A stretch of 64,000 nt of DNA, from NCBI RefSeq assembly GCF_008705135.1, contig NZ_CP023694.1, forward strand, positions 1 through 64,000, in the 5' to 3' direction. This DNA comes from Streptomyces coeruleorubidus (GTDB taxonomy: Bacteria > Actinomycetota > Actinomycetes > Streptomycetales > Streptomycetaceae). Below, in pieces: positions 1 through 64,000 of the stretch (its first letter is position 1; each line of letters begins with the position of its first letter). A model generated the notes under the pieces. It saw nothing but the letters and a program-made list of their open reading frames with translations. It ran no database searches and was not told where the DNA came from. The position numbers and the translations under genes were made by a program.

Positions 1-2
1 GG

Positions 3-553
3 CCCCACCCACCGAAACCCCACCACCCACTCACAGATCAAAAGCCCCTGTACTACGTGGGCGGCAGTGCGCAGAACACCCGTAGCCGTAACCGGGTCTG
101 CTCCACCGGGTGGGCCGCGGCTAACGGGGACGCCTCCGCCCTGGTGGACGCGGCCGACGCGCTGAACTGTGACGAGTTCGCGTTCGCCTCCTCCTACAAC
201 AGCGGCGGCATGTCGTCCGCTGAGGGCGGCCTGAACCCGCCCTGCTCCCGGGCGGGAGCACGCCCACGGGTGCGGCGTGTATTGGCACCTACGCCATGAA
301 GCACGGCAGCATGGTCCACCTGTTCTCTCTGAACGGCACCGACCCCACGTTCAGCGAGGTGTGCGGCCGGTCGGCTATCTCCGGCATGCACAACCAGGAA
401 TCCATGGGCAACCACTTCGCGACGTTCATGCGGGACATGCGGATCATGGACAAGGATGCGTACTGGCTGGACACGCGGATGGATGACGGCGGCACGTGCA
501 AGTACGGCATCGGTGGCGGTCAGCCGGTGATCTGCAAGCTGGCCGCGAAGTAA
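3..553 (+). pseudogene. NucA/NucB-like secreted deoxyribonuclease, frameshifted, 5' end outside window
   Basis: Two forward frames join into one protein. The first, open to the window edge, carries NCDEFAFASSY about 50 residues in. The second runs from about position 245 to the stop at 553 and carries MHNQESMGNHFATFMRDMR followed by DKDAYWLD. This pairing of a DEF-FAS segment with a later E-S-G-N/D-x-YWLD segment resembles the NucA/NucB family (DNA-entry and sporulation nucleases). The frame changes between about 225 and 250, in a C/G-rich run. Without the upstream part I cannot say whether this is a stand-alone secreted nuclease or the toxin tip of a larger polymorphic protein. Family call moderate; frameshift seen directly. 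Confidence 0.55.
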
Positions 554-575
554 CACCCTTGGCCACAAAGGCAGT

Positions 576-605
576 GGCCCCCACCCTGCGATCAGGGTGG
601 GGGCC
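576..605. terminator. Strong bidirectional hairpin terminator
   Basis: A perfect 13-bp stem (576-588 with 593-605) closes a four-base loop, CGAT. It lies between two convergent genes ending at 553 and 629, so it probably ends transcription from both sides. There is no long U tract, as is common in high-GC actinomycetes. Confidence 0.85.
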
Positions 606-628
606 GGTCTCATGTGCGCGGCAGACGG

Positions 629-1288
629 TCAGGCCGGGGCGATGAGGACGCCGGGAAGGTCACCGGCCTTCACGACCTCCTGGTCGATGGCCACCCCCGT
701 GTAGGCACCCACGGCATCGAACACCAGCTCGGACAGGCGCTCGCCATACTCCTCGAAGTACGCGACGACTTCGGCCTCACTGGCCTCAGGCATCGACGGG
801 AACACCGCGCCCGCGGCGCTGAGGGCGGCATCGAGGGCCGAGCCCTGCCCGGTGTCGGTGCCGAAGTCAGCCCGGAACGCGCAGGCCTCGGGCGCATGGA
901 TGATCACGGCCGGGGGGCTGAAACGGTTGGCGGTCAGGCAGAGGATCTCCTCGCCCTCGCAGGGAAGCATCGACTCGACCTTGCCCTGGTAGCCGGTCGC
1001 CCAGGTTGCCATCCCCCACTCCTCCAGCACGTACGTCCACTCACCGCACGTGCCGTACATGGCGCGGTTGAACTGCGGGGAGGGCTGGCCCGGCTGCCCG
1101 GCCGGTGCGCGCAGCTCCCTGCACGGGGTGCGCGCGGCCAACTCGTCGAGGTCGGCGCCCAAGTTGATGAGGAACTCGTCCGTCTCCACGCCTCGGGCCA
1201 GAGTCAGCGAGATGCCGCCGAGCATGCCGGGCACGGCCGATGGAGAGGTGTGGTGGTGTTCGCCTATCCACGCGATACCGTCACTCAT
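629..1288 (-). CDS. DUF6461 family protein
   Basis: A 219-residue protein beginning MSDGIAWIGEHHH; an extension 21 codons upstream is possible but looks non-native. The segment ISLTLARGVETDEFLINLG near the N-terminus is the kind of block seen in Streptomyces DUF6461 proteins, and the rest is acidic and soluble with no signal peptide or membrane segment. Function unknown. It converges on the nuclease-like gene with a shared terminator between them. Codon use is typical of the window, so it looks intact. Confidence 0.7.
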   Translation of the reverse strand: MSDGIAWIGEHHHTSPSAVPGMLGGISLTLARGVETDEFLINLGADLDELAARTPCRELRAPAGQPGQPSPQFNRAMYGTCGEWTYVLEEWGMATWATGYQGKVESMLPCEGEEILCLTANRFSPPAVIIHAPEACAFRADFGTDTGQGSALDAALSAAGAVFPSMPEASEAEVVAYFEEYGERLSELVFDAVGAYTGVAIDQEVVKAGDLPGVLIAPA

Positions 1289-1369
1289 GCCGGTCAGAGT
1301 ATCGACCTGATACTGACGGCGATCCTCGTGGCGGCAAGTGATCCGGTTCACCGAGAACGTCCTTCAGCA

Positions 1370-1728
1370 GGAAGGCGAAGACACCATCGACACCTGAAGA
1401 CGATGCGCACCGAGCACCTGGAGCGGACGCGCGCGGCGTATCCCGGTAACGGTGCGCACCTGGCGCGCGGCCATGGCTTTGTCAAGCGCGGCCTCCTTGG
1501 CGAGCGTCGTCGGCCGTACGGGCAGGGCGAGGTCGATGCGGTACAGGTACCCCAGCCGGGTGCAGGCGCGCTGCGGGAAAGTCGCGCGGGCCTTGCAGCG
1601 CAGGATCGCGACGGCTCTTGCCCGGGGCGCAGTTGCTGGGCACGCAGTTGGCGGCGCGTGGCCAGCCCGTCCGGGGCGGTGCGCCAGTCGTACCTGGGGT
1701 AAGCCCTGCGGATCCGTAGGCCGTGCAC
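1370..1728 (-). pseudogene. Decayed RRQRL-type zinc-binding plasmid/ICE protein
   Basis: The N-terminal part reads YDWRTAPDGLATRRQLRAQ. After a frame change near 1612 the protein resumes as LGYLYRIDLALPVRP and then TLAKEAALDKAMAARQ. These are hallmark blocks of the small RRQRL-motif zinc-binding proteins of Streptomyces integrative plasmids. The C-terminal Cys pairs expected after AAARQ/AMAARQ are scrambled, so the zinc site is lost. I read it as a dead remnant of an integrated conjugative element. At least one frameshift is directly visible; the family assignment is from memory of its motifs. Confidence 0.6.
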
Positions 1729-1963
1729 TGTGTTGGCGCCGGGGCTGTGCGCGTGCGGTCACCTCGTCTCCCACAGGCCGGGGCGGTGCGGGCGCGGCCG
1801 GCCAATTGACACACCTGCAGCATCGGTTCATCGCAGCCAGCATCAACCTTGCGCGCATCGGCACCTGGCTCACGGATACGCCTCGAGCGCGTACGCGAGT
1901 CTCACACTTCAGCCGTCCGAGATCGGCAGTTGGCGCATCTTGAACAGCCGATCCAGTTGTCCT

Positions 1964-2509
1964 CTAGTGCGGAGCCGGCGGAGTACGCAGCACAGCCCTC
2001 ACTAGGGTAAGAAACTCCCGTCGATGCCTCAGTGCCACCTGCTGAGCCCCGTGGAACGCCGTCGACGTCGGTTCGGACGCACCTAGGATTCGGTTCAAGG
2101 CTGCGGTTTGCATTCCATCGAGGTGATCCACCATGCGGCCTGCGGCGTCAGCAACGTTGTCTGGGCCGAGCAGCAGCACCTGCTCCGCTGGTCCGCGGAC
2201 TGGTGCGGGGGCATACAGAACACGTTCTCCAGCAGCCTCCATAAGGCGTTCACGTTCGGTGGTTGATGTCGCCTGCTGGCTCTCCCCAATGGCCTTCACC
2301 TCGTCTTTGAGCGACTTCACGACTTGATCCCACGCTGTCAGGAACGTCACGTACGCGTCCTGGCGTTGACCGCGCAGCCACTGACCGTGTTCCACTCGTG
2401 CTTGATCACTCACTTGGGCACGTCCGGCTCGGTACGCAAGGACGCCCACCACGATCGTTCCAATGATGGTCACCACAGATGCAGTGACCGTCCCCCAACC
2501 GTCTGTCAT
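1964..2509 (-). CDS. Hypothetical protein with one N-terminal membrane segment
   Basis: About 181 residues beginning MTDGWGTVTAS; a GTG eight codons upstream is an alternative start and neither has a clear ribosome binding site. Residues about 8-27 form a single transmembrane helix (VVTIIGTIVVGVLAYRAG), followed by a long hydrophilic, mostly helical region rich in Arg, Glu and Gln. The layout suggests a membrane-anchored cytoplasmic coiled domain, as in many small Streptomyces proteins next to integrated elements. No catalytic motif is recognisable. Confidence 0.65.
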   Translation of the reverse strand: MTDGWGTVTASVVTIIGTIVVGVLAYRAGRAQVSDQARVEHGQWLRGQRQDAYVTFLTAWDQVVKSLKDEVKAIGESQQATSTTERERLMEAAGERVLYAPAPVRGPAEQVLLLGPDNVADAAGRMVDHLDGMQTAALNRILGASEPTSTAFHGAQQVALRHRREFLTLVRAVLRTPPAPH

Positions 2510-3003
2510 CGAGTCATCGTGCCGCAGACTCACTGACAGGGTGGTGGATTCAGCAGCACTCTCTTACTCGGCGATACGGAGGGGCACATCGACTGCACCA
2601 CACCCAAGGCTCCGGTCGTATCGTGAGTACGTGGTACGGGGCACTCACGCAGACGTAACGAATGCTCGGATGCAGGCTGTCAGTCGCCCCTTGACCGGTG
2701 GTGCAGCCCCCTTCCTCAGACTCGTGACAACCCCGGCGCCTGCATAACTGGGCTGCAAAACCCCTGGACCAACGTGCGTTTCTCCTGGGCCACGCGACCG
2801 ATCATCCGGGCGCGCCGGGGCCCTGGCCGGTGCGGGGCTGGTGCGGGCGGTGCGTCCTCTGCTCGTCTGGTTGGTGCGCGCGCGGCACGCCACCCGGGTC
2901 CTGGTGCGCAGGCTCCGGGTTCGGGTGCGCAGGCTTGCGCACCCGTCGGCGCGCCTCGTCTCCGACGGTGGCGCCGTGCCTGACCGGCGGATCTGGTCGG
3001 CGG

Positions 3004-3567
3004 TCAGCTCCAGGGCCTCCAGGTCGGTGCGCAGGGCCGCGAGGTCGGCCGCCGGGCGCGCCGCCGTGGGCGGCTGTTCCTGGGCGAAGAGGAGCAGCCG
3101 CTTGTGCGGCGCGGTCGGTTGGTGCGCGGCCGGGCCGTACAGAGGGGGCGGCCGGTGCGGCGCGCGGTGCGTAGCCGGCCGGTGAGGACGCGTGTGGCGA
3201 TGACGGCGCGGTCGTGGCGCAGCGGCACGCGCGGGACCCACTCCCCCGGCTCCATCGGCAGGAAAGGCGCGGCCGGGTCGGCGGCCGGCTTCCGGTCCCA
3301 GCATGGCGCGGCGGCCGGTGTCCGGGATGGCGGCGGGCCGGCGGGTGCCCAGCGTGCGATGTAGAAGCGGTAGCCGGGTTCCTCGCCGCGCTCGGTGCGG
3401 GCCTCGGTGATGTCGGTGCAGTGCGCGGCGAGCGCTTCGTTCACGATCCGGTTGTCCAGGCCGGGTTCGCGGCGGCGGCCGGGTTGGACCAGGGCGAGGT
3501 GTCGGCGGGTTTCGGCGAGGAGGTGGATGCTGGTACGACCGCCATCTCGGCGCTTCCTGCTCCTCAC
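3004..3567 (-). CDS. Hypothetical protein translationally coupled to the upstream kinase, possibly frameshifted
   Basis: The GTG start at 3567 overlaps the kinase stop codon (GTGA), so the two are probably co-transcribed and coupled. The first ~130 residues read as a normal basic protein (for example IVNEALAAHCTDITEARTERG). After that the frame becomes Arg/Pro/Thr-rich junk, while the neighbouring frame, from about 3190 down to 3000, offers AADLAALRTDLEALELTADQ, which looks like real coiled-coil sequence. A frameshift near 3160-3200 is therefore likely. No known domain recognised; perhaps a kinase partner or substrate, by position only. Confidence 0.5.
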   Translation of the reverse strand: MRSRKRRDGGRTSIHLLAETRRHLALVQPGRRREPGLDNRIVNEALAAHCTDITEARTERGEEPGYRFYIARWAPAGPPPSRTPAAAPCWDRKPAADPAAPFLPMEPGEWVPRVPLRHDRAVIATRVLTGRLRTARRTGRPLCTARPRTNRPRRTSGCSSSPRNSRPRRRARRPTSRPCAPTWRPWS

Positions 3568-4985
3568 TTGGCGAGTGGTGCCTTCTTGCCCATCTGGTTC
3601 TTCCGCGCTTGACCCGGCGGTCCGGTCGGAGCCTTCGCCCTGCTCTTCCCTGCTGTGACGGGCGTTGCCTGCTCAGAAGTGTTGGGCGTCGAGGCGGGGT
3701 GGGTGGCGGGCCGTGTGCGTGTTGGGAGTGGCTCGCTCATGGGCTGAGCGGGCGCGGAGGGGCCGTGCGCGGGCGGGGCGGCCGATGCGGAGGGCGCGTC
3801 ATCGTTGTGAGCCGGGGTGTCCGAAGGGATGGAAGGGGCGGCCTGATCAGGGGCGGATGGGGCCGCTTCTGGCCCTGCCTTGTCTGCGGCGTCGGGATGT
3901 GAGAGGCCGTCGGTGACGATCAGGCCTGCGGCGACGAGCGCGGCGAGGGCAGCTGCCGCCCCACGCGTTCGGAGGCGGCCGCGGACGGTCCCGGACCGAC
4001 TCCCTTCCTCATGGAGACCTGTTGAGGCGCTCGGACTCCAGGGCGCTTTCGCGGCGGGGGACGAGCTCCGGTGTGTGGTGTCGGCCTGGTCCTCGGCTGC
4101 GGGCGGTGTGACGCTGAGCGCGGGCCGGGCACCGGGCACGGCAGGGTTTGCCGTGTTCGTTCCGGCGAGACGGGTCAGGACTTGAGCGCAGTGGCGCGCC
4201 GTGGGGCGATCTTGTTCTTCCAGACTCGTCATGTCCCGCAGGAGGGTGGCAAAACCGTCGGACAGGAAGTCCGGGAGGGCCGGCCGGCGGTGCAGGCGCG
4301 CTATGGCGGACTCGAGGGGACCGCCGTCGTACTCAAGTCGACCGGTGAGGCTCTCGAGGAGGACCAAGCCGAGGGCATAGATGTCAGCGGGCCGGCCGAC
4401 GGAGCGGCCCAAGACCTGTTCAGGAGAGAGATAGGCCGCCGTGCCGGTCAGGGTGCCTGTGGCAGTGCGGGTGGTCGCATCCAGCAGCCGGGAAATGCCG
4501 AAGTCCGTCAAATGGGGATAGCCGGAGGAGTCCAGGAGGATGTTGGACGGTTTGACATCCCGGTGGACGATCCCCGCCTCGTGGGCGTGAGCCAGGGCAT
4601 CGGCCAATGCCGCGCCGAGCGCTGCAGCAGCCTCGCACGACAGGGGAGCCTCGGCGATGCGAGATTTCAGGGTGGGCCCGTCGATCAGCTGCATGACCAG
4701 GAAGGCATCGCCGTCATGGTGCCCGGCGTCGAAGGCGGTCACCAGTCCCGGATGCTGCAAGCGCGCCAGGATCACAGCCTCGCTGCGGAAAGCATCCTCC
4801 GTGTCGAAGCCGGTACCGGCGCGGAAGACCTTCACAGCAACCGGCCGCCGCAGCCGCAGGTCGAATCCGCGGTGTACGTCAGCGGCGCCACCCGAACCGA
4901 TCAGCGCATCCAGACGGTAGCGGCCCGCCAGAACCCGGGTGCAGCCTTGAAAGGCCCGGACGCCCCGCACCTCGCGCAATCCCAC
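3564..4985 (-). CDS. Transmembrane Ser/Thr protein kinase (PknB type)
   Basis: A Hanks-type kinase of 473 residues. The GTG start at 4985 was chosen because GGGAG sits seven bases upstream; the reading frame continues much further 5' but that part is not protein-like. Visible elements: glycine loop GSGGAADVH (about 30-37), ATP-binding Lys in VAVKVF (52), catalytic HRDVKPSN (141-148), DFG (161-163) and SPEQ (187-190). A single membrane helix follows at about 342-358 and the outside tail is Pro/Ser/Ala/Thr-rich without PASTA repeats, so the sensed signal is unknown. All catalytic residues are present, so it should be active. Confidence 0.93.
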   Translation of the reverse strand: MGLREVRGVRAFQGCTRVLAGRYRLDALIGSGGAADVHRGFDLRLRRPVAVKVFRAGTGFDTEDAFRSEAVILARLQHPGLVTAFDAGHHDGDAFLVMQLIDGPTLKSRIAEAPLSCEAAAALGAALADALAHAHEAGIVHRDVKPSNILLDSSGYPHLTDFGISRLLDATTRTATGTLTGTAAYLSPEQVLGRSVGRPADIYALGLVLLESLTGRLEYDGGPLESAIARLHRRPALPDFLSDGFATLLRDMTSLEEQDRPTARHCAQVLTRLAGTNTANPAVPGARPALSVTPPAAEDQADTTHRSSSPAAKAPWSPSASTGLHEEGSRSGTVRGRLRTRGAAAALAALVAAGLIVTDGLSHPDAADKAGPEAAPSAPDQAAPSIPSDTPAHNDDAPSASAAPPAHGPSAPAQPMSEPLPTRTRPATHPASTPNTSEQATPVTAGKSRAKAPTGPPGQARKNQMGKKAPLAK

Positions 4986-5499
4986 CTTCGATCTCCCCAC
5001 TCCGCGCACTCGCACCGCTCGGACGCCCGTCGTCGACGGGCCGCCGAACGCAGGTACCCGTCCATCCGCCGCTTGCACAACAATGGGTGGTGGCCCGCCT
5101 GACCGACCGTCGGGCCGGACGGCGAGCACCGGGTGGGACAGCGCTACGGGCGAGGACGCGGCCCACGGAGGACCGTGGTGCGGTTCGCGCAGGTGGATGA
5201 ACACCAATCTGACACACCGCCACTGATGCCAACCTCGTGCCGTAATCCGGCATAGAAGTGACACACCAGCCTCAACGCCACAGCGGCGACGTCGTCCGGG
5301 CTGGCGATGACGCTGTGAAGTGGCGGCTGAGCGACACGGGCCTCTCACTTCCACACGGCAGTCAGATGGACGGAGTACGTCGCTCCGGCCGACGTGCCCG
5401 CCGCCGCTATCCCCTGACCGCCACCAGGTTCCCTGGCAGGCGCTACACAGGGATGCGCCCGGCGATGTCACTACCGGGGTCGTCCAGCAAGGCGAGGCG
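4986..5499. other. Non-coding or degenerate stretch
   Basis: This upstream region of the kinase contains open frames but none with convincing protein character. It should hold the kinase promoter; I see no clear -35/-10 pair. It borders the Ku and IS630 relics. Confidence 0.5.
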
Positions 5500-5668
5500 G
5501 GCGGGCCGCACGGGCAAGGGTAAGGAGCTGGACGTGGCGCTCGAGCTGATCGACCCTCTCAGCGGCCCGTGGGACCCCTCCCGCTACCACGACACCTACC
5601 AGTAGAAGGTGCGACAGTTGGCGAAAGCCGAGGGCCAGGAGACGCGGCGCCGAAGAGCCCCCTCAGGC
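5500..5668 (+). pseudogene. C-terminal fragment of a Ku (NHEJ) protein with in-frame stop
   Basis: The frame reads ELDVALELIDPLSGPWDP then SRYHDTYQ, a TAG stop at 5603-5605, and then in the same frame KVRQLAKAEGQET. Bacterial Ku proteins of actinomycetes end with a very similar block (WDPSRYHDTYxEKVRxLVxAKAEG), so the TAG appears to replace a Glu codon. Nothing upstream resembles the Ku beta-barrel core, so only the tail survives. It directly abuts the IS630 relic. Short match, hence moderate confidence. Confidence 0.5.
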
Positions 5669-5673
5669 GACGA

Positions 5674-6480
5674 ATGTCGTCGATGTTCGCGGTGGACGAG
5701 AAGCCGCAGATCCAGGCTCTGGAACGGACCGCACCGGCGCTGCCGATGCTGCCCGCAGTGCCCGAGCGGCGCAGCTTCGACTACGTCCGGCACGGCACGG
5801 TCGATCTGTTCGCCGCCCTGGGCACCGCGACGGGCAAGGTGATCGCGAAGCTGTCCGCACAGCACCGCGCCGTGGACTTCCGGGACTTCCTCGACGAGAT
5901 CGACCGCCAGACCGAGCCCGGCCTGGCGGTCCACGTGATCTGCGACAACCTCTCCGCCCACAAGGCGCCGGTGGTGCACACGTGGCTGCTCGCGCATCCC
6001 CGCTTCCACCTGCACTTCACCCCCACCTACTCGTCGTGGATCAACCAGGTCGAGCGGTGGTTCGCCGAGCTGGAACGGCGCTGCCTGGAGCGAGGAGTGT
6101 TCTGCTCACTGGACGACCTCAAGTCCGCACTCGAGGACCGGATCAAGGTCTGGAACGACCAGGCCAGGCCCTTCACATGGACCAAGACCGCCGATCAGAT
6201 CCTCGACCGCATCTGCCGCTACTGCTCACGCATCTCCGAACCGGCTCACCAGGACTGGGAACGCAGGAAGGGCGGCCACTGGACGATCACCCGTGACGGC
6301 GGCGAGGCGCTTGGCTGGATCGCGCTGGGCGGTATGGACTGCGACGACGGCATCGCCGGCGTCGGCTGCTGGGTGCTCCCAGCCGCCCGCGGTGCCGGTG
6401 AGCGCATTGGCGCCTCCCTGCATCCGCAGGTGACAACCCGTCAGGCACTCTCTTGGAGTGACCGGAGCGAAGCGACGTAG
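5674..6480 (+). pseudogene. IS630-family transposase, C-terminal half only
   Basis: From FAVDEKPQIQALERT (first catalytic Asp region) through VHVICDNLSAHK (second Asp) to YSSWINQVERWFAELERR (catalytic Glu) this is the DDE half of an IS630-type transposase. The N-terminal helix-turn-helix domains (about 150 residues) are missing; the sequence before 5674 is Ku-like instead. Beyond about 6250 the frame runs on without similarity to 6480. It cannot be autonomous. Confidence 0.85.
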
Positions 6481-6531
6481 TCATAGGTTTGGAGCCGGCC
6501 AGACGCTGTGGTGCGAGCGCGGAGAGGGACC

Positions 6532-6825
6532 TCACTCCTCGACGTCGACCACGACCCAGTCGCTGATTTCCTTCCACTGGCGGATCGCCTGCTGGTGGAA
6601 GGGGTGGACGAGATAGCGGTCGACCGCCTCCATGTCGTCCAGGAGTCCTTCGACCAGGAAGTCGTAGGCGATGTCCCGGGTGGACACGTTGCGCCCGTAG
6701 CGCCATTCGCGCAGGTCCGGCACCTCGCCTCCCACCTGGGCGGCGGTGCGTTCCGCTCCCATGGCCCGCGGGTCGGCCCAGTCCACCCCGGATTTGAACT
6801 TGAACAGGACGACGTGCCGTATCAC
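6532..6825 (-). CDS. Dabb-domain (dimeric alpha/beta-barrel) protein of the BacA-like cluster
   Basis: A 97-residue protein that begins at the GTG overlapping the chorismate mutase stop (GTGA), with GGAGG upstream. It reads IRHVVLFKFKSGVDW and ends with the HPFHQQ and WVVVDVEE segments usual for stress-responsive Dabb domains. Such domains form small barrels that often act as cyclases, decarboxylases or ligand-binding dimers. As the last gene of the bac-like operon it is a candidate for an extra step or for controlling stereochemistry of an unstable dihydro intermediate. No Dabb protein belongs to the bacilysin pathway of Bacillus, so the role here is open. Confidence 0.85.
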   Translation of the reverse strand: MIRHVVLFKFKSGVDWADPRAMGAERTAAQVGGEVPDLREWRYGRNVSTRDIAYDFLVEGLLDDMEAVDRYLVHPFHQQAIRQWKEISDWVVVDVEE

Positions 6826-7124
6826 GACGCGGCCCCTCCAGATTGCGCGGCGGCGGGCTGTAACGTGCCGGCGCCCCGGCACAGTTTGAGGACGCTCATC
6901 GCGATCTGTGTCCCGCACTCGCCGAGGCCGTCGCGGTAGCGGGCGAGAATCTCCATCTCCCGGGTGAACACCGTGCGCGGGCCACCGGCATCGGTGCGGA
7001 GCTTCTGGATGCCCGAGGACACCCGGGCGCGCTGGGTGAGCAGTTCGATGATGTGTGCGTCGAGCGCATCGATCGCGTCGCGCTCCTGTCGGATGCGGGA
7101 GGTGCTGTCGACCATCTCGGTCAC
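6822..7124 (-). CDS. AroQ-type chorismate mutase
   Basis: One hundred residues, all helical, with IRQERDAIDALDAHIIELL followed by RARVSSGIQKLR, the usual AroQ arrangement of an N-terminal Arg, DxxD/E and the RxxxxxxI/xxxK core. It converts chorismate to prephenate in the cytoplasm. Prephenate is the substrate of the BacA-like decarboxylase five genes upstream, so this copy probably feeds the cluster and is not a housekeeping enzyme. It starts 18 bp after the aminotransferase and its stop overlaps the next start. Confidence 0.85.
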   Translation of the reverse strand: MTEMVDSTSRIRQERDAIDALDAHIIELLTQRARVSSGIQKLRTDAGGPRTVFTREMEILARYRDGLGECGTQIAMSVLKLCRGAGTLQPAAAQSGGAAS

Positions 7125-7142
7125 GATGGGGCTCCTTTCGGT

Positions 7143-8333
7143 TCACTTGCTCGGTGTCATGGGTGTACAGGCCGGGAAGTCGGTCAGTCGCCGGGCCGCC
7201 TCGCGGAGCCGTTCCTCCGGGGCGAGCAGGCTCACGCGGACGTATCCTTCGCCGTGCTCGCCGAACCAGCGGCCGGGTGCCACCGCCAGGTGGGCGCGGG
7301 ACAGCAGCTCGTCGGCGAAGGCGACGGATCCCCCGCTGCCGGGTGGTACCGGCAACCAGGCGAAGATCGAGCGGGGTGGGTCGACGGACCATTCGGAGCC
7401 TTGGAGTCCGTCCAGGAAAACGTTCCGGCGCCGTTCGTACGTCTTCACCAGGCGCCGGACACTGTCCTGGGGTCCGGTCAGGGCCGCGACCGCCGCCCGC
7501 TGGATGAACGGGGGGAGCGAGACGTAGTAGTGCTCCTGGAGGAGATTGATCGCGGCGATGACGTCTCGGTGTCCGACCACGGCACCGATCCGCCAGCCGG
7601 CCATGTTGTAGGTCTTCGACAGGGAGATGAACTCGACGCCCACATCCTTGGCGCCGGCCGTCTCCAGAAAGGAGACGGGGGTCTGCCCGCCGATGTCCAA
7701 CGCCCCGTAGGCGAAGTCGGATGCCACGATCACGCCGTGCTCGGCGGCGAAGCGGACGGTGTCTTCGTAGAACCCGTGTGGGACCGTTACCGAGGTCGGA
7801 TTGTTGGGATAGTTGAGGAACATCAGCTTGGCCCGTTCGCACGTGGCCGGGTCGAGGGCGGCGTAGTCGGGCAGGAAGCCGTTTTCCCGCAGGAGTGGGA
7901 GGGGATGCATGCGGGCCTGGGCGAGGAGCACGCCCGCCCAGTAGTCGGGGAAGGCGGGATCGGGCATCAGGCACACGTCGCCTGGGTTGAGGATGCACTG
8001 GCTGATCTCGACGAGGCCGGCCTTCGCGCCGAACAGGATCGCCACCTCGGTCTCCGGATCCAACCGCACGCCGTGCCGCGTCGCGTACCAGGCGCTGATG
8101 GCGTCCTTGAGTTCGAGCAGCCCGGAGAAGGCCGGGTAGCGGTGGGTGACGGGGTCGAGCACTTCCGTGCGGAGCGCCTCGACAATGTGCTGTGGCGTGG
8201 GCAGGTCGGGATTGCCCTGGCACAGGTTGATGACGTCCTCGCCCGATCTGACCAGGTCGTCGACCCTGGCTCCGGTCGTCGCGAACGAACTCCTCGGCAG
8301 GCTTCGGAGCCGGTTTGCCCACTTGGTCCTCAC
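7143..8333 (-). CDS. BacF-like PLP aminotransferase
   Basis: A fold-type I aminotransferase of 396 residues; the GTG start overlaps the MFS stop (GTGA) with GGGGAGG upstream. Key blocks: LCQGNPDLPTPQHIVEALR, FLNYPNNPTS, ASDFAYGA and SLSKTYNMAGWRIG, where the Lys binds PLP. These segments follow Bacillus BacF closely, more so than general aspartate or LL-diaminopimelate aminotransferases. In bacilysin biosynthesis BacF transaminates the reduced keto acid to tetrahydrotyrosine. With BacA-, BacB- and BacG-like genes beside it, the same reaction is the best prediction here. Confidence 0.88.
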   Translation of the reverse strand: MRTKWANRLRSLPRSSFATTGARVDDLVRSGEDVINLCQGNPDLPTPQHIVEALRTEVLDPVTHRYPAFSGLLELKDAISAWYATRHGVRLDPETEVAILFGAKAGLVEISQCILNPGDVCLMPDPAFPDYWAGVLLAQARMHPLPLLRENGFLPDYAALDPATCERAKLMFLNYPNNPTSVTVPHGFYEDTVRFAAEHGVIVASDFAYGALDIGGQTPVSFLETAGAKDVGVEFISLSKTYNMAGWRIGAVVGHRDVIAAINLLQEHYYVSLPPFIQRAAVAALTGPQDSVRRLVKTYERRRNVFLDGLQGSEWSVDPPRSIFAWLPVPPGSGGSVAFADELLSRAHLAVAPGRWFGEHGEGYVRVSLLAPEERLREAARRLTDFPACTPMTPSK

Positions 8334-9607
8334 GTGTCCTCCCCTTCGCTTCCTCCCTTCGCCCGGGACACCGCCGCAGGCTCGGGGCTGCTTGTTGCCG
8401 CGTTGGACGCCCAACCGCTCAGGCCGGCGGCGACGGCTGTGATGCCGGCGCAGGCGCACCCCACGGCGAGGAAGCCGTGCGCCGTGAACAAGGGGGCGAG
8501 CGCGGCGGCCCCCGCGGCCACTGCGACATTGGTCGCGAGGCTGTAGAAGGCCAGGATGGTTCCTCGGTGGCGCTGTGAGCTTTCGCTGAGCAGCGTGCTG
8601 AGCAGGGTGACGACCAGACTCTGCAGAATGCCCCAGCCGAAGAGGCACACCGCCAGTGGTGCCGTCCAGTGGATGAGCAGCGGCACACCCACCAGCGCCG
8701 GCACCAGCCCCGCCAGCGAGAAGGTCAGGACGCGCTCCTTGCCCCACTGGTCGGCGAACCTGCCCGTGACGAAGCTCGAGGCGAACCCCAGTCCGTAGAG
8801 AAGGATCATGACGCCGGTCAGGGAGCTGCTGGAGCCGTACCGGTACTCCAGGGCGGTGCCGAGAAACGTGTACAAGCCGTACCAGCCGAGCATCACCAGG
8901 AACGTTGCCAGCACGTACGCCGGCACTCTCGGCGCCAGGAAGGCCCGGGTCACCGACCGGGCCCATCCCACCGACGGCTCGGGGCTCTCCTCCGGCACGG
9001 TGTGACCTCCGGTGCCGGGCCGCCGACCGCCGCCCATACGGGGCATCACCGACAGGACGAGGACACCAAGCAGTGACAACAGGCCGAAGGTCCACCGCCA
9101 GCCCGCCCACTGCCCGACGAAGGCCCCTATCGGCACGCCCAGCACCAGCGCGAGCGACCAGCTCGACACAAGGATGCCCATGGCCTTGGCGCGGTGCTCG
9201 TAGGGGATCTGGTCACCGACGAAGGCGTAGGCAGTGGGCACGAAAGCACCCGCCGCCAGGCCGGCCAGCGCCCTGCCCGCGAAGAACACGCCCGTCCCCG
9301 TGGCAAACGCGCAGAGCACCGTGCCCAGGATGAACACCGCCATCCCGATCGCCAGGCTGAGCCGGCGCGACACCCGGTCGCCGAGGGGCGCGAAGAGCAG
9401 CGCGCCGACCGCCGTCGCGGCACCGTAGACACTCACTGACAGCGCCATGACGCCGACCGTCGTGTCGAACGACGTGGCCATGCGCATCAGCAGCGGTGAG
9501 ACGACCAGTTCCTCCGAGCCGACCGCAAAGATTCCCGCCATCAGTCCTGAGACCGTCAGCAGGGGGAAGCCGGGCGGGTTCCCTCCGCTGCCTTGTTGGT
9601 GCGACAC
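8330..9607 (-). CDS. MFS exporter of the BacA-like cluster
   Basis: A 425-residue protein with about twelve membrane helices and the MFS motif A region GALLFAPLGDRVSRR after helix 2. The N-terminal half (ELVVSPLLMRMATSF, GALAGLAAGAFVPTAYAF-like segments) looks like the DHA1 drug-proton antiporters of the AraJ/YdhP type, so it is not an obvious BacE orthologue. Its position between the reductase and aminotransferase genes implies export of the product and self-protection. The GTG start sits immediately behind a GGAG; a slightly downstream start is possible. Confidence 0.88.
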   Translation of the reverse strand: MSHQQGSGGNPPGFPLLTVSGLMAGIFAVGSEELVVSPLLMRMATSFDTTVGVMALSVSVYGAATAVGALLFAPLGDRVSRRLSLAIGMAVFILGTVLCAFATGTGVFFAGRALAGLAAGAFVPTAYAFVGDQIPYEHRAKAMGILVSSWSLALVLGVPIGAFVGQWAGWRWTFGLLSLLGVLVLSVMPRMGGGRRPGTGGHTVPEESPEPSVGWARSVTRAFLAPRVPAYVLATFLVMLGWYGLYTFLGTALEYRYGSSSSLTGVMILLYGLGFASSFVTGRFADQWGKERVLTFSLAGLVPALVGVPLLIHWTAPLAVCLFGWGILQSLVVTLLSTLLSESSQRHRGTILAFYSLATNVAVAAGAAALAPLFTAHGFLAVGCACAGITAVAAGLSGWASNAATSSPEPAAVSRAKGGSEGEDT

Positions 9608-9660
9608 TCCAGCAAGCCCTTCCCACGCCGATGCGGCTGTTCAGCGGATCGGGTCCGCTC

Positions 9661-10428
9661 TCACAGGCACGTCAACTGCCCGCCGTCGACCGAGATCTGC
9701 TGCCCGGTCAGGTAGGACGCCTCGTCCGAAGCCAGGAACCCGATGACGGCGGCGACCTCGTGTGCCTCGCCGGGGCGGTCCATGGGGATCGGCTGTCTCA
9801 TCCGGTCCTCCGCGTCCGCCCGCGGGATACCAGCGGTCCGGACCAGGTGGTCCATGGCCCGGTCGTACCGCCGCGTCCGGACGGTGCCGGGGTGGACGCA
9901 GTTCACCGTAACGGCGTGCGGTGCGTACCAGCTCGCCAGATACTTGCTGGCATTGGCGACGGCCGCGTTGACCAGACCGGAGAGGAACAGGCCGTGGGCG
10001 GGCTCCTTCCCGGCGTTGCCGACGATGTTGACGATCCGCCCGAAGCCGTTTCGGATCATGACCGGCGCAGCGGTTTTGACGGTTGCCAGATACGGCACCA
10101 ATTTCTGCTGCATCGCGGCCCTCACGTCGTCGGCTCTGATGTCGTCGAGGGATCCTGGTGACGGGCCGGGCGCATTGTTGACGAGCACGTCGATCCTGCC
10201 GAACCGACGGTCCACCTCGCCCGCCAGTTCCTCGCAGAAGGACGGCTCGGTGACGTCACCGGAAATCACGTGGGCCGTCTTTTCGGCGCCCGCCTCCTCG
10301 ACGACCTCCTCCAGCGCCGTGCGACTGCGGGCACACAGGACCGTCACATATCCTTTCGCGTTCAGGTGCAACGCGGTGGCCCGCCCGATGCCCTGGCTGG
10401 CCCCCAGAACGAGCGCCACACGTGTCAC
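9661..10428 (-). CDS. BacG-like short-chain reductase
   Basis: A classical-size SDR of 255 residues; the GTG start overlaps the bicupin stop. It has the cofactor loop LGASQGIGRA, the NNAPG segment and FGRIVNIVGNAGKEP, with ITGQQIS-type ending YLTGQQISVDGG. These features match BacG, the NADPH reductase that reduces en-H2HPP to tetrahydro-HPP in bacilysin biosynthesis, and not BacC: BacC has a normal YxxxK, while BacG-type proteins carry a replaced Tyr as here (SGLVNAAVANASK). It is the only SDR in the operon, so the dihydroanticapsin oxidation step is missing. Confidence 0.88.
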   Translation of the reverse strand: MTRVALVLGASQGIGRATALHLNAKGYVTVLCARSRTALEEVVEEAGAEKTAHVISGDVTEPSFCEELAGEVDRRFGRIDVLVNNAPGPSPGSLDDIRADDVRAAMQQKLVPYLATVKTAAPVMIRNGFGRIVNIVGNAGKEPAHGLFLSGLVNAAVANASKYLASWYAPHAVTVNCVHPGTVRTRRYDRAMDHLVRTAGIPRADAEDRMRQPIPMDRPGEAHEVAAVIGFLASDEASYLTGQQISVDGGQLTCL

Positions 10429-11150
10429 TGGGTTTCCCGATCGGTGTCCTGTTCGTTTTTCCGCCTGGTTTTCTGTCCGGGAACCCGATGGTAGCGAGGC
10501 GGGATGAAAATGTTGACCGAGCGCGCCACGTCGGCGTGAGGATTCACGGCGCCGTGTCCCTCCTGGCTCGCACAGAAGTACGTGCCGCCGAACCGCAGCT
10601 CGTGGCTGGATTCCTCGACCGTCATGTCGTAGCGCCCTTCCAGGCACACCCCTATCTGTTCGTGGGAATGCCGGTGATAGGGCATCTCGCCGCCGCCCGG
10701 GATGTCCGCGATCATCAGCTCGATCCAGTCGGCGACGAAGAAGGTGACGTCCATCCCGACGAACTTGCGCGATTCGAAGGGCTCGAGGAAGTAGTCGCTC
10801 GGCGCGGGATAGATCTCGCCCGGCTTGCTGCGTCGGAGCTCCAGTAAGACGGCTTCGGACTCGGTGGGGTTCACAGCCGAGAAGCTGACGCCCGGAGGGG
10901 CCACGCAGACGTGACGCTCGGGTTCCATCAGCCGGGTGACCTCCCCGACCGTCGTGGAGATCCGGCCCTGTACGACCATCGCGACCTGCGCCTGCCCGAT
11001 GGGTCGGCCCGGGACACGGGCGCCGGGCGGTAAGACGGAAACCCTCACCTCCGTGTCGTCGCGCCAGTAGGACTCCACCCGCACCCCGTCATCGTGGAGA
11101 GCCACGTCGGCGGCGGGGAAGTAGCGTCGTTCCTGTACGTGGGTGGTCAT
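10425..11150 (-). CDS. BacB-like bicupin isomerase with one metal site apparently lost
   Basis: A 241-residue double cupin. It follows BacB, the isomerase that moves the ring double bond of dihydro-hydroxyphenylpyruvate, over its full length (DTEVRVSVLPP, APSDYFLEPF, VTFFVADWIELMIADIPG, SVNIFIPPRYHR). The C-terminal cupin keeps its metal ligands in MPYHRHSHEQIGV and GHGAVN. The N-terminal cupin has PGRPIGQAQVAM and PGVSFSAVN where BacB has His ligands, so this site should not bind metal in the usual way. A strong AGGAGG lies before ATG 11150, one base after the decarboxylase stop. Confidence 0.9.
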   Translation of the reverse strand: MTTHVQERRYFPAADVALHDDGVRVESYWRDDTEVRVSVLPPGARVPGRPIGQAQVAMVVQGRISTTVGEVTRLMEPERHVCVAPPGVSFSAVNPTESEAVLLELRRSKPGEIYPAPSDYFLEPFESRKFVGMDVTFFVADWIELMIADIPGGGEMPYHRHSHEQIGVCLEGRYDMTVEESSHELRFGGTYFCASQEGHGAVNPHADVARSVNIFIPPRYHRVPGQKTRRKNEQDTDRETQ

Positions 11151-11151
11151 G

Positions 11152-11763
11152 TCAGTCCTTCCTCCTCGCGAAGACAGTCCATGTCATCGGAATCCGCGAG
11201 AACTTGTAGACGAACTTCAGGTGGTGCTGCCGGGCCGCCTCCTCGTTCGTGATGGCGACGTTGTACCGGCCGTCGGCCACATCACAGGCCGCCTGGCTCG
11301 TGGAGTCGGCGGTGGCCATCTGCAGGGGCCGGCCGAGGTGGTAGCGCACCAGCGGAATGGGCGCGGGGTGCGAAACGACGGTTTCACTCTCGAGCAGTTC
11401 CTCGCGGAAGACGAAGTCGTCCCGGATGGCCAGGCCGTACTCCGGGGTGCTCCCACGGAAGACGATCGCCGGTTCCAACCCGGGGTGCATGTAGAAGGCG
11501 TTGATGCCGGGATAAGCGTGCGCAACCAGGACCAGATCGACCCGGCCTTCTGTGAGCGCGTCCACGCATCGCTCGTACGTGTCCTCCAGAACGATCCGTA
11601 ATCGCGCGCCGTCCGCGACACAGTGCGACATCATCTGGGCCACGTACTCACTGCTGGTCCCGGCTGGCCCCAGCGTCCCCAGTTGTAAGGAACCTGATTC
11701 GTCGTCGGGAATGCGTGCGATCAGCTCTTGCCTTTCGACATCCGGAATCCGGAGTATTTCCAT
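11152..11763 (-). CDS. BacA-like prephenate decarboxylase (non-aromatising)
   Basis: A 203-residue protein, the same length as BacA, with LGTLGPAGTSSEYVAQ, VAHAYPGINAFYMHPG, TPEYGLAIRDDF, VSHPAPIPLVRY, ADSTSQAA, AITNEEAARQ and IPMTWTVFARR. These blocks line up with BacA and AerD/SalX-type prephenate decarboxylases, which remove CO2 from prephenate without aromatising the ring, giving dihydro-4-hydroxyphenylpyruvate. The fold is that of prephenate dehydratase, but the regulatory ACT domain is absent. It is the first gene of the seven-gene operon; GGGGGAG precedes its ATG. Confidence 0.92.
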   Translation of the reverse strand: MEILRIPDVERQELIARIPDDESGSLQLGTLGPAGTSSEYVAQMMSHCVADGARLRIVLEDTYERCVDALTEGRVDLVLVAHAYPGINAFYMHPGLEPAIVFRGSTPEYGLAIRDDFVFREELLESETVVSHPAPIPLVRYHLGRPLQMATADSTSQAACDVADGRYNVAITNEEAARQHHLKFVYKFSRIPMTWTVFARRKD

Positions 11764-11833
11764 ACTCCACTCCCCCTTCAGGCGACGGGAAGTCGCAGCT
11801 CACATCGCCGGTGCCCAACCAGATGTTCAACAC

Positions 11834-11862
11834 GGTAACCGTCTACTTCCTGAGACCGTCAA
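11834..11862 (-). promoter_or_regulatory. Candidate promoter of the BacA-like operon
   Basis: On the minus strand TTGACG (11862-11857) is followed after 17 bp by GTTACC (11839-11834). Spacing and -35 fit a housekeeping promoter; the -10 is weak. The start of the decarboxylase lies about 70 bp downstream. Confidence 0.35.
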
Positions 11863-11904
11863 AAGCCGTCGCTTCTTTCCGGCCACCCACCCCCCTGCCG
11901 CCGC

Positions 11905-11927
11905 GCCTGTCACCCAACGTGACAGGC
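11905..11927. promoter_or_regulatory. 9-bp inverted repeat upstream of the BacA-like operon
   Basis: GCCTGTCAC and GTGACAGGC are separated by CCAAC. The site is 43 bp upstream of the candidate -35 box, and a second palindrome, GTTGCGCAAC, lies at 11960-11969. It could be an operator; no regulator gene is linked except the PucR-type gene at 12253. Confidence 0.4.
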
Positions 11928-12252
11928 ACCCATCTCACTTCACTGACCTGGCGCCTCCGGTTGCGCAACACAAACGCACAGTTAGGTTGTTTGCCCCCGA
12001 ACCACACGGGTACTCACCGCCGTCGGCGGTACTGTGTATCCGCGCCGTTTTTCACCAGACGCACAGACCGGCACGAGATGTGTGGTTGACCAAAGAGGGA
12101 CCTCAGAAAGCTCCGGGTTGGCAGTCGCTTTCCAGCGATCTACAGCGCCTCGGTGAAGGCACCTGTCCGGGTATCCCACACTGATGGCACCGAGAACGAG
12201 GCACGATTCCTGGACCGCTCGCGGACGCGGTTGTGGACGGTCGAAGTACGCG

Positions 12253-13392
12253 TCAGCTGACCCGAAGACCGACCGCCAGCGTCAGTTCAAGGACCCGGTG
12301 TGGCGAGGCGAGATCCGGAAACAGCTCCCGCAGCTGCGACATCCGGTACCGGACTGTCTGAGGATGGACGAACAACGCCGCCGCCACCTCGTTCCGCCTG
12401 CCCTGGTGCAGCAGCCACGCCCGCAACGTCTCCTCCAGTCGCTGTGCGGTCGCGACAGGCAAGGTCCGCAACGGTGCCAGGGCTCGGGCACGCAGGTCTG
12501 CGAACGCGTCCGCGTCGGCGCTCAGCACCAGCTCGGGCAGGTGGTCCTCGGTGTCGCGGATGTCAGAGGAGAGGGAGCGCGCGCGTACGGCTCGTGCGTA
12601 CGAGGCGAACGCACGAGTCCATGGCCGGGCCGGGCCGACCACGGCGGTGCGGTCGGTCAGCTGCCGCAAGAGATGTGATCGGTCGGCATCGGGGACGAGC
12701 AGCACACCGGTGGCATCCGGCAGATCGTCGAGGACGAGGGTGCTCGGGTCGAGCGCGCGGTAGGCAGGCCGGGCCTGGTCGGCGGGCAGCAGGACCGCGG
12801 TCAGCGAAACCGGAGGCTGCCACCCGGCTCGTTGAGCAGAGGCCAGCAGCACGTCCGGGCTCGCGCCGGCGAGGAGGTCGCGGGCCAGGTGTTCCAGGTG
12901 GCGCTCGTGGGCCCTGCCCCGGGCGGCCAGTTCGTCGGCGTGGCCCGCGGCGCTCGCGGCGGAGAGCTCGTCGATGTAGGCGAAGGTCAGCTCGGCGAAC
13001 TTGGCGACCTCGGCGGCGGGCAGACCTGCGGGTACGGCACCCGCTGCCAGGCATCGCCAGGCCACGCGGGCGCCGACGCGGTATGCGCTGAGCAGGGCGT
13101 CCATCGAGCGACCGTCGCGCACCTCGCCGCGGCCCAGCTCGTAGGCTGCGTCACCGGCGTCGCCGCCTGTGGCGTTCCCGCTCGCGAGGTCCAGGTAGTG
13201 CCCCAGTGCGGTGCGGACGGCTCGGCGGATGGTTCCGCCCATGCTGCCCGAAAGGGCGTTGGCGTAGGAAGGGACCTCGTCGATGATCGCCTGGACGACC
13301 TCGTCGGCGGTGGTCTTCAGCGCGGCCCGAAGTGCGGTGACCGTCGTCTCATCCAGGGCCAGTTCGCTGGCCCTCCGGATTGCATGGCTCAC
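12253..13392 (-). CDS. PucR/CdaR-family transcriptional regulator
   Basis: A 379-residue regulator. Its C-terminus has the PucR-type helix-turn-helix: LRAWLLHQGRRNEVAAALF, then HPQTVRYRMSQLRELF. The middle holds a GGDEF-like/PucR domain without catalytic motifs, and the N-terminal ~170 residues are the helical RsbT co-antagonist-like domain common in actinomycete members. It is divergent from the ferredoxin reductase and desaturase genes, with about 85 bp between starts, so it probably controls them. It could also act on the bac-like operon downstream on the same strand. Confidence 0.88.
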   Translation of the reverse strand: MSHAIRRASELALDETTVTALRAALKTTADEVVQAIIDEVPSYANALSGSMGGTIRRAVRTALGHYLDLASGNATGGDAGDAAYELGRGEVRDGRSMDALLSAYRVGARVAWRCLAAGAVPAGLPAAEVAKFAELTFAYIDELSAASAAGHADELAARGRAHERHLEHLARDLLAGASPDVLLASAQRAGWQPPVSLTAVLLPADQARPAYRALDPSTLVLDDLPDATGVLLVPDADRSHLLRQLTDRTAVVGPARPWTRAFASYARAVRARSLSSDIRDTEDHLPELVLSADADAFADLRARALAPLRTLPVATAQRLEETLRAWLLHQGRRNEVAAALFVHPQTVRYRMSQLRELFPDLASPHRVLELTLAVGLRVS

Positions 13393-13478
13393 GTTTTGTT
13401 CCCTGCAGACAATTCAGCCGACCAGATTCACGTCCTGCGGTCAGGACTTTACGCCTTGAGGCGCAGCAAGCTGGAGTC

Positions 13479-14534
13479 ATGACGAGTACTGCCCTGCGCA
13501 GCAGGGCGTGGAAACTGCTCGAGATGGTCACGACGCCCCTGCTGCCGTCGGACTACCTCGACCTGGTCAGCCCGCTGCGTGCGGGCGCTGACCTGCGTGG
13601 GCGCATCGAGGCCGTGCACCCCGAGACGAATGACGCCGCGACCATCGTGATCAGGCCGGGACGGGGCTGGCGCGGCCACACAGCCGGTCAGTACGTGCGG
13701 ATCGGGGTCGACGTCGACGGGGTGCGCCTGTGGCGTGCCTACTCCCTCACCTCCCCGACAAACCGCCAGGACGGCCGCGTCACGATCACCGTGAAGGCGA
13801 TCCCGGACGGCAAGGTCAGCAACCACCTGGTCCGCAGGGCGAAACCGGGCACGCTGATCCAGCTCGACCAGCCGACCGGTGACTTCGTGCTGCCACAGGC
13901 AAAGCCCGCCAAGGTGCTCTACCTGACGGCCGGCAGCGGCATCACGCCCGTGATGGGCATGCTGCGCGACACCGAGTTCGACGACGTCGTCATGGTCCAC
14001 TGCGCGCCACAGCCGCAAGACGTGATCTTCCGCAACGAACTGCACGACCTGGTCGCGCACAAGAAACTGCGGCTCACCGAGGTGCACACCGACACAGACG
14101 GCATGCTCGACGTCGCCCGTCTCGACGAACTCGTGCCCGACTGGGCCGAGCGCGAGACCTGGGCCTGCGGGCCCGCGGGCCTGCTCGACGCCGCCGAAGA
14201 GCACTGGGCCGGGCACGGCGTCCAAGAGCGCCTGCACACCGAACGCTTCCGCCCCAGCACCGTCGTCACCGGCGACGGCGGCGAGGTCACATTCAGCGCC
14301 ACCGGCAAGACCGTCGACGCGGACGGCGCCACACCGTTGCTGGACATCGGCGAGGAGGCCGGCGTGCTCATGCCCTCCGGGTGCCGCATGGGCATCTGCT
14401 TCGGCTGCGTCACGCCGCTCAAGGCGGGCGCCGTCCGCGACCTGCGCACCGGCGAGATCACCGAGGCCGAGCCCGGCGTCCTCATCCAGACCTGCGTGTC
14501 CGCCGCGGCGGGCCCCTGCGACATCGAACGGTAG
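13479..14534 (+). CDS. Ferredoxin reductase with C-terminal 2Fe-2S domain
   Basis: A 351-residue electron-transfer protein. ATG 13479 is chosen because GGAG lies five bases before it. Domains: FAD-binding barrel with RAYSLTSP, NAD(P)-binding domain with LTAGSGITPVMGML, and a plant-type ferredoxin with CRMGICFGC plus a later Cys (QTCVSAA). It resembles Rv3230c of mycobacteria, which passes electrons from NADPH to the desaturase DesA3. The desaturase gene follows after 7 bp, supporting the same pairing. Confidence 0.92.
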   Translation: MTSTALRSRAWKLLEMVTTPLLPSDYLDLVSPLRAGADLRGRIEAVHPETNDAATIVIRPGRGWRGHTAGQYVRIGVDVDGVRLWRAYSLTSPTNRQDGRVTITVKAIPDGKVSNHLVRRAKPGTLIQLDQPTGDFVLPQAKPAKVLYLTAGSGITPVMGMLRDTEFDDVVMVHCAPQPQDVIFRNELHDLVAHKKLRLTEVHTDTDGMLDVARLDELVPDWAERETWACGPAGLLDAAEEHWAGHGVQERLHTERFRPSTVVTGDGGEVTFSATGKTVDADGATPLLDIGEEAGVLMPSGCRMGICFGCVTPLKAGAVRDLRTGEITEAEPGVLIQTCVSAAAGPCDIER

Positions 14535-14541
14535 GAGCACC

Positions 14542-15660
14542 TTGACCGCCATCGACCCCACCGCCCATCTGACCGCGGAACAGATCGAGGAGCTCGGCCG
14601 CGAGCTGGACGCGATCCGCGACGAGGTGATCGCCGACCGCGGCGAGAAAGACGCCGCCTACATCCGTAAGGTCATCTCGGCGCAGCGCAAGCTCGAGCTG
14701 GTCAGCAGAGGCGTGCTGCTGTTCTCGATCTTCCCGCCCGCGTGGCTGCTCGGCACCGCCGGTCTGTCCGTCGCAAAGATCATGGACAACATGGAGATCG
14801 GCCACAACATCCTGCACGGCCAGTGGGACTGGATGCGGGACCCGAAGATTCACTCCACCACCTGGGAATGGGATCACGTCTCGCCGGCCGACCAGTGGAA
14901 GCACTCGCACAACGAGCTGCACCACACGTACACCAACGTGATCGGCAAGGACAACGACCTCGGCTACGGCATCATGCGCGTCGACGAGGACCAGAAGTGG
15001 CACCCGTTCCACCTCGGCCAGCCGCTGTGGAACTTCCTCAACGCCTGCTTCTTCGAGTACGGCATCGCAGCGTACGACCTGGAGCTCGGCAAGAACCTGA
15101 ACAAGCGCCGCCGCAAGAACCCGGAGTTCCGCGCGCGGGCCAAGGCCGTCGGCCGCAAGATCCGCAAGCAGGTGCTCAAGGACTACGTGATCCATCCGCT
15201 GCTGTCGGGCCCGTCGTTCCTCCCCACGCTCGCCGCCACGTTCACTGCGAACCTGGTCCGCAACATCTGGACCCACTCGGTGATCATGTGCGGGCACTTC
15301 CCCGAGGGCGTACAGGTCTTCGAGCGCCGGTCGATCAAGGGCGAGACGCGCGGCCAGTGGTACCTGCGCCAGATGATGGGCTCGGCGAACATCAGCGGCA
15401 GCAAGGCCATGCACTTCATGACCGGCAACCTGTCGCACCAGATCGAGCACCACCTGTTCCCGGACCTGCCGAGCAACCGGTACGCCGAGGTCGCGGTGAA
15501 GGTGCGCGCGCTGTTCGAGAAGTACGAGCTGGAGTACGTCACCGGGCCGCTGCCCAAGCAGGTGTTCTCCGCGTGGCGCAAGGTCTTCCGGCTCTCGCTG
15601 CCGAACAAGAAGCCCAAGGTCAAGGCGCCGGACCGCGAGCAGGAGCTCGTCGCGGCCTGA
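14542..15660 (+). CDS. Membrane fatty acyl desaturase (DesA3-like)
   Basis: A 372-residue integral membrane di-iron desaturase starting at TTG 14542 with TAGGAG upstream. The three histidine boxes are intact: HNILH (88-92), HSHNELHH (121-128) and HQIEHH (299-304). Hydrophobic segments lie around residues 50-80 and 215-245. It introduces a double bond into acyl chains, using electrons from the ferredoxin reductase encoded just upstream. Probable role: adjusting membrane fluidity. The highly charged C-terminus (KKPKVKAPDREQE) is like that of actinobacterial homologues. Confidence 0.93.
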   Translation: MTAIDPTAHLTAEQIEELGRELDAIRDEVIADRGEKDAAYIRKVISAQRKLELVSRGVLLFSIFPPAWLLGTAGLSVAKIMDNMEIGHNILHGQWDWMRDPKIHSTTWEWDHVSPADQWKHSHNELHHTYTNVIGKDNDLGYGIMRVDEDQKWHPFHLGQPLWNFLNACFFEYGIAAYDLELGKNLNKRRRKNPEFRARAKAVGRKIRKQVLKDYVIHPLLSGPSFLPTLAATFTANLVRNIWTHSVIMCGHFPEGVQVFERRSIKGETRGQWYLRQMMGSANISGSKAMHFMTGNLSHQIEHHLFPDLPSNRYAEVAVKVRALFEKYELEYVTGPLPKQVFSAWRKVFRLSLPNKKPKVKAPDREQELVAA

Positions 15661-15949
15661 TTCCCGGTATCGGTTAATCTTTCGGCCGTACCGGCGGCAC
15701 TGCCGGGTTCGGTGACATCCGTTGCGGACGGTGGGCGACCGCGACGTCGGACCGTACGACACGGGATCCGGGGCAGCTCAGTGTCCGCCTGCGCTGCCTG
15801 GACGTGCGCCATCCAGGAGCTCAGCGCACAGCGCGCGGCGAGGTGTTGTGGTGCGCTGACCTGCCGTGGTCGGGTTGGTAGTTGGGTGCGTGCGCGCACT
15901 CGGTCTGCCCGCCCCTGCGCTGCTGCGGGGTAGGCGGGTGAGGCGAAAT

Positions 15950-16623
15950 GGGATGGCTACCGTGCTCAGCTCGCCGTGCGCGGGCGGGCGGGTGCTGCTG
16001 CGCTCACGGCGCGGCACGGACATGACGGCCTCGTTCCCCGAGATCCGGGCGGCGGCCCTGGCGCAGCTGCCGGCGGACACCGGAATCGACGGCGAGCTGG
16101 TGCTGTGAGAGCGGGACAAGCTGGCGTTCGAGCGGCTGCAGCAGCGGCTCGCCCGGCGCGGGGCAGCTGCCGCTCAGGCGGCGCGGGAGTGGCCGGCGCA
16201 CTTCGTGGCCTTCGACCTGGTCCAGCGAGGCGGCGATCTGACTGTCTGGCCGTACGCGCGACGCCGTGCGGCGTTGGAAGAGCTGTTCGTGGACCACGGC
16301 CTGACGGCGCCATGGGTGCTGTGCCCGTCGACGACCGCCCCGGCCCTGGCACAGGAGTGGCTTGCGTGGACGGCGGCCGGGGTGGAGGGGCTGTGCTTCA
16401 AGCGGCTGGTGGATTCCTCTCGCGGGGCGTGCGGTCGTGGCGGAAGTACAAGGTGCGGGTCACCACTGAAGCCGTGATCGGCGCGGTCACCGGGCCGCGT
16501 ACCGCGCCCCGCACGCTGCTGCTGGGCCGCTACGGCCCGGCGGGCCGCCTGCAGTACGTCGGCCGCGGCACTGCACCGGGTGCGCTTCACCGGCATCGTC
16601 CGGGTGGTAGCTGGTGCTGGTGA
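15950..16623 (+). pseudogene. Decayed ATP-dependent DNA ligase (LigC/LigD type)
   Basis: The frame GGRVLLRSRRGTDMTASF ... IDGELVL meets TGA at 16106-16108 where a Trp codon (TGG) is expected, then continues in frame with KLAFERLQQRLARRG, FVAFDLVQRGGDLTVWPY and GVEGLCFKRL. Near 16425 it shifts frame to WRKYKVRVTTEAVIGAVTG and RTLLLGRYGPAGRLQYVGR. These are motifs III-V of actinomycete ATP-dependent ligases. The 5' part with the AMP-binding Lys (KxDG) is gone. Truncation, a nonsense change and a frameshift make this clearly dead. Confidence 0.8.
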
Positions 16624-16642
16624 GCGGCTGGCCGCTGACCGC

Positions 16643-16670
16643 GATGCGGGATGCGGGATGCGGGATGCGG
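16643..16670. repeat. Four tandem copies of GATGCGG
   Basis: A 7-bp unit repeated four times without mismatch, just after the dead ligase. Likely replication slippage in non-coding DNA. Confidence 0.9.
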
Positions 16671-16895
16671 AACAGCGTTGACCAGTTCCTGTTCGGCGCC
16701 TCCCAGCGGGCGGTGGAGAAACAGGCTGCGTCGCCGGGCTCCCGGGGCGGCCAGTGCCCCTTCCCCCAGTCGGCGGCGAGGTGGAGAAAGGCGGTCAAGG
16801 AAACAACCGAATCGCCGGTACGGCGAGCGGGACCGCGCTCAGAGTCTCGCCGGGGCGCGCTCCCGCCTCGTTGTTCAGGTGTCAGGGCCGCAGGG

Positions 16896-17672
16896 TCAGC
16901 ACGAAGAAACCGGAACCGCTGTGGCGGAGCCCTGGCCGGCGCCGCCGGGGACGTGCCGGGTGAAGCGGTAGCACTGACCGACCGTTGTGCCCGGGCTGGA
17001 GAGCAGGATGGAGACGGTCACCGTGTCTGCCCTGCGCACCGCGCTCTTGACGTCGTAGGAACGCAGCCGTCCCGTGGGATCCAGGGCCTTCTGCACTCCG
17101 GCTCGCGTCAGGTCCTCGGCATACATGCTGGAGATGCGCGTCCGCGCGAGGCGTACCAGACCGCCGATCGCGGTGCCCGGACGACACACGTCGTCGTCCC
17201 GCTCGGAAACCCGCGACGTCCACGCCTGACCGGGGCGGTGGGTGTAGGTGACGACGAAACACCGGGTCACTTGTACGGACCCGCCACCGGGGAGCACAAC
17301 CTCTTGGTCGTACCGGGTGGATCTCGCGGCCGTGGCGGTGAACTCGCGACGGGACGCGTCATAGGCGATCACGGGAGCTTCTGTGTGCCGCCAGATCACG
17401 CCGATGAGGGCGTCGGTGCCGGTGGCGCCGCTCGTGTCGAGTGCGCGGGCCGTGTCGTCCGCCGTGGCACGGGCCTGCTTCAGGATCGATGCGAACGCCC
17501 TGTCCCTGCGCTCACCGTTGACGTTCCCGTCGTGCCAGTGGCGATACCACAACCAGGAGACGAGGACGCCGAGAACGGTGATCAGCGCGATCAGGATGGT
17601 CAGGCAGCCGGTGGTCACGAGACGGTTCGCCCGCCTCGTGACCACCGCGCTGCCCGTCTCGTCAGCTGCCAC
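16896..17672 (-). CDS. Hypothetical single-pass membrane protein
   Basis: A 258-residue protein. GTG 17672 is chosen because AAGGGAAG precedes it; the frame is open further 5' without protein character. A short cytoplasmic N-terminus with RRANRL is followed by one strong helix at about 18-42 (TGCLTILIALITVLGVLV). The outside part has three or four Cys residues that could form disulphides and ends with CYRFTRHVPGG...VSSC. No enzyme motif was seen. It may be a small exported Streptomyces protein of unknown role; it could be co-transcribed with the membrane gene 5' of it. Confidence 0.7.
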   Translation of the reverse strand: MAADETGSAVVTRRANRLVTTGCLTILIALITVLGVLVSWLWYRHWHDGNVNGERRDRAFASILKQARATADDTARALDTSGATGTDALIGVIWRHTEAPVIAYDASRREFTATAARSTRYDQEVVLPGGGSVQVTRCFVVTYTHRPGQAWTSRVSERDDDVCRPGTAIGGLVRLARTRISSMYAEDLTRAGVQKALDPTGRLRSYDVKSAVRRADTVTVSILLSSPGTTVGQCYRFTRHVPGGAGQGSATAVPVSSC

Positions 17673-17903
17673 TAACTTCCCTTGTACCCCATGTCGGCCA
17701 GTGCCTGGTCCATGACCCGAGCGAGGGTGGTCGGCATTCTTCGGGTGAAACGACTCCAGGCTGGCACAGACGTTCTCGCCGGGCCAGGGCAGGCGCGGGG
17801 CCTGGTTGGCGGGGTCCCCGGCGTGGAAGTCGCCGTCACCGTTCGGGCCTGGCGGACTCACCGACCGGGACGGGCTGCGGGGAGCCGCCCGGTTCGGTGC
17901 CCG

Positions 17904-18232
17904 TCAGCTCCAGTAGTCCCGGTGGTCCTGTCTGCGCCAGCGGTCGTAGTCGCTGTGCGGCGTGGGCAGCCCCAACTTCAGCCAGATGAGGCGACTGGCT
18001 CCATAGACCACCGGGAGCGCCGCGCCGACGACCAGGCTCCGCTGCTCAGACAGGTCGAAAACCTGGCGGACGGTGAAGTAGCCGATAGCGAAGATGATTC
18101 CGGCTCCAACGAGGTACAGCAGGAAGCTGACGAGGCCAACGCATGGCTCATCACGGCCCCCATCAACGTGAGCCAGACGAACGTGCCCAAGCTGATAGTG
18201 GCGATGATCACAAGCAACACCATGGTGCACAA
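17904..18232 (-). pseudogene. Small multi-pass membrane protein, frameshifted
   Basis: The 5' part (from ATG 18232) encodes MVLLVIIATISLGTFVWLTL, one membrane helix. About 90 bp further the hydrophobic coding moves to the next frame: FLLYLVGAGIIFAIGYFTVR, then LVVGAALPVVYGASRLIWL, ending at 17904. Each frame alone is only half convincing. A single-base change near 18140 would unite them into a ~110-residue protein with three helices. Either a frameshift or two overlapping tiny genes. Confidence 0.45.
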
Positions 18233-18635
18233 GGCTACTCAGGGGCCGTGGCCTCGTCTGCTGACAGAGCGAGTACGCCTTCCTCGTGGCGGGCCCCGGC
18301 GCGGCTCCTGCAATGATCAGGGCCATGGTCGGTACGTCCCGGGCCGTGGTCGGCCACCCGTCACTGCATGGCCGACTGCGCGGCTTCTCAGTCCTCGTGC
18401 AGTCTGCCGGGACTGAGCACGCGTACGGACCGCTGATCTCGCCGCCTGGTTGTACCACATTCATCGGATTGTCCTGGGGCGGCAGTTGGGGTTTTATCGG
18501 AGGCGCGCCGCCTGCCGCCGCGACGTCCGGTGACCGCCCGGTCGACGCTGACGGCCGCCGCCGATGCCTGGCGCGCCGGGCATGCCGAGCCCCCGGCGGT
18601 GTCCACGTCCGCACGAGTCAAGGGGGAACACATCC
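18233..18635. other. Intergenic, no convincing gene
   Basis: Upstream of the secreted beta-propeller gene. I see no ORF with protein character and no clear promoter motif. Confidence 0.4.
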
Positions 18636-19898
18636 ATGCGAAGCAGACTCGGAGCCACAGCCGTGGCCGTCACCGCCTGCGTGTGCGCGGCGGCGCTGCT
18701 GGCGCCAACGGGGGCACAGGCGGCACCGCACGACCCGCACCGCGAGCACCACGGGAAGAAGCCGGGCGCCCGGCACACCGTCCGCCTCAGCCAGGGCGCC
18801 GACGGCGCGTCGGACGCCCCGTCGCTCAGCGCCGACGGCCGCTACGCGGTCTTCACGTCGTCGGCCTCCAACCTGGTCCCCGATGACACGAACGGCGCCC
18901 CGGACGTCTTCTTGCGGGACTTGAGGACCGGCCGCACCCAGCGTGTCAGCACCGACGCCGCCGGAGGCCAGTCCGGGCTCGGCGGCACCGAGGGAGCCAT
19001 CAGCGCGAACGGACGGTACGTGGTCTTCGTGTCGGCCTCGACCGACCTGATTCCGGGCGAAGTCCACGACAAGCAGTCGGTCTACTGGCGCGACCTGCGG
19101 ACCGGGGAAGTGAGGTACGTCGGCAACGACCTCGGCAATTACCTGACGCGGGCGCTGCACGCGTCCGTCAGCGCCGACGGTCGGTATGTCGCGTTCGCCG
19201 TGAGCGAGACGGTCCCCCGGCCGGGCGCGTCGGTCGCCGTACGCGACATGCGCACCGGGGAGCTGACGAAGCACCCGTTCACCCTGCACCGGGCCACCAG
19301 GCCGCTGCTCAGCGACGACGGCAGCGTCATGGTGTACACGAACAGCAGCTACTGGCCGTACGACAATCCGGCCTCCGACGTCAAGGTGGCCGACCCGCTC
19401 ACCGGGACCCACCGGTCGCTGCACACCACGCCCGACGGCGCCCGTGGCAACGGCAGGGCGTCCCAGGCCGGCATCAGCGGCAACGGCCGCTACGCCTCCT
19501 TCACCTCGACGTCCACCGACCTCGGCCCCGAGGACACCAACGGCGACGGTTCCAACGTCTTCGTCCGCGACCTGCGCACCGACGCCCTGCGCATCGTCGA
19601 GGCGCCCGACCCCGCCCTGTCGACCGCCGACGGGGCGCTGAGCCGCAACGGCCGGTACCTGCTCTTCCAGGCGTTCGCGGGCACGTCGGACCCTGGCACC
19701 TGGTACCTGCGCGACCTGCGCAACGGCCGCACCAGAGTGGCGATCACCGACGCGGCCGGCACCCCGGTCCAGGCCGACACCGGGGACCGGCCGCTCGACG
19801 CCCGGGCTCGGACGGTGGCCTTCTCCTCCACGGCAGACAACCTGGCGCCGGGCCCGCGCAGCCCGAAAGCGGACGCCTATGTGCGACGGCTGCGCTGA
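18636..19898 (+). CDS. Secreted TolB/WD40-like beta-propeller protein
   Basis: Starts at ATG 18636 after GGGGGA. Residues 1-32 form a Sec signal peptide (MRSRLGATAVAVTACVCAAA, then AQAAPHD), giving a mature protein of about 390 residues. The body repeats a unit such as LSADGRYAVFTSSASNLVP...DVFLRDLRTGRTQRVS about six times, the TolB/PD40-type blade with an N/D-G-R-Y-V/A-F core. Such propellers are usually binding platforms on the cell surface; no enzymatic site is visible. Monocistronic. Confidence 0.88.
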   Translation: MRSRLGATAVAVTACVCAAALLAPTGAQAAPHDPHREHHGKKPGARHTVRLSQGADGASDAPSLSADGRYAVFTSSASNLVPDDTNGAPDVFLRDLRTGRTQRVSTDAAGGQSGLGGTEGAISANGRYVVFVSASTDLIPGEVHDKQSVYWRDLRTGEVRYVGNDLGNYLTRALHASVSADGRYVAFAVSETVPRPGASVAVRDMRTGELTKHPFTLHRATRPLLSDDGSVMVYTNSSYWPYDNPASDVKVADPLTGTHRSLHTTPDGARGNGRASQAGISGNGRYASFTSTSTDLGPEDTNGDGSNVFVRDLRTDALRIVEAPDPALSTADGALSRNGRYLLFQAFAGTSDPGTWYLRDLRNGRTRVAITDAAGTPVQADTGDRPLDARARTVAFSSTADNLAPGPRSPKADAYVRRLR

Positions 19899-20267
19899 GC
19901 TTGTTCTTCAAGGTCCGGCCGAACCTTGGAGTTTGGCCGTATGGAAGCTCGTCCCCGGAGGGCTCGTTCGGCACCATGATCGTGTGACGAACAACGAGGA
20001 AGCCGGCGTACCGTGCTCGATCTGGAACACGCCTGGACGTAGCGAAGAGCCCGGCGACGCGGCTGTGCACACTCGCGCCCAGAAACTGGCCGCCGTACTC
20101 CGGCCGTCGCAGGCCGACCCCCAGGCTCGATACCAACCGCAGCCGCGCTGGATGCGTAGGAGCTGGGGGTGTCACACCACGCAGCGAGCTCAGAAGAGGC
20201 CAGGGCTTCCCTAATGCCGTGGCGAGGTCCACAGTGAAACCAGCACTACTGTGCAACGGAGGCGATC
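19899..20267. other. Intergenic, nothing identified
   Basis: Between the propeller gene and the DUF6131 miniprotein I see no convincing gene or structural RNA. Confidence 0.4.
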
Positions 20268-20423
20268 ATGCTCCTGCTCGGCATCATTCTGCTGGTTGTC
20301 GGCTTCGTTACCGGCATATCGATCCTGTGGACGATCGGGATCATCCTCGCGGTCATCGGCGCCATCCTGTGGATCATGGGATCCGTGGGACACGCAGTCG
20401 CCGGCCGCCGACACTACTGGTGA
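20268..20423 (+). CDS. DUF6131-like membrane miniprotein
   Basis: A 51-residue protein starting MLLLGIILLVVGFVTG and ending HAVAGRRHYW. ATG 20268 is preceded by ACGGAGG at ideal spacing. Two tight hydrophobic helices separated by a Gly-rich turn and a terminal RRHYW-type tail fit the DUF6131 miniproteins widespread in Streptomyces and mycobacteria. Role unknown. It is easy to miss because of its length. Confidence 0.8.
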   Translation: MLLLGIILLVVGFVTGISILWTIGIILAVIGAILWIMGSVGHAVAGRRHYW

Positions 20424-20739
20424 CCTGCCTCCATACCCGACACCGAACCGACGTCCCCGCGTCGCTGGTCCAGCGGCGCAGGATCGGGTGCGGGGCGTGC
20501 CGGGTAAGCCAGGAACTGGCCAGACAGATCGCCGCGCCTGTGGCGACATCGCTGGGACAGTCGGCGCCGGATTGCACGGGTTCGATGGCCGGCCTTGGTG
20601 GTCCGAGCGGCCTATGCCCCGGGCCCCCGTAGACGAGGGCGCCGTGCTCCTTCGAGCGCTGGATGTGGGTGCCGGTGCCGTAGTCGCCTGTGAAGTCGGG
20701 GGAAGGGCGATCCTCCTCGACGGCCTTGAGCAGTTCCTG

Positions 20740-21431
20740 GCTCGGTGCGTCCCGCGCCGCACGGGAGGCGAGTTCCTGCGCGCATGTCTCAACGACGTCC
20801 TGGAAGCGACCGGCCTGACCGACGCCAGCGGACTCCCCCTGGACTTCGACCCGCACGACTTCCGGCGGATCTTCATCACCGACGCGATCCGCAGGGGCTG
20901 CCACCCCACATCGCCCAGGTCATCTCCGGACACGCCGACATCAACACCACCATGGGCTACAACGCGATCTACCCGGCCGAAGCCATCGAAGCCCACCGCG
21001 CGTTCATCGCCCGCCGCCGCTCGCTGCGCCCCAGCGAGGAATACCACACCCCCACCGCGGAGGAGTGGGATGCCTTCCTTGGGCACTTCGAGCGCCGCAA
21101 GCTCTCCGTCGGCATCTGCGCTCGCGCGTTCGGTACCTCGTGCATCCACGAACACGCCTGCGTCCGCTGCTCGATGCTCCGTCCCGAGCCCGACCACCGC
21201 GGCCGCCTGGTCGAGGTCCGCGACAACCTCCTGGCCCGCATCATCGAAGCCGAATGCGAGGGCTGGCTGGGCGAGCTGGAAGGGCTTGAGGTCAGTCTTG
21301 CCGGAGCCCAGGACAAGTTCGCCCAGTTGGACGCCCAACAAGTCCGCCGAAACACCGTTGTGGAGCTAGGCATCCCGACCTTCCGCGACATCGCCGGCCG
21401 GAACGGCACCCCACTCCTGCGGCCCGAGTGA
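20740..21431 (+). pseudogene. Tyrosine site-specific recombinase (integrase), frameshifted C-terminal half
   Basis: The 5' frame has LDFDPHDFRRIFITDAIRR (the first catalytic box, HxxR). At about 20899 the frame changes and continues as LPPHIAQVISGHADINTTMGY, giving the second His and the nucleophile Tyr, then RAFIARRRSLRPSEEY and a Cys-rich tail with CIHEHACVRCSMLRPEP. Adding one C in the run AGGGGCTGCC would restore the frame. The core-binding domain upstream is missing. It is probably a decayed phage or ICE integrase. Confidence 0.8.
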
Positions 21432-21453
21432 TCAGCCCTCGTGCCGGCACAGT

Positions 21454-22434
21454 TCAGTTGGGAATGGTCACCAGGACGCGACCTCGGCCGCCGGTATCAA
21501 CACGGTCTTGGGCTTGGGCGATCTTCTCCAGCGGGTACAGGTCGCCGATGGCGACGGTCAGCATGCCGACCGCGGCTGCGGCGGTGAGGTCGCGGGCCGC
21601 CTGCCGTTTCGCCGTTTCGGCGAAGTCGTCGCTGCCGAACATGCGCACCGTGACGTTGTTGAACAGCATGGGCCAAAATGGAAGTCGGGGTCGGTCGTCC
21701 CGGGTGGCGTAGGCGGCGATCACCGCGCCGTTCGCGGCGACGAGGTTGTCCAGGTCCGCATTATCGGACAGGGCCACCTCGATGATTCGGTGCACGCCGT
21801 CGGGAGCATGCGCGCGGATCGCGGCGGCGGGGTCGTCCCCGTCGAGCGCCACGGCGTGGGAGACCACGGCGGGGTCGAGGCGGTTCAGGTCGCTGCCATG
21901 GCGCACGGTCCCGATCACCGTCGCGCCGCCCCACCGGGCGAGCTGCGCGGCCAGGGAGCCGACGCCGCCGAGCACCCCATGCACGAGCACGAGCTGTCCA
22001 TCGACGGGGCCGTCGCTGAACACGGTGCGGTGGGCAGTGATCCCAGGGATGCCCAGGCCGGCGCCGAGTTCGTCGCTGAGGTGGTCGGGGAGCGGAACGG
22101 CCAGATCCGCAGGCACGACGGTGTACTGGGCTGCGGTGCCGAAGGGGCGGTAGGACTGGGCGCCGTACACCCATACCCGCTGTCCCACGCGGTGGGCGTC
22201 GACTCCGTCGCCCACCGCGTCGATGACTCCGGCGGCATCGCTGTGCGGGATCACCCGCGGGTAGGGCATCGAGGAGCCGAGCCAGCCGCGCCGCTTCTTG
22301 GTGTCGCCGGGGTTGACGCCCGAAACGGTGACGCGGACGCGGACCTCGCCGGGGCCGGCGGTGGGGTCGGGTAGTTCGCCGACGTGCAGGACATCGGCGG
22401 CAGGGCCTTGTTCGTCGTACCAGGATGCAAGCAT
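21454..22434 (-). CDS. Zinc-independent NAD(P)H:quinone oxidoreductase (MDR family)
   Basis: A 326-residue medium-chain reductase of the quinone oxidoreductase/zeta-crystallin group. It shows the GroES-like N-terminal domain (SGVNPGDTKKRRG) and the nucleotide-binding motif VHGVLGGVGSLAAQLAR, without structural-zinc cysteines. It likely reduces quinones or reactive enones with NADPH in the cytoplasm. The PadR regulator is encoded 20 bp upstream in the same direction, so the two form an operon and the enzyme is probably induced with it. Confidence 0.9.
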   Translation of the reverse strand: MLASWYDEQGPAADVLHVGELPDPTAGPGEVRVRVTVSGVNPGDTKKRRGWLGSSMPYPRVIPHSDAAGVIDAVGDGVDAHRVGQRVWVYGAQSYRPFGTAAQYTVVPADLAVPLPDHLSDELGAGLGIPGITAHRTVFSDGPVDGQLVLVHGVLGGVGSLAAQLARWGGATVIGTVRHGSDLNRLDPAVVSHAVALDGDDPAAAIRAHAPDGVHRIIEVALSDNADLDNLVAANGAVIAAYATRDDRPRLPFWPMLFNNVTVRMFGSDDFAETAKRQAARDLTAAAAVGMLTVAIGDLYPLEKIAQAQDRVDTGGRGRVLVTIPN

Positions 22435-22454
22435 GGACGTACCTCCAGGGCCGG

Positions 22455-23015
22455 TCAGCTCGCGGGTTCGTCGAGCGGAAAGGAAGTGCTCTTGGTGGGC
22501 TCGTCACCGTCCAGAACAGCGTGTAGCCAGGCGCGTTCGGCGCTGCTGATGGCACGGGCGGTGAGCAGCATGCCGCGCCGGTAGGGGTCGGCCACCTCCT
22601 CGGCCCGCAGCGGCCTGTCACCGTCGTAGAAGAAGCTCGCCGGCTCCTCCAGGAACTCAAGCCGTCTGCGCAGCACCGCGTGCTGCTCGGACACCTCGGG
22701 CAGGTGCGAGAGGAACGCCAGGACAGTGAAGAAGCGGGTGAAGTCGGTGATCTCGTGGTCGGCCGGCTTGCGCAGCCGCTTCAGCAATTCGGTGCGCCCG
22801 GCGCCGGTCAGGCTCAGTACGTACCGCGCTGGGCCCGCACCCGGGTCGGCGCGCCGCTCCAGCAGGCCCGCCTTGGTGAGACGGTTGATCGCCGGATACA
22901 GACTGCCGTCGCTGACCGGCCGCGTGTAGCCAGTCAGCTGCGAAACCCGTCGGCGCAGCTCGTGCCCGGGCAGAGCACCCCCGGCCAGGAAGCCCAGTAT
23001 CGCTAGTTCCAGCAT
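22455..23015 (-). CDS. PadR-family transcriptional regulator
   Basis: A 186-residue repressor. N-terminal winged helix: LGFLAGGALPGHELRRRV, then DGSLYPAINRLTKAGLLERR; a helical dimerisation domain follows (C-terminal Vir-like part). It sits between a quinone reductase and a divergent SnoaL-like gene, with two near-identical palindromes in the gap to the latter. Autoregulation through these is very likely. PadR proteins often respond to phenolic or drug-like compounds. Confidence 0.92.
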   Translation of the reverse strand: MLELAILGFLAGGALPGHELRRRVSQLTGYTRPVSDGSLYPAINRLTKAGLLERRADPGAGPARYVLSLTGAGRTELLKRLRKPADHEITDFTRFFTVLAFLSHLPEVSEQHAVLRRRLEFLEEPASFFYDGDRPLRAEEVADPYRRGMLLTARAISSAERAWLHAVLDGDEPTKSTSFPLDEPAS

Positions 23016-23035
23016 GCCCTCAGCATCCCACCATC

Positions 23036-23067
23036 ACATCGAAACGATGTACACATCGAATCGATGT
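23036..23067. promoter_or_regulatory. Twin PadR operator
   Basis: Two 15-bp palindromes, ACATCGAAACGATGT (23036-23050) and ACATCGAATCGATGT (23053-23067), 17 bp centre to centre. They lie between the divergent PadR and SnoaL-like genes, 21 bp from the PadR start, and probably bind two PadR dimers controlling both directions. Confidence 0.8.
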
Positions 23068-23106
23068 TACCTTGAGTCGGAATGCCACCGCCATGAGGAG
23101 AGAAAC

Positions 23107-23526
23107 ATGCCGCTCGAAGCCGTGAAGTCAGTGATGAACCGCTTCGTCGAGTTCATCAACACAGCCGATGAGGATCTTGGCCGCGAGGTCATCTCTCCCG
23201 ACGCGGTGTTCCACGCACCGAGTCATCCGGAGCCGCTTCGAGGTCCCGAGGGCTACATCGAGGTCATCGGCATGATGCGCAGTGGATTCCCGGACGTGCA
23301 GTGGACCCTGGAGGAGATGATCGGGGAAGGCGACACGGTGGCTGCACGGTTCACGATGCGCGGCACGCACGCCGGTGAGTTCTTCGGCATCCCCGCAAGC
23401 GGCAACAGGGTCTCGGTACAGGCCATGAACTTCTACTACCTGGCCGACGGCCGGATTGTCGGCGAACGAGGTCAGCCCGACCTCCTTGGAGTCATGCAGC
23501 AGATCGGTGCCGTACCGGCACCATGA
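23107..23526 (+). CDS. SnoaL-like polyketide cyclase/ester cyclase family protein
   Basis: A 139-residue protein starting at ATG 23107 after GAGGAG. It has the NTF2-like cone fold pattern: VMNRFVEFINTADED, ISPDAVFHAPS, VQWTLEEMIGEGDTVAARF, MRGTHAGEFFGIPASG. This is the stand-alone SnoaL-like class found near stress regulators; real polyketide cyclases are close relatives, but no polyketide genes are nearby. Under control of the PadR twin operator, it may handle the same inducing compound as the quinone reductase. Confidence 0.85.
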   Translation: MPLEAVKSVMNRFVEFINTADEDLGREVISPDAVFHAPSHPEPLRGPEGYIEVIGMMRSGFPDVQWTLEEMIGEGDTVAARFTMRGTHAGEFFGIPASGNRVSVQAMNFYYLADGRIVGERGQPDLLGVMQQIGAVPAP

Positions 23527-23729
23527 AGCAGGCAGGGAGCGCATACAGAAAAGGTCACCGTGCCGATCACCGTGGCCAGCGCTACCGAGGACCAGTGGGA
23601 CGGGCCGCTTCCGGGGTGGCCAGCAGGGCGACGATGGTGACGGGCTGATCGCAGTGCGGGCAGTTCCGGACGGCTCCGCGCCCGCCGGCGCCGGCCTTGC
23701 GGCCGTCCAGACCGGCGGACGGGGTGACG

Positions 23730-24335
23730 TCACGCGGGGACGCCGAGCGGCGGGTGCTCGAGCACGCGGGGCTTGTACTCGACCAGCTGGATGCGGCCGT
23801 CGAACGTGCGGTGGTCGATCATCTCGAGGGCAACGTCCGGATAGCCGTCGTAGATGCGTTCTTCGCCCGTGGCCCCGGTGATCACCGGGAACATCACGAC
23901 CCGGAAGCGGTCGACGAGTCCGGCTCGTAGCAAGGACCGGCACAGGCTGAGGCTGCCGATGGTGCTGAGGAGCCCCGAGCCACTCGACTTCATGGCGCGG
24001 ACCGCCTCGACGGCGTCGTCGCGGACGAGTGTGGAGTTGGACCACGTCAGTGGCTCCTCGAGTGAGGAGGAGAACACCACCTTGGACGCTTGCGTGAGCT
24101 CGTCGACGGACGCCTCTTCTTCGGGCCTGAAATCTTCTTGGCCATTCGGGACCTCGCCTGCGGCGAAGCCCGACATCAGGCGGTAGGTGTTCGCTCCCAT
24201 CAGGTAGGTGGCCTTGGGCTGCTCGCCGAGCCATGCGAGGTACTCCGGGCCCTCGAGGCCCCAGAACCCGGGCCATCCCTCTCCCGATGCGTGGCCGTCG
24301 AGGGAGGTGATGAAGTCGACAAGAAGCTCCGACAT
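23730..24335 (-). CDS. RibD C-terminal/dihydrofolate reductase-like protein
   Basis: A 201-residue NADPH reductase-like protein of the YyaP/RibD_C group: VDFITSLDGHASGEGWPG at the start, LMGANTYRLMSG, and LSTIGSLSLCRSLLRAGLVDRFRV. It has the whole Rossmann-like DHFR fold and normal length. These stand-alone proteins are widespread in actinomycetes and their substrates are unknown. The gene converges on the SnoaL-like gene. Confidence 0.88.
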   Translation of the reverse strand: MSELLVDFITSLDGHASGEGWPGFWGLEGPEYLAWLGEQPKATYLMGANTYRLMSGFAAGEVPNGQEDFRPEEEASVDELTQASKVVFSSSLEEPLTWSNSTLVRDDAVEAVRAMKSSGSGLLSTIGSLSLCRSLLRAGLVDRFRVVMFPVITGATGEERIYDGYPDVALEMIDHRTFDGRIQLVEYKPRVLEHPPLGVPA

Positions 24336-24605
24336 GGCGGTGTCCTTTCCTAGGGTGTCACGAGCTTGGACCGGCCGGGAGCCACAAACTCATCGGCCGC
24401 GCTGTGGAGTAGCGAGAAATCCCATGACGCTGCAGCCGATCAGGTCGACGGAGCGGCACTGATTCGGAGGGCCGGAGGCCCACATGATTGCGCTATGCAC
24501 GCAGTCGGATAATGATCTCCACGCGATGGAGAACGGCGCTTTGCGTTCCGTCAAAGCCCCAGCTCAGCCCCACCCGCGAACGGCCCACCACCCTCTACTG
24601 GGTGA

Positions 24606-24881
24606 TCGGCTTCGCTGCCCGACGTCGACAGCGGGTACTTCATCCACTCACCTGCGACGGCGGCGGAGCACTTCCGTGAGTACGGCCCTGCTCCGATCGA
24701 CGGCGAACCGATCGCGCTGGTCTTCGCCAGCGACGGCGGGGGTCATCTGTTCGCGATCGGAGCCAGCGGACAAGTCTGGAAGTCCACCACGGCCTCCTGG
24801 TTTGACGACTTCGAGGTCACCGTGTCCAGCTTGCAGGAGTTCCTCGAACAGCTCGGCCGCCGGATCGCTAACCAGACCTAA
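24606..24881 (+). pseudogene. SMI1/KNR4-like C-terminal fragment
   Basis: The frame from 24606 reads GYFIHSPATAAEHFREYG, IALVFASDGGGHLFAIG and WFDDFEVTVSSLQEFLEQLG before TAA at 24879. SDGGGHLFAI followed by a late F-x-x-FLE block is typical of SUKH/SMI1-KNR4 proteins, many of which are toxin-immunity proteins. No start codon exists in this frame and a stop precedes it at 24603, so the N-terminal half is lost. A fragment of an immunity-type gene is the best guess. Confidence 0.5.
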
Positions 24882-25508
24882 TCATTGGCCGAGGACAAAC
24901 GGGCCCCTGCCCCAGGAGGTCATTCCACAGCTGGGGAATCGCGAGCAGGTGTGGGGACACCCATGAGCAGGGGGCGGCCAATTTCAAAGAGCGCCATCAG
25001 CGTGCCCAGTCCAGCCGCTGGTTCTGACCTTGTCCCGTTGAGGTCGGTCGCCCGAGTTGGCCAGTGTCTGCCTGGGCATGGCCGGGAGATCGCGCCTGGG
25101 GTGCGGATCAAGCAGACGAGGCGCCGGCTGGCCAAGCTGCGCACCGACGGGGGCCGTTGCCCGGCCCCCAGGGGGATCCGTTCGCGCAGCCGGTGCGGGA
25201 TCTGCACCACCTGTGGCGGGAGTCGCAGGTGTGGGCCTCAGGATGCGGGGATCGGGCAATTGGTGAAGCACGCGCCCGGCGTGCTGTGTTGAGCGCACAG
25301 TGACGTCGGGCGAGGGCAGGGTCGTCATGCAGACGGGACTCATCGTCCTTCCCCGATGTTCCGGCTATTGAGCAGGGTCACCAGCGCCCCGGACGCCTTC
25401 GGATCTCGGCCGGCTGTATTAGGGCACCCCGACGGACAGGCGCCGCAGCAGCGCGTCTCTGAGCTGCGGCTGGCACCACTTGTCGGCGAGGCCGCCGCCG
25501 GAGGGCTG
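24882..25508. other. Gene-poor stretch
   Basis: About 630 bp with only short frames lacking conserved character. Possibly degraded mobile DNA; nothing identifiable. Confidence 0.4.
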
Positions 25509-27095
25509 TCAGGGGTGTCCGCCGCAGCCGCAGCCCGTCATGGTCGCCCCCTCACGGGGCGGCGGGGTCTGTGCGGCGGCCTCTTCCACCGCCGCGAGCA
25601 GTCGGCGGCGTTCCTCCGGCGGGATCCACCTGCCGTCGACGACCACGCCGTGGATGCGGCGGGTGTTGCGGATGTCACGCAGCGGGTCGGCGTCGAGGAC
25701 GAGTAGATCGGCGGCCTGTCCGCGGGCCACGGTGCCGACGGCGGGCAGGCCGAGGGTGCGGGCCGCGTCCCGCGTGGCCGCGCGCAGGGCCTCAGCCGGG
25801 GTGAGGCCGGCCGCCACGAGCAGCGCCAGCTCGTCGTGGAGGGCGAAGCCCGGGACGAGGTATCCCGTGCCGGTGTCGGTGCCCGCCGCCAGCCGCACAC
25901 CCGCGCCGTGCAGCTCGCTCACCAGCCGGAGCCGGTGCGCGAAGATCCGGCGGATCTGCCGGTCCTGCTCGGGGGTGCGCCCACCGGTCAGGGCCGCCAG
26001 CTGGTCCGGCCAGCTCTCCACCTGCCAGGCGGGCAGGTACTTCCACTCCTCGACCCGGGACGGAACGTCGTCGGGCAGCTCCAGCGTGCGGTGCACGCTG
26101 AGCGTGGGGACGACAGCTGTCCCGTCAGCCGCCAGACTCCGGAAGAGGGCGTCCGCCCGGTCCCGGTCGTAGCCCTGCACCGCCCGCCATTCGAGGGGAT
26201 GAACCTGCTGGAACCAGCTGTGGTAGCGGGACAGGCTGCTGGGGTCGCGCGGGTCGATCCGTACGGCGGCCAGGCGTCGCCGTATCTCTTTCTCGTGCCG
26301 TGAGGTGGCCAGGAGCAGCGCGTGCAGGTGTTCGATGGTGCGGTGGCCGGTGGCGCTCGCCTCCGCGATCCGTACGGTGTCGGGGCAGTGCCCGAGGTGA
26401 GGGATGCCCTGGCGCCGGGCCTCGTCCGCGATAGCGAAGTACGCCTCGCGGGACAGGCGGGAGTACACCTTGACGAAGTCCGCGCCCTCGCGCTTGACCC
26501 GCCGTACGGCGCGCCGGGCCTCGGCCGCGTCGCGCACCTCGATGGTCGGGCCCACGTCGGCCGCCCACAGTGAGGGCGCGCCGTCGACGATGGGGCTGCC
26601 GACCACCCAGCGGGGGCCGAGCAGTGCACCGCTGCGGATCTTCTCGCGCCACTCGTGGTGGACCGGCTGGCCCCGCATCTCCCGGACCGTGGTGACGCCG
26701 GCGAGGGCGTACAGCGCCGGGATCACTGTCTCCGGGCCGTCGCTGTGGGTGTGCGCCTCGATCAGTCCCGGGATCAGGTACTTGCCGGTCAGGTCGACCG
26801 TGCGGGTGTCCGGGTGAAGCCGGGTGCGTGCGCTCGGGGCGAGGCCGGTGATGCGGCCACCCTCGACGACGACCGTCATGCCGGGGGCCGGGGGTGCTCC
26901 CGATCCGTCGATCACGGTGACGTGGGTGAGCGCCAACGGGCCGGTGTCGGCGCCGTTTCCGGCCCTCGTCGCGGCCGCGCGTGCCGTGCCGGCGGGCGCC
27001 GTGCTCGTCAGTGCCGTACCCGTCACGACGGCGGCCCCGGCCAGGAACCCTCGTCGGTCCAGGCCGCGATGTGCCCCAACTGTTGCTTCGGACAT
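25509..27095 (-). CDS. Tat-exported metal-dependent amidohydrolase
   Basis: A 528-residue amidohydrolase. ATG 27095 has AGGAGGGG seven bases upstream. A twin-arginine signal (DRRGFLAGAAVVTGTAL) precedes the catalytic part, implying folded export. Metal-binding HTH is seen in LIEAHTHSDGP, further His in HLGHCPDT and TIEHLHAL, and the final Asp region in AAGTDTGTGY. It belongs to the prolidase/imidazolonepropionase-like group. The Cys/His tail GCGCGGHP is unusual. Located downstream of the sugar dehydrogenase operon with a 276-bp gap, it may or may not be part of it. Confidence 0.9.
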   Translation of the reverse strand: MSEATVGAHRGLDRRGFLAGAAVVTGTALTSTAPAGTARAAATRAGNGADTGPLALTHVTVIDGSGAPPAPGMTVVVEGGRITGLAPSARTRLHPDTRTVDLTGKYLIPGLIEAHTHSDGPETVIPALYALAGVTTVREMRGQPVHHEWREKIRSGALLGPRWVVGSPIVDGAPSLWAADVGPTIEVRDAAEARRAVRRVKREGADFVKVYSRLSREAYFAIADEARRQGIPHLGHCPDTVRIAEASATGHRTIEHLHALLLATSRHEKEIRRRLAAVRIDPRDPSSLSRYHSWFQQVHPLEWRAVQGYDRDRADALFRSLAADGTAVVPTLSVHRTLELPDDVPSRVEEWKYLPAWQVESWPDQLAALTGGRTPEQDRQIRRIFAHRLRLVSELHGAGVRLAAGTDTGTGYLVPGFALHDELALLVAAGLTPAEALRAATRDAARTLGLPAVGTVARGQAADLLVLDADPLRDIRNTRRIHGVVVDGRWIPPEERRRLLAAVEEAAAQTPPPREGATMTGCGCGGHP

Positions 27096-27371
27096 GCTGT
27101 TTCCCCTCCTGCTTGTGACTCCGTCGGCCGTGTCCGCCGACCCCCACGACTCTGGCGGACACAGGGCGATAGGACAGTGCGGCCAGACGGTGTGTATGAG
27201 GGTGTTGCTGGGGCCACCGGGGGCCTCCACTGCGGGGCCGACGAGCCCGGCGTCGTGCGGATGCGATACAGCCGTGGCCAGCTTCAGGCGGAGCCGGCGC
27301 AGCACCCTGAGTACGACCCCCAGAAGCACTGCCACACTCTCACCGACGCGAGGCCGACACATCGCACCAGG

Positions 27372-28424
27372 TCACTCAGACGGGTGGATCCGTCCGGGAT
27401 TGTCCTCCCTCTTGTCGGGCAGGGGAACAGGCTGGCCGCTCCGCAGTGACGCGTAGGCCGCCAGAACGATCCGCAGGCTCCGCAGTCCGGCCTCGCCGTC
27501 CGGTCGGGGGCGGCGGCCGGTGCGGGCGGCGTCGAGGAATTCCTCCAGCATGGCCGCGTCGAGGTCGTCACCGCCTGGTTCCCAGCGGGGGCGGGCGGCG
27601 GTGGAGTCGAAGCCGCCGAGCAGCCGGGGGAAGGCGTCGAACTCGACGATCCCCTTCTCGGCCACGCAGGTCAGGGCCAGGCCGCCCCAGGTCGGGTGGT
27701 CCTTCGGCTGGCTCCAGCTGCAGTCGATGGCAGCGACGACACCGCCCGGGTAGCGGACGGTGACGAGCCCCGCCGTCTCGACCCCGGCACCGACGTCCGG
27801 ACCCAGGACGTCGTTGGCCTGGGCGTAGACCTCCACGGCCTGTTCCCCGCCGAGCAGCACGTCCATCAGGTCGGCGATGTGCACGGTGTGGTCCATCACC
27901 GCGCCGCCGCCCGCCAGCTCCGGGTCACCGAACCACGGCCGGGACGCGGCGGGGTTCCAGCCGTTGTTGGAGGCGTGGACACTGACGAGTGGGCCGAGCG
28001 AGCCGTCCTCCACCGCGCGGTGCAGGGCGGCAAAGGCCGCGCCGAACCGGACCGGGTAGGCGGTCATGAGGCCGACTCCGGCGCGGGCGCACGCGTCGAT
28101 CATCGCCCGGGCGTCCGTCTCCGTGGTGGCGAGCGGCTTCTCGCACAGCACGTGCGCGCCGACCGCCGCGGACCGCTCGACCAGGTGCCCGTGCCGGGAG
28201 TTCTCACTGGTCACGATGACCGCGTCGGGCCGCAGCGCGAACACCTCGTCCCAGCCGGCGAGATACGGCACGCCCAGCCGCTCGGCCAGCGCCGCTCCCC
28301 GGTCCGGATCGTCCGGCGGGGCGTCGGGGTCGGCGGTGAGCAGTTCCACGTCGTCGCGGCCGCGCAGCAGCTCGATGTAGGTCGGGGCGTGGACGTGGGC
28401 GAAGGACAGTACGGCGATCCTCAT
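27372..28424 (-). CDS. Gfo/Idh/MocA oxidoreductase 1
   Basis: A 350-residue NAD(P)-dependent sugar or polyol dehydrogenase. The N-terminus MRIAVLSFAHVHAPTY has an atypical Rossmann start (no GxGxxG), while VLCEKPLATT carries the EKP signature and GGAVMDHTVHIADLM the usual His. Its ATG overlaps the stop of a second such enzyme (ATGA), so both are made together, probably acting on successive positions of the sugar imported by the transporter encoded upstream. Such twin dehydrogenases are common in inositol- or aminosugar-type loci; the substrate cannot be named. Confidence 0.88.
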   Translation of the reverse strand: MRIAVLSFAHVHAPTYIELLRGRDDVELLTADPDAPPDDPDRGAALAERLGVPYLAGWDEVFALRPDAVIVTSENSRHGHLVERSAAVGAHVLCEKPLATTETDARAMIDACARAGVGLMTAYPVRFGAAFAALHRAVEDGSLGPLVSVHASNNGWNPAASRPWFGDPELAGGGAVMDHTVHIADLMDVLLGGEQAVEVYAQANDVLGPDVGAGVETAGLVTVRYPGGVVAAIDCSWSQPKDHPTWGGLALTCVAEKGIVEFDAFPRLLGGFDSTAARPRWEPGGDDLDAAMLEEFLDAARTGRRPRPDGEAGLRSLRIVLAAYASLRSGQPVPLPDKREDNPGRIHPSE

Positions 28425-29437
28425 GCGGCTGCTCCTTCGGGTGCGAGTGGCGGGAGGAGCTCGACCGCTCGCCCGGTCCTGGCCGAATCGGCGGCGGCCG
28501 CGGCGATACGGACGGCCGCGACACCGTCGGCCGCGCCCACCCGTGGCTCGGGCCCGCCGGCGAATGCGTCGGCGAGTTCCCGTATCTGGGTGGTGTACGG
28601 CGACTCGCCGAAGTCGCCCGCCGGGATGCCGTCCGCCGCCCCCGTGCCCACCGTGCCGACGATCCTGAGGCCGGGCGAGGCGAGCGAGTCGTGCCGTACC
28701 GTTCCGCCGGTGCCGGCGATGTGGAAGGTCGTGCGGAACGGTGTGGCCGGCGGCGCCCACACCCCCACGATCTGGCTGATGACGCCCGTGGCGTGGGTGA
28801 GCACCGCGGTCCCGGTGGCGACCGCGCCCTCGGGTGCCGGGGCGGTGAGGTGGCCGCTCTGGTGGGCGTGGACGCGTACGACCTCACCGAACAGCCAGCG
28901 GGCGATGTCCATGTCGTGGATCATCTGGTCGACCAGGATCCCCCCGGATCGCGTGGGGTCGGCGAACCAGCTGCTCCATGTCGGGTAGCGGCCGGTGCGG
29001 GTGAACCGGGCCACCGCGACCCGGCCGAGTCCGCCGCCGGTGATCAGGGGGTGCAGCCGGGCGTAGGCGGGGAAGAAGCGCACGACGTGCCCCGGGTAGA
29101 GCCGGACCCCGGCGGCGGCTGCCGCGGCGGCCATCTCCTCGGCGTCGGCGGCCCTCAGTGCCAGCGGCTTCTCGCACAGGACGTGTGCCCCGGCGGCCAC
29201 GGCGGCCAGGGTGATCTCGCGGTGGGTGTCGGTGGGGGTGCAGACGTCGACGACGTCCGCTCCGTCCATCGCCTCCTCGCGGGAGGCGACCGCGGCCTGG
29301 CCGAACTCGCTTGCGAGGGTGGGGGCCTGTCCGTCGGGGGCGTAGACGCGTACGCGGGCGCCGAGCGTGGTCCAGGCCGGCAGGTGGGCCCGCGCTATGC
29401 CGCCCGCGCCGATCAGCGCGACGTCGAGTTGTGCCAT
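28421..29437 (-). CDS. Gfo/Idh/MocA oxidoreductase 2
   Basis: A 338-residue enzyme with a typical Rossmann motif (VALIGAGGIARAHLPAW) and the EKP signature in HVLCEKPLALR. GGILVDQMIHDMDIARWL includes the catalytic-region Asp/His residues. It lies between the permease genes and the first dehydrogenase, overlapping the latter by 4 bp. Function is inferred from context: oxidation of an imported sugar or polyol with NAD(P). Confidence 0.9.
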   Translation of the reverse strand: MAQLDVALIGAGGIARAHLPAWTTLGARVRVYAPDGQAPTLASEFGQAAVASREEAMDGADVVDVCTPTDTHREITLAAVAAGAHVLCEKPLALRAADAEEMAAAAAAAGVRLYPGHVVRFFPAYARLHPLITGGGLGRVAVARFTRTGRYPTWSSWFADPTRSGGILVDQMIHDMDIARWLFGEVVRVHAHQSGHLTAPAPEGAVATGTAVLTHATGVISQIVGVWAPPATPFRTTFHIAGTGGTVRHDSLASPGLRIVGTVGTGAADGIPAGDFGESPYTTQIRELADAFAGGPEPRVGAADGVAAVRIAAAAADSARTGRAVELLPPLAPEGAAA

Positions 29438-29451
29438 CGGGTTGGGGTCTC

Positions 29452-30276
29452 CTAGCCCTTGAGGGCGCCGCTGAGCACGCCGTTGATGAAGTGCCGCTGG
29501 AAGAACAGGTAGACGAGGACGACCGGGGCGATCACGATCAGCGTGGCCGCGGCGAGCAGGGGGACGTCGACGTTGTACTGGCCGGTGAAGAAGCCCAGTC
29601 CGGCCGGGGCGGTGCGTTTCGCCGGGTCCTGGATCAAGATCAGCGGGAGCAGGAACTGGTTCCAGCTCCACACGAAGTACAGGACGCCGAGGGTGGTCAC
29701 GGCCGGGCGGGAGCTGGGCATGAGCACGCGCCACAGCGTCGTCCAGGAGGAGGCCCCGTCCAGCCGGGCGGCCTCGATGAGGCTGCGCGGCACGGTGGCG
29801 AAGTGGGCCCGCATCCAGAACACGCCGAACGGCATGAAGGCGGCGATCTCGGCGAGGGCCAGCCCCGGCACCGTGTTGGTGAGGCCGAGGGCTCGCAGGT
29901 CGTAGTAGAGCGGGATGACGGTGACCTCGGTCGGGATGGACAGCCCCAGCAGGAGGTAGCCGTAGAGCTTCCCGCCGCCGGGGACGTCCATGGTGGCCAG
30001 CGCGTACCCGGCCAGGGTGGCGCACACCACGGCCGCGGGGACGACGGCGAGCGCGATCACGGCGCTGGAGCGCAGCAGCGGGCCGAACCCCGCGGCGGAC
30101 CAGGCGTGGACGAAGTTCTCCAGGTGGATGCCGTCCGGCCGGGCCAGCCCGGTCAGCGGTGTCCCCGCGGGCTGGAGGGATGCCAGGAGCAGGGAGAGGA
30201 ACGGGACGAGTACGGCGGCCACGAAGACCGTCAGTACGACGGGCGCGGCGACGTCACGTCGCTGACGCACTGTCAT
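29452..30276 (-). CDS. Sugar ABC transporter permease (MalG type)
   Basis: A 274-residue inner-membrane protein with six helices and the binding-protein-dependent transport signature EAARLDGASSWTTLWRVLMP. It pairs with the MalF-type permease encoded just upstream, whose stop it overlaps (ATGA). No ATPase gene is present in the locus, so the complex presumably uses a shared MsiK-type ATPase, as Streptomyces CUT1 transporters do. Confidence 0.92.
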   Translation of the reverse strand: MTVRQRRDVAAPVVLTVFVAAVLVPFLSLLLASLQPAGTPLTGLARPDGIHLENFVHAWSAAGFGPLLRSSAVIALAVVPAAVVCATLAGYALATMDVPGGGKLYGYLLLGLSIPTEVTVIPLYYDLRALGLTNTVPGLALAEIAAFMPFGVFWMRAHFATVPRSLIEAARLDGASSWTTLWRVLMPSSRPAVTTLGVLYFVWSWNQFLLPLILIQDPAKRTAPAGLGFFTGQYNVDVPLLAAATLIVIAPVVLVYLFFQRHFINGVLSGALKG

Positions 30277-31223
30277 GAACGCTCCCTGGCCAGATGGTTG
30301 ATGAGGACGACGGCCACCGAGATGACCAGTGTCAGGACCACCGCCAACGCGCTGGCCAGGCCCACGGCACCGCCGCCGAAGGCCAGCCGGTAGATGAGGA
30401 TGCCGGGCACCACGGTGCTGTTTCCGGGGCCGCCACCGGTGGTGATGTAGATCAGGTCGAAGCTGGACAGGGCGGCGATCACGGTGATCGACAGGGCGAC
30501 CGCCATCTCCGGCCGCAGCAGGGGGACGGTGATCGACCAGAACTCGCGGACCGGGCCGGCCCCGTCCATGCGTGCGGCCTCGTAGATCTCCTGGTCGATG
30601 CGCTGTGTCCCGGACAGGAACAGCACCATGCACAGCCCGGCCACCACCCAGGTTCCGACGAGCCCGACGGCCGGCAGCGCCCACGTGAAGCTGCCCAGCC
30701 ACGAGTCGGTCAGCCGGCCGAGGCCGATCGCGCGCAGGGCCTGGTTGAGGGTGCCGTTCTCGGCGTACACCCAGCGCCATATGACGGCGACCGCGACCAG
30801 TGGGACGACCTGCGGAAGGAAGAGCAGCGTACGGATCAGGGAGGTGCCGCGGCGGCCCGACCGGCGGGCGACCAGGGCCGCCGACACCAGGCCGATGGCA
30901 ATGGGCAGGACGGAAAAGAAGACGATGAGCGCCCCGGCGTGCCAGGCCGCCGCCCGCAGTTGTGGATCGGTGGCCACACGGCGGTAGTTGTCGAGGCCGA
31001 TGAAAGACGGCAGGGTCACCCCGTCCCAGTCGAACAGCGACAGGTAGGCGGTGTGCAGGGCCGGGAGGACCGCGAACAGGGTGTACGGCAGCAGCGCCGG
31101 CAGGACGTACAGCAACGCCACGGCGCGGCGGCGCCTGCGGGTCGTGCTCGGCGAGTGGGGCGGCGGGCCGGTGTCCTTGCGGACGGGGCGCGCTGCCCGT
31201 CGGGGCGTGGTGGTTGTCGCCAT
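30273..31223 (-). CDS. Sugar ABC transporter permease (MalF type)
   Basis: A 316-residue permease: basic N-terminus, first helix at about 35-60 (ALLYVLPALLPYTLFAVLP), five or six further helices and the EAA loop (YEAARMDGAGPVREFWSITVP) that contacts the ATPase. Belongs to the CUT1 family for oligosaccharides and glycerol-phosphate type substrates. The start ATG has only a weak ribosome binding site 18 bp after the binding-protein stop, so expression may depend on coupling. Confidence 0.92.
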   Translation of the reverse strand: MATTTTPRRAARPVRKDTGPPPHSPSTTRRRRRAVALLYVLPALLPYTLFAVLPALHTAYLSLFDWDGVTLPSFIGLDNYRRVATDPQLRAAAWHAGALIVFFSVLPIAIGLVSAALVARRSGRRGTSLIRTLLFLPQVVPLVAVAVIWRWVYAENGTLNQALRAIGLGRLTDSWLGSFTWALPAVGLVGTWVVAGLCMVLFLSGTQRIDQEIYEAARMDGAGPVREFWSITVPLLRPEMAVALSITVIAALSSFDLIYITTGGGPGNSTVVPGILIYRLAFGGGAVGLASALAVVLTLVISVAVVLINHLARERS

Positions 31224-31240
31224 GTCGCGGGCCGCCCTGA

Positions 31241-32575
31241 TCAGGAGTGGAACTGGTCGAAGTCGGCTTGGAGGGCAGCGAGGAACTTCTCGACGCCGGC
31301 CTTGCCGCCGGCGAGCAACTGGAGCTGTGTGGTGAGGGTGTCGGGCATCGTGGGGGTGGAGGCGTTCTGGATGAACGGCTGGAGCCCGGAGTCCTTCACG
31401 ATTCCCTGCCAGCCGGTCCGTACGTCCCCGAGGAGGCCGCTCTGCTGCGGCATCGCGCCGGCGTCGGGTGCCATGAAGCCGGCCTTGGCGGTGACGGCGG
31501 AGGCCTGTCGGGTGGCGCAGAAGTCGAGGAAGGCTGCTGCGGCGGCCGCGTTCTTCGACTTGCTGGAGACGCAGTAGTAGACACCGGCTCCGGTGGTGCG
31601 CAGGGGGCCGCCCTTGGTGATCGGCGGCATGTTGAACAGCCCGGCGTCCTCGCCGAGGCCCTTGTCGACCGCGGCGGCGGCCCAGTTGCCGCTGATCCGG
31701 AAGACGCCCTCGCCCCTGGCGAACGCGGCGGTGGCGTCGTTGTCGCTGGTGCCGTTGACCTTGGGGGTGACGTAGCCCTGGTCGACCCAGCGTTTGAGGG
31801 TCGTCGCCGCCGTCACAGCCTCGGGCCCGGTGATCTTGGCGCCCTTGCGGCCGAACGCCCACGCCTCGCGGTCCTCCGGCTTCAGATGGACCGACAGCAG
31901 CACGTTGAACGGGTGGTTGAGGCCGCCGTCGAGGTTGCCCGCGACGAGCGCGGTCTCCCCGGCGGCCTTGGCCTTGGCGAACAGGGCCTCCAACTCGGCC
32001 AGCGTGGCCGGCGGCACGGCCAGGCCCAGTTTCCGCACCTTGGCCTTGTTGCAGTAGACGCCCTCGAACGACAGCCCGCCGGGCACGCCGTACAGGGCAC
32101 CGGTGCCGGCCGTCCTGCCGTCGGCGCTGAAGGTGATCTGGTCCAGGCCGGGGAACCTGCGCGACCAGCCGTACGCCTTGCCGTAGCCGCCGACGTCGAG
32201 CAGCAGGCGTCCCTTGACCAGGTTGTTCATGCCGGAGACGAACTGGGCTATGTCGGGGGCGGAGTCGGCCGACATCGTGGTGTTGATGCTCTTGAGGTAG
32301 TCGTCCCAACCGGTGTATTGACGCTTGAAGGTGACGTTGGGGTACTTCTCCCGGAACGCCGCGAGCAGGCCGGGGGTCATGGTGGTGTCGTCCGCGTCGG
32401 CGACCACCAGAGTGATCTTGCCGGTGGGTACGGCCGTGGAGACGGGAGACGCGCTGGCCGCATCGGTGGACTCGGCGCCGGGGGTGAGGGAGCTGCCGCA
32501 CGCGACGAGCAGGGAGGAGCCTGCGGCGGCAGCGAGGAACGAGCGTCTGGACGGCGGAGCGGGAACGTGACTCAT
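31241..32575 (-). CDS. Sugar-binding lipoprotein of the ABC transporter
   Basis: A 444-residue extracellular family-1 solute-binding protein. ATG 32575 follows GGAG at six bases. The signal RRSFLAAAAGSSLLVACGS contains both a twin-Arg and a lipobox (LVAC), so the protein is a lipid-anchored receptor on the outer face of the membrane. DDYLKSINTTMSADSAPDI and FRISGNWAAAAVDKG are typical sugar-binder blocks. First gene of the uptake operon, facing the divergent ROK regulator. Confidence 0.93.
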   Translation of the reverse strand: MSHVPAPPSRRSFLAAAAGSSLLVACGSSLTPGAESTDAASASPVSTAVPTGKITLVVADADDTTMTPGLLAAFREKYPNVTFKRQYTGWDDYLKSINTTMSADSAPDIAQFVSGMNNLVKGRLLLDVGGYGKAYGWSRRFPGLDQITFSADGRTAGTGALYGVPGGLSFEGVYCNKAKVRKLGLAVPPATLAELEALFAKAKAAGETALVAGNLDGGLNHPFNVLLSVHLKPEDREAWAFGRKGAKITGPEAVTAATTLKRWVDQGYVTPKVNGTSDNDATAAFARGEGVFRISGNWAAAAVDKGLGEDAGLFNMPPITKGGPLRTTGAGVYYCVSSKSKNAAAAAAFLDFCATRQASAVTAKAGFMAPDAGAMPQQSGLLGDVRTGWQGIVKDSGLQPFIQNASTPTMPDTLTTQLQLLAGGKAGVEKFLAALQADFDQFHS

Positions 32576-32698
32576 GGCGGGCTCCTGGAACGGCGGGAGA
32601 GGGAGTGCTGCGCGGGCGAGTGCCATGGAGGTGCGGGCGGCGCGGGCAGGTGTGGCCAGGTGCGGGCGCCGAGTGTTTTAATAAAGCAGTTGCGTTTC

Positions 32699-32727
32699 AT
32701 AATCGAGTTCAGGCCATGGCGCGTCAA
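32699..32727 (-). promoter_or_regulatory. Promoter of the sugar uptake operon
   Basis: On the minus strand TTGACG (32727-32722), a 17-bp spacer, then GATTAT (32704-32699), within an unusually AT-rich patch for this window. It would give a leader of about 115 bases. The patch (32672-32705) is also the likely ROK operator region. Confidence 0.5.
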
Positions 32728-32768
32728 GAGCAGAGTGAAGGCTGTTGCCGACAGCAGGAGGTCGACCA

Positions 32769-34043
32769 TTGACCAGATCGGAGCCGGACGCCCTCTGGCC
32801 GCTCAGCGGTGCCATGGAGCCGGGTCCGCCGACGGCGGCCCCCTCGGTCGTGGGTGTGGCCGACCTGCGTGCCACGAATGCGGCGGCCGTGCTCGCCGTC
32901 GTCCGCTCTGCCGACCCACACCCCCGGCTGTCCGAGCTGGTCGGAGCAACCAGCCTGTCCCGCCCGACCGTTGAGGCGATCGTGGAGGAACTCGTCGCCC
33001 GCGGCCTGATCGATGTCGCCTCCGCTCCGTCCGCCCGGGGCCAGCGCTCCCCCGGCCGCCCGGCCCGCCGTTTCCGCTTCCAGCCCCATGCGGGGTTCGT
33101 CGTCGGCGTCGACGTGCGGCCGCGGTCCGTCACCGCCTGCCTGGCCGACCTCGACGGCGAACCGGTCGCCGTCGAGCGCCGCGCGGTCCGCGCCGACGTC
33201 CCGGGCCCGGCCCGCGCGCGGGTGGTGACCTCGGCGATCCGGGCCGCCCTGGACCGGGCGGACGTGCACGTTTCCCGGGTGTGGGCGGCCGCGCTCGGCA
33301 CCCCCGGTCTGGTCGACCGGAACAACACCCGCGTCCGCCAGGCGGACAACCTTCACACGTGGACCGAGGTGGACATCGCGGGCGTCCTCCGCGACCTTCT
33401 CGGCTGTCCGGTGGCCGTCGAGAACGACGCCAACCTGGCCGCGCTCGGCGAACAGTGGCGCGGGGTCGGGGCGACGGCCGAGGGAACGGCCGAAAGGACG
33501 GGGGCCGACCCCGCAGCCGGGGAGATGGTCTTCGTCCTGCTCGGCGAACGCCTCGGCTCCGGCGTCATCACCGGTGGCCGCCTGCTGCGCGGGCACCACG
33601 GCGCGGCCGGCGAGATCGGCTTCATCCGCTTCTCCGGTGGCGGCCCGGCCGACCGCCCCGGCCTGGATCCGCTGCCCGCCGGCACCATCCGTGACGCGGC
33701 CGCGGCCGACCCCGACGCGGTCGCCACCGTCGAGGCGTACGGGCGACGGCTGGCCGAGGGCCTGGCCCCGGTCTTTCTCGCCCTCGACCCGGCCCTGGTC
33801 GTCCTCGGCACCGGGCTCTTCCCCGACCCCGCCCTGCTTCCCGCGGCGAAGACCCTGCTGACCGCGGCCCAGGACCACGCCGACGGCCTGCTCGTGGACC
33901 CGCCGCGCTGGCACCTTTCCGCCCTGGGCGACGACGCCGTCCTCACCGGCGCAGTGCGTTTCGCGCTGTCATCGGTCGAGGTCGTGCTCCGGACCCGTCC
34001 GACCAGCCTCAACTCCCCAGGGTTCGCGTCTGGGCGACGGTGA
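32769..34043 (+). CDS. ROK-family transcriptional repressor
   Basis: A 424-residue regulator starting at TTG 32769, set by a perfect AGGAGG seven bases upstream. N-terminal winged helix (SELVGATSLSRPTVEAIVEE), then a sugar-kinase-like ROK fold with VENDANLAALGE and GVITGGRLLRGHHGAAGE. The zinc-binding CxCGxxGC motif and a clear kinase ATP site are missing, so it should sense sugar but not phosphorylate it. Divergent from the binding-protein gene, it most likely represses the uptake operon until the imported sugar appears. Confidence 0.9.
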   Translation: MTRSEPDALWPLSGAMEPGPPTAAPSVVGVADLRATNAAAVLAVVRSADPHPRLSELVGATSLSRPTVEAIVEELVARGLIDVASAPSARGQRSPGRPARRFRFQPHAGFVVGVDVRPRSVTACLADLDGEPVAVERRAVRADVPGPARARVVTSAIRAALDRADVHVSRVWAAALGTPGLVDRNNTRVRQADNLHTWTEVDIAGVLRDLLGCPVAVENDANLAALGEQWRGVGATAEGTAERTGADPAAGEMVFVLLGERLGSGVITGGRLLRGHHGAAGEIGFIRFSGGGPADRPGLDPLPAGTIRDAAAADPDAVATVEAYGRRLAEGLAPVFLALDPALVVLGTGLFPDPALLPAAKTLLTAAQDHADGLLVDPPRWHLSALGDDAVLTGAVRFALSSVEVVLRTRPTSLNSPGFASGRR

Positions 34044-34315
34044 GGACAGGACCTCCGTACCCGCGCAAAGCCTGCACGGGCCCTTGTCAGTGGTGGCGGG
34101 CCACACGGTCGTGCCTGACTTCGGTGGCCGCACATGACTACGCCTGGATACGGTCCTCCGCGTGATGAAGCCCCACGACAGCAATAGCCATCCCCAACCT
34201 CTCACCTCATGACAGTGCCGGTCCTGCCCCAACACCCCGCTGACCAGCATCGACACAGCACACCACCCGACCACCGACACCCACTCTCACCACTACCGAC
34301 CCCAAACCAAGAGGC

Positions 34316-34426
34316 CGCAGGCCGACGGTCTGGCAGCGGCACTACGCGGCCGTGCGTGAGCTGCTGCGCGACGAGGCCGGCCTGACCGAGCTGGCGCCGG
34401 GGACCAGGTGCCACGGGATGGACGGC
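34316..34426 (+). pseudogene. Helicase-associated-domain fragment
   Basis: RRPTVWQRHYAAVRELLRDE ending TRCHGMD resembles one repeat of the helicase-associated (HA) domain found in large Streptomyces plasmid/chromosome-end helicases. Only about 37 codons survive before the similarity stops. A short match, so tentative. Confidence 0.35.
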
Positions 34427-34789
34427 ATGAGTGGAGACCGACGCGCATTGCGCCTGCTGGAAAGAGCGTGCGCGGTCATCGCGGTGCTCTACGCAACGCT
34501 CTTGGCGTTCTTCACCAACTACGACGCCTTGCTGATCACCTACCAGAACGGCGACCTCACCCCGACGATTGCGATCTTCGCAGGGGCACGAGTCGGCTGG
34601 CTGGGCCTGCGCCTGATGCGGTCGGGCGACCGCCAGTTCGTTTCACTCGACCTGGACCTCCTGAAGCTGCTTGGTCAACTCATCGGCGAGGGCGTCCAGT
34701 TCGCTCCGGCGAGCGGTGATCCATTGCCGGTCCTGCATCCCGGGTCCTCCCGCGGTCTCGTGGCGTGCCGACCTGCCGATGGATCGTAG
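34427..34789 (+). pseudogene. Small membrane protein fragment of unknown family
   Basis: From ATG 34427: MSGDRRALRLLERACAVI, then two hydrophobic stretches (VLYATLLAFF and IAIFAGARVGWLGL). From about 34640 the frame runs antisense to a different relic, so the natural C-terminus is probably lost. No ribosome binding site of note. It could be a real short protein; I consider a fragment more likely. Confidence 0.3.
34643..34738 (-). pseudogene. N-terminal fragment of an IS-associated coiled-coil protein
   Basis: MQDRQWITARRSELDALADE continues ELTKQLQEVQVE and stops. Streptomyces carry many small helical proteins with this opening that run on to about 60-90 residues beside transposases. Here it breaks off after 31 residues. 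Confidence 0.4.
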
Positions 34790-34924
34790 GCCGGGGGGCA
34801 ACTCGCGAGCGCAGCCGAACCAGGCATCCCACCGGAACCGGAATACCCAATGATCTACACCAAGGTCATCGGCCGCCGACCGGCGCGAGTACCCCACTCG
34901 TCATTCACACCAGACCCGCGACCT

Positions 34925-35392
34925 GCGACTTCACGATGCACACCGCTCATTGCCGCACTGACCTGCTACAAACCCGGCCACCGCTCTAGGCTGATCTACC
35001 GGCCACGCAGAGACGACGGCCGACGCGACGGGCGCAAGAGCTTCTCCTTGCGCGACTACCGGGACCTGCTGATCGCCGCCCACCAGCAGTTCGGCGACCC
35101 GATCGTCCTGGTCTGGGACAACCTCAACGTCCACAAAGCCGCCGACCTGCGGCAGTGGGCGGCAGCCCGGGAGTGGCTGACCATCTACTACCTGCCGCCC
35201 TACGCACCCGACCTCAACCCCGTCGAAGGCATCTGGTCTCTCCTGCGACGCGGATGGCTCTCCAACGTCGCCCTCAGTACCCCCGAACACCTTGACCAGC
35301 GCATCCGACGCGGCTTACGCCTCATCCAGTACCGCAGTCACCTCATAGGCGGCTGCCTCGCCGAGACCGGCCTGACCATCGGACCCGCCTGA
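34925..35392 (+). pseudogene. IS630-family transposase, C-terminal part
   Basis: LIAALTCYKPGHRSRLIYRP, FGDPIVLVWDNLNVHKAADL (second catalytic Asp) and LPPYAPDLNPVEGIWSLLRR (catalytic Glu) identify the DDE domain of a different IS630 subgroup from the copy at 5.7 kb. The N-terminal DNA-binding domains and first Asp region are missing, so the element is dead. No terminal inverted repeats were located. Confidence 0.85.
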
Positions 35393-35489
35393 TCAGCGAC
35401 ACGACACCACGAGTTCAACCTCAAGTAGAGGAGTTCGAGGGGCCGATGGAGAAGCAGCCGACCGAAGTCCCGTGCGGCCCGAGGGCCCC

Positions 35490-36218
35490 TCAGGCTGCCA
35501 TCAGCGCCGCCAGGGCGCGGTCCATTGCGGCGTTGAGCTCTTCCGGGGTCAGCGCCAGACGGGACTTGACGTCCCGACTCCACTGGTCGGCGAGGACCTC
35601 GGTGGAGCCCGCCTCAACACCGTCGAGCGCCGCGTCGGCCAGGTCCGTCGGAGCGATCTTGTCCACGGGCCAGCCCGCCGCCATGTCGGTGTCGGCGAGG
35701 CCGAGGTGTACCGCTGTGACGAGCGTGCCCTGCTCGGCGAGCTCCAGGCGGACGCCGTTGGTCATGGCCCAGGCGGCGGCCTTGGTCAGGTGGTAGGCAT
35801 TGGCGCCCTTGCCCCCGAACCACGACATGGCTGAGAGAACGTTGACGATCGCGCCCCCGCCGTTCCTGGCGAGCGCCGGCGCGAACTCCCGGATCATTCC
35901 CAGGTGGCCGAACATGTTGGTCTCCAGCTCGTGCCGCACCGCGTCCAGCGAACCGGTCACCAGGTCGGTCCCCGTACTGATTCCCGCGTTGTTGATGAGT
36001 AGCGAGACATCCGGGGCGGCCTCGGCGGCGGCCCTCACGGATGCGGGATCGGCGATGTCGAGGGGCAGCACCTCGACCCCGGGCAGGTCCACGGTCTCCG
36101 GTCGGCGGGCCGTCGCGTAGACCTTGCGGGCGCCCCGTTCGAGCAGGCGCTGGGCGAAGGCGCGGCCCAGGCCGCGGTTGGCTCCGGTGACAAGGGCGAC
36201 GGAGTTGTTGATATCCAT
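35490..36218 (-). CDS. Short-chain dehydrogenase under MerR control
   Basis: A 242-residue SDR with VTGANRGLGRAFAQ (cofactor loop), LLINNAGIST and the catalytic S...YHLTK. ATG 36218 is chosen since it lies just downstream of a MerR-type promoter on this strand; no strong ribosome binding site is visible, so the mRNA may be leaderless. The substrate is unknown. It is divergent from a MerR regulator with a perfect palindrome between them, the usual layout for inducible detoxification reductases. Confidence 0.9.
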   Translation of the reverse strand: MDINNSVALVTGANRGLGRAFAQRLLERGARKVYATARRPETVDLPGVEVLPLDIADPASVRAAAEAAPDVSLLINNAGISTGTDLVTGSLDAVRHELETNMFGHLGMIREFAPALARNGGGAIVNVLSAMSWFGGKGANAYHLTKAAAWAMTNGVRLELAEQGTLVTAVHLGLADTDMAAGWPVDKIAPTDLADAALDGVEAGSTEVLADQWSRDVKSRLALTPEELNAAMDRALAALMAA

Positions 36219-36235
36219 GGCCGGTACGCTAAAAC

Positions 36236-36251
36236 CTGACGCTAGCGTCAG
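36236..36251. promoter_or_regulatory. Perfect 16-bp palindrome, MerR operator
   Basis: CTGACGCTAGCGTCAG, fully symmetric, 18 bp upstream of the SDR start and 44 bp upstream of the MerR start. On the SDR strand it sits between a -35-like and a TTTAGCGT-like -10 element, as MerR activators require. Confidence 0.8.
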
Positions 36252-36294
36252 AGGCAAGCGCTGGTCGTCAGGGCCAGGGGGGAGAGGAATCACC

Positions 36295-36672
36295 ATGACT
36301 GTCACAGTGGCCGCAGCCGAGCGGTTGATCCGCATCGGCGAGGTGGCACGAGGTGCCGGCGTCTCGGTGCGCGCCGTGCGCTACTACGAGCAGCAAGGGC
36401 TGCTCATCGCGGAGCGCAGCCCGTCCGGCCAGCGCCTGTACCGGCAGGACGCCATCCCCTTGGTCCGCTTCTTCCAGGAGATGTTCGCCGCCGGCCTCAC
36501 CAGCCGAAGGATCGCCGAACTCCTGCCGTGCTGGGACTCCGGGCACACCGACGCCGAGCAACGAACCATGCTGCGAGCCGAGCGCGAGCGCATCCAGGCC
36601 AAGATCGACGACCTGCAGGCCGCCCTGGACCACCTCGACGAGGTCATCGCGATCACGGACACGCACCCGTAG
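36295..36672 (+). CDS. MerR-family transcriptional regulator
   Basis: A 125-residue regulator: RIGEVARGAGVSVRAVRYYE then QQGLLIAERSPSGQRLY is the standard MerR winged helix, followed by the dimerisation coiled coil (AERERIQAKIDDLQAALDHL). No metal-binding Cys cluster exists in the C-terminal part, so it belongs to the organic-stress group rather than to mercury or zinc sensors. GGGGGGAGAGG precedes ATG 36295. It should control the divergent SDR and itself. Confidence 0.92.
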   Translation: MTVTVAAAERLIRIGEVARGAGVSVRAVRYYEQQGLLIAERSPSGQRLYRQDAIPLVRFFQEMFAAGLTSRRIAELLPCWDSGHTDAEQRTMLRAERERIQAKIDDLQAALDHLDEVIAITDTHP

Positions 36673-36841
36673 GCGTGGTCGGCGAGACGTCTCATCAGCG
36701 ATCTAACCTCGCTGTCTTGGTTGGGGCGATGAGGAGTCGTTGAGGGGGGAACTGTTGTGGGAGCGAAAACGACCCAGGCCTGACCTGCCGTCACTGACGC
36801 CAACCCACTGACACCAGATCGGCACATCGCGGTCTAGCCAT

Positions 36842-37190
36842 GTGGGAGGCTGCCTCGGGGGCCGTGCCAGGCTGGTCGAAGCGATCAGCACCGGCCTTGC
36901 TGTTCTACGGGTGTCCCAACTCGCCGCGTTCGCCGACATGAGCGCGCGCCAACTGCAGAGAATGTTCGCCGAGTACGTCGGCATCGGACCCAAGTGGGTG
37001 ATCCGGCGAGCCCGCATTCAGGAGGCCGCCGCACGCGCGGCCGCGGAACCGCAGGACTGGTCCGCTCTCGCTGCCGAACTCGGCTACGCCGACCGAGCAC
37101 ACTTCACCCGCGACTTCACCGCGTCCATAGGCACCTCCCGGCACCGTACGCGAGTTCGGCGCGACGCCGGAACGACTTCAGGCCGACGCG
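36842..37190 (+). pseudogene. AraC-family HTH fragment
   Basis: LRVSQLAAFADMSARQLQRM, EYVGIGPKWVIRRARIQEAA and ELGYADRAHFTRDFTASIGT are the two helix-turn-helix motifs of an AraC regulator (the group with an N-terminal DUF6597-like domain). The sensor domain is missing and the C-terminus decays into unrelated sequence, running into an IS5 relic. A dead fragment. Confidence 0.75.
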
Positions 37191-37269
37191 GCATGACTAG
37201 TTTCAACGGGTACGCGAGTCTTAACAATGAGAACCTTCGACGAAATGATCTCCGAGAGGGCCGACCCCG

Positions 37270-37387
37270 GCGACGCCCGGACATGGTGCTGGGCGACCGC
37301 GGCTACGACCATGACAAGTACCGCCACATTGTCTGGGATCTCGGTGTGAAGCCGCTGTTCACCCGTCCAGCCCGCCAAGTTGGTTGA
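37270..37387 (+). pseudogene. IS5-family transposase fragment
   Basis: PDMVLGDRGYDHDKYRHIVW and DLGVKPLFTR correspond to the region around the second catalytic Asp of IS5-group transposases. Only about 35 codons remain, between the AraC fragment and the HxlR gene, whose 3' end it overlaps. Confidence 0.65.
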
Positions 37388-37754
37388 GGGGACCGCGCGG
37401 TTCGGGAGTGCATGCTGCTTCCTGGGCGGCCATGACCTCATCGCCGTACTCGAAGGCCCATGCGCCGACGGCGTCGATGGGCGCCAGCAAGGTCCGGCCC
37501 AGAGCGGTGAGTTGGTACTCGACCCGAGATAGTGCGTCGGGGTCCGCCTGCCGGTCGACCAGTCCGTTGAACTGCAGCCGACGCAGAGTCTCGGTGAGGA
37601 CCTTGGAGCTGATGCCCCCGATCCGCTCCCGTAATTCGACCGGGCGCCTGGGTCCGTCGCGCAGTGCCCAGAGCACCACGGCGTTCCAGGTGTTGGAGAG
37701 CAGGTCGAAGGCGAGGCGGGCGCGGCAGTCGGCGAGGTAGGCGTCGGTCGTCAC
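37359..37754 (-). CDS. HxlR-family transcriptional regulator
   Basis: A 131-residue winged-helix protein starting at GTG 37754: FDLLSNTWNAVVLWALRDGP, ELRERIGGISSKVLTETLRR and FNGLVDRQ are the HxlR domain. It lacks the usual Cys near the N-terminus except in LADCRARLA, which could be redox-sensing. It is divergent from the F420/NADP-oxidoreductase-like gene 75 bp away and probably regulates it. The last ~10 codons overlap the IS5 relic on the other strand, so the natural C-terminus may have been changed. Confidence 0.88.
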   Translation of the reverse strand: MTTDAYLADCRARLAFDLLSNTWNAVVLWALRDGPRRPVELRERIGGISSKVLTETLRRLQFNGLVDRQADPDALSRVEYQLTALGRTLLAPIDAVGAWAFEYGDEVMAAQEAACTPEPRGPLNQLGGLDG

Positions 37755-37828
37755 GTACCAAATGGTGCCCGAACGGCCTTCTAGCGTTGGGGTAAACGGT
37801 CGAAGCAGGCACGGAGAGGGACCACGTG

Positions 37829-38572
37829 ATGAGAATCGGTGTATTGGGCACGGGCAACATGGCCGACGCGCTCGCCACCCACTGGGTGCGGGCCGGGCAC
37901 GAGGTGATGATCGGGGGACGGGACGCACACAAGGCGGAGCGGCTCGCGACGCGCATCGGAGGCAGCGCGAAGCCCGCCAGTCTGCGCACGGCGGCCGAGT
38001 CCGGTCAGGTGGTGTTGGCCGCGCTCCCCTTCGCGGCGGGAGCAGACGTGGTGCGGGACCTGCACGCGGCCCTGGTGGACAAGGTGCTGCTCGACTGCTC
38101 CAACCCGGTCGGGCCGGGCTTCCGGCTGCTGACGGAAGGAAGCCCCTCAGCCGCGCAGCAACTGGCCGCGGCGGCACCAGGAGCCCACGTGGTCAGGGCT
38201 TTCAACCTCTGCCACGAGGATGTGTGGCGCATGCGGCCGCCTGTCTTCGATGGGCGACCACTGGCCGTTCCGGTCTGCGGGGACGACGAGACGGCCCTCG
38301 CGCGTGTACGCGAGTTGGTGCAGGACGTGGGCTGCGACCCCGTGACCGGCGGCGGTCTCGACCGTGCGGGACTCCTGGAAGCGACCGCCGCGCTCTTCAT
38401 CGCCCTGTGGGTCGGCGAGGGAGCGGATGCGCAAGCGATCGCACCTCCGCTGGCATACGCGGCCGGACCGAGCCACCAGGCCGGGACCCCGGCCGGCCGT
38501 GGGCCGGACGAGCTGCGCGCAGCGCACAGCCGGCTCGTCACCGCCCGAGCGGACTGGTCGGCCGCCGGCTGA
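37829..38572 (+). CDS. NADP(H)-dependent F420 oxidoreductase-like protein
   Basis: A 247-residue protein with a Rossmann start RIGVLGTGNMADALATHW, the NADP-discriminating GGRDAHKAER and VRAFNLCHEDVWRM. This is the F420H2:NADP oxidoreductase/NAD(P)-binding (COG2085) group. GGAGAGGGA precedes a GTG-ATG pair; ATG 37829 is given, GTG 37826 is equally possible. Divergent from the HxlR regulator. It may move hydride between NADPH and F420 or a small quinoid substrate. Confidence 0.88.
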   Translation: MRIGVLGTGNMADALATHWVRAGHEVMIGGRDAHKAERLATRIGGSAKPASLRTAAESGQVVLAALPFAAGADVVRDLHAALVDKVLLDCSNPVGPGFRLLTEGSPSAAQQLAAAAPGAHVVRAFNLCHEDVWRMRPPVFDGRPLAVPVCGDDETALARVRELVQDVGCDPVTGGGLDRAGLLEATAALFIALWVGEGADAQAIAPPLAYAAGPSHQAGTPAGRGPDELRAAHSRLVTARADWSAAG

Positions 38573-38615
38573 CCACTGTCACCGCCGGAGACCGGTCGTC
38601 CGCCCCGCTCCCCGG

Positions 38616-39491
38616 TCAGCGGGGCTGCCACGCCGGCTCCGACGCCTCCCGTCTCGCGTACGCCGCCCAGTCCACGATCTGTACCGCCGCGCCGGCGGCC
38701 TCGCTGCCCCGGCAGTGGGCGTGGTGCCTGCGGGCGATGCCGTCCAGGTCGAGGCGGGAGCCGAAGGCGGGATGCGCCGCCAGCCGTCGTGCGTACGCCC
38801 ACAGCCGGGGGTGGCCGGTGATGCGGTGCACGGCAGCGGCGTCCAGGTGGTAGCGGTGGACGGTGTCCAGCTGTACCAGCGTCACCCACACATGCACGTC
38901 TGCGAGGGTGAGTTCGCCGCCCAGGACGTGCTCCTGGGCGGCGAGCCGCCACTCCAGCATGTCCAGGGCGCGCAGCAGGGTGGCCAGCGCGGTGTCGCGT
39001 GCCGCCGGGTCGCCACCGGACTGCCCGGCGCGCTGGGCGGTCGCGGTGATGCCCTGTTCACAGAGCCGGGTTACGCCCTCGATCGCCTCCTCGGCACCAC
39101 GCGGGTGGAGATCAGGACCAGTACCGCCGAACCACCGGGTCAGGTCCCGCAGGATGTCCGGGGCGTGCGTGCTCACGATCCGCCCGGTCCAGCCGTCGCT
39201 GAGCACCGGCGCCACGGCCGGACCCGGGTGCTGGTGCGAACTGGCCTCGTACAGCGGGCCCAGTGCCCGGTGTCCGCCACCGGGTGCGTCGGGCACGGCA
39301 GGCAGCAGCGTCACCGGGAGCGTGTCGCCGAGACCGAGCAGGCCGTGCGTCACGGCGATCCGCAGGCAGTGCGGACAGGAGAGGGCGAGATGGAGCCGGT
39401 AGCGGCGCGGCGCGGCGTAGTAACCGCTGCGCGCGTCAGAGCCGATCCTGCTCCGGAAGGACGGCACGGCTGTCGAGGGTGTCGCGGACAT
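38616..39491 (-). CDS. Glutathionyl-hydroquinone reductase-like protein (Xi-class GST)
   Basis: A 291-residue protein with ALSCPHCLRIAV (catalytic Cys of a CPxC-type site), the long loop between the two domains, and ELTLADVHVWVTLVQLDTVH in the helical domain. This is the Xi-class glutathione transferase/YqjG group, which reduces thiol-quinone conjugates. Actinomycetes use mycothiol instead of glutathione, so the natural donor is probably mycothiol. Convergent with the previous gene and not part of a clear operon. Confidence 0.85.
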   Translation of the reverse strand: MSATPSTAVPSFRSRIGSDARSGYYAAPRRYRLHLALSCPHCLRIAVTHGLLGLGDTLPVTLLPAVPDAPGGGHRALGPLYEASSHQHPGPAVAPVLSDGWTGRIVSTHAPDILRDLTRWFGGTGPDLHPRGAEEAIEGVTRLCEQGITATAQRAGQSGGDPAARDTALATLLRALDMLEWRLAAQEHVLGGELTLADVHVWVTLVQLDTVHRYHLDAAAVHRITGHPRLWAYARRLAAHPAFGSRLDLDGIARRHHAHCRGSEAAGAAVQIVDWAAYARREASEPAWQPR

Positions 39492-39869
39492 GCGTCTCCC
39501 TGGAAATGCTCGTTCGTGGGCCTACGGCGGCGATGGCGACGGCACGCGGCAGCTCCGGCGCGGCCGGGATGCGGTACTTGTGCGGATGGTCAGGCGTGAG
39601 CGGGGACTGGCCCGCCGTCGCGCAGGGGACTTGCCGCACTGCACACACGCACGAGATCGATGTGGCGGCGGGACGTCAGCAAGGGCAGCGGCCGGACGGC
39701 GACACGGACGGCGTCACTGCCGAGATTCAGTGCGACACAGCCCATCTTCCCTACCAGTTCACTAGGATTCCTGTAGTGAGTGTCAGGCCGCGTCCACACC
39801 GCGTCAAGAGGGCCGTTCGTCCGACACCACGGCGTCTCACCACGTGAGAGGACCCGGGCTCCGGTGCGG
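39492..39869. other. Intergenic, nothing identified
   Basis: No convincing gene. It probably holds the promoter of the GST-like gene and the end of the LysR transcript. Confidence 0.4.
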
Positions 39870-40751
39870 TCAGGCCGCGCGGCCGGTCTCGCGGGCGGCG
39901 AGCAGCGCGCGGACCGCCTCGACGGCGGCGCCGGTCACGGAGGGGTCAGCGCCGTGCCGGGGTCGCGCGCTGAGCCGCACCGGGGACACGGCGGGCAAGC
40001 CCTGGACCGGGATCAGTCCCTCGGGGTGCTGGCCGCCTGGAACGGCGAGCAGCGCAGTGCCCAGTCCCGCGCGGGCCGCGTCCAGGACGCCCGCGAGATA
40101 TCCGGCCTCGGCGACGACGGTGGCCGGTGTGCGGTGGGCGGCCAGCGCGGTGAGGGCGCGGCGGCGTATGACGCACGGTTCGTTGACGGCGACCAGCGGC
40201 AGCGGGGCGGGAGCGACGGGCGGCGTCCAGCCAGGGGCGGCGTACCAGCGCAGCGGCAGTCCGCCCACGGGGTCGCCCGCCGCTGCGGTCGCCTCGGTGA
40301 CGTAGACGGCGAGGTCGAGTTCGCCGCGGTCGACCGCGTCCGTCAGTCGTGCCGAGCGGTCGATCCGCACGCGGACCTCGGCACCCGGACGCACCTCCCG
40401 TACGGCCTCGGTGAGCACCGGGAGGATCTGGTCGGCGCCGTGCTCGGTGGCGCCGACGACGACGGTGGCGGTTCCAGGGTCACCCTCACCCAGCAGCCTG
40501 CGTACGGCCGCGTCGTGCGCTCCCACGATCAGCCGCGCCTCCTCCAGGAGCTGGGCACCGCGCGCGGTGAACCGGGTCTTGCGGCCGTCGCGTTCGACGA
40601 CGGGAAGGCCCAGCGTCTTCTCCAGCCGCCGTACGTGCTGGCTGACCGCGGACTGGCTGAGGGCGAGCACGCCGGCGGCGCGGTGGAAGCCGCCGTAGTC
40701 GGCTACGGCGATCAGGCTGCGCAGTGCCACGATGTCCAGGACCGGTCGCAT
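39870..40751 (-). CDS. LysR-family transcriptional regulator
   Basis: A 293-residue regulator: LRSLIAVADYGGFHRAAGVL then SQSAVSQHVRRLEKTLG is the LysR helix-turn-helix; the rest is the two-lobed effector-binding domain. It is divergent from the leader peptide and the ten-gene organosulfur operon, so it is the natural candidate for its control, as Cbl/CysB are for ssu genes in enterobacteria. The inducer cannot be told from sequence. Confidence 0.92.
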   Translation of the reverse strand: MRPVLDIVALRSLIAVADYGGFHRAAGVLALSQSAVSQHVRRLEKTLGLPVVERDGRKTRFTARGAQLLEEARLIVGAHDAAVRRLLGEGDPGTATVVVGATEHGADQILPVLTEAVREVRPGAEVRVRIDRSARLTDAVDRGELDLAVYVTEATAAAGDPVGGLPLRWYAAPGWTPPVAPAPLPLVAVNEPCVIRRRALTALAAHRTPATVVAEAGYLAGVLDAARAGLGTALLAVPGGQHPEGLIPVQGLPAVSPVRLSARPRHGADPSVTGAAVEAVRALLAARETGRAA

Positions 40752-40928
40752 GGGCGCAGGCTAGCACCCATTGATCAGGGATCGTGATCGGTTTTGATGG
40801 CGAATCGTCGTTGGACGTACGGCTTTCGCCTCCTGCATGCTGGGCGCATGCCGCGTACAGCCAACGCGTCGGCCTGCGGGCCGCGCCCCCACAGCACCGG
40901 ACCCCGGCCGTCGGCCGTCGGGTCGGCG

Positions 40929-41009
40929 GTGTGCTGCGGTGCGGGCACCTGGCTGACGCGGCGGCGGGTGGTCGACCTCGGCCGCGCCGTCACCATGCGC
41001 TGTCGCTGA
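40929..41009 (+). CDS. Putative cysteine-type leader peptide of the sulfonate operon
   Basis: A 26-codon ORF from GTG 40929 ending LTRRRVVDLGRAVTMRCR before TGA at 41007. Actinobacterial leader peptides upstream of cysteine and sulfonate genes share a TRRxxVDLxRxxxxxC ending; here the usual His is Val. Ribosome stalling at the terminal Cys codon is thought to control downstream expression. The peptide also has two early Cys codons (CC). No strong ribosome binding site is visible and a start further upstream in the same frame is possible. It lies 164 bp before the first structural gene. Confidence 0.6.
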   Translation: MCCGAGTWLTRRRVVDLGRAVTMRCR

Positions 41010-41059
41010 TCCGCGCACGCTTCGACGCTCCGTTGAGCCGGAACCGGCCCGGCTGATCC

Positions 41060-41080
41060 CGCACGCCAGGTGGCTGTGCG
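41060..41080 (+). promoter_or_regulatory. Candidate attenuator hairpin after the leader peptide
   Basis: CGCACGCC (41060-41067) can pair with GGC-T-GTGCG (41072-41080) around an AGGT loop: eight base pairs with one bulged T. It lies 50 bp after the leader stop and 94 bp before the next start, as expected for an attenuation element. Folding not computed. Confidence 0.35.
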
Positions 41081-41173
41081 GCCCCTCGACGCAGGTACGC
41101 GTCACGCTCTCCCCCGCCCACGGCACAGGTGCGCCCCGCCCTCCCCCTGAGCCCTCCGATGAATCGAGTCACC

Positions 41174-41905
41174 ATGAGCTCTCCTCAGCCTGTCCACGCC
41201 TGGGACGAACCAGAGGGGATCGCGCCGCGCGGCACCCTCGTCCTCCTGCCCGGCCGCGGTGAACACGGCGGCGTGTACGAGCGGTTCGGCAGCCGCATCG
41301 CCGCCGACGGCTACCGCGTCCGCGCCTTGCCCGACCCCTCCCCCGCGCCGGAGACGGTCACCGACCAGGCCGCCAAACTGCTGCGCGACGAGACACTGCC
41401 CGGCCCCCGGGTACTGGCCGGCTCCGACACCGGGGCCCTGTACGCGGCGTGGCTCGCGGCGCGGGGCACACCGGGCCTGGACGCGCTGATCCTTGCCGGG
41501 CTGCCCACCGCGCCGCGCGCCCTCGCGGCGACGCCCGACTGGGAGGCCGAACTCGACCAGCGCACCGCCTGCCCCACGCACCGGGGCAGGCTCGCCTCCG
41601 ACGACGCGTTCCGGCGCGGTGCGCTCACGGACACGGCCGCTGCCGACCTGCCCACCCTGGAGGGCATCTCCGTCCCCGTCCTCGCCCTGCACGGCGCCGA
41701 CGACACGGTCAGCCCGCTCCCGGCGGCCGGCCTCACCTACCGCGCACTGCCCGGTGTGGAGCTGGTGAGCCTGGCCGGGACCCGGCACGACGCCCTCAAC
41801 GACGTCACCCACCGCACGGCCGCCGCCACGATCGTGCTGTTCCTGGAGCGGCTGCGGCTCTCCCCGGGCCTCGCGCCCATCGCCGTACGGGAGGACCTCG
41901 TATGA
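41174..41905 (+). CDS. Alpha/beta hydrolase of the organosulfur operon
   Basis: About 243 residues from ATG 41174 (ATG 41159 is an alternative; neither has a strong ribosome binding site). GTLVLLPGRGEHGGVYERFG at the start, a nucleophile elbow variant AGSDTGALYAAWLA with Asp in place of Ser, and VPVLALHGADDTVSP with the catalytic Asp region; a late His occurs in GTRHDALND. The Asp nucleophile would be like a dehalogenase. First structural gene of the operon; it may release sulfur compounds from esters or act on the desulfonated product. Confidence 0.8.
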   Translation: MSSPQPVHAWDEPEGIAPRGTLVLLPGRGEHGGVYERFGSRIAADGYRVRALPDPSPAPETVTDQAAKLLRDETLPGPRVLAGSDTGALYAAWLAARGTPGLDALILAGLPTAPRALAATPDWEAELDQRTACPTHRGRLASDDAFRRGALTDTAAADLPTLEGISVPVLALHGADDTVSPLPAAGLTYRALPGVELVSLAGTRHDALNDVTHRTAAATIVLFLERLRLSPGLAPIAVREDLV

Positions 41906-42753
41906 CCGCCCCGGTGCTGACCGGCGTGGCCGAGCTGCGCTCCCTGCTGCACAGCGGTGATCCGAGCCCCGTCGTCCTCGACGTGCGGTGGCGGCTCGGC
42001 GACCCGCACGGCCGCGAGCACTACCTCAAGGAGCACATCCCGGGCGCCGTCTATGTGGACCTCGACACCGAACTGGCCGCCCCGCCCACGCCCGAGGGCG
42101 GTCGCCATCCCCTCCCCGACCCAGCGGACCTCCAGGCGGCGGCGCGTCGCTGGGGCCTCACCACGGGCCGCCCGGTGGTCGTCTACGACGACAACGGCAA
42201 CACCGCCGCCGCCCGCGCCTGGTGGCTGCTGCGCTGGGCGGGAGTCGAGCGGGTGACTCTGCTCGACGGGGCGCTGGGCGCCTGGCGCGCGGCCGGACTC
42301 CCCACGGAGACCGGCGAGTCCGAGGCTCCCGCGCCGGGCGACATCGTGCTCAGCCCGGGGCGGTTGCCCGTGCTGGACGCGGACGCGGCGGCCGAACTCG
42401 CCCGTGACGGTGTGCTGCTGGACGCCCGCGCCGCCGAGCGGTACCGGGGCGAGAGCGAACCGGTCGATCCGCGTGCCGGGCACATCCCCGGTGCGCTGTC
42501 CGCCCCCACGGGCGACAACCTCGATCCCGACGGGACTTTCCGCGACGTGGAGGAACTCGCCGTGCGGTTCACGGCGCTGGGTGCCGACGACGCGACCGAG
42601 GTGGGGGTCTACTGCGGCTCCGGCGTCACGGCCGCCCACCAGATCGCGGCGCTCGCCCACGCCGGCATCCCCGCCGCGCTGTACCCCGGCTCCTGGTCCG
42701 CCTGGTCCGCCGACCCCGGCCGCCCGGCCGTGCTGGGCGAACAGCCGTACTGA
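41902..42753 (+). CDS. Rhodanese-type sulfurtransferase (two-domain)
   Basis: A 283-residue thiosulfate/3-mercaptopyruvate sulfurtransferase with tandem rhodanese domains. The first (VVLDVRWRLGDPHGRE, HIPGAVYVDLD) is inactive-type; the second carries the catalytic Cys 238 in VGVYCGSGVTAAHQIA. The loop CGSGVTA is typical of TST/SseA proteins. It overlaps the hydrolase stop (ATGA). In this operon it would move sulfane sulfur released from organosulfur compounds to a thiol acceptor. Confidence 0.92.
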   Translation: MTAPVLTGVAELRSLLHSGDPSPVVLDVRWRLGDPHGREHYLKEHIPGAVYVDLDTELAAPPTPEGGRHPLPDPADLQAAARRWGLTTGRPVVVYDDNGNTAAARAWWLLRWAGVERVTLLDGALGAWRAAGLPTETGESEAPAPGDIVLSPGRLPVLDADAAAELARDGVLLDARAAERYRGESEPVDPRAGHIPGALSAPTGDNLDPDGTFRDVEELAVRFTALGADDATEVGVYCGSGVTAAHQIAALAHAGIPAALYPGSWSAWSADPGRPAVLGEQPY

Positions 42754-42793
42754 ATCCCCGACACTCTCCCGACTCCTCCCCGAGAGGCCGCCC

Positions 42794-43690
42794 ATGCCCT
42801 CCCCGAACACCGCCGTCTCCGGAACGTCTCCGCCGACGCACGCACCGGCACGGCCGACGCCACCGGCCCCGACCCCCACGAAGAGCGACCCCCCTGCACG
42901 CCCACGCCGGCGCCCCGCCCTCCGCGTGCCGCGCGGTGTGCGCCGTGCCGCCGGGCCCCTCGGGCTGCTGGTGGTGTGGTTCCTGGGAAGCACCACCGGT
43001 GTGCTGCCCGAGTCCGTCCTCGCCTCCCCCGTCGACGTCGTCCAGCGGGCCGTCGATCTGACCGGGACCGGTGAACTGCCGCAGGCGATCGCCGCGTCCG
43101 GCCGCCGCGCCGCGATCGGGTTCCTCATCGGTGCGGCCGTCGCCCTCGCCCTGTCGCTCACGGCGGGACTGTTCCGGCTGGGCGAGGACGTGATCGACGC
43201 GTCGATGGGCATGTTCCGGGCCATCCCCTGGGTGGGCCTGATCCCGCTGTTCATCGTCTGGTTCGGCATCGACGAGACCCCGAAGATCGCTCTGGTCGCC
43301 CTCGGTGTGACGTACCCGCTGTACTTCAACATCTACGGCGGAATCCGCTCCGCCGACGCCCAGCTCATCGAAGCGGGACGGATGGCGGGGCTCGGCCGCA
43401 TCGGTCTCATCCGGTACGTGATCCTGCCGTCCGCACTGCCCGGAGCGCTGGTGGGTCTGCGGTACGCGCTGTCCACCGCCTGGCTCGCCCTGGTCTTCGC
43501 CGAGCAGGTCAACGCGGACGCCGGCATCGGCTACCTGATGAGCAATGCCCAGCAGTACTTCCAGACCGACGTCATCGTCCTGTGCCTGGCCGTCTACGCG
43601 GTCCTCGGCCTGCTGTGCGACTTCGCCGTACGGCTGCTGTCGCGACGGCTGCTGGCCTGGCGTGCCTCGTTCGACGGCGAAGGAGCGTGA
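42794..43690 (+). CDS. Sulfonate ABC transporter permease (SsuC-like)
   Basis: A 298-residue permease with a long Pro/Thr-rich N-terminus and five or six membrane helices. Characteristic blocks are AIPWVGLIPLFIVWFGID and IEAGRMAGLGRIGLIRYVIL, the taurine/alkanesulfonate-type EAA loop. The ATPase gene follows after 5 bp (or overlaps, depending on the start). It forms the membrane channel for the binding lipoproteins encoded further down the operon. Confidence 0.92.
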   Translation: MPSPNTAVSGTSPPTHAPARPTPPAPTPTKSDPPARPRRRPALRVPRGVRRAAGPLGLLVVWFLGSTTGVLPESVLASPVDVVQRAVDLTGTGELPQAIAASGRRAAIGFLIGAAVALALSLTAGLFRLGEDVIDASMGMFRAIPWVGLIPLFIVWFGIDETPKIALVALGVTYPLYFNIYGGIRSADAQLIEAGRMAGLGRIGLIRYVILPSALPGALVGLRYALSTAWLALVFAEQVNADAGIGYLMSNAQQYFQTDVIVLCLAVYAVLGLLCDFAVRLLSRRLLAWRASFDGEGA

Positions 43691-43695
43691 CCGAC

Positions 43696-44430
43696 ATGAC
43701 GGAGACGGCGAACGTGAAGGTCCGCGGGCTGACCCGGGCCTTCGACGACAAGACGGTCATCGACGGGCTGGATCTCACCCTGCGCCGGGGCGAGTTCGTC
43801 GCGCTGCTCGGCCACAGCGGCTGCGGCAAGTCGACGCTGCTGAAGATCCTCGCCGGGCTCGACGACGAGACCGAGGGCGAGGTGAGCGTGCCGGAGCGCC
43901 GGTCGGTGGCCTTCCAGTCGCCGCGGCTGATGCCCTGGCTGCGGGTTTGGCGCAACGTCGTGCTCGGCCTGCCCGGGTCCCCGGACCGGGCACTCGCCGA
44001 GCGGTATCTGGCCGAGGTGGGCATCGAGGAGTACGCCGGCCGCTGGCCCAAGACCCTGTCCGGCGGCCAGGCCCAGCGCGTCTCCCTGGCCCGCGCTCTG
44101 GTGCGCGAACCCGAACTGCTTCTCCTCGACGAGCCGTTCGGCGCCCTGGACGCCCTCACCCGAGGCAAGGCACAGCGGCTGGTAGCGGATCTCTGGCAGC
44201 GGCACGGCTGCTCGGTGCTGCTGGTCACCCACGACGTGGAGGAGGCGCTGCTGCTGGCCGACCGGGTCCTGGTGATGGACGACGGGCGGATCGCGTACGA
44301 GGCCGAAGTCGGCCTGGAGCGGCCGCGCGACCTCGGCTCCCCCGACTTCGTACGACTCCGCGGCGAACTGCTGCACCGCCTGGGCGTCCACGACGCCTCG
44401 GCGCATCCCCTGGAAGAGGCACCCGCATGA
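43696..44430 (+). CDS. Sulfonate ABC transporter ATPase (SsuB-like)
   Basis: A 244-residue ATPase: Walker A GHSGCGKST, Q-loop in AFQSPRLMPW, signature LSGGQAQRVSLARAL, Walker B ELLLLDEPFGALD, and the switch His in LLVTHDVEEAL. All motifs intact. ATG 43696 is preferred over GTG 43687, as GGAG is at workable distance from the ATG but touches the GTG. SsuB/TauB group. Followed with 4-bp overlap by the binding protein. Confidence 0.93.
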   Translation: MTETANVKVRGLTRAFDDKTVIDGLDLTLRRGEFVALLGHSGCGKSTLLKILAGLDDETEGEVSVPERRSVAFQSPRLMPWLRVWRNVVLGLPGSPDRALAERYLAEVGIEEYAGRWPKTLSGGQAQRVSLARALVREPELLLLDEPFGALDALTRGKAQRLVADLWQRHGCSVLLVTHDVEEALLLADRVLVMDDGRIAYEAEVGLERPRDLGSPDFVRLRGELLHRLGVHDASAHPLEEAPA

Positions 44431-45416
44431 ACCCCGTCAACCGCATCAGCCGTGCGCTGAGCTCCGCACTCGCCCTCACCGCGCTCCTCGCCACCGCGGC
44501 CTGCGGCGGGAACAGCGAGGCCGCGTCCGGTGACTCCTCGTCGCGGGTGACCCTCACCATCGGCGACCAGGCGAAGAACCTGCAGACCCTGCTCAACGCC
44601 TCCGGCGCCCTCGAAGGCACGTCGTACGACGTGAAGTGGGCCGAGTTCGAGGGCGCGGCCCCGCTCTTCCAGGCCGTGCAGGCGGGTGCCGCGGACACCT
44701 CGTACGCCGCCGACCTCCCCACGCTCCAGGCCCTTTCCGGGCGTGTGCCGGTCAAGGCGGTGGGCGCCCTGCACAACGACGGCACGCACACCGGGATCGT
44801 GGTCCGTGACGACTCGTCGGTGAGGAGCGTGAAGGACCTCAAGGGCAAGAAGGTCGTGGTCTCCTCGGCGAAGGGGTCCATCGCCGAGTACCTGCTCGCG
44901 CACGCGCTTCAGCAGGCGGGGCTGAGCTACGACGACGTCAAGGTCCAGTATCTGCTACCGACCGACGCGCAGGCCGCGTTCACCTCGGGCAAGATCGAGG
45001 CGTGGGCCACCTTCGGGGTCTACAAGTCCGTCGCCGAGCAGCAGGGCGGCCGGCTCCTCGTCAACGGCGCCGACGGTCGCGTGAGCGGCTACGGCTTCAT
45101 CGGCGCCTCCGAGAAGGCACTGGCCGACCAGGGCAAGAAGGCCGCCATCTCCGACTACCTTCGCCGCCTGGACAAGGCTCTCGCCTGGTCGCGGGAACAT
45201 CCGGGCGACTACGCCAAGGCCATCCAGCAGACCAGCGGTGCCTCCCCCGAGATCGCGAAGGCCCTGGTGAGCCAGGCCAACAGCGAGCTGGAGCCGGTGA
45301 GTCCGCAGGTCGTCCAGGCCGTGCAGAAGGTCGGCGACACCATGCACGGCATCGGCGTCCTCAACCCCAACCCGACCGTCGCCGACCACGTCGACACCAG
45401 CCTCGTCAAGGAGTGA
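44427..45416 (+). CDS. Sulfonate-binding lipoprotein (SsuA-like) 1
   Basis: A 329-residue lipoprotein (lipobox TAAC in ALTALLATAACGGNSE). Blocks such as TLTIGDQAKNLQTLL, QAGAADTSYAADLPTLQALS, VKDLKGKKVVVSSAKGSIAE and TSGKIEAWATFGVYKSVAEQ are those of NMT1/SsuA-type binders. It captures alkanesulfonates or related compounds outside and delivers them to the SsuC/B-like transporter encoded just upstream. Confidence 0.92.
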   Translation: MNPVNRISRALSSALALTALLATAACGGNSEAASGDSSSRVTLTIGDQAKNLQTLLNASGALEGTSYDVKWAEFEGAAPLFQAVQAGAADTSYAADLPTLQALSGRVPVKAVGALHNDGTHTGIVVRDDSSVRSVKDLKGKKVVVSSAKGSIAEYLLAHALQQAGLSYDDVKVQYLLPTDAQAAFTSGKIEAWATFGVYKSVAEQQGGRLLVNGADGRVSGYGFIGASEKALADQGKKAAISDYLRRLDKALAWSREHPGDYAKAIQQTSGASPEIAKALVSQANSELEPVSPQVVQAVQKVGDTMHGIGVLNPNPTVADHVDTSLVKE

Positions 45417-45424
45417 GCCCCGCC

Positions 45425-46528
45425 ATGCCGGTCGAGTTCATCAGCGCCGTCCATCCCAACCCCGCCACCGAGGGCGACCCCACCGCGGGCACGGGCATCG
45501 ACGTCGACTACGCCCGCCGCTACGCCCGCGCCCTGGACGACGGCGGCTTCGACTACACCCTCGTCACCTACCACTCCGCCTCCCCCGACGCACTTCAGCT
45601 GGCCCAGTTCGTGGCCCACCACACCGAGCGCATCAAACCCGTCCTCGCCCACCGCCCCGGCGTGATCTTCCCGACCCACGCGGCCCGTGCCCTGGCGACC
45701 CTGGACCGGATCAGCAAGGGGCGCCTGGTGGTCCACATCATCTCCGGCGGAAGCGACGAGGAGCAGCGCCGCGAGGGCGACTACCTGAGCAAGAGCGAGC
45801 GGTACGCGCGTTCGGACGAGTACATCCGGATCCTGCGGGACGTGTGGGCGGCCGACGGGCCACTCTCGCACGAGGGCGCGTACTACCGCTTCGAGGGCTT
45901 CCGCTCCGACGTCACCCCGTACCACGGCACGATCCCGATCTCGGTGGGCGGCTCCTCGCAGGACGCCTACCGGGTGGGCGGGCAGCAGGGCGACATCTTC
46001 GGGCTGTGGGGCGAGCCGCTGAAGGAGACCGCCGAGCAGATCGCCGCGGTCAACGCCCACGCGGACGCCGCCGGCCGGCCCCGCCCCCGGATCTGGGTGT
46101 CGTTCCGCCCGATCATCGCGCCCACCGACGAACTGGCCTGGGAAAAGGCGCACCGCATCCTCGGCTCGATCAAGACCAACCACGCCGAGCGCGCCAAGCA
46201 ACGCCACTACCCGGCGCTCGGCCAGGGCACCCCCGCCAACGTCGGCTCGCAGCGGCTGCTGGCCGTCGCCGAACGCGGCGAGGTCCACGACCGCTGCCTG
46301 TGGACCGCGCCCGCCTCCGCCACCAACGCCGCCGGCGCCTCCACCGCGCTCGTCGGCTCACCCGAGACGGTCGCCAAGGCACTGCTCGACTACGTCGACA
46401 TCGGCTGCGAGCTGCTGTCCGTCCGCGGCTACGACCCGCTCAACGACGCGATCGACTACGCCCGTCACGTCCTCCCGCTGGTCCGCCAGGAGCTGGCACA
46501 CCGCGCCGCCTCGGGAGCGGCCGCGTGA
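45425..46528 (+). CDS. ssuD: FMNH2-dependent alkanesulfonate monooxygenase (SsuD-like)
   Basis: A 367-residue bacterial luciferase-type monooxygenase: VEFISAVHPNPATEGDP at the start, HRPGVIFPTHAARALATLDR, RLVVHIISGGSDEEQRREGD and FGLWGEPLKETAEQ. The family cleaves the C-S bond of sulfonates with FMNH2 and O2, giving sulfite and an aldehyde. FMNH2 would come from the SsuE-like reductase at the end of the operon. The residues around SGGSDEE match the SsuD branch more than plain luciferases. Confidence 0.92.
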   Translation: MPVEFISAVHPNPATEGDPTAGTGIDVDYARRYARALDDGGFDYTLVTYHSASPDALQLAQFVAHHTERIKPVLAHRPGVIFPTHAARALATLDRISKGRLVVHIISGGSDEEQRREGDYLSKSERYARSDEYIRILRDVWAADGPLSHEGAYYRFEGFRSDVTPYHGTIPISVGGSSQDAYRVGGQQGDIFGLWGEPLKETAEQIAAVNAHADAAGRPRPRIWVSFRPIIAPTDELAWEKAHRILGSIKTNHAERAKQRHYPALGQGTPANVGSQRLLAVAERGEVHDRCLWTAPASATNAAGASTALVGSPETVAKALLDYVDIGCELLSVRGYDPLNDAIDYARHVLPLVRQELAHRAASGAAA

Positions 46529-47523
46529 GGCGGGCCGGGGGCGCTCTCGCACTCGCCGGGCTCCTCGTCGTGGTCCTCAGCGCCTGCGGTGGCCCCGCGG
46601 GCGCGGAGGACGGCGGCGACACCGTCACGCTGCGCGTGGGCGCGACGGGCTGGAAGCGCGAGGAGGCCCTGCTGAAGCTCGCCCACCTCGACGACACGCC
46701 GTACCAGGTGCGGTGGAGTCTCTTCCAGGGTGGCGACAAGCAGCTGGAGGCGGTCCGGGCCGGGGCTCTCGACGTGGCGAGCTCCAGCGAGATCCCGCCG
46801 GTGTTCGCCGCCGCCGACGGCAGGCCCAACTTCAAGGTCGTCGCCGTGCAGCGCGGCACCACGCTCAACCAGGAGGTCATCGCCCCCAAGGGCTCGGACA
46901 TCACCTCGATCGCGCAGCTCAAGGGCAAGAAGGTGGGCTACGTCAAGAACACCACCGCCCACTACTTCCTCTACGAGCTGCTCAAGCAGGCCGGACTCGG
47001 CTGGGACGACATCACCGCCGCCCCGCTGGAACCCGACAAGGCGCTGGCCGCGCTGAACGGCGGCTCGATCGACGCCTTCGCCGGATACGGCAACGCGATC
47101 ATCACGGCCCGTCAGCAGGGCGCCCGCACCATCGGCTCCGGCAAGGACATCCTCTCGGGCAACTTCCTGTGGTCCGCCTCCGACGACACGCTCGGCAGCG
47201 CGGCCGAGCGCGAGGCGCTGGCCGATCTGCTCGGCCGTATCGACAAGGCGTACACGTACGTCCGCGACGGGCACGAGCAGGAGTACGCGAAGGTCGTCGC
47301 CACCGCCACGCACCAGCCGGTGGAGCAGGCGCTGGAGGAGTTCGAGGAGGGCGAGGCACAGCGGAAGACCGAGGTGCGGGCGGTGACCGCGCAGGCCACC
47401 GCGTCCCAGCAGGAGGTCGCCGACGCCTTCCGGGGTCTCGGCGCGCTGAAGCAGCCGCTGACGGTCTCCGCGTTCTGGACCGACCGTCTCAACTCCCCGC
47501 TGCGGAAGGCACTTTCCTCATGA
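46525..47523 (+). CDS. Sulfonate/organosulfur-binding lipoprotein 2
   Basis: A 332-residue second NMT1-type binding lipoprotein starting at GTG 46525, overlapping the monooxygenase stop. Lipobox LSAC (LLVVVLSACGGPAG). RVGATGWKREEALLKLAHLD and SLFQGGDKQLEAVRAGALDV define the family. It is clearly different from the first binder in the operon, so the single permease/ATPase pair may serve two substrate receptors, which would widen the range of sulfur sources. Confidence 0.9.
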   Translation: MRRAGGALALAGLLVVVLSACGGPAGAEDGGDTVTLRVGATGWKREEALLKLAHLDDTPYQVRWSLFQGGDKQLEAVRAGALDVASSSEIPPVFAAADGRPNFKVVAVQRGTTLNQEVIAPKGSDITSIAQLKGKKVGYVKNTTAHYFLYELLKQAGLGWDDITAAPLEPDKALAALNGGSIDAFAGYGNAIITARQQGARTIGSGKDILSGNFLWSASDDTLGSAAEREALADLLGRIDKAYTYVRDGHEQEYAKVVATATHQPVEQALEEFEEGEAQRKTEVRAVTAQATASQQEVADAFRGLGALKQPLTVSAFWTDRLNSPLRKALSS

Positions 47524-48683
47524 CCACCGCGCTCCGGCCGCCCGTCCCCGATCTCGCTGACCTCACCTCGGTGGCGGACCGCCTCGCCGCCACGGCTGCC
47601 ACGTACGACCGCACGGGCGCCTTTCCCTCCGACGGCATCCGCGCCGCGCACGAGGCAGGGCTGCTGACCGCCACCGTCAGCGAGCGCTACGGCGGTCCGG
47701 GCCTCGGGGTCGCCGCCACCGCGCGCATCCTGCACGCACTGGGCGAAGGAGATCCCTCGGTCGCGCTCATCGCGGCGATGAGCCTGACGATCCACCACCG
47801 CCAGGCCGTACGGCCGCACTGGCCCGAGGAGTTGTACGGGCGGATAGTGGCAGCCGCGTCCGGGCGGCCGGTGCTGCTCAACCATGTTCGGGTGGAGCCC
47901 GAGCTGGGCTCACCGGCGCGCGGCGGGCTGCCCGCGACGGTGGCCCGGCGCACGGCGACCGGCTGGACCCTCACCGGCCGCAAGCGGTTCGCCACCGGCG
48001 TCGAGGGGCTCGACTGGCTGCTCGTGTGGGCCACCACGGACGAACCCACACCGCGGGTCGGCACGTTCGCCGTCCCCGGCGCCTCCCCCGGCATCGAGAT
48101 CACCCACCGCTGGAACCACCTGGGTCTGCGGGCCAGCGGGAGCCACGACATCGCACTGCACGAGGTCGAGATCCCCGCCGGGAACCTGGTCGACATCGCC
48201 GCACACGGCCCGGGCGCCGAGCAGGACAACCGGGCAGCCGCTGCCCTCCATCTCCCGCTCGCCGCCCTCTACCTGGGTGTGGCCCGCGCGGCCCAGCGGT
48301 ACTTCCACCGCTTCGCACACGAACGGATCCCCGCCAACCTCGGCCACCCGGTCGCCCGTACGGAACGCTTCCGGCGGGCCGCCGGCGAGATCGCCCTGCG
48401 GCTGGACTCCGCCGAACAGTTGGTGTTCGGCGGCGCCGAGCGCGTGGACGCGGCCGACGAGACGTACACCCCCGAACTGGCCCTGGGCGCCCGGGTCCTG
48501 GCCGACCGGCACTCCGTCGATGCGGTCGGGCTGGCGGTACGGCTGCTGGGCAACCCGGGGCTGAGCCGCGACAACCCGCTGGAGCGTCACTTCCGCGACG
48601 TCCAGTGCGCGCCGGTGCACGCCCCGCAGGAGGACGTCGCGCTGCTCGCCGTCGGCAGCCGCGTGCTGGAGGGCACCCGATGA
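47520..48683 (+). CDS. SfnB/DszC-like FMN-dependent monooxygenase (acyl-CoA dehydrogenase fold)
   Basis: A 387-residue flavoprotein with the acyl-CoA dehydrogenase fold: YGGPGLGVAATARILHALGE, GWTLTGRKRFATGVEGLDWL and HRWNHLGLRASGSHDIALHE. No catalytic Glu of true dehydrogenases is evident, and its setting places it with SfnB/DszC-type sulfone or sulfoxide monooxygenases that use reduced flavin. ATGA overlap with the previous gene. It would open oxidised thioethers or sulfones, broadening the operon beyond simple sulfonates. Confidence 0.88.
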   Translation: MTTALRPPVPDLADLTSVADRLAATAATYDRTGAFPSDGIRAAHEAGLLTATVSERYGGPGLGVAATARILHALGEGDPSVALIAAMSLTIHHRQAVRPHWPEELYGRIVAAASGRPVLLNHVRVEPELGSPARGGLPATVARRTATGWTLTGRKRFATGVEGLDWLLVWATTDEPTPRVGTFAVPGASPGIEITHRWNHLGLRASGSHDIALHEVEIPAGNLVDIAAHGPGAEQDNRAAAALHLPLAALYLGVARAAQRYFHRFAHERIPANLGHPVARTERFRRAAGEIALRLDSAEQLVFGGAERVDAADETYTPELALGARVLADRHSVDAVGLAVRLLGNPGLSRDNPLERHFRDVQCAPVHAPQEDVALLAVGSRVLEGTR

Positions 48684-50065
48684 CCGTCACCCAGCGCCGC
48701 ACCGTCGAGGCCCTGTTGACCGCCCTGAGCCGTGACCTGCCGGGAGACGCCCTCAGCACCGGCCCCGAGGCCACCGCCCCGTACGCCGCCGACCGCTCCG
48801 GCAGCCGCCCGGACGGTGAGCCGTGGGCCGTCGTGCACGCGGTGAACGCCGAGCAGGTGCGGACGACACTGCGGCATGCGCACGCGCTGCGGGTGCCGGT
48901 GGTGCCGCGCGGGGCCGGGACCGGACTGTCCGGCGGCGCGAACGCCGGCACGGGCACGGTCGTTCTGGACCTGTCGCGGATGAACCGCATCCTCGACCTG
49001 GACCCGCACGACCAGATCGCCGTCGTCGAACCGGGCGTCGTCACCGCCGAACTGGATCGCGCGGCGGGTGAGTTCGGGCTGCGCTACGCCCCCGACCCGG
49101 CGAGTGCGGCGATCTCCACCGTGGGCGGCAACATCGCCACCAACGCGGGCGGGCTGCGCTGCGCCAAGTACGGGGTGACCCGGGACGCGGTGCTGGGCCT
49201 CGACGTGGTCCTCGCGGACGGCACACCGATGCGGACCGGCCGGCGCACCGTCAAGGGAGTCACCGGCTACGACCTGACGGCCCTGCTCACCGGCTCCGAG
49301 GGCACCCTGGGCGTGATCACCGCGGCCACGCTGCGACTGCGGCCGGTGCCGGAGACGACAGCCACCGTCGCCGCCTACTTCGACACCTTCGCCGAAGGGG
49401 CCGAGGCCGTGTCGGCGCTGACCGCCGCCCGGCTGGAGCCTTCCATGGCCGAGCTGCTGGACGGACCGGTGCTGGCTGCCGTGGACGACGCGCAGGGCAC
49501 GGACCTGCGCTCACGTGGCGGTGCGCTGCTGCTTCTGCAGTGCGACGGACGCGCGGCCGGGACCGAGGCGGAGCTGGGAGCGCAGGTGCTGCGCGGGCGC
49601 GCGACGTCGGTCGAGACGACCGACGACCCAGCGGAGGCGGACCGGCTGCTCACGGCCCGCAGGCTCGCTCTGCCCGCCCTGGAGCGGCTGGGGCGGGTGC
49701 TGATCGAGGACATCGCGGTGCCAAGGGCCCAATTGGCCACCGTGGCACGGGAGATCACCGCCATCGCCGAGCGCCACGACGTACGGATCTTCACCTTGGC
49801 CCATGCCGCGGACGGCAACCTCCATCCCATTCTCGTCCTCGACCCCGACACGCCCGGTATCCCTGACGCGGCGTGGCAGGCGGCGGGCGACATCTTCACC
49901 GCCGCGCTCCGCCTGGGCGGCACCCTCACCGGGGAGCACGGCGTGGGCACCCTCAAGCGGCGGTGGCTCGTGGACGAACTCGGCCCGGAGCAGCACGCGT
50001 TGCAGCAACGCATCAAGGCGGCCTTCGACCCGCATCACATCCTCAACCCAGGCAAAGCCCTCTGA
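48680..50065 (+). CDS. GlcD-like FAD-dependent 2-hydroxyacid oxidase/dehydrogenase
   Basis: A 461-residue FAD-linked oxidase: VPVVPRGAGTGLSGGANAGT is the PCMH FAD loop, followed by AISTVGGNIATNAGGLRCAK and the C-terminal LTGEHGVGTLKRRWL and FDPHHILNPGKAL blocks. This is the GlcD/D-lactate dehydrogenase family. In a sulfonate operon it could oxidise the hydroxy acid left after desulfonation, or a sulfo-hydroxyacid such as sulfolactate; this is inference. No GlcE/GlcF partners are present. Confidence 0.9.
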   Translation: MTVTQRRTVEALLTALSRDLPGDALSTGPEATAPYAADRSGSRPDGEPWAVVHAVNAEQVRTTLRHAHALRVPVVPRGAGTGLSGGANAGTGTVVLDLSRMNRILDLDPHDQIAVVEPGVVTAELDRAAGEFGLRYAPDPASAAISTVGGNIATNAGGLRCAKYGVTRDAVLGLDVVLADGTPMRTGRRTVKGVTGYDLTALLTGSEGTLGVITAATLRLRPVPETTATVAAYFDTFAEGAEAVSALTAARLEPSMAELLDGPVLAAVDDAQGTDLRSRGGALLLLQCDGRAAGTEAELGAQVLRGRATSVETTDDPAEADRLLTARRLALPALERLGRVLIEDIAVPRAQLATVAREITAIAERHDVRIFTLAHAADGNLHPILVLDPDTPGIPDAAWQAAGDIFTAALRLGGTLTGEHGVGTLKRRWLVDELGPEQHALQQRIKAAFDPHHILNPGKAL

Positions 50066-50077
50066 AGGAGATTCTCC

Positions 50078-50632
50078 ATGGCCACCGTTCTCTCCGTTTC
50101 CGGCAGCCCGTCCGCCACCTCCCGCACCGCCCGTCTCCTGCGTCACCTGGACGCCCGGCTCACGGACCAGGGGCACGAGGTGATCCCTCTGGACGTCCGC
50201 TCCCTCCCGCCCGAGGCTCTGCTGCGCGCCGACTTCGGTCATCCGGCGATCATCGAGGCCACCGCCCTGTTCGAGCGGGCGGACGGCGTCGTGATCGGCA
50301 CCCCCGTCTACAAGGCCGCCTACTCAGGCCTGCTGAAGTCGCTGCTGGACCTGCTCCCGCAGTACGCACTGGCGGGCAAGACCGTCCTGCCGCTGGCCAC
50401 CGGCGGCAGCACCGCCCACGTCCTGGCCATCGACTACGCCCTGCGCCCGGTGCTGAGCTCACTGGGCGCCGCCCACATCACCCCCGGCTGGTTCGTCCTG
50501 CACAAGGACATCGAAGTGCGGCAGGACGGCGGCATCAGCGTCGAGCCGGGTACGAGGGAGGCACTGGACCAGGTCACCGACCAGTTCTCCACCGCCCTCA
50601 GCGAACGCCGGCCGCTGCGGGCGGCGGCGTGA
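50078..50632 (+). CDS. ssuE: NAD(P)H-dependent FMN reductase (SsuE-like)
   Basis: A 184-residue flavodoxin-fold reductase: VLSVSGSPSATSRTARLL, GVVIGTPVYKAAYSGLLKS and LPLATGGSTAHVLAIDYALR, the standard SsuE/MsuE pattern. It reduces FMN and hands FMNH2 to the SsuD-like (and perhaps the SfnB-like) monooxygenase encoded upstream. AAGGAG before ATG 50078. Last gene of the operon. Confidence 0.93.
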   Translation: MATVLSVSGSPSATSRTARLLRHLDARLTDQGHEVIPLDVRSLPPEALLRADFGHPAIIEATALFERADGVVIGTPVYKAAYSGLLKSLLDLLPQYALAGKTVLPLATGGSTAHVLAIDYALRPVLSSLGAAHITPGWFVLHKDIEVRQDGGISVEPGTREALDQVTDQFSTALSERRPLRAAA

Positions 50633-50659
50633 ACGATGGCCGACGCGGGCCGTATCGCT

Positions 50660-50787
50660 CACGGTGGACCGGGCGCCGGTGACCTCGAGGATGCGGGCGG
50701 TGATGTCGAGGGTGTCCTTGGTGGAGGCGACCTTCGCACCGAGCGGGCGGAGACGGCGAGTTCGTCGTCGGTGATCACGTGGGTCAT
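50660..50787 (-). pseudogene. Possible VapB/RHH-type antitoxin remnant
   Basis: From ATG 50787: MTHVITDDELAVSAR; one frame over, LGAKVASTKDTLDITARILE continues with EVTGARS. The combined sequence recalls short VapB antitoxins (DDELLxxAxxxLGTKTKKDTV). A single-base change near 50740 separates the halves and no toxin gene follows. Very short; treat as a hint only. Confidence 0.25.
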
Positions 50788-51294
50788 CGTGGGCTCTTTC
50801 CCTTGAACCCGGCTCACGGTGGGCGGCAGCCTCCTGGTGTGCGCCCAGAAGTCGTGGGCGATGACGACTCCCGTGCCGCGGTCTCCGAGCCCGACCCCTC
50901 CGCCCTGACCTGCCCGGGCGCCCAGGTCGGCCGTGCGCCACATGCCAGCGCAAGACCCACAAGTGAGTACGGCCTCGGCGGCTGCCCGCTGTGCCAGTGG
51001 TGCATGGCGCCGGCCATGGAGAAGTGGGGCCCGGGTGTGCGGTACATCAACACGCGCTCCTGACGAGCACCTTCAGCGGTCCGTACGGATGCCCCGGAAG
51101 CCTGGACCGAGCCCGCGCCGCTTGGGTGGCCTTCGCCCAGGGCCACCCGCCACGGGTACCGACGCCGCGCTGTCCCGCCCGGGCGCCTGGTCGTCCACGG
51201 TGATGCCCAGGCGGCCGGCGCGGCGCAGGACAAACAGAGCTGCCCGGTCGGAGGGCCTTCGCCCATCCGACCGGGCATCACACGTCCGCGTGGG
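50788..51294. other. Intergenic, nothing identified
   Basis: No ORF with protein character; several short frames only. It separates the sulfonate operon from the aldo/keto reductase. Confidence 0.4.
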
Positions 51295-52323
51295 TCAGGT
51301 TCGCGACCTGGCCCAGGCCGGTTTCACCGCCATCATCTGGGCCGTCTTCGCCGGATCGCGGTCAATGAGATCGCCCAAAGCCTCGTCGATCCGCCCGAGT
51401 ACGTCCTCATCGAGGGGCTTGCCCGCCCCCGTCGCGTTCTCTTTGACCTGCTCGGGCCTGGTGGCGCCCACGACGACGGAGGTGACTCCCGGCCTGCTCA
51501 GCACCCAGGCGATGGCAAGCTGAGCGAGTGAGAGACCGGACGCCGCGGCGATCGGGCGCAGACTCTCGACACCGCTGAGCAGCTCCCGGCCGAGGACCCG
51601 GTTGATGAAGCTGGGCGCCCGGCCACCGGCGTTCGCCCGTGAGTCCTCGGGCCAGTCCTGTCCGGGCCCGTACTTGCCGGTGAGCACGCCCTGCGCGAGA
51701 GGCTGGAAGGCCAGCTGACCGATGCCCTCACGCAGACAGAGCGGGACGATCTCCGGCTCGATGATCCGCCACAGCATGCTGTACTGCGGCTGGTTGGACA
51801 CGATCCGGCTGCGCAACCCGAGCTCGCCCGCCATGGTGAGGGCCGATTCGATCTGCGGGGCGGTCCACTCCGAGACACCGAGGTAGAGGACCTTTCCCTG
51901 CCGCACCAGGTCGTCGAAGGCGACCAGTGTTTCCTCGACGGGCGTCCGCTCGTCGAAGCGGTGGGCCTGGTAGACGTCGATGTAGTCGGTCCGCAGCCGG
52001 CGCAGGGAGGCCTCGCAGGACTCCATGATGTGCTTGCGGGACAGTCCGCGGTCGTTCGGGCCGTCCCCGGTCGGCAGGCACACCTTGCTCATGATCACCA
52101 GGGAGGAGCGCCTGACGCCTTGCAGGCCGTCTCCGAGCAGCTCCTCCGCGGCCCCTTGCGCGTACACGTCGGCGGTGTCGAACGCGGTGATCCCCGCGTC
52201 GAGTGCCGTCCGAATACAGGACAAAGCCTGCTCGCGGTCGGTCAGCTCGCCGTGGGTGAGCCAGTTGCCGTACGTGACCTCGCTGACCATCAGGCCGCTG
52301 CGACCGAGCTGACGATGTTCCAT
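51295..52323 (-). CDS. Aldo/keto reductase
   Basis: A 342-residue TIM-barrel reductase of the Kv-beta/YajO-like group. Visible: FDTADVYAQGAAEELLGDGL with the catalytic Asp/Tyr, MSKVCLP with the Lys, and the later VVVGATRPEQVKENATG cofactor loop. Uses NADPH to reduce carbonyl compounds. It stands alone; the start lies against a decayed flavin reductase. Confidence 0.92.
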   Translation of the reverse strand: MEHRQLGRSGLMVSEVTYGNWLTHGELTDREQALSCIRTALDAGITAFDTADVYAQGAAEELLGDGLQGVRRSSLVIMSKVCLPTGDGPNDRGLSRKHIMESCEASLRRLRTDYIDVYQAHRFDERTPVEETLVAFDDLVRQGKVLYLGVSEWTAPQIESALTMAGELGLRSRIVSNQPQYSMLWRIIEPEIVPLCLREGIGQLAFQPLAQGVLTGKYGPGQDWPEDSRANAGGRAPSFINRVLGRELLSGVESLRPIAAASGLSLAQLAIAWVLSRPGVTSVVVGATRPEQVKENATGAGKPLDEDVLGRIDEALGDLIDRDPAKTAQMMAVKPAWARSRT

Positions 52324-52332
52324 TGACCTTGT

Positions 52333-52857
52333 CTAGCCTCTCTCCTCATGGTGGCGCGCCGCAGCCGCGTCGACCGGCACCAAGGCGCCGCCAGGGTGAC
52401 AGTCGGCGAGGAGACGCATGGTCCTGTCGTGATGCACCAGCGGTACTCCTTCGCCGATGCGGACCATCTCGACCGCCCCGGTGACCACCTCGTGGTCACC
52501 GACCGGGACTGTCCGGTGCACGATGACATTCCATGGCAAACAGCGCGTCCGGCAGCACTGGGGAAACGTGCGGCACCAGCACCGTCCATTCCCCGTTGAA
52601 CTTGTCGGTCCCCTTTGTAGCGAACAGGCTTACCACCGCGCGATGTGGTCGCCAAGATGGCTGATTTCGAAGCGCCCCGCCTCCTGGATGGCGGTCAGCG
52701 TCCGCGCCGACCGTGCCACACCGGCCAGAACGAGCGGTGGGTCCCAGGACACAGAACAGAAGGCGCTCGCGGTGAGTCCGCGAGCGCCTCCGCGGTCTCC
52801 TCGTGCCGTGCCGAGAGTGACCCCGCTGGGAAACCGTGCGAGCACGGTCCAAAACTT
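52333..52857 (-). pseudogene. Flavin reductase (HpaC-like), twice frameshifted
   Basis: Three frames each supply a part: FWTVLARFPSGVTLGTARGD with GLTASAFCSVSWDPPLVLAG; then SLFATKGTDKFNGEWTVLVP; then VIVHRTVPVGDHEVVTGAVE ending in MRLLADCHPG. Joined, they form a complete NADH:FMN reductase of about 165 residues. Frame changes are near 52640 and 52520. Its 5' end touches the IS1380 relic, which probably inactivated it. Confidence 0.75.
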
Positions 52858-52859
52858 AT

Positions 52860-53720
52860 TGGCCGAGACCACGCGTGCTCGTTTCAGGACGTGAAGGGCC
52901 GAAGGACCAGCTCGACCGCCCGGTTCGTGTCTCCAGGACCAGGTCGCCGAGTAAGGAATACCTGGTGCCGCAGGCCCTCGTCGTGGTCGAACAGGGACAG
53001 TTGGGCGCCCGGGGTGCGGTCGTTCGCGCCGCACGGTGATGCGGGTGCCGACCGGGTAACCGGCAAAGTCGACCATGCCGGTCAGTTCGGCGACCTCGGC
53101 ACCGTCTCGCAGTGTCCCGTTCTGGTCCAAGGCGGGATGCCAGAGAGTTTCGGGCAGTGAGCGGATCGCACCACGGCCTTGCTCGGTGACCGCGTATCCG
53201 ACCGAGAACCGCAGGTTCAATTTGCTGCTCGCGCAAGGCCCGGATATGCGTGAGGAAGGCCTTCGCGGATCCGGCGCTGTCGGCGCGGACCAGGATCTGG
53301 GTGCCGTACCGGCGAGCGTCGGGGATCTGTGCGGGGGCATCGTCCAGCACCGCGATGTGATCGGCGGCGGTGTTGGCTCCGGAGTTGCCGAGTCGCAGTC
53401 GGCCAGACATGGCCTCGCCCGTTTTTCGCGAGGAAGCAGAGCAGCGGATGAAAGCCGAAGCCGCCTTTGCAAGTGGGCGCGGCCGCCGGTTTCGGCGGCC
53501 TGCATCCAGGCGACTTCCCGGGCTGAGGCACGGGCCGCTCGCAGCGAGGCGAGTGCTGCCCCGCCGGTGTCGGCGAGCAACCGCCAGGCGGTGGGCGTGG
53601 AGACGACCGGTCCGAATACCTCGCCTTGGTCCCGCAGCACGGCCAGATCCGCTATCGCCTCACCGCCGTCGAGTCAGACCGGTGGCATCGGCAAGATCCG
53701 CCAGCAAACGTGCGCCCGCG
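52860..53720 (-). pseudogene. IS1380-family transposase relic
   Basis: Spread over several frames: APTAWRLLADTGGAALASLR (N-terminal), KGGFGFHPLLCFLAKNGRG, then LRLGNSGANTAADHIAVLDD and QILVRADSAGSAKAFLTHIR (catalytic region), then VGYAVTEQGRGAIRSLPETL. These are the ordered landmarks of IS1380 transposases. At least three frame changes and the loss of the C-terminal third show the element is dead. Confidence 0.75.
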
Positions 53721-53790
53721 GGCCCACCACCCCCGAACCGTCAGTGGAGACGTGGAGATTGGGACGAGAACGGATACCCTGCGCGCGCTG

Positions 53791-53907
53791 AAAGTGCCTT
53801 CCGCTTGGACGGACAGACCCCCTCGACAAGGTTCATCGCCCTAGCTCAGAAGGCACTTTCGTATTTCCTCCCCGCTTACGGCCTCATCTCAACCGAAACG
53901 ACGAGAT
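53791..53907. repeat. Direct repeat copy A (left of GNAT gene)
   Basis: About 117 bp matching copy B at 54568-54690 with scattered mismatches and one short indel. It contains an internal inverted repeat, AAAGTGCCTTC (53791-53801) and GAAGGCACTTT (53849-53859). See copy B. Confidence 0.8.
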
Positions 53908-54434
53908 CATTCGCCGAGGATCCGCTCCCACAGCAGCCCGTCCCGCCAGCTCCCGTTGAGAAAGATCGAGGAGTGCGCGACGCCGTACGGGCTGAACCCG
54001 TTGCGGCGCAGCACCCGCTGCGACGGCAGATTCTCCAGATTCGTGGACGCCTCGGCGCGGTGCAACCCGAGTTCGTCCGTCATCACCCGAAGTACAAGCC
54101 CGACGGCGTGCCCGGCGTGCCCTTGGTTCTGGGCGACGCTGGCGATCCAGTATCCGACGGAGGCGCGGCGCAGGTGCGGCTGCGGCAGGATGCCTCCGAC
54201 GGTGACCTGCCCGATCACCTGGTCGTCGGCGAGTACCACGCCCGGCCAGACCGTGCCGGCTCGGTATCCGGCCAGCAGCTTGTCGATCCGCTCCGCCTGG
54301 CCCTCCGGGGTGAAGAAGTCGGCCGGCTGGGCCGGTTCCCACGGCCGGAAAGCCTCGAAGTCCCGCACCCGATGCGCGGATATCGGGGCGGCGTCGGTGG
54401 GCTCGATCAGGCGAATCCTAGTGCTGCTGCGCAT
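53907..54434 (-). CDS. GNAT-family N-acetyltransferase (RimJ/RimL-like)
   Basis: A 175-residue acetyltransferase: RIRLIEPTDAAPISAHRVRD at the start, VGYWIASVAQNQGHAGHAVG (the acetyl-CoA loop in degenerate form) and AEASTNLENLPSQRVLRRNG. This is the ribosomal-protein alanine acetyltransferase group, which acetylates amino-terminal or amino-acid nitrogen. The gene lies exactly between two ~120-bp direct repeats, and its stop codon touches the left copy, suggesting that it moved or was copied as a cassette. Confidence 0.88.
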   Translation of the reverse strand: MRSSTRIRLIEPTDAAPISAHRVRDFEAFRPWEPAQPADFFTPEGQAERIDKLLAGYRAGTVWPGVVLADDQVIGQVTVGGILPQPHLRRASVGYWIASVAQNQGHAGHAVGLVLRVMTDELGLHRAEASTNLENLPSQRVLRRNGFSPYGVAHSSIFLNGSWRDGLLWERILGE

Positions 54435-54567
54435 GGGCGGGCTGATCCTCGCGGTGCGTCGAATAAGACGTCCAGCCTATGCAAGGGTGCCCGCGCCGCC
54501 GAACACCCTACGCCCGCCGGAGGATCGAGTCGATCGCGCAGCTCGTGTTTTCGATCCCCTGCACGCA

Positions 54568-54690
54568 GAACGTGCCTTCCGCTCGGACCGACAGAACTCC
54601 TCGACAAGGTTCATCGATCGTCCCCAGCTCAGAAGGCACTTTCGCATTTCCTCCCGGCTTCCGGCCTCATCTCGACCGAAACGGCGAGGC
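54568..54690. repeat. Direct repeat copy B (right of GNAT gene)
   Basis: Same orientation as copy A. Shared segments include CTCGACAAGGTTCATCG, CAGCTC/TAGCTCAGAAGGCACTTTCG-type core and CGGCCTCATCTC-ACCGAAACG. The inverted repeat arms are AACGTGCCTTC and GAAGGCACTTT. It may be a MITE or IS end. Confidence 0.8.
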
Positions 54691-54761
54691 TAGCGATGGA
54701 GTAGATCACCGTGCTGGTGGCGGCCGGTGAGATCGACTGCCTTCACCGCTCGGCGACGACC

Positions 54762-55150
54762 TCAGCCGTCTACCCGTTCCCGCAGTTCCGTCAGCAGCAC
54801 CCGGCCGTCGGCGATCTGAAAGCGAGGAGACTCCCAGCTCAACATGTCGCCATCGGTGAACTCAACGCCGACCCGCAACACTCTGGCCACCCCTCCGACG
54901 ACAGAATCCGCCCACGCCGAACAGCAGCAACCGATGTGTGGACAACGCCACGACGAACCGCTGCGGCAGCCTCAGCGGCACCGGCGACGGGCCCGAGCCG
55001 ACCGCCGCCCCCAAGATGGCGCCTCCACCCGCGGCCATCGTCGCCCGCGCACCGCCGACGCGGAACGCCAGCACCGCATGCCGCACCTGCTCCTCGGACG
55101 GCTCGCCGTCACCCAGCCGCGCCTGCGCCTCCGCATCACGTCGGACATGC
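54762..55150 (-). pseudogene. Hypothetical protein, frameshifted
   Basis: The 5' frame gives VRHAVLAFRVGGARATMAAG, then GAAVGSG and PQRFVVALSTHRLLLFGVGG. At about 54910 the coding moves to another frame: VARVLRVGVEFTDGDMLSWE and FQIADGRVLLTELRERVDG, ending at 54762. The pattern (VALSTHRLLLF, later beta strands) suggests a small PH- or GRAM-like fold. Family unknown. The start is uncertain; the GTG at about 55100 follows GAGGAG. Confidence 0.45.
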
Positions 55151-55199
55151 CGGCAAGCTACCCCGTGACCCCGCAGCGACGTGACCCCTCGCCCGCCTC

Positions 55200-55528
55200 T
55201 TGGCGCCAACTTCGTCCTGCTACGCCGCGACGGAGCCGCTGACTGGCAAAGGTATTCCGTGGCGGCATGACCCGACCGAGCGGACCGAGCTGTTCGGGAC
55301 GCCCGCGTCTCCTGCTCGGGGTCGCTGGAGGTCGTGGACGTGGCACCCCGGCCATAGGGCCTGCCCACGCCGGGGCGTACAGCTCGGACTCATCTCCTTC
55401 GCGCAGGAAGAAGGCCCGGGCCTACGGCGATGGACATGGCGCTGTTCTGCTCGGGCCGTCAGTGCTCGGACCGGCACTCCGGCCGGATGCGTCGTGACAG
55501 GTGGCTCACTCCCCTGCCGGCCGGGGCC
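55200..55528. other. Intergenic, nothing identified
   Basis: Short overlapping frames only, none convincing. It follows the VanZ gene on the minus strand and may contain its terminator. Confidence 0.4.
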
Positions 55529-56092
55529 TCAGCCGGCGCCAGTGCCCGGCCGTTTGGTGAAGCGCTGCCACCAGTGGCGCCGCCTGGGGTGCACCGTGCG
55601 GCCGAGCCGACGACCGATCAGCAGGTAGCCCAGCAAGGCACCCGACGTGTTGAGCAGGACATCATCGATGTCGAAGGCCCGCCCGGTGATCAGGGCACCT
55701 TGGACGAGTTCGACCAGCAGCATCACCAGCGCCGTGAGTGCTGTCAGGCGCAGCAGCCCGCGGGCTCTGGGAACCAGCACCGGCAACAGCACGCCGAACG
55801 GGATGCCCAGCACGATGTTGCCGCCGAGCTGCTTGGCCGTGTCACGGAAGGCAGGCTGCGCGAGGTAGCTGCGTATGGAGTCCCCAGGGCGCAGATTACT
55901 GTGCGTCAACGACTCGGAGGCAGGAGACGGTTCCAAAGTCAGCCGGGCCAGCAACACCGCGAAAGCCACCGTCGCCGCAAAGGCCACCAGCATGACCACA
56001 GCACGCCCCCACCAGGAGAGAACGGGCTTGCCAGGGCCGGCCCGGCCCTCTGCCTTCTTCGCGGCTTTGTCGTACAGAACTGTGCGCGCCAT
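55529..56092 (-). CDS. VanZ-family membrane protein
   Basis: About 187 residues from ATG 56092 (a GTG directly precedes it). Four membrane helices; the VanZ core NIVLGIPFGVLLPVLVPRAR, ELVQGALITGRAFDIDDVLL (the Q/DxDD block) and NTSGALLGYLLIG are all present. VanZ proteins influence sensitivity to teicoplanin-like drugs in some bacteria, but in Streptomyces their function is mostly unknown. A 36-residue basic N-terminal stretch precedes the first helix. Confidence 0.88.
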   Translation of the reverse strand: MARTVLYDKAAKKAEGRAGPGKPVLSWWGRAVVMLVAFAATVAFAVLLARLTLEPSPASESLTHSNLRPGDSIRSYLAQPAFRDTAKQLGGNIVLGIPFGVLLPVLVPRARGLLRLTALTALVMLLVELVQGALITGRAFDIDDVLLNTSGALLGYLLIGRRLGRTVHPRRRHWWQRFTKRPGTGAG

Positions 56093-56125
56093 CACGGCCC
56101 CCAGTCAGGGTTGGTTGCCGTTCCG

Positions 56126-56521
56126 TTACCCTCGAAGAGAAACGGCACGCACTCGGCGGTGCACACGAATCCGTACGGCGAAGACGTCGGCGTGCCCCGG
56201 CGGCAGTTGACTGAGAAAGCGGCGCAGCAGTGCCTCGCCGGCCCACCTCCGCGAGTGTGACGAGCGCTGCGACCTGGTGACAGCTGCGGCGAGCGGCGGG
56301 CACATCCGCCGCGTCCCCGGCGGCGACTGCATCGACAAAACCGAAAGGTGCCAGGGGTTCTCGGCGAGGGCTCGCGTGACGTCCAGAGGATCCAGACCCG
56401 TGAGCTGCACGATGCGCGGTGCGGGAATCCCCGTGGTGGCCGCGCGCTGCACCAGGACTTCCCAGTCCTCGGTGGCGTCCCGGAAGCCGAGCAGCGCGGC
56501 GGTTCTGCGCCGAGACGACAT
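56126..56521 (-). CDS. Hypothetical DNA-binding-like protein, possibly frameshifted
   Basis: From ATG 56521: MSSRRRTAALLGFRDATEDW, then TTGIPAPRIVQLTGLDPLDV and TRALAENPW, a helical block that resembles a helix-turn-helix. After residue ~60 this frame is Ser/Arg-rich, whereas the next frame offers AVAAGDAADVPAARRSCHQV with VAALVTLAEVGRRG, which looks more native. A frameshift near 56345 is possible. It ends 33 bp before VanZ. Confidence 0.45.
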   Translation of the reverse strand: MSSRRRTAALLGFRDATEDWEVLVQRAATTGIPAPRIVQLTGLDPLDVTRALAENPWHLSVLSMQSPPGTRRMCPPLAAAVTRSQRSSHSRRWAGEALLRRFLSQLPPGHADVFAVRIRVHRRVRAVSLRG

Positions 56522-56635
56522 CGGCCGTCTCACCCCCGGCGCCCGCGCGGACCTGCTACTCCTCGCTGCCCCAGATCACGTCCAAACGACCTGCCGACCG
56601 GGCTGGCCCAGCAGCGCAACGTGCGTGAGGTCTGA

Positions 56636-58255
56636 TCAAGCGGCCCCCGCCCGCCACCGCTGCTCGGTGCCTGCACCCGCCGACTCCAGCGACAGCCCGT
56701 CCCCGGCGCCGCCGTCCGGCGTGACGGCCGTACCGAAGGCGATGGCGGGGCGGATCAGCCCGTCCTCGTCCACCACGAACATCAGGTTCCGGCCGTTGCG
56801 GCCGTCCACCGAGTCGCAACCCCAGATCCCGACGCCCCGGTGCGTCGCTCCCCGGCTGTCCAGGCAGAAGTCGGGATCGGCGGCCGACTGGAGCACCCTG
56901 CGGTCGTCGTCGACGCGCCAGCGCTGGGTGCGTGATGAGGAGCAGGGGGCCGTGATCACATCGGTCCCGTTGGAGAAAGCGCCGCTCACGTCCAGGCACA
57001 GGCCAGACGCGACGTTCACAACCTGCGCGAACGAGCCGGAGAGCGGGCGCGTGGAGGAGGGCGGCGGCTTCGGGCTCGCCGTCTTCGTCGGTGACGGACT
57101 CCTCGTCGGGGAGGGCGACTTCGAGGTCCGCGACGGCGAGGGCGGCGGCGAGGGCGAGGGCGAGGCCGGCGACGGCGTCGCCGACACAGTGGCCGTCACC
57201 GTCACCGCCACCGGCGGCGCACTCACCCGAGCGTTATCCGAGCCCACCGGGTCGTGCGACGGCGATCCGCCCTGCGCCATCAGGAACACCGCCACCGGCA
57301 GCAAGGCCACCCCCAGCACTGCCGACACCAGCACGGTGCGCCGGCGATCCGGTGTCCCTTCCCCCTCCTCCAGATCCCGCCCGGACCCGGCAGGGCCGGA
57401 CCCGCTCCGCCACACGGCGGTGCCACCGGCCGCCCGCTCGCCCGGGTCACCCGCCGCGTACGCCGTGCCGCCCCACGGCAGCAGCCCCTCCGCCAGCGCC
57501 GCGCGCGGTGCGTCCCGCAGGGCTGACAGCTCCTCGTAGGCCGTCGTGCAGTGCGGGCAGCGCGCCATATGGGCGTGCAGATCGGAGCTGTCGCGGGGGC
57601 TGTCAGGCCGTATGGACTCCTCGATGAGGCGGCCGAAGTCGGGGCAGTCCGGGTCCTCGGAGGCGGTGAGGCGGGTGCGCAGGCAGGCACGGGCCAGCTG
57701 CTGCAGCGCCGCGTCTGTGCCGTAGGTGACGTCCTCCCGGGTCAGGCCGAGGAGGGCGGCCGTGTTTTCCGTGGGCTCCCGCTCCACGATCCCGTACCAG
57801 ATCAGGCCCTGAGTACGGGAAGGCAGGGACTGAAACGCCGTGAGCATGGAGGGCAGGGGGCCGGAGGGGCCGGCCGTGTTCAGGACGAGCAACAGCCCCG
57901 CGTCCAGGGCGGCCGCCCGCCCGTCCCCTGCCCAGGACCCGGCCGACCGGGCGACCAGCAGGAGGAGTTGGTGGCGCCAGGGCAGTCCCGAGTCGATCCC
58001 GCGGGCGGTCTGACGGGCCGCCAGCATGAACGCCTGGGCCGCCAGCTGTCGTGCCGTGGACTCATTGGGAGTGCACAGCCTGGCGTAGGCGAGGACGTGC
58101 GGATGATGACGAGCGCGCAGTTCCTGGAGCGCCGGATACGCCGTGACCGTATCAGCGCGCAGCAGCTCGGTAAGCCGCGCGTCGGACGCGCCCTCGTGGA
58201 TCCCGTGACCGGGCTCCGCACCGCCACGATCCCTGTCGTCGTCGGCACGAGCCAT
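56636..58255 (-). CDS. Sigma-factor-like / zinc-finger / TM / ricin-lectin fusion protein
   Basis: A 539-residue protein from ATG 58255 (AGGAGG upstream). The first ~200 residues resemble an ECF sigma factor with region 2/4-like helices (LQELRARHHPHVLAYARLC, TAALLGLTREDVTYGTDAAL). Next is an anti-sigma-type zinc finger HAHMARCPHC, then one membrane helix (VLVSAVLGVALLPVAVFLM), a Ser/Pro/Thr linker, and an outside ricin-type lectin domain with QRW repeats (RTQRWRVDD, TEQRWRAG). It could sense a sugar polymer outside and signal inside in one chain. Unusual but recurrent in Streptomyces. Confidence 0.85.
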   Translation of the reverse strand: MARADDDRDRGGAEPGHGIHEGASDARLTELLRADTVTAYPALQELRARHHPHVLAYARLCTPNESTARQLAAQAFMLAARQTARGIDSGLPWRHQLLLLVARSAGSWAGDGRAAALDAGLLLVLNTAGPSGPLPSMLTAFQSLPSRTQGLIWYGIVEREPTENTAALLGLTREDVTYGTDAALQQLARACLRTRLTASEDPDCPDFGRLIEESIRPDSPRDSSDLHAHMARCPHCTTAYEELSALRDAPRAALAEGLLPWGGTAYAAGDPGERAAGGTAVWRSGSGPAGSGRDLEEGEGTPDRRRTVLVSAVLGVALLPVAVFLMAQGGSPSHDPVGSDNARVSAPPVAVTVTATVSATPSPASPSPSPPPSPSRTSKSPSPTRSPSPTKTASPKPPPSSTRPLSGSFAQVVNVASGLCLDVSGAFSNGTDVITAPCSSSRTQRWRVDDDRRVLQSAADPDFCLDSRGATHRGVGIWGCDSVDGRNGRNLMFVVDEDGLIRPAIAFGTAVTPDGGAGDGLSLESAGAGTEQRWRAGAA

Positions 58256-58559
58256 CCCGCCGCCTCCTCGCAACCTTGCGACCCGCGCGCAGACCTGACC
58301 TACCGGCGGGTATGACGGCTCATAGTGGAGCAAGAGAGGTCATGGGGAAAGGGTTTCTGTGGGTAACCCATGAGCCGGCGGCAAAGGGTCTCGATGACAC
58401 AGAGGCCCTTCCCTGCGGGACGACTGTCTGCGGTCGCCGGGGTGTTAGGCGCCCCAAGCCTGCTGCCGTCGTGCAGCTCGCCGAGCAGAGGCGATGCAAC
58501 CGGTCGAAGACACCGGTCTCATGCCACCGCCCCAGCCGGCGCCAGCAGGGGGCTCGGTG
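58256..58559. other. Intergenic, nothing identified
   Basis: Upstream of the fusion protein and downstream of the serine hydrolase. No convincing gene or motif. Confidence 0.35.
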
Positions 58560-59726
58560 TCAAGGCTGGAGGGCGATCAGGGCGGTGTAGGCGGCCTGGA
58601 TGAAGGCGTTGCCCAGGGCGGGTGCGGTGTTCGCCAGAGCTACCAGGGCTGTGCCGTGTTGGAGGTTGAAGCCGGCGAAGGCGGTGCAGCCGCGGGTGGC
58701 GCCAGCGTGGTGATAGAGGCTGGTCCCGTCGGGGCGGGTGCGGATGTTCCAGACCAACGCCATCCCCCGGTTGTCCCGGAGCCGCAGGCGGGGGCGGCGG
58801 ACCTCCCTGAGCGCGGTCCGCAGCGTGGGGGGCACGCTGGTCGTGCGGGGGTCGAGGAGGGCTTCGGTGAGGGTGAGCAGGTCGCGGGCGCTGGCGCGCA
58901 GAGCACCGGCGGCCGGCAGGCCCGGGACGTGGAAGGGGGGCCTCGGTCGGCGGTGCCAGTAGCCGGTGGCCTGCGTGGTCCCGGCGGGGGGTGTCGGCTC
59001 GCAGTCGATGTCGTGCAGGCCCAGCGGGGCGAGTACCCGGTCGTGGAGGAGTGCGGCGTAGTCGGTGGCGCCGGCCGCGTCTAGGAGTGCGTGGCCCAGC
59101 AGGCCCACGCCGAAGTTGGAGTAGCGCACGCGGGTGCCGGGAGGGGCGTGCAGGCGGGTGCGGGCCAGTGCGCGCAATACGTGGTCGGTGGTGAAGCCGG
59201 CGTAGGGGTTGGTGAACAGTGCCGGAAGGGCTTGGCGCAGCAGGCCGGGGGGCAGGCGGGGCAGGCCGGAGGTGTGGGTGGCCAGGTGGGTGAGGGTGAT
59301 CGCATGTCCACCCGGGGGCAGGAGCACGTGTGCGGGCAGGTGGCGGCAGAGCGGGTCGTTCAGCTCCAGCACGCCGCTGGCGGCTTGTTCGGCCAGGAGC
59401 AGGGCGGTGAACGGCTTGGTCAGGGACCCGATCTCGAACCGCGTGGCCGGTGTGGAGGGGGCTGCGTCGTGGTGGGTGGTGGTGCGGCCGCGCGCGATCA
59501 GCGCCCGGTGTCCGGCGCGGTGCAGACCGACGACGGTGCTGGCGCCGGGCGCGGCCGACAGCAGCGACGTCACCGCCTGTCGCACACCGGCCGAGTCGAG
59601 GATGGGCCCGGCTTCGCCGTGGTGCCGGCGCTGCGCGTCGTCTTCTGCCAGGTGCGGGAGGCGAGGTGTGGGGCCCGCAGGTACGGGCAGGCCGTCGGCG
59701 CCGGGATGGGCCGGGGTGGGGGTCAC
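58560..59726 (-). CDS. Serine hydrolase (class C beta-lactamase/esterase fold)
   Basis: A 388-residue enzyme from GTG 59726, overlapping the previous stop (GTGA). The SxxK motif is SLTK in RFEIGSLTKPFTALLLAE, the YxN is YSNFG, and HHAGATRGC supplies the HxG/KTG-equivalent. No signal peptide, so it acts inside the cell. The family includes esterases, transacylases and D-peptidases. As the last gene of the four-gene peptide operon it is a candidate for trimming or acylating the peptide. Confidence 0.88.
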   Translation of the reverse strand: MTPTPAHPGADGLPVPAGPTPRLPHLAEDDAQRRHHGEAGPILDSAGVRQAVTSLLSAAPGASTVVGLHRAGHRALIARGRTTTHHDAAPSTPATRFEIGSLTKPFTALLLAEQAASGVLELNDPLCRHLPAHVLLPPGGHAITLTHLATHTSGLPRLPPGLLRQALPALFTNPYAGFTTDHVLRALARTRLHAPPGTRVRYSNFGVGLLGHALLDAAGATDYAALLHDRVLAPLGLHDIDCEPTPPAGTTQATGYWHRRPRPPFHVPGLPAAGALRASARDLLTLTEALLDPRTTSVPPTLRTALREVRRPRLRLRDNRGMALVWNIRTRPDGTSLYHHAGATRGCTAFAGFNLQHGTALVALANTAPALGNAFIQAAYTALIALQP

Positions 59727-60685
59727 TGCGGGCGGTCCCCGTGCGCGGGGGCCAGAAGGCCGGTGCCGGATCCGTCACCGGCGCGGTCCAGAGCACGGGT
59801 GAGGGCGACGGTGCCGGCGACGGCGGCCACGATCGTGGTGTGCTGGTGCTCCTGGAAGCGAATGACGGGATCGTCGTCGACGGGGTTCCCGTCGCGGGGC
59901 ATCAGGCCGTCGGGGTGCTGGCGTTGGGCCAGGCACTGCCAGTCGGCCGGATCAGCGTGCGGGTGGAGCAGGCAGCTGTCGACCAGGAGGAGTTCGCCGA
60001 CCAGGTCGAACTGGCAGGTCTCGGTCCAGATGTCGATCCACACCGGCAGCCAGCGGGTGAGATGGGCGGCCACGTCCTCGGGCAGGCCGTCGGGCCGGGC
60101 CCCCCAGTCGGTGAGATGGAAGACGGTGTGGGTGAGGTGATAGCCCGTCATCCAGTCGATGTGCCAGGGCGCTGGGGTGCTGCCCAGCCAGGTGGCTCGC
60201 GCCAGCGTCTCCCACTGGGCCGCCTCCAGGGCTTGACCGTGGCCGGTGATGCGCAGGGCGTTGGCCACGGCGAGGCGCCGGTTGGGCACATGTTCGACGA
60301 GCGTGACGATGCCCGTGGCGGCGAGGTGGGGGATGAGCCGTTCCACTCCCGGGTGGCGGTAGCCGGCACGCGCGAAGTGGGCGTACCCCTCCAGGGCGTC
60401 GGTGAGGAGGGGGTGGCGCAGAAGGCGGTCGTAGAGCAGTGCGCCTTCCTGCAACTGGTCCCAGCAGAAGTCGAGCAGGTTGCGGGCCAGGGCGGCCTCA
60501 CGGCTGCCTGCGGCGCCGTCACGCAGGACCAGGCAGGCGGCCAGCGCCGTCTCGGTCAGCGCCTTGTAGGCATCCGGGTCCCCTGCGATCCCGCCGTCAC
60601 CCAGTGCACCCCGGCGGCGGTTGGCGTGCAGCCACGTCAGGGCCCGGGCGGCCATGTCCTGCGCGATGCCGGCCACTGTGGTCAT
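59723..60685 (-). CDS. Uncharacterised helical protein, perhaps DUF6895
   Basis: A 320-residue soluble protein from ATG 60685. All-helical toroid-like pattern: ALTWLHANRRRGAL, LEGYAHFARAGYRHPGVERL, WMTGYHLTHTVFHLTDWGAR and CQFDLVGELLLVDSCLLHPH. Conserved His, Asp, Trp and Cys in the second half could make a metal or catalytic site. I think DUF6895 is its family, with low confidence. Both ends overlap neighbours by 4 bp, so it is produced with the 283-residue protein and the hydrolase. Confidence 0.75.
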   Translation of the reverse strand: MTTVAGIAQDMAARALTWLHANRRRGALGDGGIAGDPDAYKALTETALAACLVLRDGAAGSREAALARNLLDFCWDQLQEGALLYDRLLRHPLLTDALEGYAHFARAGYRHPGVERLIPHLAATGIVTLVEHVPNRRLAVANALRITGHGQALEAAQWETLARATWLGSTPAPWHIDWMTGYHLTHTVFHLTDWGARPDGLPEDVAAHLTRWLPVWIDIWTETCQFDLVGELLLVDSCLLHPHADPADWQCLAQRQHPDGLMPRDGNPVDDDPVIRFQEHQHTTIVAAVAGTVALTRALDRAGDGSGTGLLAPAHGDRPQ

Positions 60686-61533
60686 TTCCGGGTCCACGCC
60701 CGCTCCCCCTCCAGCATCCGGTTGGCGATCGCCACGTCCAGCAGGCACCGTTCACCGCCCCCGCGCAGCGCGATCTCCGCGCCGAGCACGCCCGCGTCCA
60801 CCGGGAGCGTGCTGCCGTCGGCGGCCAGCCAGGCCAGCCAGCGGTTCAAGCGCGCCGCCGTGGCGAAGTCACCCCTGAGCAGCGCGCGGGTCGCCCCCCG
60901 CGCCAGACCCAGGACGCCACCGCGGGCGGCATCGTGGACCGGACCATCCAGATGAGGCAGGGCCAGTGACGCCAACTGCCCCATACGCAGCGACCACGCC
61001 ACCCAGCCCTCCCTCACACTCCCGCCTTCGGCAGCGCCGCCGGTCCGGTGACGGCGAGGCAGCCGGTCCTCGCAGACCGGCGGGCCGGGCGGCACCGGCG
61101 CGGGCACCGGCGGTTGCGTGGCATCCGCCCCGGCCAAGGCCGTGACCAGACCCCAGTCCGTCCAGGCCCGCAGCCACGCCCCCTCACCGCCGTGCAGCAC
61201 TGCCACGGACGCGCGTGGTGCGGGCGGCAGCGCCGAAAGAGCGAGGCGGACGGCCTGCGACTCCGGCGCCGGCAGCGGCCGCCCGGCCAGCAGGTGCCCC
61301 GCCACTACATCGGCGGACAACAGGCGCACGGCGCCTGCCGCGACCACCGGGCCGGGCGCCCCTTCACGGGCGCCCGCATGCCCGGCCGCGGTCGAACCGC
61401 CCCCTTCGGCGGCCGCCCGCAGATGGTCGGCCACGGGGGTCCCACTGCCCGCACCGCCGAGCCCCTCACGGACCCGCCGTGCCAGCACCTCCACCGAGGC
61501 GCTGTGAACCGCCCGGGACCGATGAGTGATCAT
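60682..61533 (-). CDS. Uncharacterised protein of the peptide operon
   Basis: A 283-residue Ala/Leu/Arg-rich protein from ATG 61533, overlapping the peptide stop (ATGA). No membrane helix and no recognised motif. Segments such as TAARLNRWLAWLAADGSTLP and GERCLLDVAIANRMLEGERA suggest a helical repeat. By analogy with small-peptide loci it could recognise or modify the 61-residue peptide, but this is inference only. Confidence 0.7.
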   Translation of the reverse strand: MITHRSRAVHSASVEVLARRVREGLGGAGSGTPVADHLRAAAEGGGSTAAGHAGAREGAPGPVVAAGAVRLLSADVVAGHLLAGRPLPAPESQAVRLALSALPPAPRASVAVLHGGEGAWLRAWTDWGLVTALAGADATQPPVPAPVPPGPPVCEDRLPRRHRTGGAAEGGSVREGWVAWSLRMGQLASLALPHLDGPVHDAARGGVLGLARGATRALLRGDFATAARLNRWLAWLAADGSTLPVDAGVLGAEIALRGGGERCLLDVAIANRMLEGERAWTRK

Positions 61534-61715
61534 CGACGCCGAGACTCCTTCGGCTCCTTCGGCGCGAGAGCCAGCGCGAGAACCAGAACTGGGATCCCTG
61601 CCTCCGGGCCGGGAGACGGGGCGGCGCTCACCGGCGCCTCGGGATGCGTCAGCAGGTCCTCCAGGACCTCCGCATCCAGCGTCATTGTGTCGGGCGACAG
61701 AACTTCGGTCAGCAT
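61530..61715 (-). CDS. 61-residue peptide, candidate precursor
   Basis: ATG 61715 follows GAGGAG at ideal spacing. The N-terminal half is acidic and leader-like (TMTLDAEVLEDLLTHPEAP); the second half is Pro/Ala-rich, then hydrophobic (GIPVLVLALALAP), and ends with a charged KEPKESRRR. There is no Cys and few Ser/Thr, so lanthionine, thiazole or sactipeptide chemistry is unlikely. The gene is first in an operon of four with three consecutive 4-bp overlaps, the layout of RiPP precursors and modification genes. A small regulatory or scaffold protein is the main alternative. Confidence 0.7.
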   Translation of the reverse strand: MLTEVLSPDTMTLDAEVLEDLLTHPEAPVSAAPSPGPEAGIPVLVLALALAPKEPKESRRR

Positions 61716-62228
61716 GACAACTCCTCGGAGAGAAAAGCCGCTTCGTACCTGCACTGTTGCCGGGCCGCACCGGCCCACACGAGGGGTCAGCCCTGCACCA
61801 CCCGAGTGAGTGGAAAAAACACACAATTCACCCGACCGTGTGGGTGAGTGTTCGCAGATGTGTGCGACTCGGGCATGCTCGCCCAGTCCACGCACCGAAC
61901 CCCTCTGACTCTCACCACAGACGACGAACCGCCATGCCGGCTCTTGCCCGGGAAGAGGGAACTGGCCGCGGGGCCGTAATCGAATCTCGTGCGGCCGTTC
62001 TTCGCCCGTCGTCTGTCGCGGCAGGACCGGGGCGGCGACCAACAAGGGCCGGGCCTGACCCGTGACGGTGTGCCAGTCGCGGCAGCGCCGGATGTCTCCC
62101 CCGCAGGTCCACCAGAAGACAGTGACGAGCGGACGTCCCGGGTCGGCCGCGAAGCGCGGATAGGAGCGCTGGGAGCGTGAGACGTGCTTCTCCCGATGGG
62201 AGCCATGCGGGGAACTGAGTCGGCCGAG
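61716..62228. other. Upstream region of the peptide operon
   Basis: No gene. An AT-rich patch with GGAAAAAACACACAATTC lies at about 61812-61830, next to CACCCGACCGTGTGGGTG, an interrupted repeat (CACCC/GGGTG). This is the likely promoter/operator area, though no clear -35/-10 pair is visible. Confidence 0.4.
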
Positions 62229-62879
62229 CTAAGGGCTGGTCGGTGGGGCGATGACCAACTCGGTGTCCGGGTCGTGGTCGATCTTCGGAGGGCCGGCGAC
62301 GATCGCAGTGGCTCGGGACCACGGCTGTTCTCGCAACGTGAACGGCAGTTCCTCCAGCAGCCAGTTCGCCACGTGCTCCAGCTGCTCCGGGGAGTCACCG
62401 TCGCGGGCGACCAACAAGCGCTCTTGCTCATCGAGATCGCCCTGCATCCACACCGAGGCGTCCAACCACGGGGCAAGCTCTGCGCGAATGACGCCGGTGC
62501 CCTCGACCCAGACGAAGTCGGCACCGGCGGGGATGGTGATCGATCCGGGCCGATCGTGGGTGATCCAGGCATCAGGGCGGAATTGCACCGCCTCACCTCG
62601 ATGCAGGGGTTGCAGGATGTTCTCGACGAGCACGGCACCCCAGTCGAAGCAGGCGTGGTTCCAGGCGATGTCGTCGGTGTGCATGATGGCGGAGTTGGGC
62701 ACCACCTTGCGTAGCCGCTCGGCCAGGGTCGTCTTGCCGGCGCCGCCCCTGCCGTCGATCGCGATCACCCTCGGACGTCCGGTGACGTCGGGTGATGCAT
62801 CGCGCAGCTGCCGGACGGCGTCGAGCACGGTCACCACCCGCCAGCCAACGGCTTCGGTCTCGCCTGGATGCAGACGCAT
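62229..62879 (-). CDS. P-loop kinase, uridine kinase-like
   Basis: About 216 residues from ATG 62879 (GTG 62909 is an alternative). Walker A GRGGAGKTTLAERL, then NSAIMHTDDIAWNHACFDWG, whose DD and following basic residues correspond to the substrate-binding part of uridine kinase-like proteins. FVWVEGTGVIRAELAPWLDA includes the usual GxG after the third strand. The family phosphorylates nucleosides or small alcohols, but the actual substrate of this clade is unknown. Stand-alone. Confidence 0.88.
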   Translation of the reverse strand: MRLHPGETEAVGWRVVTVLDAVRQLRDASPDVTGRPRVIAIDGRGGAGKTTLAERLRKVVPNSAIMHTDDIAWNHACFDWGAVLVENILQPLHRGEAVQFRPDAWITHDRPGSITIPAGADFVWVEGTGVIRAELAPWLDASVWMQGDLDEQERLLVARDGDSPEQLEHVANWLLEELPFTLREQPWSRATAIVAGPPKIDHDPDTELVIAPPTSP

Positions 62880-63351
62880 CGACAAACCTGTCTCCGGAGG
62901 TGAGGACACGCTTCCGGCCTGCCCGGACGGTCCACCGGTCGACTGACCTTATCGAGGTCATGGTCGAGCGGCCACGTCGGAGTCGGGCGGCGACACTCGA
63001 TCCGTTTCGCCAGCCCCGGTATCGGCCGCGGACTGGGGGAACCCCAAGCGATCAGGCAGGTCGAAAAGAGGTCACTGAGTGAACGTCACTTCTCACTGAC
63101 TTTGATCATGCAGGTGCGTCCCAGGTGGCTCCCGAACTCGTGTGCTCCGCTGTCGCCGTTCGCTCACCGTTTGGCGAGCAGCTGCTGGAAGGCGAGCGCG
63201 GTAGCGTGGCCGGCGGCCGCCACGTCGACGACGACCAGGCCAGGCCTGCTGACGTGCGTCTCGTTGATCGGGTCCATGTACGGCACTACGGCCGGGCCCC
63301 CGGGGAGAGTTCCGCCGCTGCCGTGCCTTCACCCGCCTGAGTTTCGGGCCG
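62880..63351. other. Intergenic, nothing identified
   Basis: No convincing coding frame. It should contain the promoter of the kinase-like gene. Confidence 0.4.
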
Positions 63352-63624
63352 TCAGGGGCTGTCGCCGCCCCAGTCCCAGAGGGACGGATCTCCGGGGCGT
63401 GGGTCGTACAGCGCCCGGCCCCCAGGCCCGAACTGGCCGAGCTCAGTCGGGAGGGAGACACCGTCGTCGATCTCCTCCGGCCTCCAGCCGGTGATATCGA
63501 GCAGCAATCCGTCCAGCGGCCCGCCCACCAGTTCGGCGTAGCGCCGTCCCGGCTTGGGGCCCGGGTGTTCGTGGTCGGCTCCGTAGATCCGGCCGCGCAG
63601 CAGCTGCTCATCGTCGCTGTCCAT
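63352..63624 (-). CDS. Conserved small hypothetical protein
   Basis: A 90-residue acidic protein from ATG 63624: RGRIYGADHEHPGPKPGRRY, ELVGGPLDGLLLDITGWRPE and GQFGPGGRALYDPRPGDPSL. I have seen this pattern as a short conserved Streptomyces protein of unknown role; the ELVGGPLDG block is the core. No membrane segment or signal. It is divergent from the last gene of the window. Confidence 0.8.
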   Translation of the reverse strand: MDSDDEQLLRGRIYGADHEHPGPKPGRRYAELVGGPLDGLLLDITGWRPEEIDDGVSLPTELGQFGPGGRALYDPRPGDPSLWDWGGDSP

Positions 63625-63727
63625 CCGTTCAGCCTTGCAGCCGCCACTGACAGCGCGGGCGCCCAGGCGACCCTGGTGCCCCGTACGCTCATCCGTCGGC
63701 AGGCCGATGCAGACGGAGAGGGAGCGA

Positions 63728-64000
63728 ATGGCAACGGACAGGGACATGCGCGGGCTCGCGGCAGGAGCCGACCGAGCGGCCCGGCCGGCCGAGAACGCCC
63801 CTCCCCGACGCCCACCCCATACGGGTCCGATTCGCTGGTTCCTGTTCAACAGCGCGTGCGTAGCGGCCTCGGTGGCCCTGATGTGGTTCGCTCCGGTGGT
63901 GCCCCTGCCGGGCTTCCTGCGCGGCCCGGCCTTCATCACCTCCGCGCTGGCGATACCCCTGGCGCTCGTCCTGGTACCGGCCCTCTTGCTCCGCCACCTC
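63728..64000 (+). CDS. Membrane protein, 3' end outside window
   Basis: ATG 63728 follows GGAGAGGGAG. Ninety-one codons are visible: a basic Ala/Arg/Pro-rich N-terminus of about 40 residues, then two membrane helices (FNSACVAASVALMWFAPVV and FITSALAIPLALVLVPALLL). Open to the right edge. Family not identifiable from this part. Confidence 0.65.
   Translation, partial: MATDRDMRGLAAGADRAARPAENAPPRRPPHTGPIRWFLFNSACVAASVALMWFAPVVPLPGFLRGPAFITSALAIPLALVLVPALLLRHL

Follow-up and report, generated by a model that had tools for sequence, protein, structure and literature searches.

A bacilysin-related operon of Streptomyces coeruleorubidus and its apparent descent from an anticapsin-type cassette by loss of bacC

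The operon and the assignment of its proteins

Seven minus-strand genes lie at 6532-11763 of a 64,000-nucleotide stretch of Streptomyces coeruleorubidus DNA (the window, meaning this whole stretch). By ORF reading all of them are open and coupled, transcribed in the order bacA, bacB, bacG, MFS, bacF, chorismate mutase and Dabb (Table 1), and the arrangement reported in a preliminary description of this DNA is confirmed as intact. The sole intergenic gap of more than 20 bp separates bacG from the MFS gene, at the position held by bacC in most relatives. Pfam matches to PDT, Cupin_2, adh_short, MFS_1, Aminotran_1_2, CM_2 and Dabb all scored above the curated cut-offs, and an Rfam search of 5400-13500 gave no matches.

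Table 1. Genes and other features of the operon, in window coordinates
Feature	Position	Strand	Description
Upstream region	11764-12101	-	common to the window and ALI-76-A; likely promoter location
bacA-like	11152-11763	-	203 aa; non-aromatising prephenate decarboxylase family; PF00800 / PDT match
bacB-like bicupin	10425-11150	-	241 aa; 1 bp gap from bacA; Cupin_2
bacG-like SDR reductase	9661-10428	-	255 aa; 4-bp GTGA overlap, start over bacB stop; adh_short
bacC scar	9608-9660	-	53-bp bacG/MFS gap; bacC leader remnant, then conserved MFS leader
MFS exporter (predicted)	8330-9607	-	425 aa; MFS_1
bacF-like class I/II aminotransferase	7143-8333	-	396 aa; 4-bp overlap with MFS gene; Aminotran_1_2
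AroQ-type chorismate mutase	6822-7124	-	100 aa; 18 bp gap from bacF; CM_2
Dabb-family alpha/beta-barrel protein	6532-6825	-	97 aa; 4-bp overlap with chorismate mutase; predicted acid-base isomerase

Homologues of BacA, BacB, BacG and BacF of the bacilysin operon are all present. These assignments, proposed in the preliminary description, hold as far as sequence comparison has tested them, by trees for BacA and BacG and by best solved relatives for BacB, BacG and BacF. The BacA-like protein has 57 relatives, the nearest mainly from Streptomyces and several labelled BacA by their sources; a search of solved structures found no significant relative. In a quick, midpoint-rooted tree it belongs with the actinomycete cassettes (SH-aLRT 100), and their clade is joined to the BacAs of Firmicutes (96). 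The best solved relative of the BacB-like protein is BacB (3h7j, 219 bits versus 60 for the runner-up) and that of the BacG-like protein is YwfH/BacG (3u49, 209 bits versus 142), and a tree places the latter with the BacGs (100/100), nested within those from actinomycete cassettes that have BacC (97/94). The BacF-like protein is 73-80% identical to BacF of other cassettes and is most similar to aminotransferase 6l1l (365 bits versus 275), a chain matched over its full length by Bacillus spizizenii BacF. The MFS protein is related, at 46-49% identity, to the product of the gene directly upstream of Bacillus bacA in 5 of 13 loci tested, and no match to BacE was found in these 13.

The chorismate mutase matches NF005894 with 97.4 bits against a cut-off of 73. 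Its gene is found in 10 of 15 cassettes including that of the window, is missing from four and is cut by a contig end in one, and an essential role was thereby ruled out. The preliminary description took this enzyme as support for a self-contained pathway; the gene is indeed present, but being optional it argues weakly for that view.

Cassettes of the form bacABGC-MFS-bacF-(CM)-(Dabb), termed anticapsin-type for their gene content, occur in S. xanthophaeus, S. goshikiensis, plasmid pSMg1-1, WM6378, WM4235, CB02261, Actinomadura rudentiformis and other actinomycetes. Their proteins are 56-82% identical to those of the window, and their flanks vary from locus to locus. Seven plasmid records (S. 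goshikiensis, Mg1, ADI95-16) cover most of the operon; pSMg1-1 has both SDR genes, and in each of the other six the matched stretch is annotated with two SDR-type names. In these actinomycetes the same genes recur in the same order, bacA-bacB-bacG-(C)-MFS-bacF-(CM)-(Dabb), but the chorismate mutase and Dabb genes are optional and nearly all of these cassettes carry the bacC that the window lacks.

Other systems are less alike. Relative to the Bacillus bacilysin operon (bacABCDE, bacF and bacG), the window is without BacC, BacD and BacE, has the chorismate mutase and Dabb as extra members and differs in gene order. Prephenate decarboxylase clusters devoid of BacB, in Photorhabdus and at the Streptomyces loci L066, L069 and L092, are presumably of the dihydrophenylalanine type; they pair a BacA-family gene with a same-strand Dabb gene but, unlike the window, have no BacB or BacG. 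L069 encodes a class IV aminotransferase, an OCD-family protein and DUF2000, whereas the window has a class I/II BacF, BacB and BacG and does not display the dihydrophenylalanine-type layout. The cyanobacterial aeruginosin genes AerD-AerE-AerF encode a decarboxylase, a bicupin and an SDR in the same order as the window.

Loss of bacC and selection on the remaining genes

Of 14 other actinomycete cassettes, 13 (L147 among them) have bacC placed between bacG and the MFS gene, the sole exception being L145, the sister cassette of Streptomyces sp. ALI-76-A. The gene is absent from the window operon, and in the 53-bp gap the leaders of both neighbours, bacC and MFS, are still recognisable when compared with nine BacC-bearing cassettes. 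No BacC orthologue was found in the whole 9,335,698-bp genome, nor was one of BacD, for which a single partial match of 38 bits was obtained. The preliminary description was thus right that the operon lacks both. As a search of 12 relatives gave no BacD, its absence is usual for such cassettes. In a cassette tree rooted on Firmicutes, the window and L145 form a clade (100/100) nested in BacC-bearing cassettes (95/91 and 91/99), and loss of bacC amounts to one change. Judged from these sequences, the window operon derives from an anticapsin-type cassette of eight genes by loss of bacC.

The MFS protein of L145 is identical to P0179 of ALI-76-A. This cassette carries the same bacC scar, is 88-94% identical to the window at the protein level and is alike in gene content except for bacG, of which there are only fragments. 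It sits inside a 7.76-Mb contig, whereas the window operon is 6.5 kb from a contig end, adjoining a transposase gene. The two align by blastn at 87% identity from about 340 bp before bacA, and homology ends at the Dabb stop codon on the other side. When the upstream regions of 11 cassettes were aligned and judged by eye, clear similarity was seen only between these two.

Because the scar is common to both, the split between the window and ALI-76-A must have followed the loss of bacC. Estimates of dN/dS between them, covering the six shared genes and excluding the fragmented bacG, were 0.25 for bacA, 0.18 for bacB, 0.35 for MFS, 0.17 for bacF, 0.37 for the chorismate mutase and 0.18 for Dabb, with bootstrap upper limits below 1 for all six. 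The six shared genes have been under purifying selection since the split. The operon may accordingly be regarded as a naturally occurring deletion of bacC from a cassette in which selection maintains the other genes.

BacB metal sites and the Dabb protein

The metal positions of the N-terminal cupin of window BacB are R, I, Q and F in place of H, H, Q and H in Bacillus, while those of the C-terminal cupin are kept as H, H, Q and H; the possession of both sites that characterises bacilysin BacB is therefore not found here. A window-specific change was ruled out, as loss of the N-terminal site is common to all 13 Dabb-bearing cassettes. No Dabb gene was found near any of the 28 loci with an intact N-terminal site, and among the 14 loci where this site is degraded 13 have Dabb and one is on a cut contig. 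The association yields a Fisher p of 6e-11, a value that counts related loci and has few independent events behind it since the N-terminal site changes once on the cassette tree. The C-terminal site is intact in 32 of 40 loci; the eight with a degraded one are all cyanobacterial, and their bicupins retain the N-terminal site. This pattern, the one taken to mark the aeruginosin Choi cluster (AerD/E/F), is the reverse of that in window BacB.

The window Dabb has the Dabb fold with the His/Tyr/His positions of olivetolic acid cyclase (OAC) conserved as H4, Y71 and H77, and is 18% identical to OAC and other Dabb-fold proteins. The same residues occur in Dabbs outside the pathway and say little about the reaction. 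The cassette Dabb is nested among those of the BacB-less prephenate decarboxylase clusters, and a Dabb gene is present in 47 of 57 loci without BacB. Prephenate decarboxylases are thus often accompanied by a Dabb protein that has no name in this role, a point of relevance to further pathways of the family. No description of such a partner, or of a bacC-less cassette, was found in the portions of the CC-licensed PMC literature available to us.

These patterns suggest that the N-terminal cupin of BacB may have given way to Dabb, which would make the C-terminal cupin the candidate for epoxidation. One may speculate further, in an idea we consider rather doubtful, that the two cupins are two enzymes. 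The N-terminal one would be a dihydro-hydroxyphenylpyruvate isomerase whose place in actinomycetes has been taken by a Dabb acquired from a different prephenate-decarboxylase cluster, while the epoxide of bacilysin and anticapsin would be the work of the C-terminal one. The window, without bacC, and ALI-76-A, without bacC and bacG, would then be natural deletion strains with a core under selection, exporting epoxidised but unfinished amino acids. A review tabulates BacB as forming the epoxy keto acid (PMC9147277); what is new here is the proposed division of roles between its domains. As the C-terminal site tracks bacilysin/anticapsin-type loci and the N-terminal site trades places with Dabb, epoxidation becomes testable by domain.

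The predicted product and its alternatives

If the proteins act like their characterised homologues, the chorismate mutase would supply prephenate, BacA would decarboxylate it without aromatisation, Dabb and/or BacB would shift a double bond to give the conjugated keto acid, BacG would reduce the ring, BacF would transaminate the product and the MFS protein would export the amino acid. Dabb would stand in for the N-terminal cupin, which no longer has its metal ligands. Epoxidation would precede the missing step, following the B. subtilis order, and the C-terminal cupin of BacB is the likeliest candidate for it. In B. subtilis, epoxide formation comes early in the pathway, and a bacC mutant contains the epoxide-bearing dihydroanticapsin (PMC9147277). 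For this reason the probable end product of the cassette minus bacC, exported as a free amino acid, is not anticapsin but its C7-alcohol, dihydroanticapsin. The suggestion in the preliminary description that a free non-aromatic amino acid is made and exported is still the best reading, but its stand-alone tetrahydrotyrosine design gives way to a cassette derived from the eight-gene anticapsin type, and the C7-hydroxy epoxide form displaces tetrahydrotyrosine as the expected compound. With bacC deleted naturally and the other genes kept by selection, the C7-hydroxy amino acid may bring the strain a benefit of its own.

Tetrahydrotyrosine is the second-likeliest product. Its release without an epoxide, with BacA, BacB, BacG and BacF acting as they do in vitro and nothing adding the epoxide, seems unlikely. 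All four genes are open in the window, and reconstitution of tetrahydrotyrosine in vitro reportedly used these same four proteins. The epoxide-forming enzyme appears unsettled in the literature consulted, which allows for plain tetrahydrotyrosine as the product; against this stand the intact C-terminal cupin site and the epoxide-bearing dihydroanticapsin of the B. subtilis bacC mutant (PMC9147277). We consider it improbable that the cassette is decaying, with bacC lost first, bacG following in the sister strain and nothing useful being made. The bacG fragments in ALI-76-A could mean such a gradual decay, bacC is deleted in both cassettes and the window copy lies near a contig end beside a transposase gene, but the six shared genes are open and have stayed under purifying selection since a split that followed the bacC loss. 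The window MFS clade moreover comprises 12 sequence clusters (one being the window's own) of 417-437 aa, among which bacC was seen to be missing in ALI-76-A as well; protein clusters at 90% identity were dropped as a bacC test for this clade, being uninformative because conserved BacC and BacA collapse into few clusters.

Replacement of BacC by another SDR, so that the strain still makes anticapsin, is quite improbable. At an E of 1e-15 or better, 69 SDRs of the genome match BacC, one of them being the cassette BacG, and any of them might in principle serve; the best are 41-42% identical to actinomycete BacC, and Bacillus BacCs are 53-57% identical to the actinomycete ones. However, the eight best that were tested all fell outside the BacC group (92/91) in a tree, none of the 69 apart from BacG lies within 50 kb of the operon, and cassettes that have BacC conserve it well (mean 81%). 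Least of all do we expect the amino acid to be incorporated by a peptide assembly line encoded elsewhere, a highly improbable reading even though the related AerD/E/F feed one in cyanobacteria (PMC10143770): the operon's own predicted exporter gene is kept under selection, a simple gene call detected no gene of megasynthase size within the window, and no gene family outside the cassette itself recurs around the 12 cassettes compared.

Free anticapsin has been reported from S. griseoplanus (PMC6315555 and PMC9293202), which fits the absence of BacD from the 12 relatives. A cluster of strain JV178 was matched to anticapsin by software (PMC5754491), and this strain has relatives of the window BacA and MFS proteins.

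The operon and the loss of bacC

The preliminary description of a seven-gene operon encoding BacA-, BacB-, BacG- and BacF-like proteins, an MFS protein, a chorismate mutase and a Dabb protein was confirmed by gene positions and coupling, family matches, solved relatives and phylogeny. The genes are coupled, with stop and start codons that overlap or lie 1-18 bp apart, except at the junction of bacG with the MFS gene, where the gap is 53 bp. All seven proteins matched the expected Pfam family, and the chorismate mutase matched an NCBIfam equivalog above its cut-off. The best solved relatives were BacB (3h7j), BacG/YwfH (3u49) and, for BacF, 6l1l, which is Bacillus BacF by full-length match. BacA had no significant relative among solved structures and was placed by the tree in a cassette BacA clade joined to the Firmicute BacAs.

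The 53-bp gap is a scar at the place where relatives carry bacC, and it retains, next to bacG, the beginning of the bacC leader and then the MFS leader. The search for near BacA sequences among 392 Streptomyces genomes gave seven positives, the window's own included, and a single near relative, L145 in genome G578; its MFS protein and the one of Streptomyces sp. ALI-76-A are identical. The scar is also found in L145, with no indels between the two, and bacG is there reduced to fragments, short pieces at 9016-9173 between bacB and the MFS gene. The best matches elsewhere in the ALI-76-A genome, 39% to BacG and 44% to BacC, are too low for orthologues. In a tree of BacA, BacB and BacF (17 rows, Firmicute root; L024, a cassette cut by its contig end, was excluded as bacF is missing from its contig), the window and L145 form one clade (100/100) within BacC-bearing cassettes (95/91, 91/99), and the loss of bacC is one change. 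The stand-alone tetrahydrotyrosine pathway suggested previously is supported in part: in the window's genome no orthologue of BacC was found (the best SDRs reach 41-42%, and the eight best fall outside the BacC group) and no BacD, but the nesting among BacC-bearing cassettes and the scar mark a pathway that has lost bacC.

Between the window and L145, dN/dS is 0.17-0.37 for all six shared genes, bacG being outside the comparison, and every upper limit stays under 1, that of the chorismate mutase being the highest at 0.84. Since the scar is common to both, this selection postdates the loss of bacC. The PucR-type regulator gene probably falls outside the cassette, since homology to ALI-76-A ends before it. 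Bases 1-64000 of a single contig of 9,335,698 bp (9.34 Mb) make up the window, which puts the cassette about 6.5 kb away from a contig end, perhaps a chromosome end.

Relatives of the cassette

A BacA-alignment scan of named genomes, from which the best 80 of 121 relatives were kept, gave 79 loci. A BacC orthologue lies between bacG and the MFS gene in 12 of 12 cassettes (L016-L024, L027, L119 in genome G309 and L136 on plasmid pSMg1-1), which have the window's genes in identical order, plus bacC. L147 is a thirteenth such cassette; L146, L148 and L149 were taken as L017, L027 and L023 and not counted again. The BacCs of the ten near cassettes (L016-L024, L027) match Bacillus BacC at 53-57%, and the best solved relative of that in L017 is dihydroanticapsin 7-dehydrogenase (5itv). 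No BacD match was found within 9 kb of any of the 12 BacC-bearing cassettes, where the contig allows. Apart from the cassette genes, no gene family recurs in the flanks, and the cassette thus looks like a movable, self-standing unit. With the window and L145 included, the chorismate mutase gene is present in 10 of 15 cassettes and absent from four, and the Dabb gene is present in 13 and absent from L019; L024 is the remaining, truncated cassette in both counts.

The cassette exporter matches at 45-49% an MFS gene that in Bacillus (L028-L041) immediately precedes bacA, the ywfA position, and is related to this gene and not to BacE. This relationship suggests that the Bacillus gene is part of the bacilysin system. 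In the Bacillus pumilus locus L033, bacC matches occur in two pieces (11270-11990; 54% and 80%), which suggests a frameshift or a sequencing error.

BacB cupin sites and Dabb

Four positions per cupin, which we take from structural work on BacB to be the metal ligands, were read in 40 loci with BacB adjoining BacA, in columns set on the Bacillus sequence. The N-terminal site (H,H,Q,H) was intact in 28 loci, none with Dabb near, and degraded in 12, of which 11 have Dabb near and the twelfth, L024, stops 1.7 kb past bacB. When L145 and L147, which share the N-site loss, are added, the Dabb profile is matched within 9 kb in 13 of 14 degraded loci versus 0 of 28 intact ones, some contigs being shorter than 9 kb on one side. 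The actinomycete cassette that branches deepest on the three-protein tree, L019, lacks Dabb and keeps both cupin sites. The C-terminal site was intact in 32 of the 40 loci and degraded in eight cyanobacterial ones (0 to 3 of 4 ligands left), whose layout is that of AerD-AerE-AerF.

Among BacA-family loci without BacB, Dabb lies within 9 kb in 47 of 57, on the same strand every time, a sample that includes at least two duplicate records (L069/L125, L070/L134) and nine near-identical Photorhabdus loci. In four of the ten lacking it (L048, L056, L067, L080) one flank or both fall short of 5 kb; in the others (L047, L055, L060, L071, L085, L126) neither flank is shorter than 7 kb. Because of this redundancy, and because the cassette tree shows the N-site changing just once, the link between N-site loss and Dabb, drawn from sequence comparison, is suggestive rather than proven. 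The window's genome holds three Dabb genes in total.

One BacB-less prephenate decarboxylase cluster (L069:5390-12960) encodes a chorismate mutase, a VitK2_biosynth protein, Dabb, DUF2000, a 474-aa protein with no Pfam match, a class IV aminotransferase, a BacA-like protein, an OCD-family protein and a class I/II aminotransferase. The ORF list of Photorhabdus L073, of which one protein was scanned, resembles it.

Proposed pathway, product and neighbouring genes

Gene content, ancestry and selection were observed here, and we infer all catalytic steps of a pathway in which chorismate mutase would form prephenate, BacA would decarboxylate it, and Dabb would move the double bond, standing in for the N-terminal cupin of BacB. 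The C-terminal cupin would then install the epoxide, BacG and BacF would perform reduction and transamination, and the MFS protein would export the product. In a 2009 study, BacB activity was reportedly lost on mutation of the N-terminal cupin. One review describes BacB as an isomerase and lists it in a table as the maker of epoxy-3E-H2HPP (PMC9147277). The two are compatible with a split of labour between the BacB cupins, without demonstrating it, and the comparison yields a testable idea on the roles of BacB and Dabb.

According to the same review, the epoxide is put in early, and a B. subtilis bacC mutant contained dihydroanticapsin and dihydrobacilysin (PMC9147277). By analogy with this mutant, and since BacD is absent, free dihydroanticapsin is the predicted product. 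Anticapsin has been reported from S. griseoplanus (PMC6315555, PMC9293202), and in strain JV178 software matched a cluster to anticapsin (PMC5754491). JV178 has BacA and MFS relatives, both on a contig of one length.

Elsewhere in the window, the plus-strand gene run listed last below resembles an operon for organosulfur scavenging, in which the FAD-linked oxidase is unusual.

Features of the window
Feature	Position	Strand	Remarks
DDE_3 transposase gene or fragment	5569-6480	+	3' end 51 bp from Dabb stop codon; convergent with cassette
Seven-gene operon	6532-11763	-	
Cassette exporter (MFS)	8330-9607	-	
PucR-type regulator gene	12253-13392	-	upstream of cassette, same strand
DDE_3 transposase gene or fragment	35048-35392	+	
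Gene run	41902-50632	+	rhodanese, ABC permease and ATPase, two NMT1-like binding proteins, luciferase-like monooxygenase, acyl-CoA dehydrogenase-like protein, FAD-linked oxidase, FMN reductase
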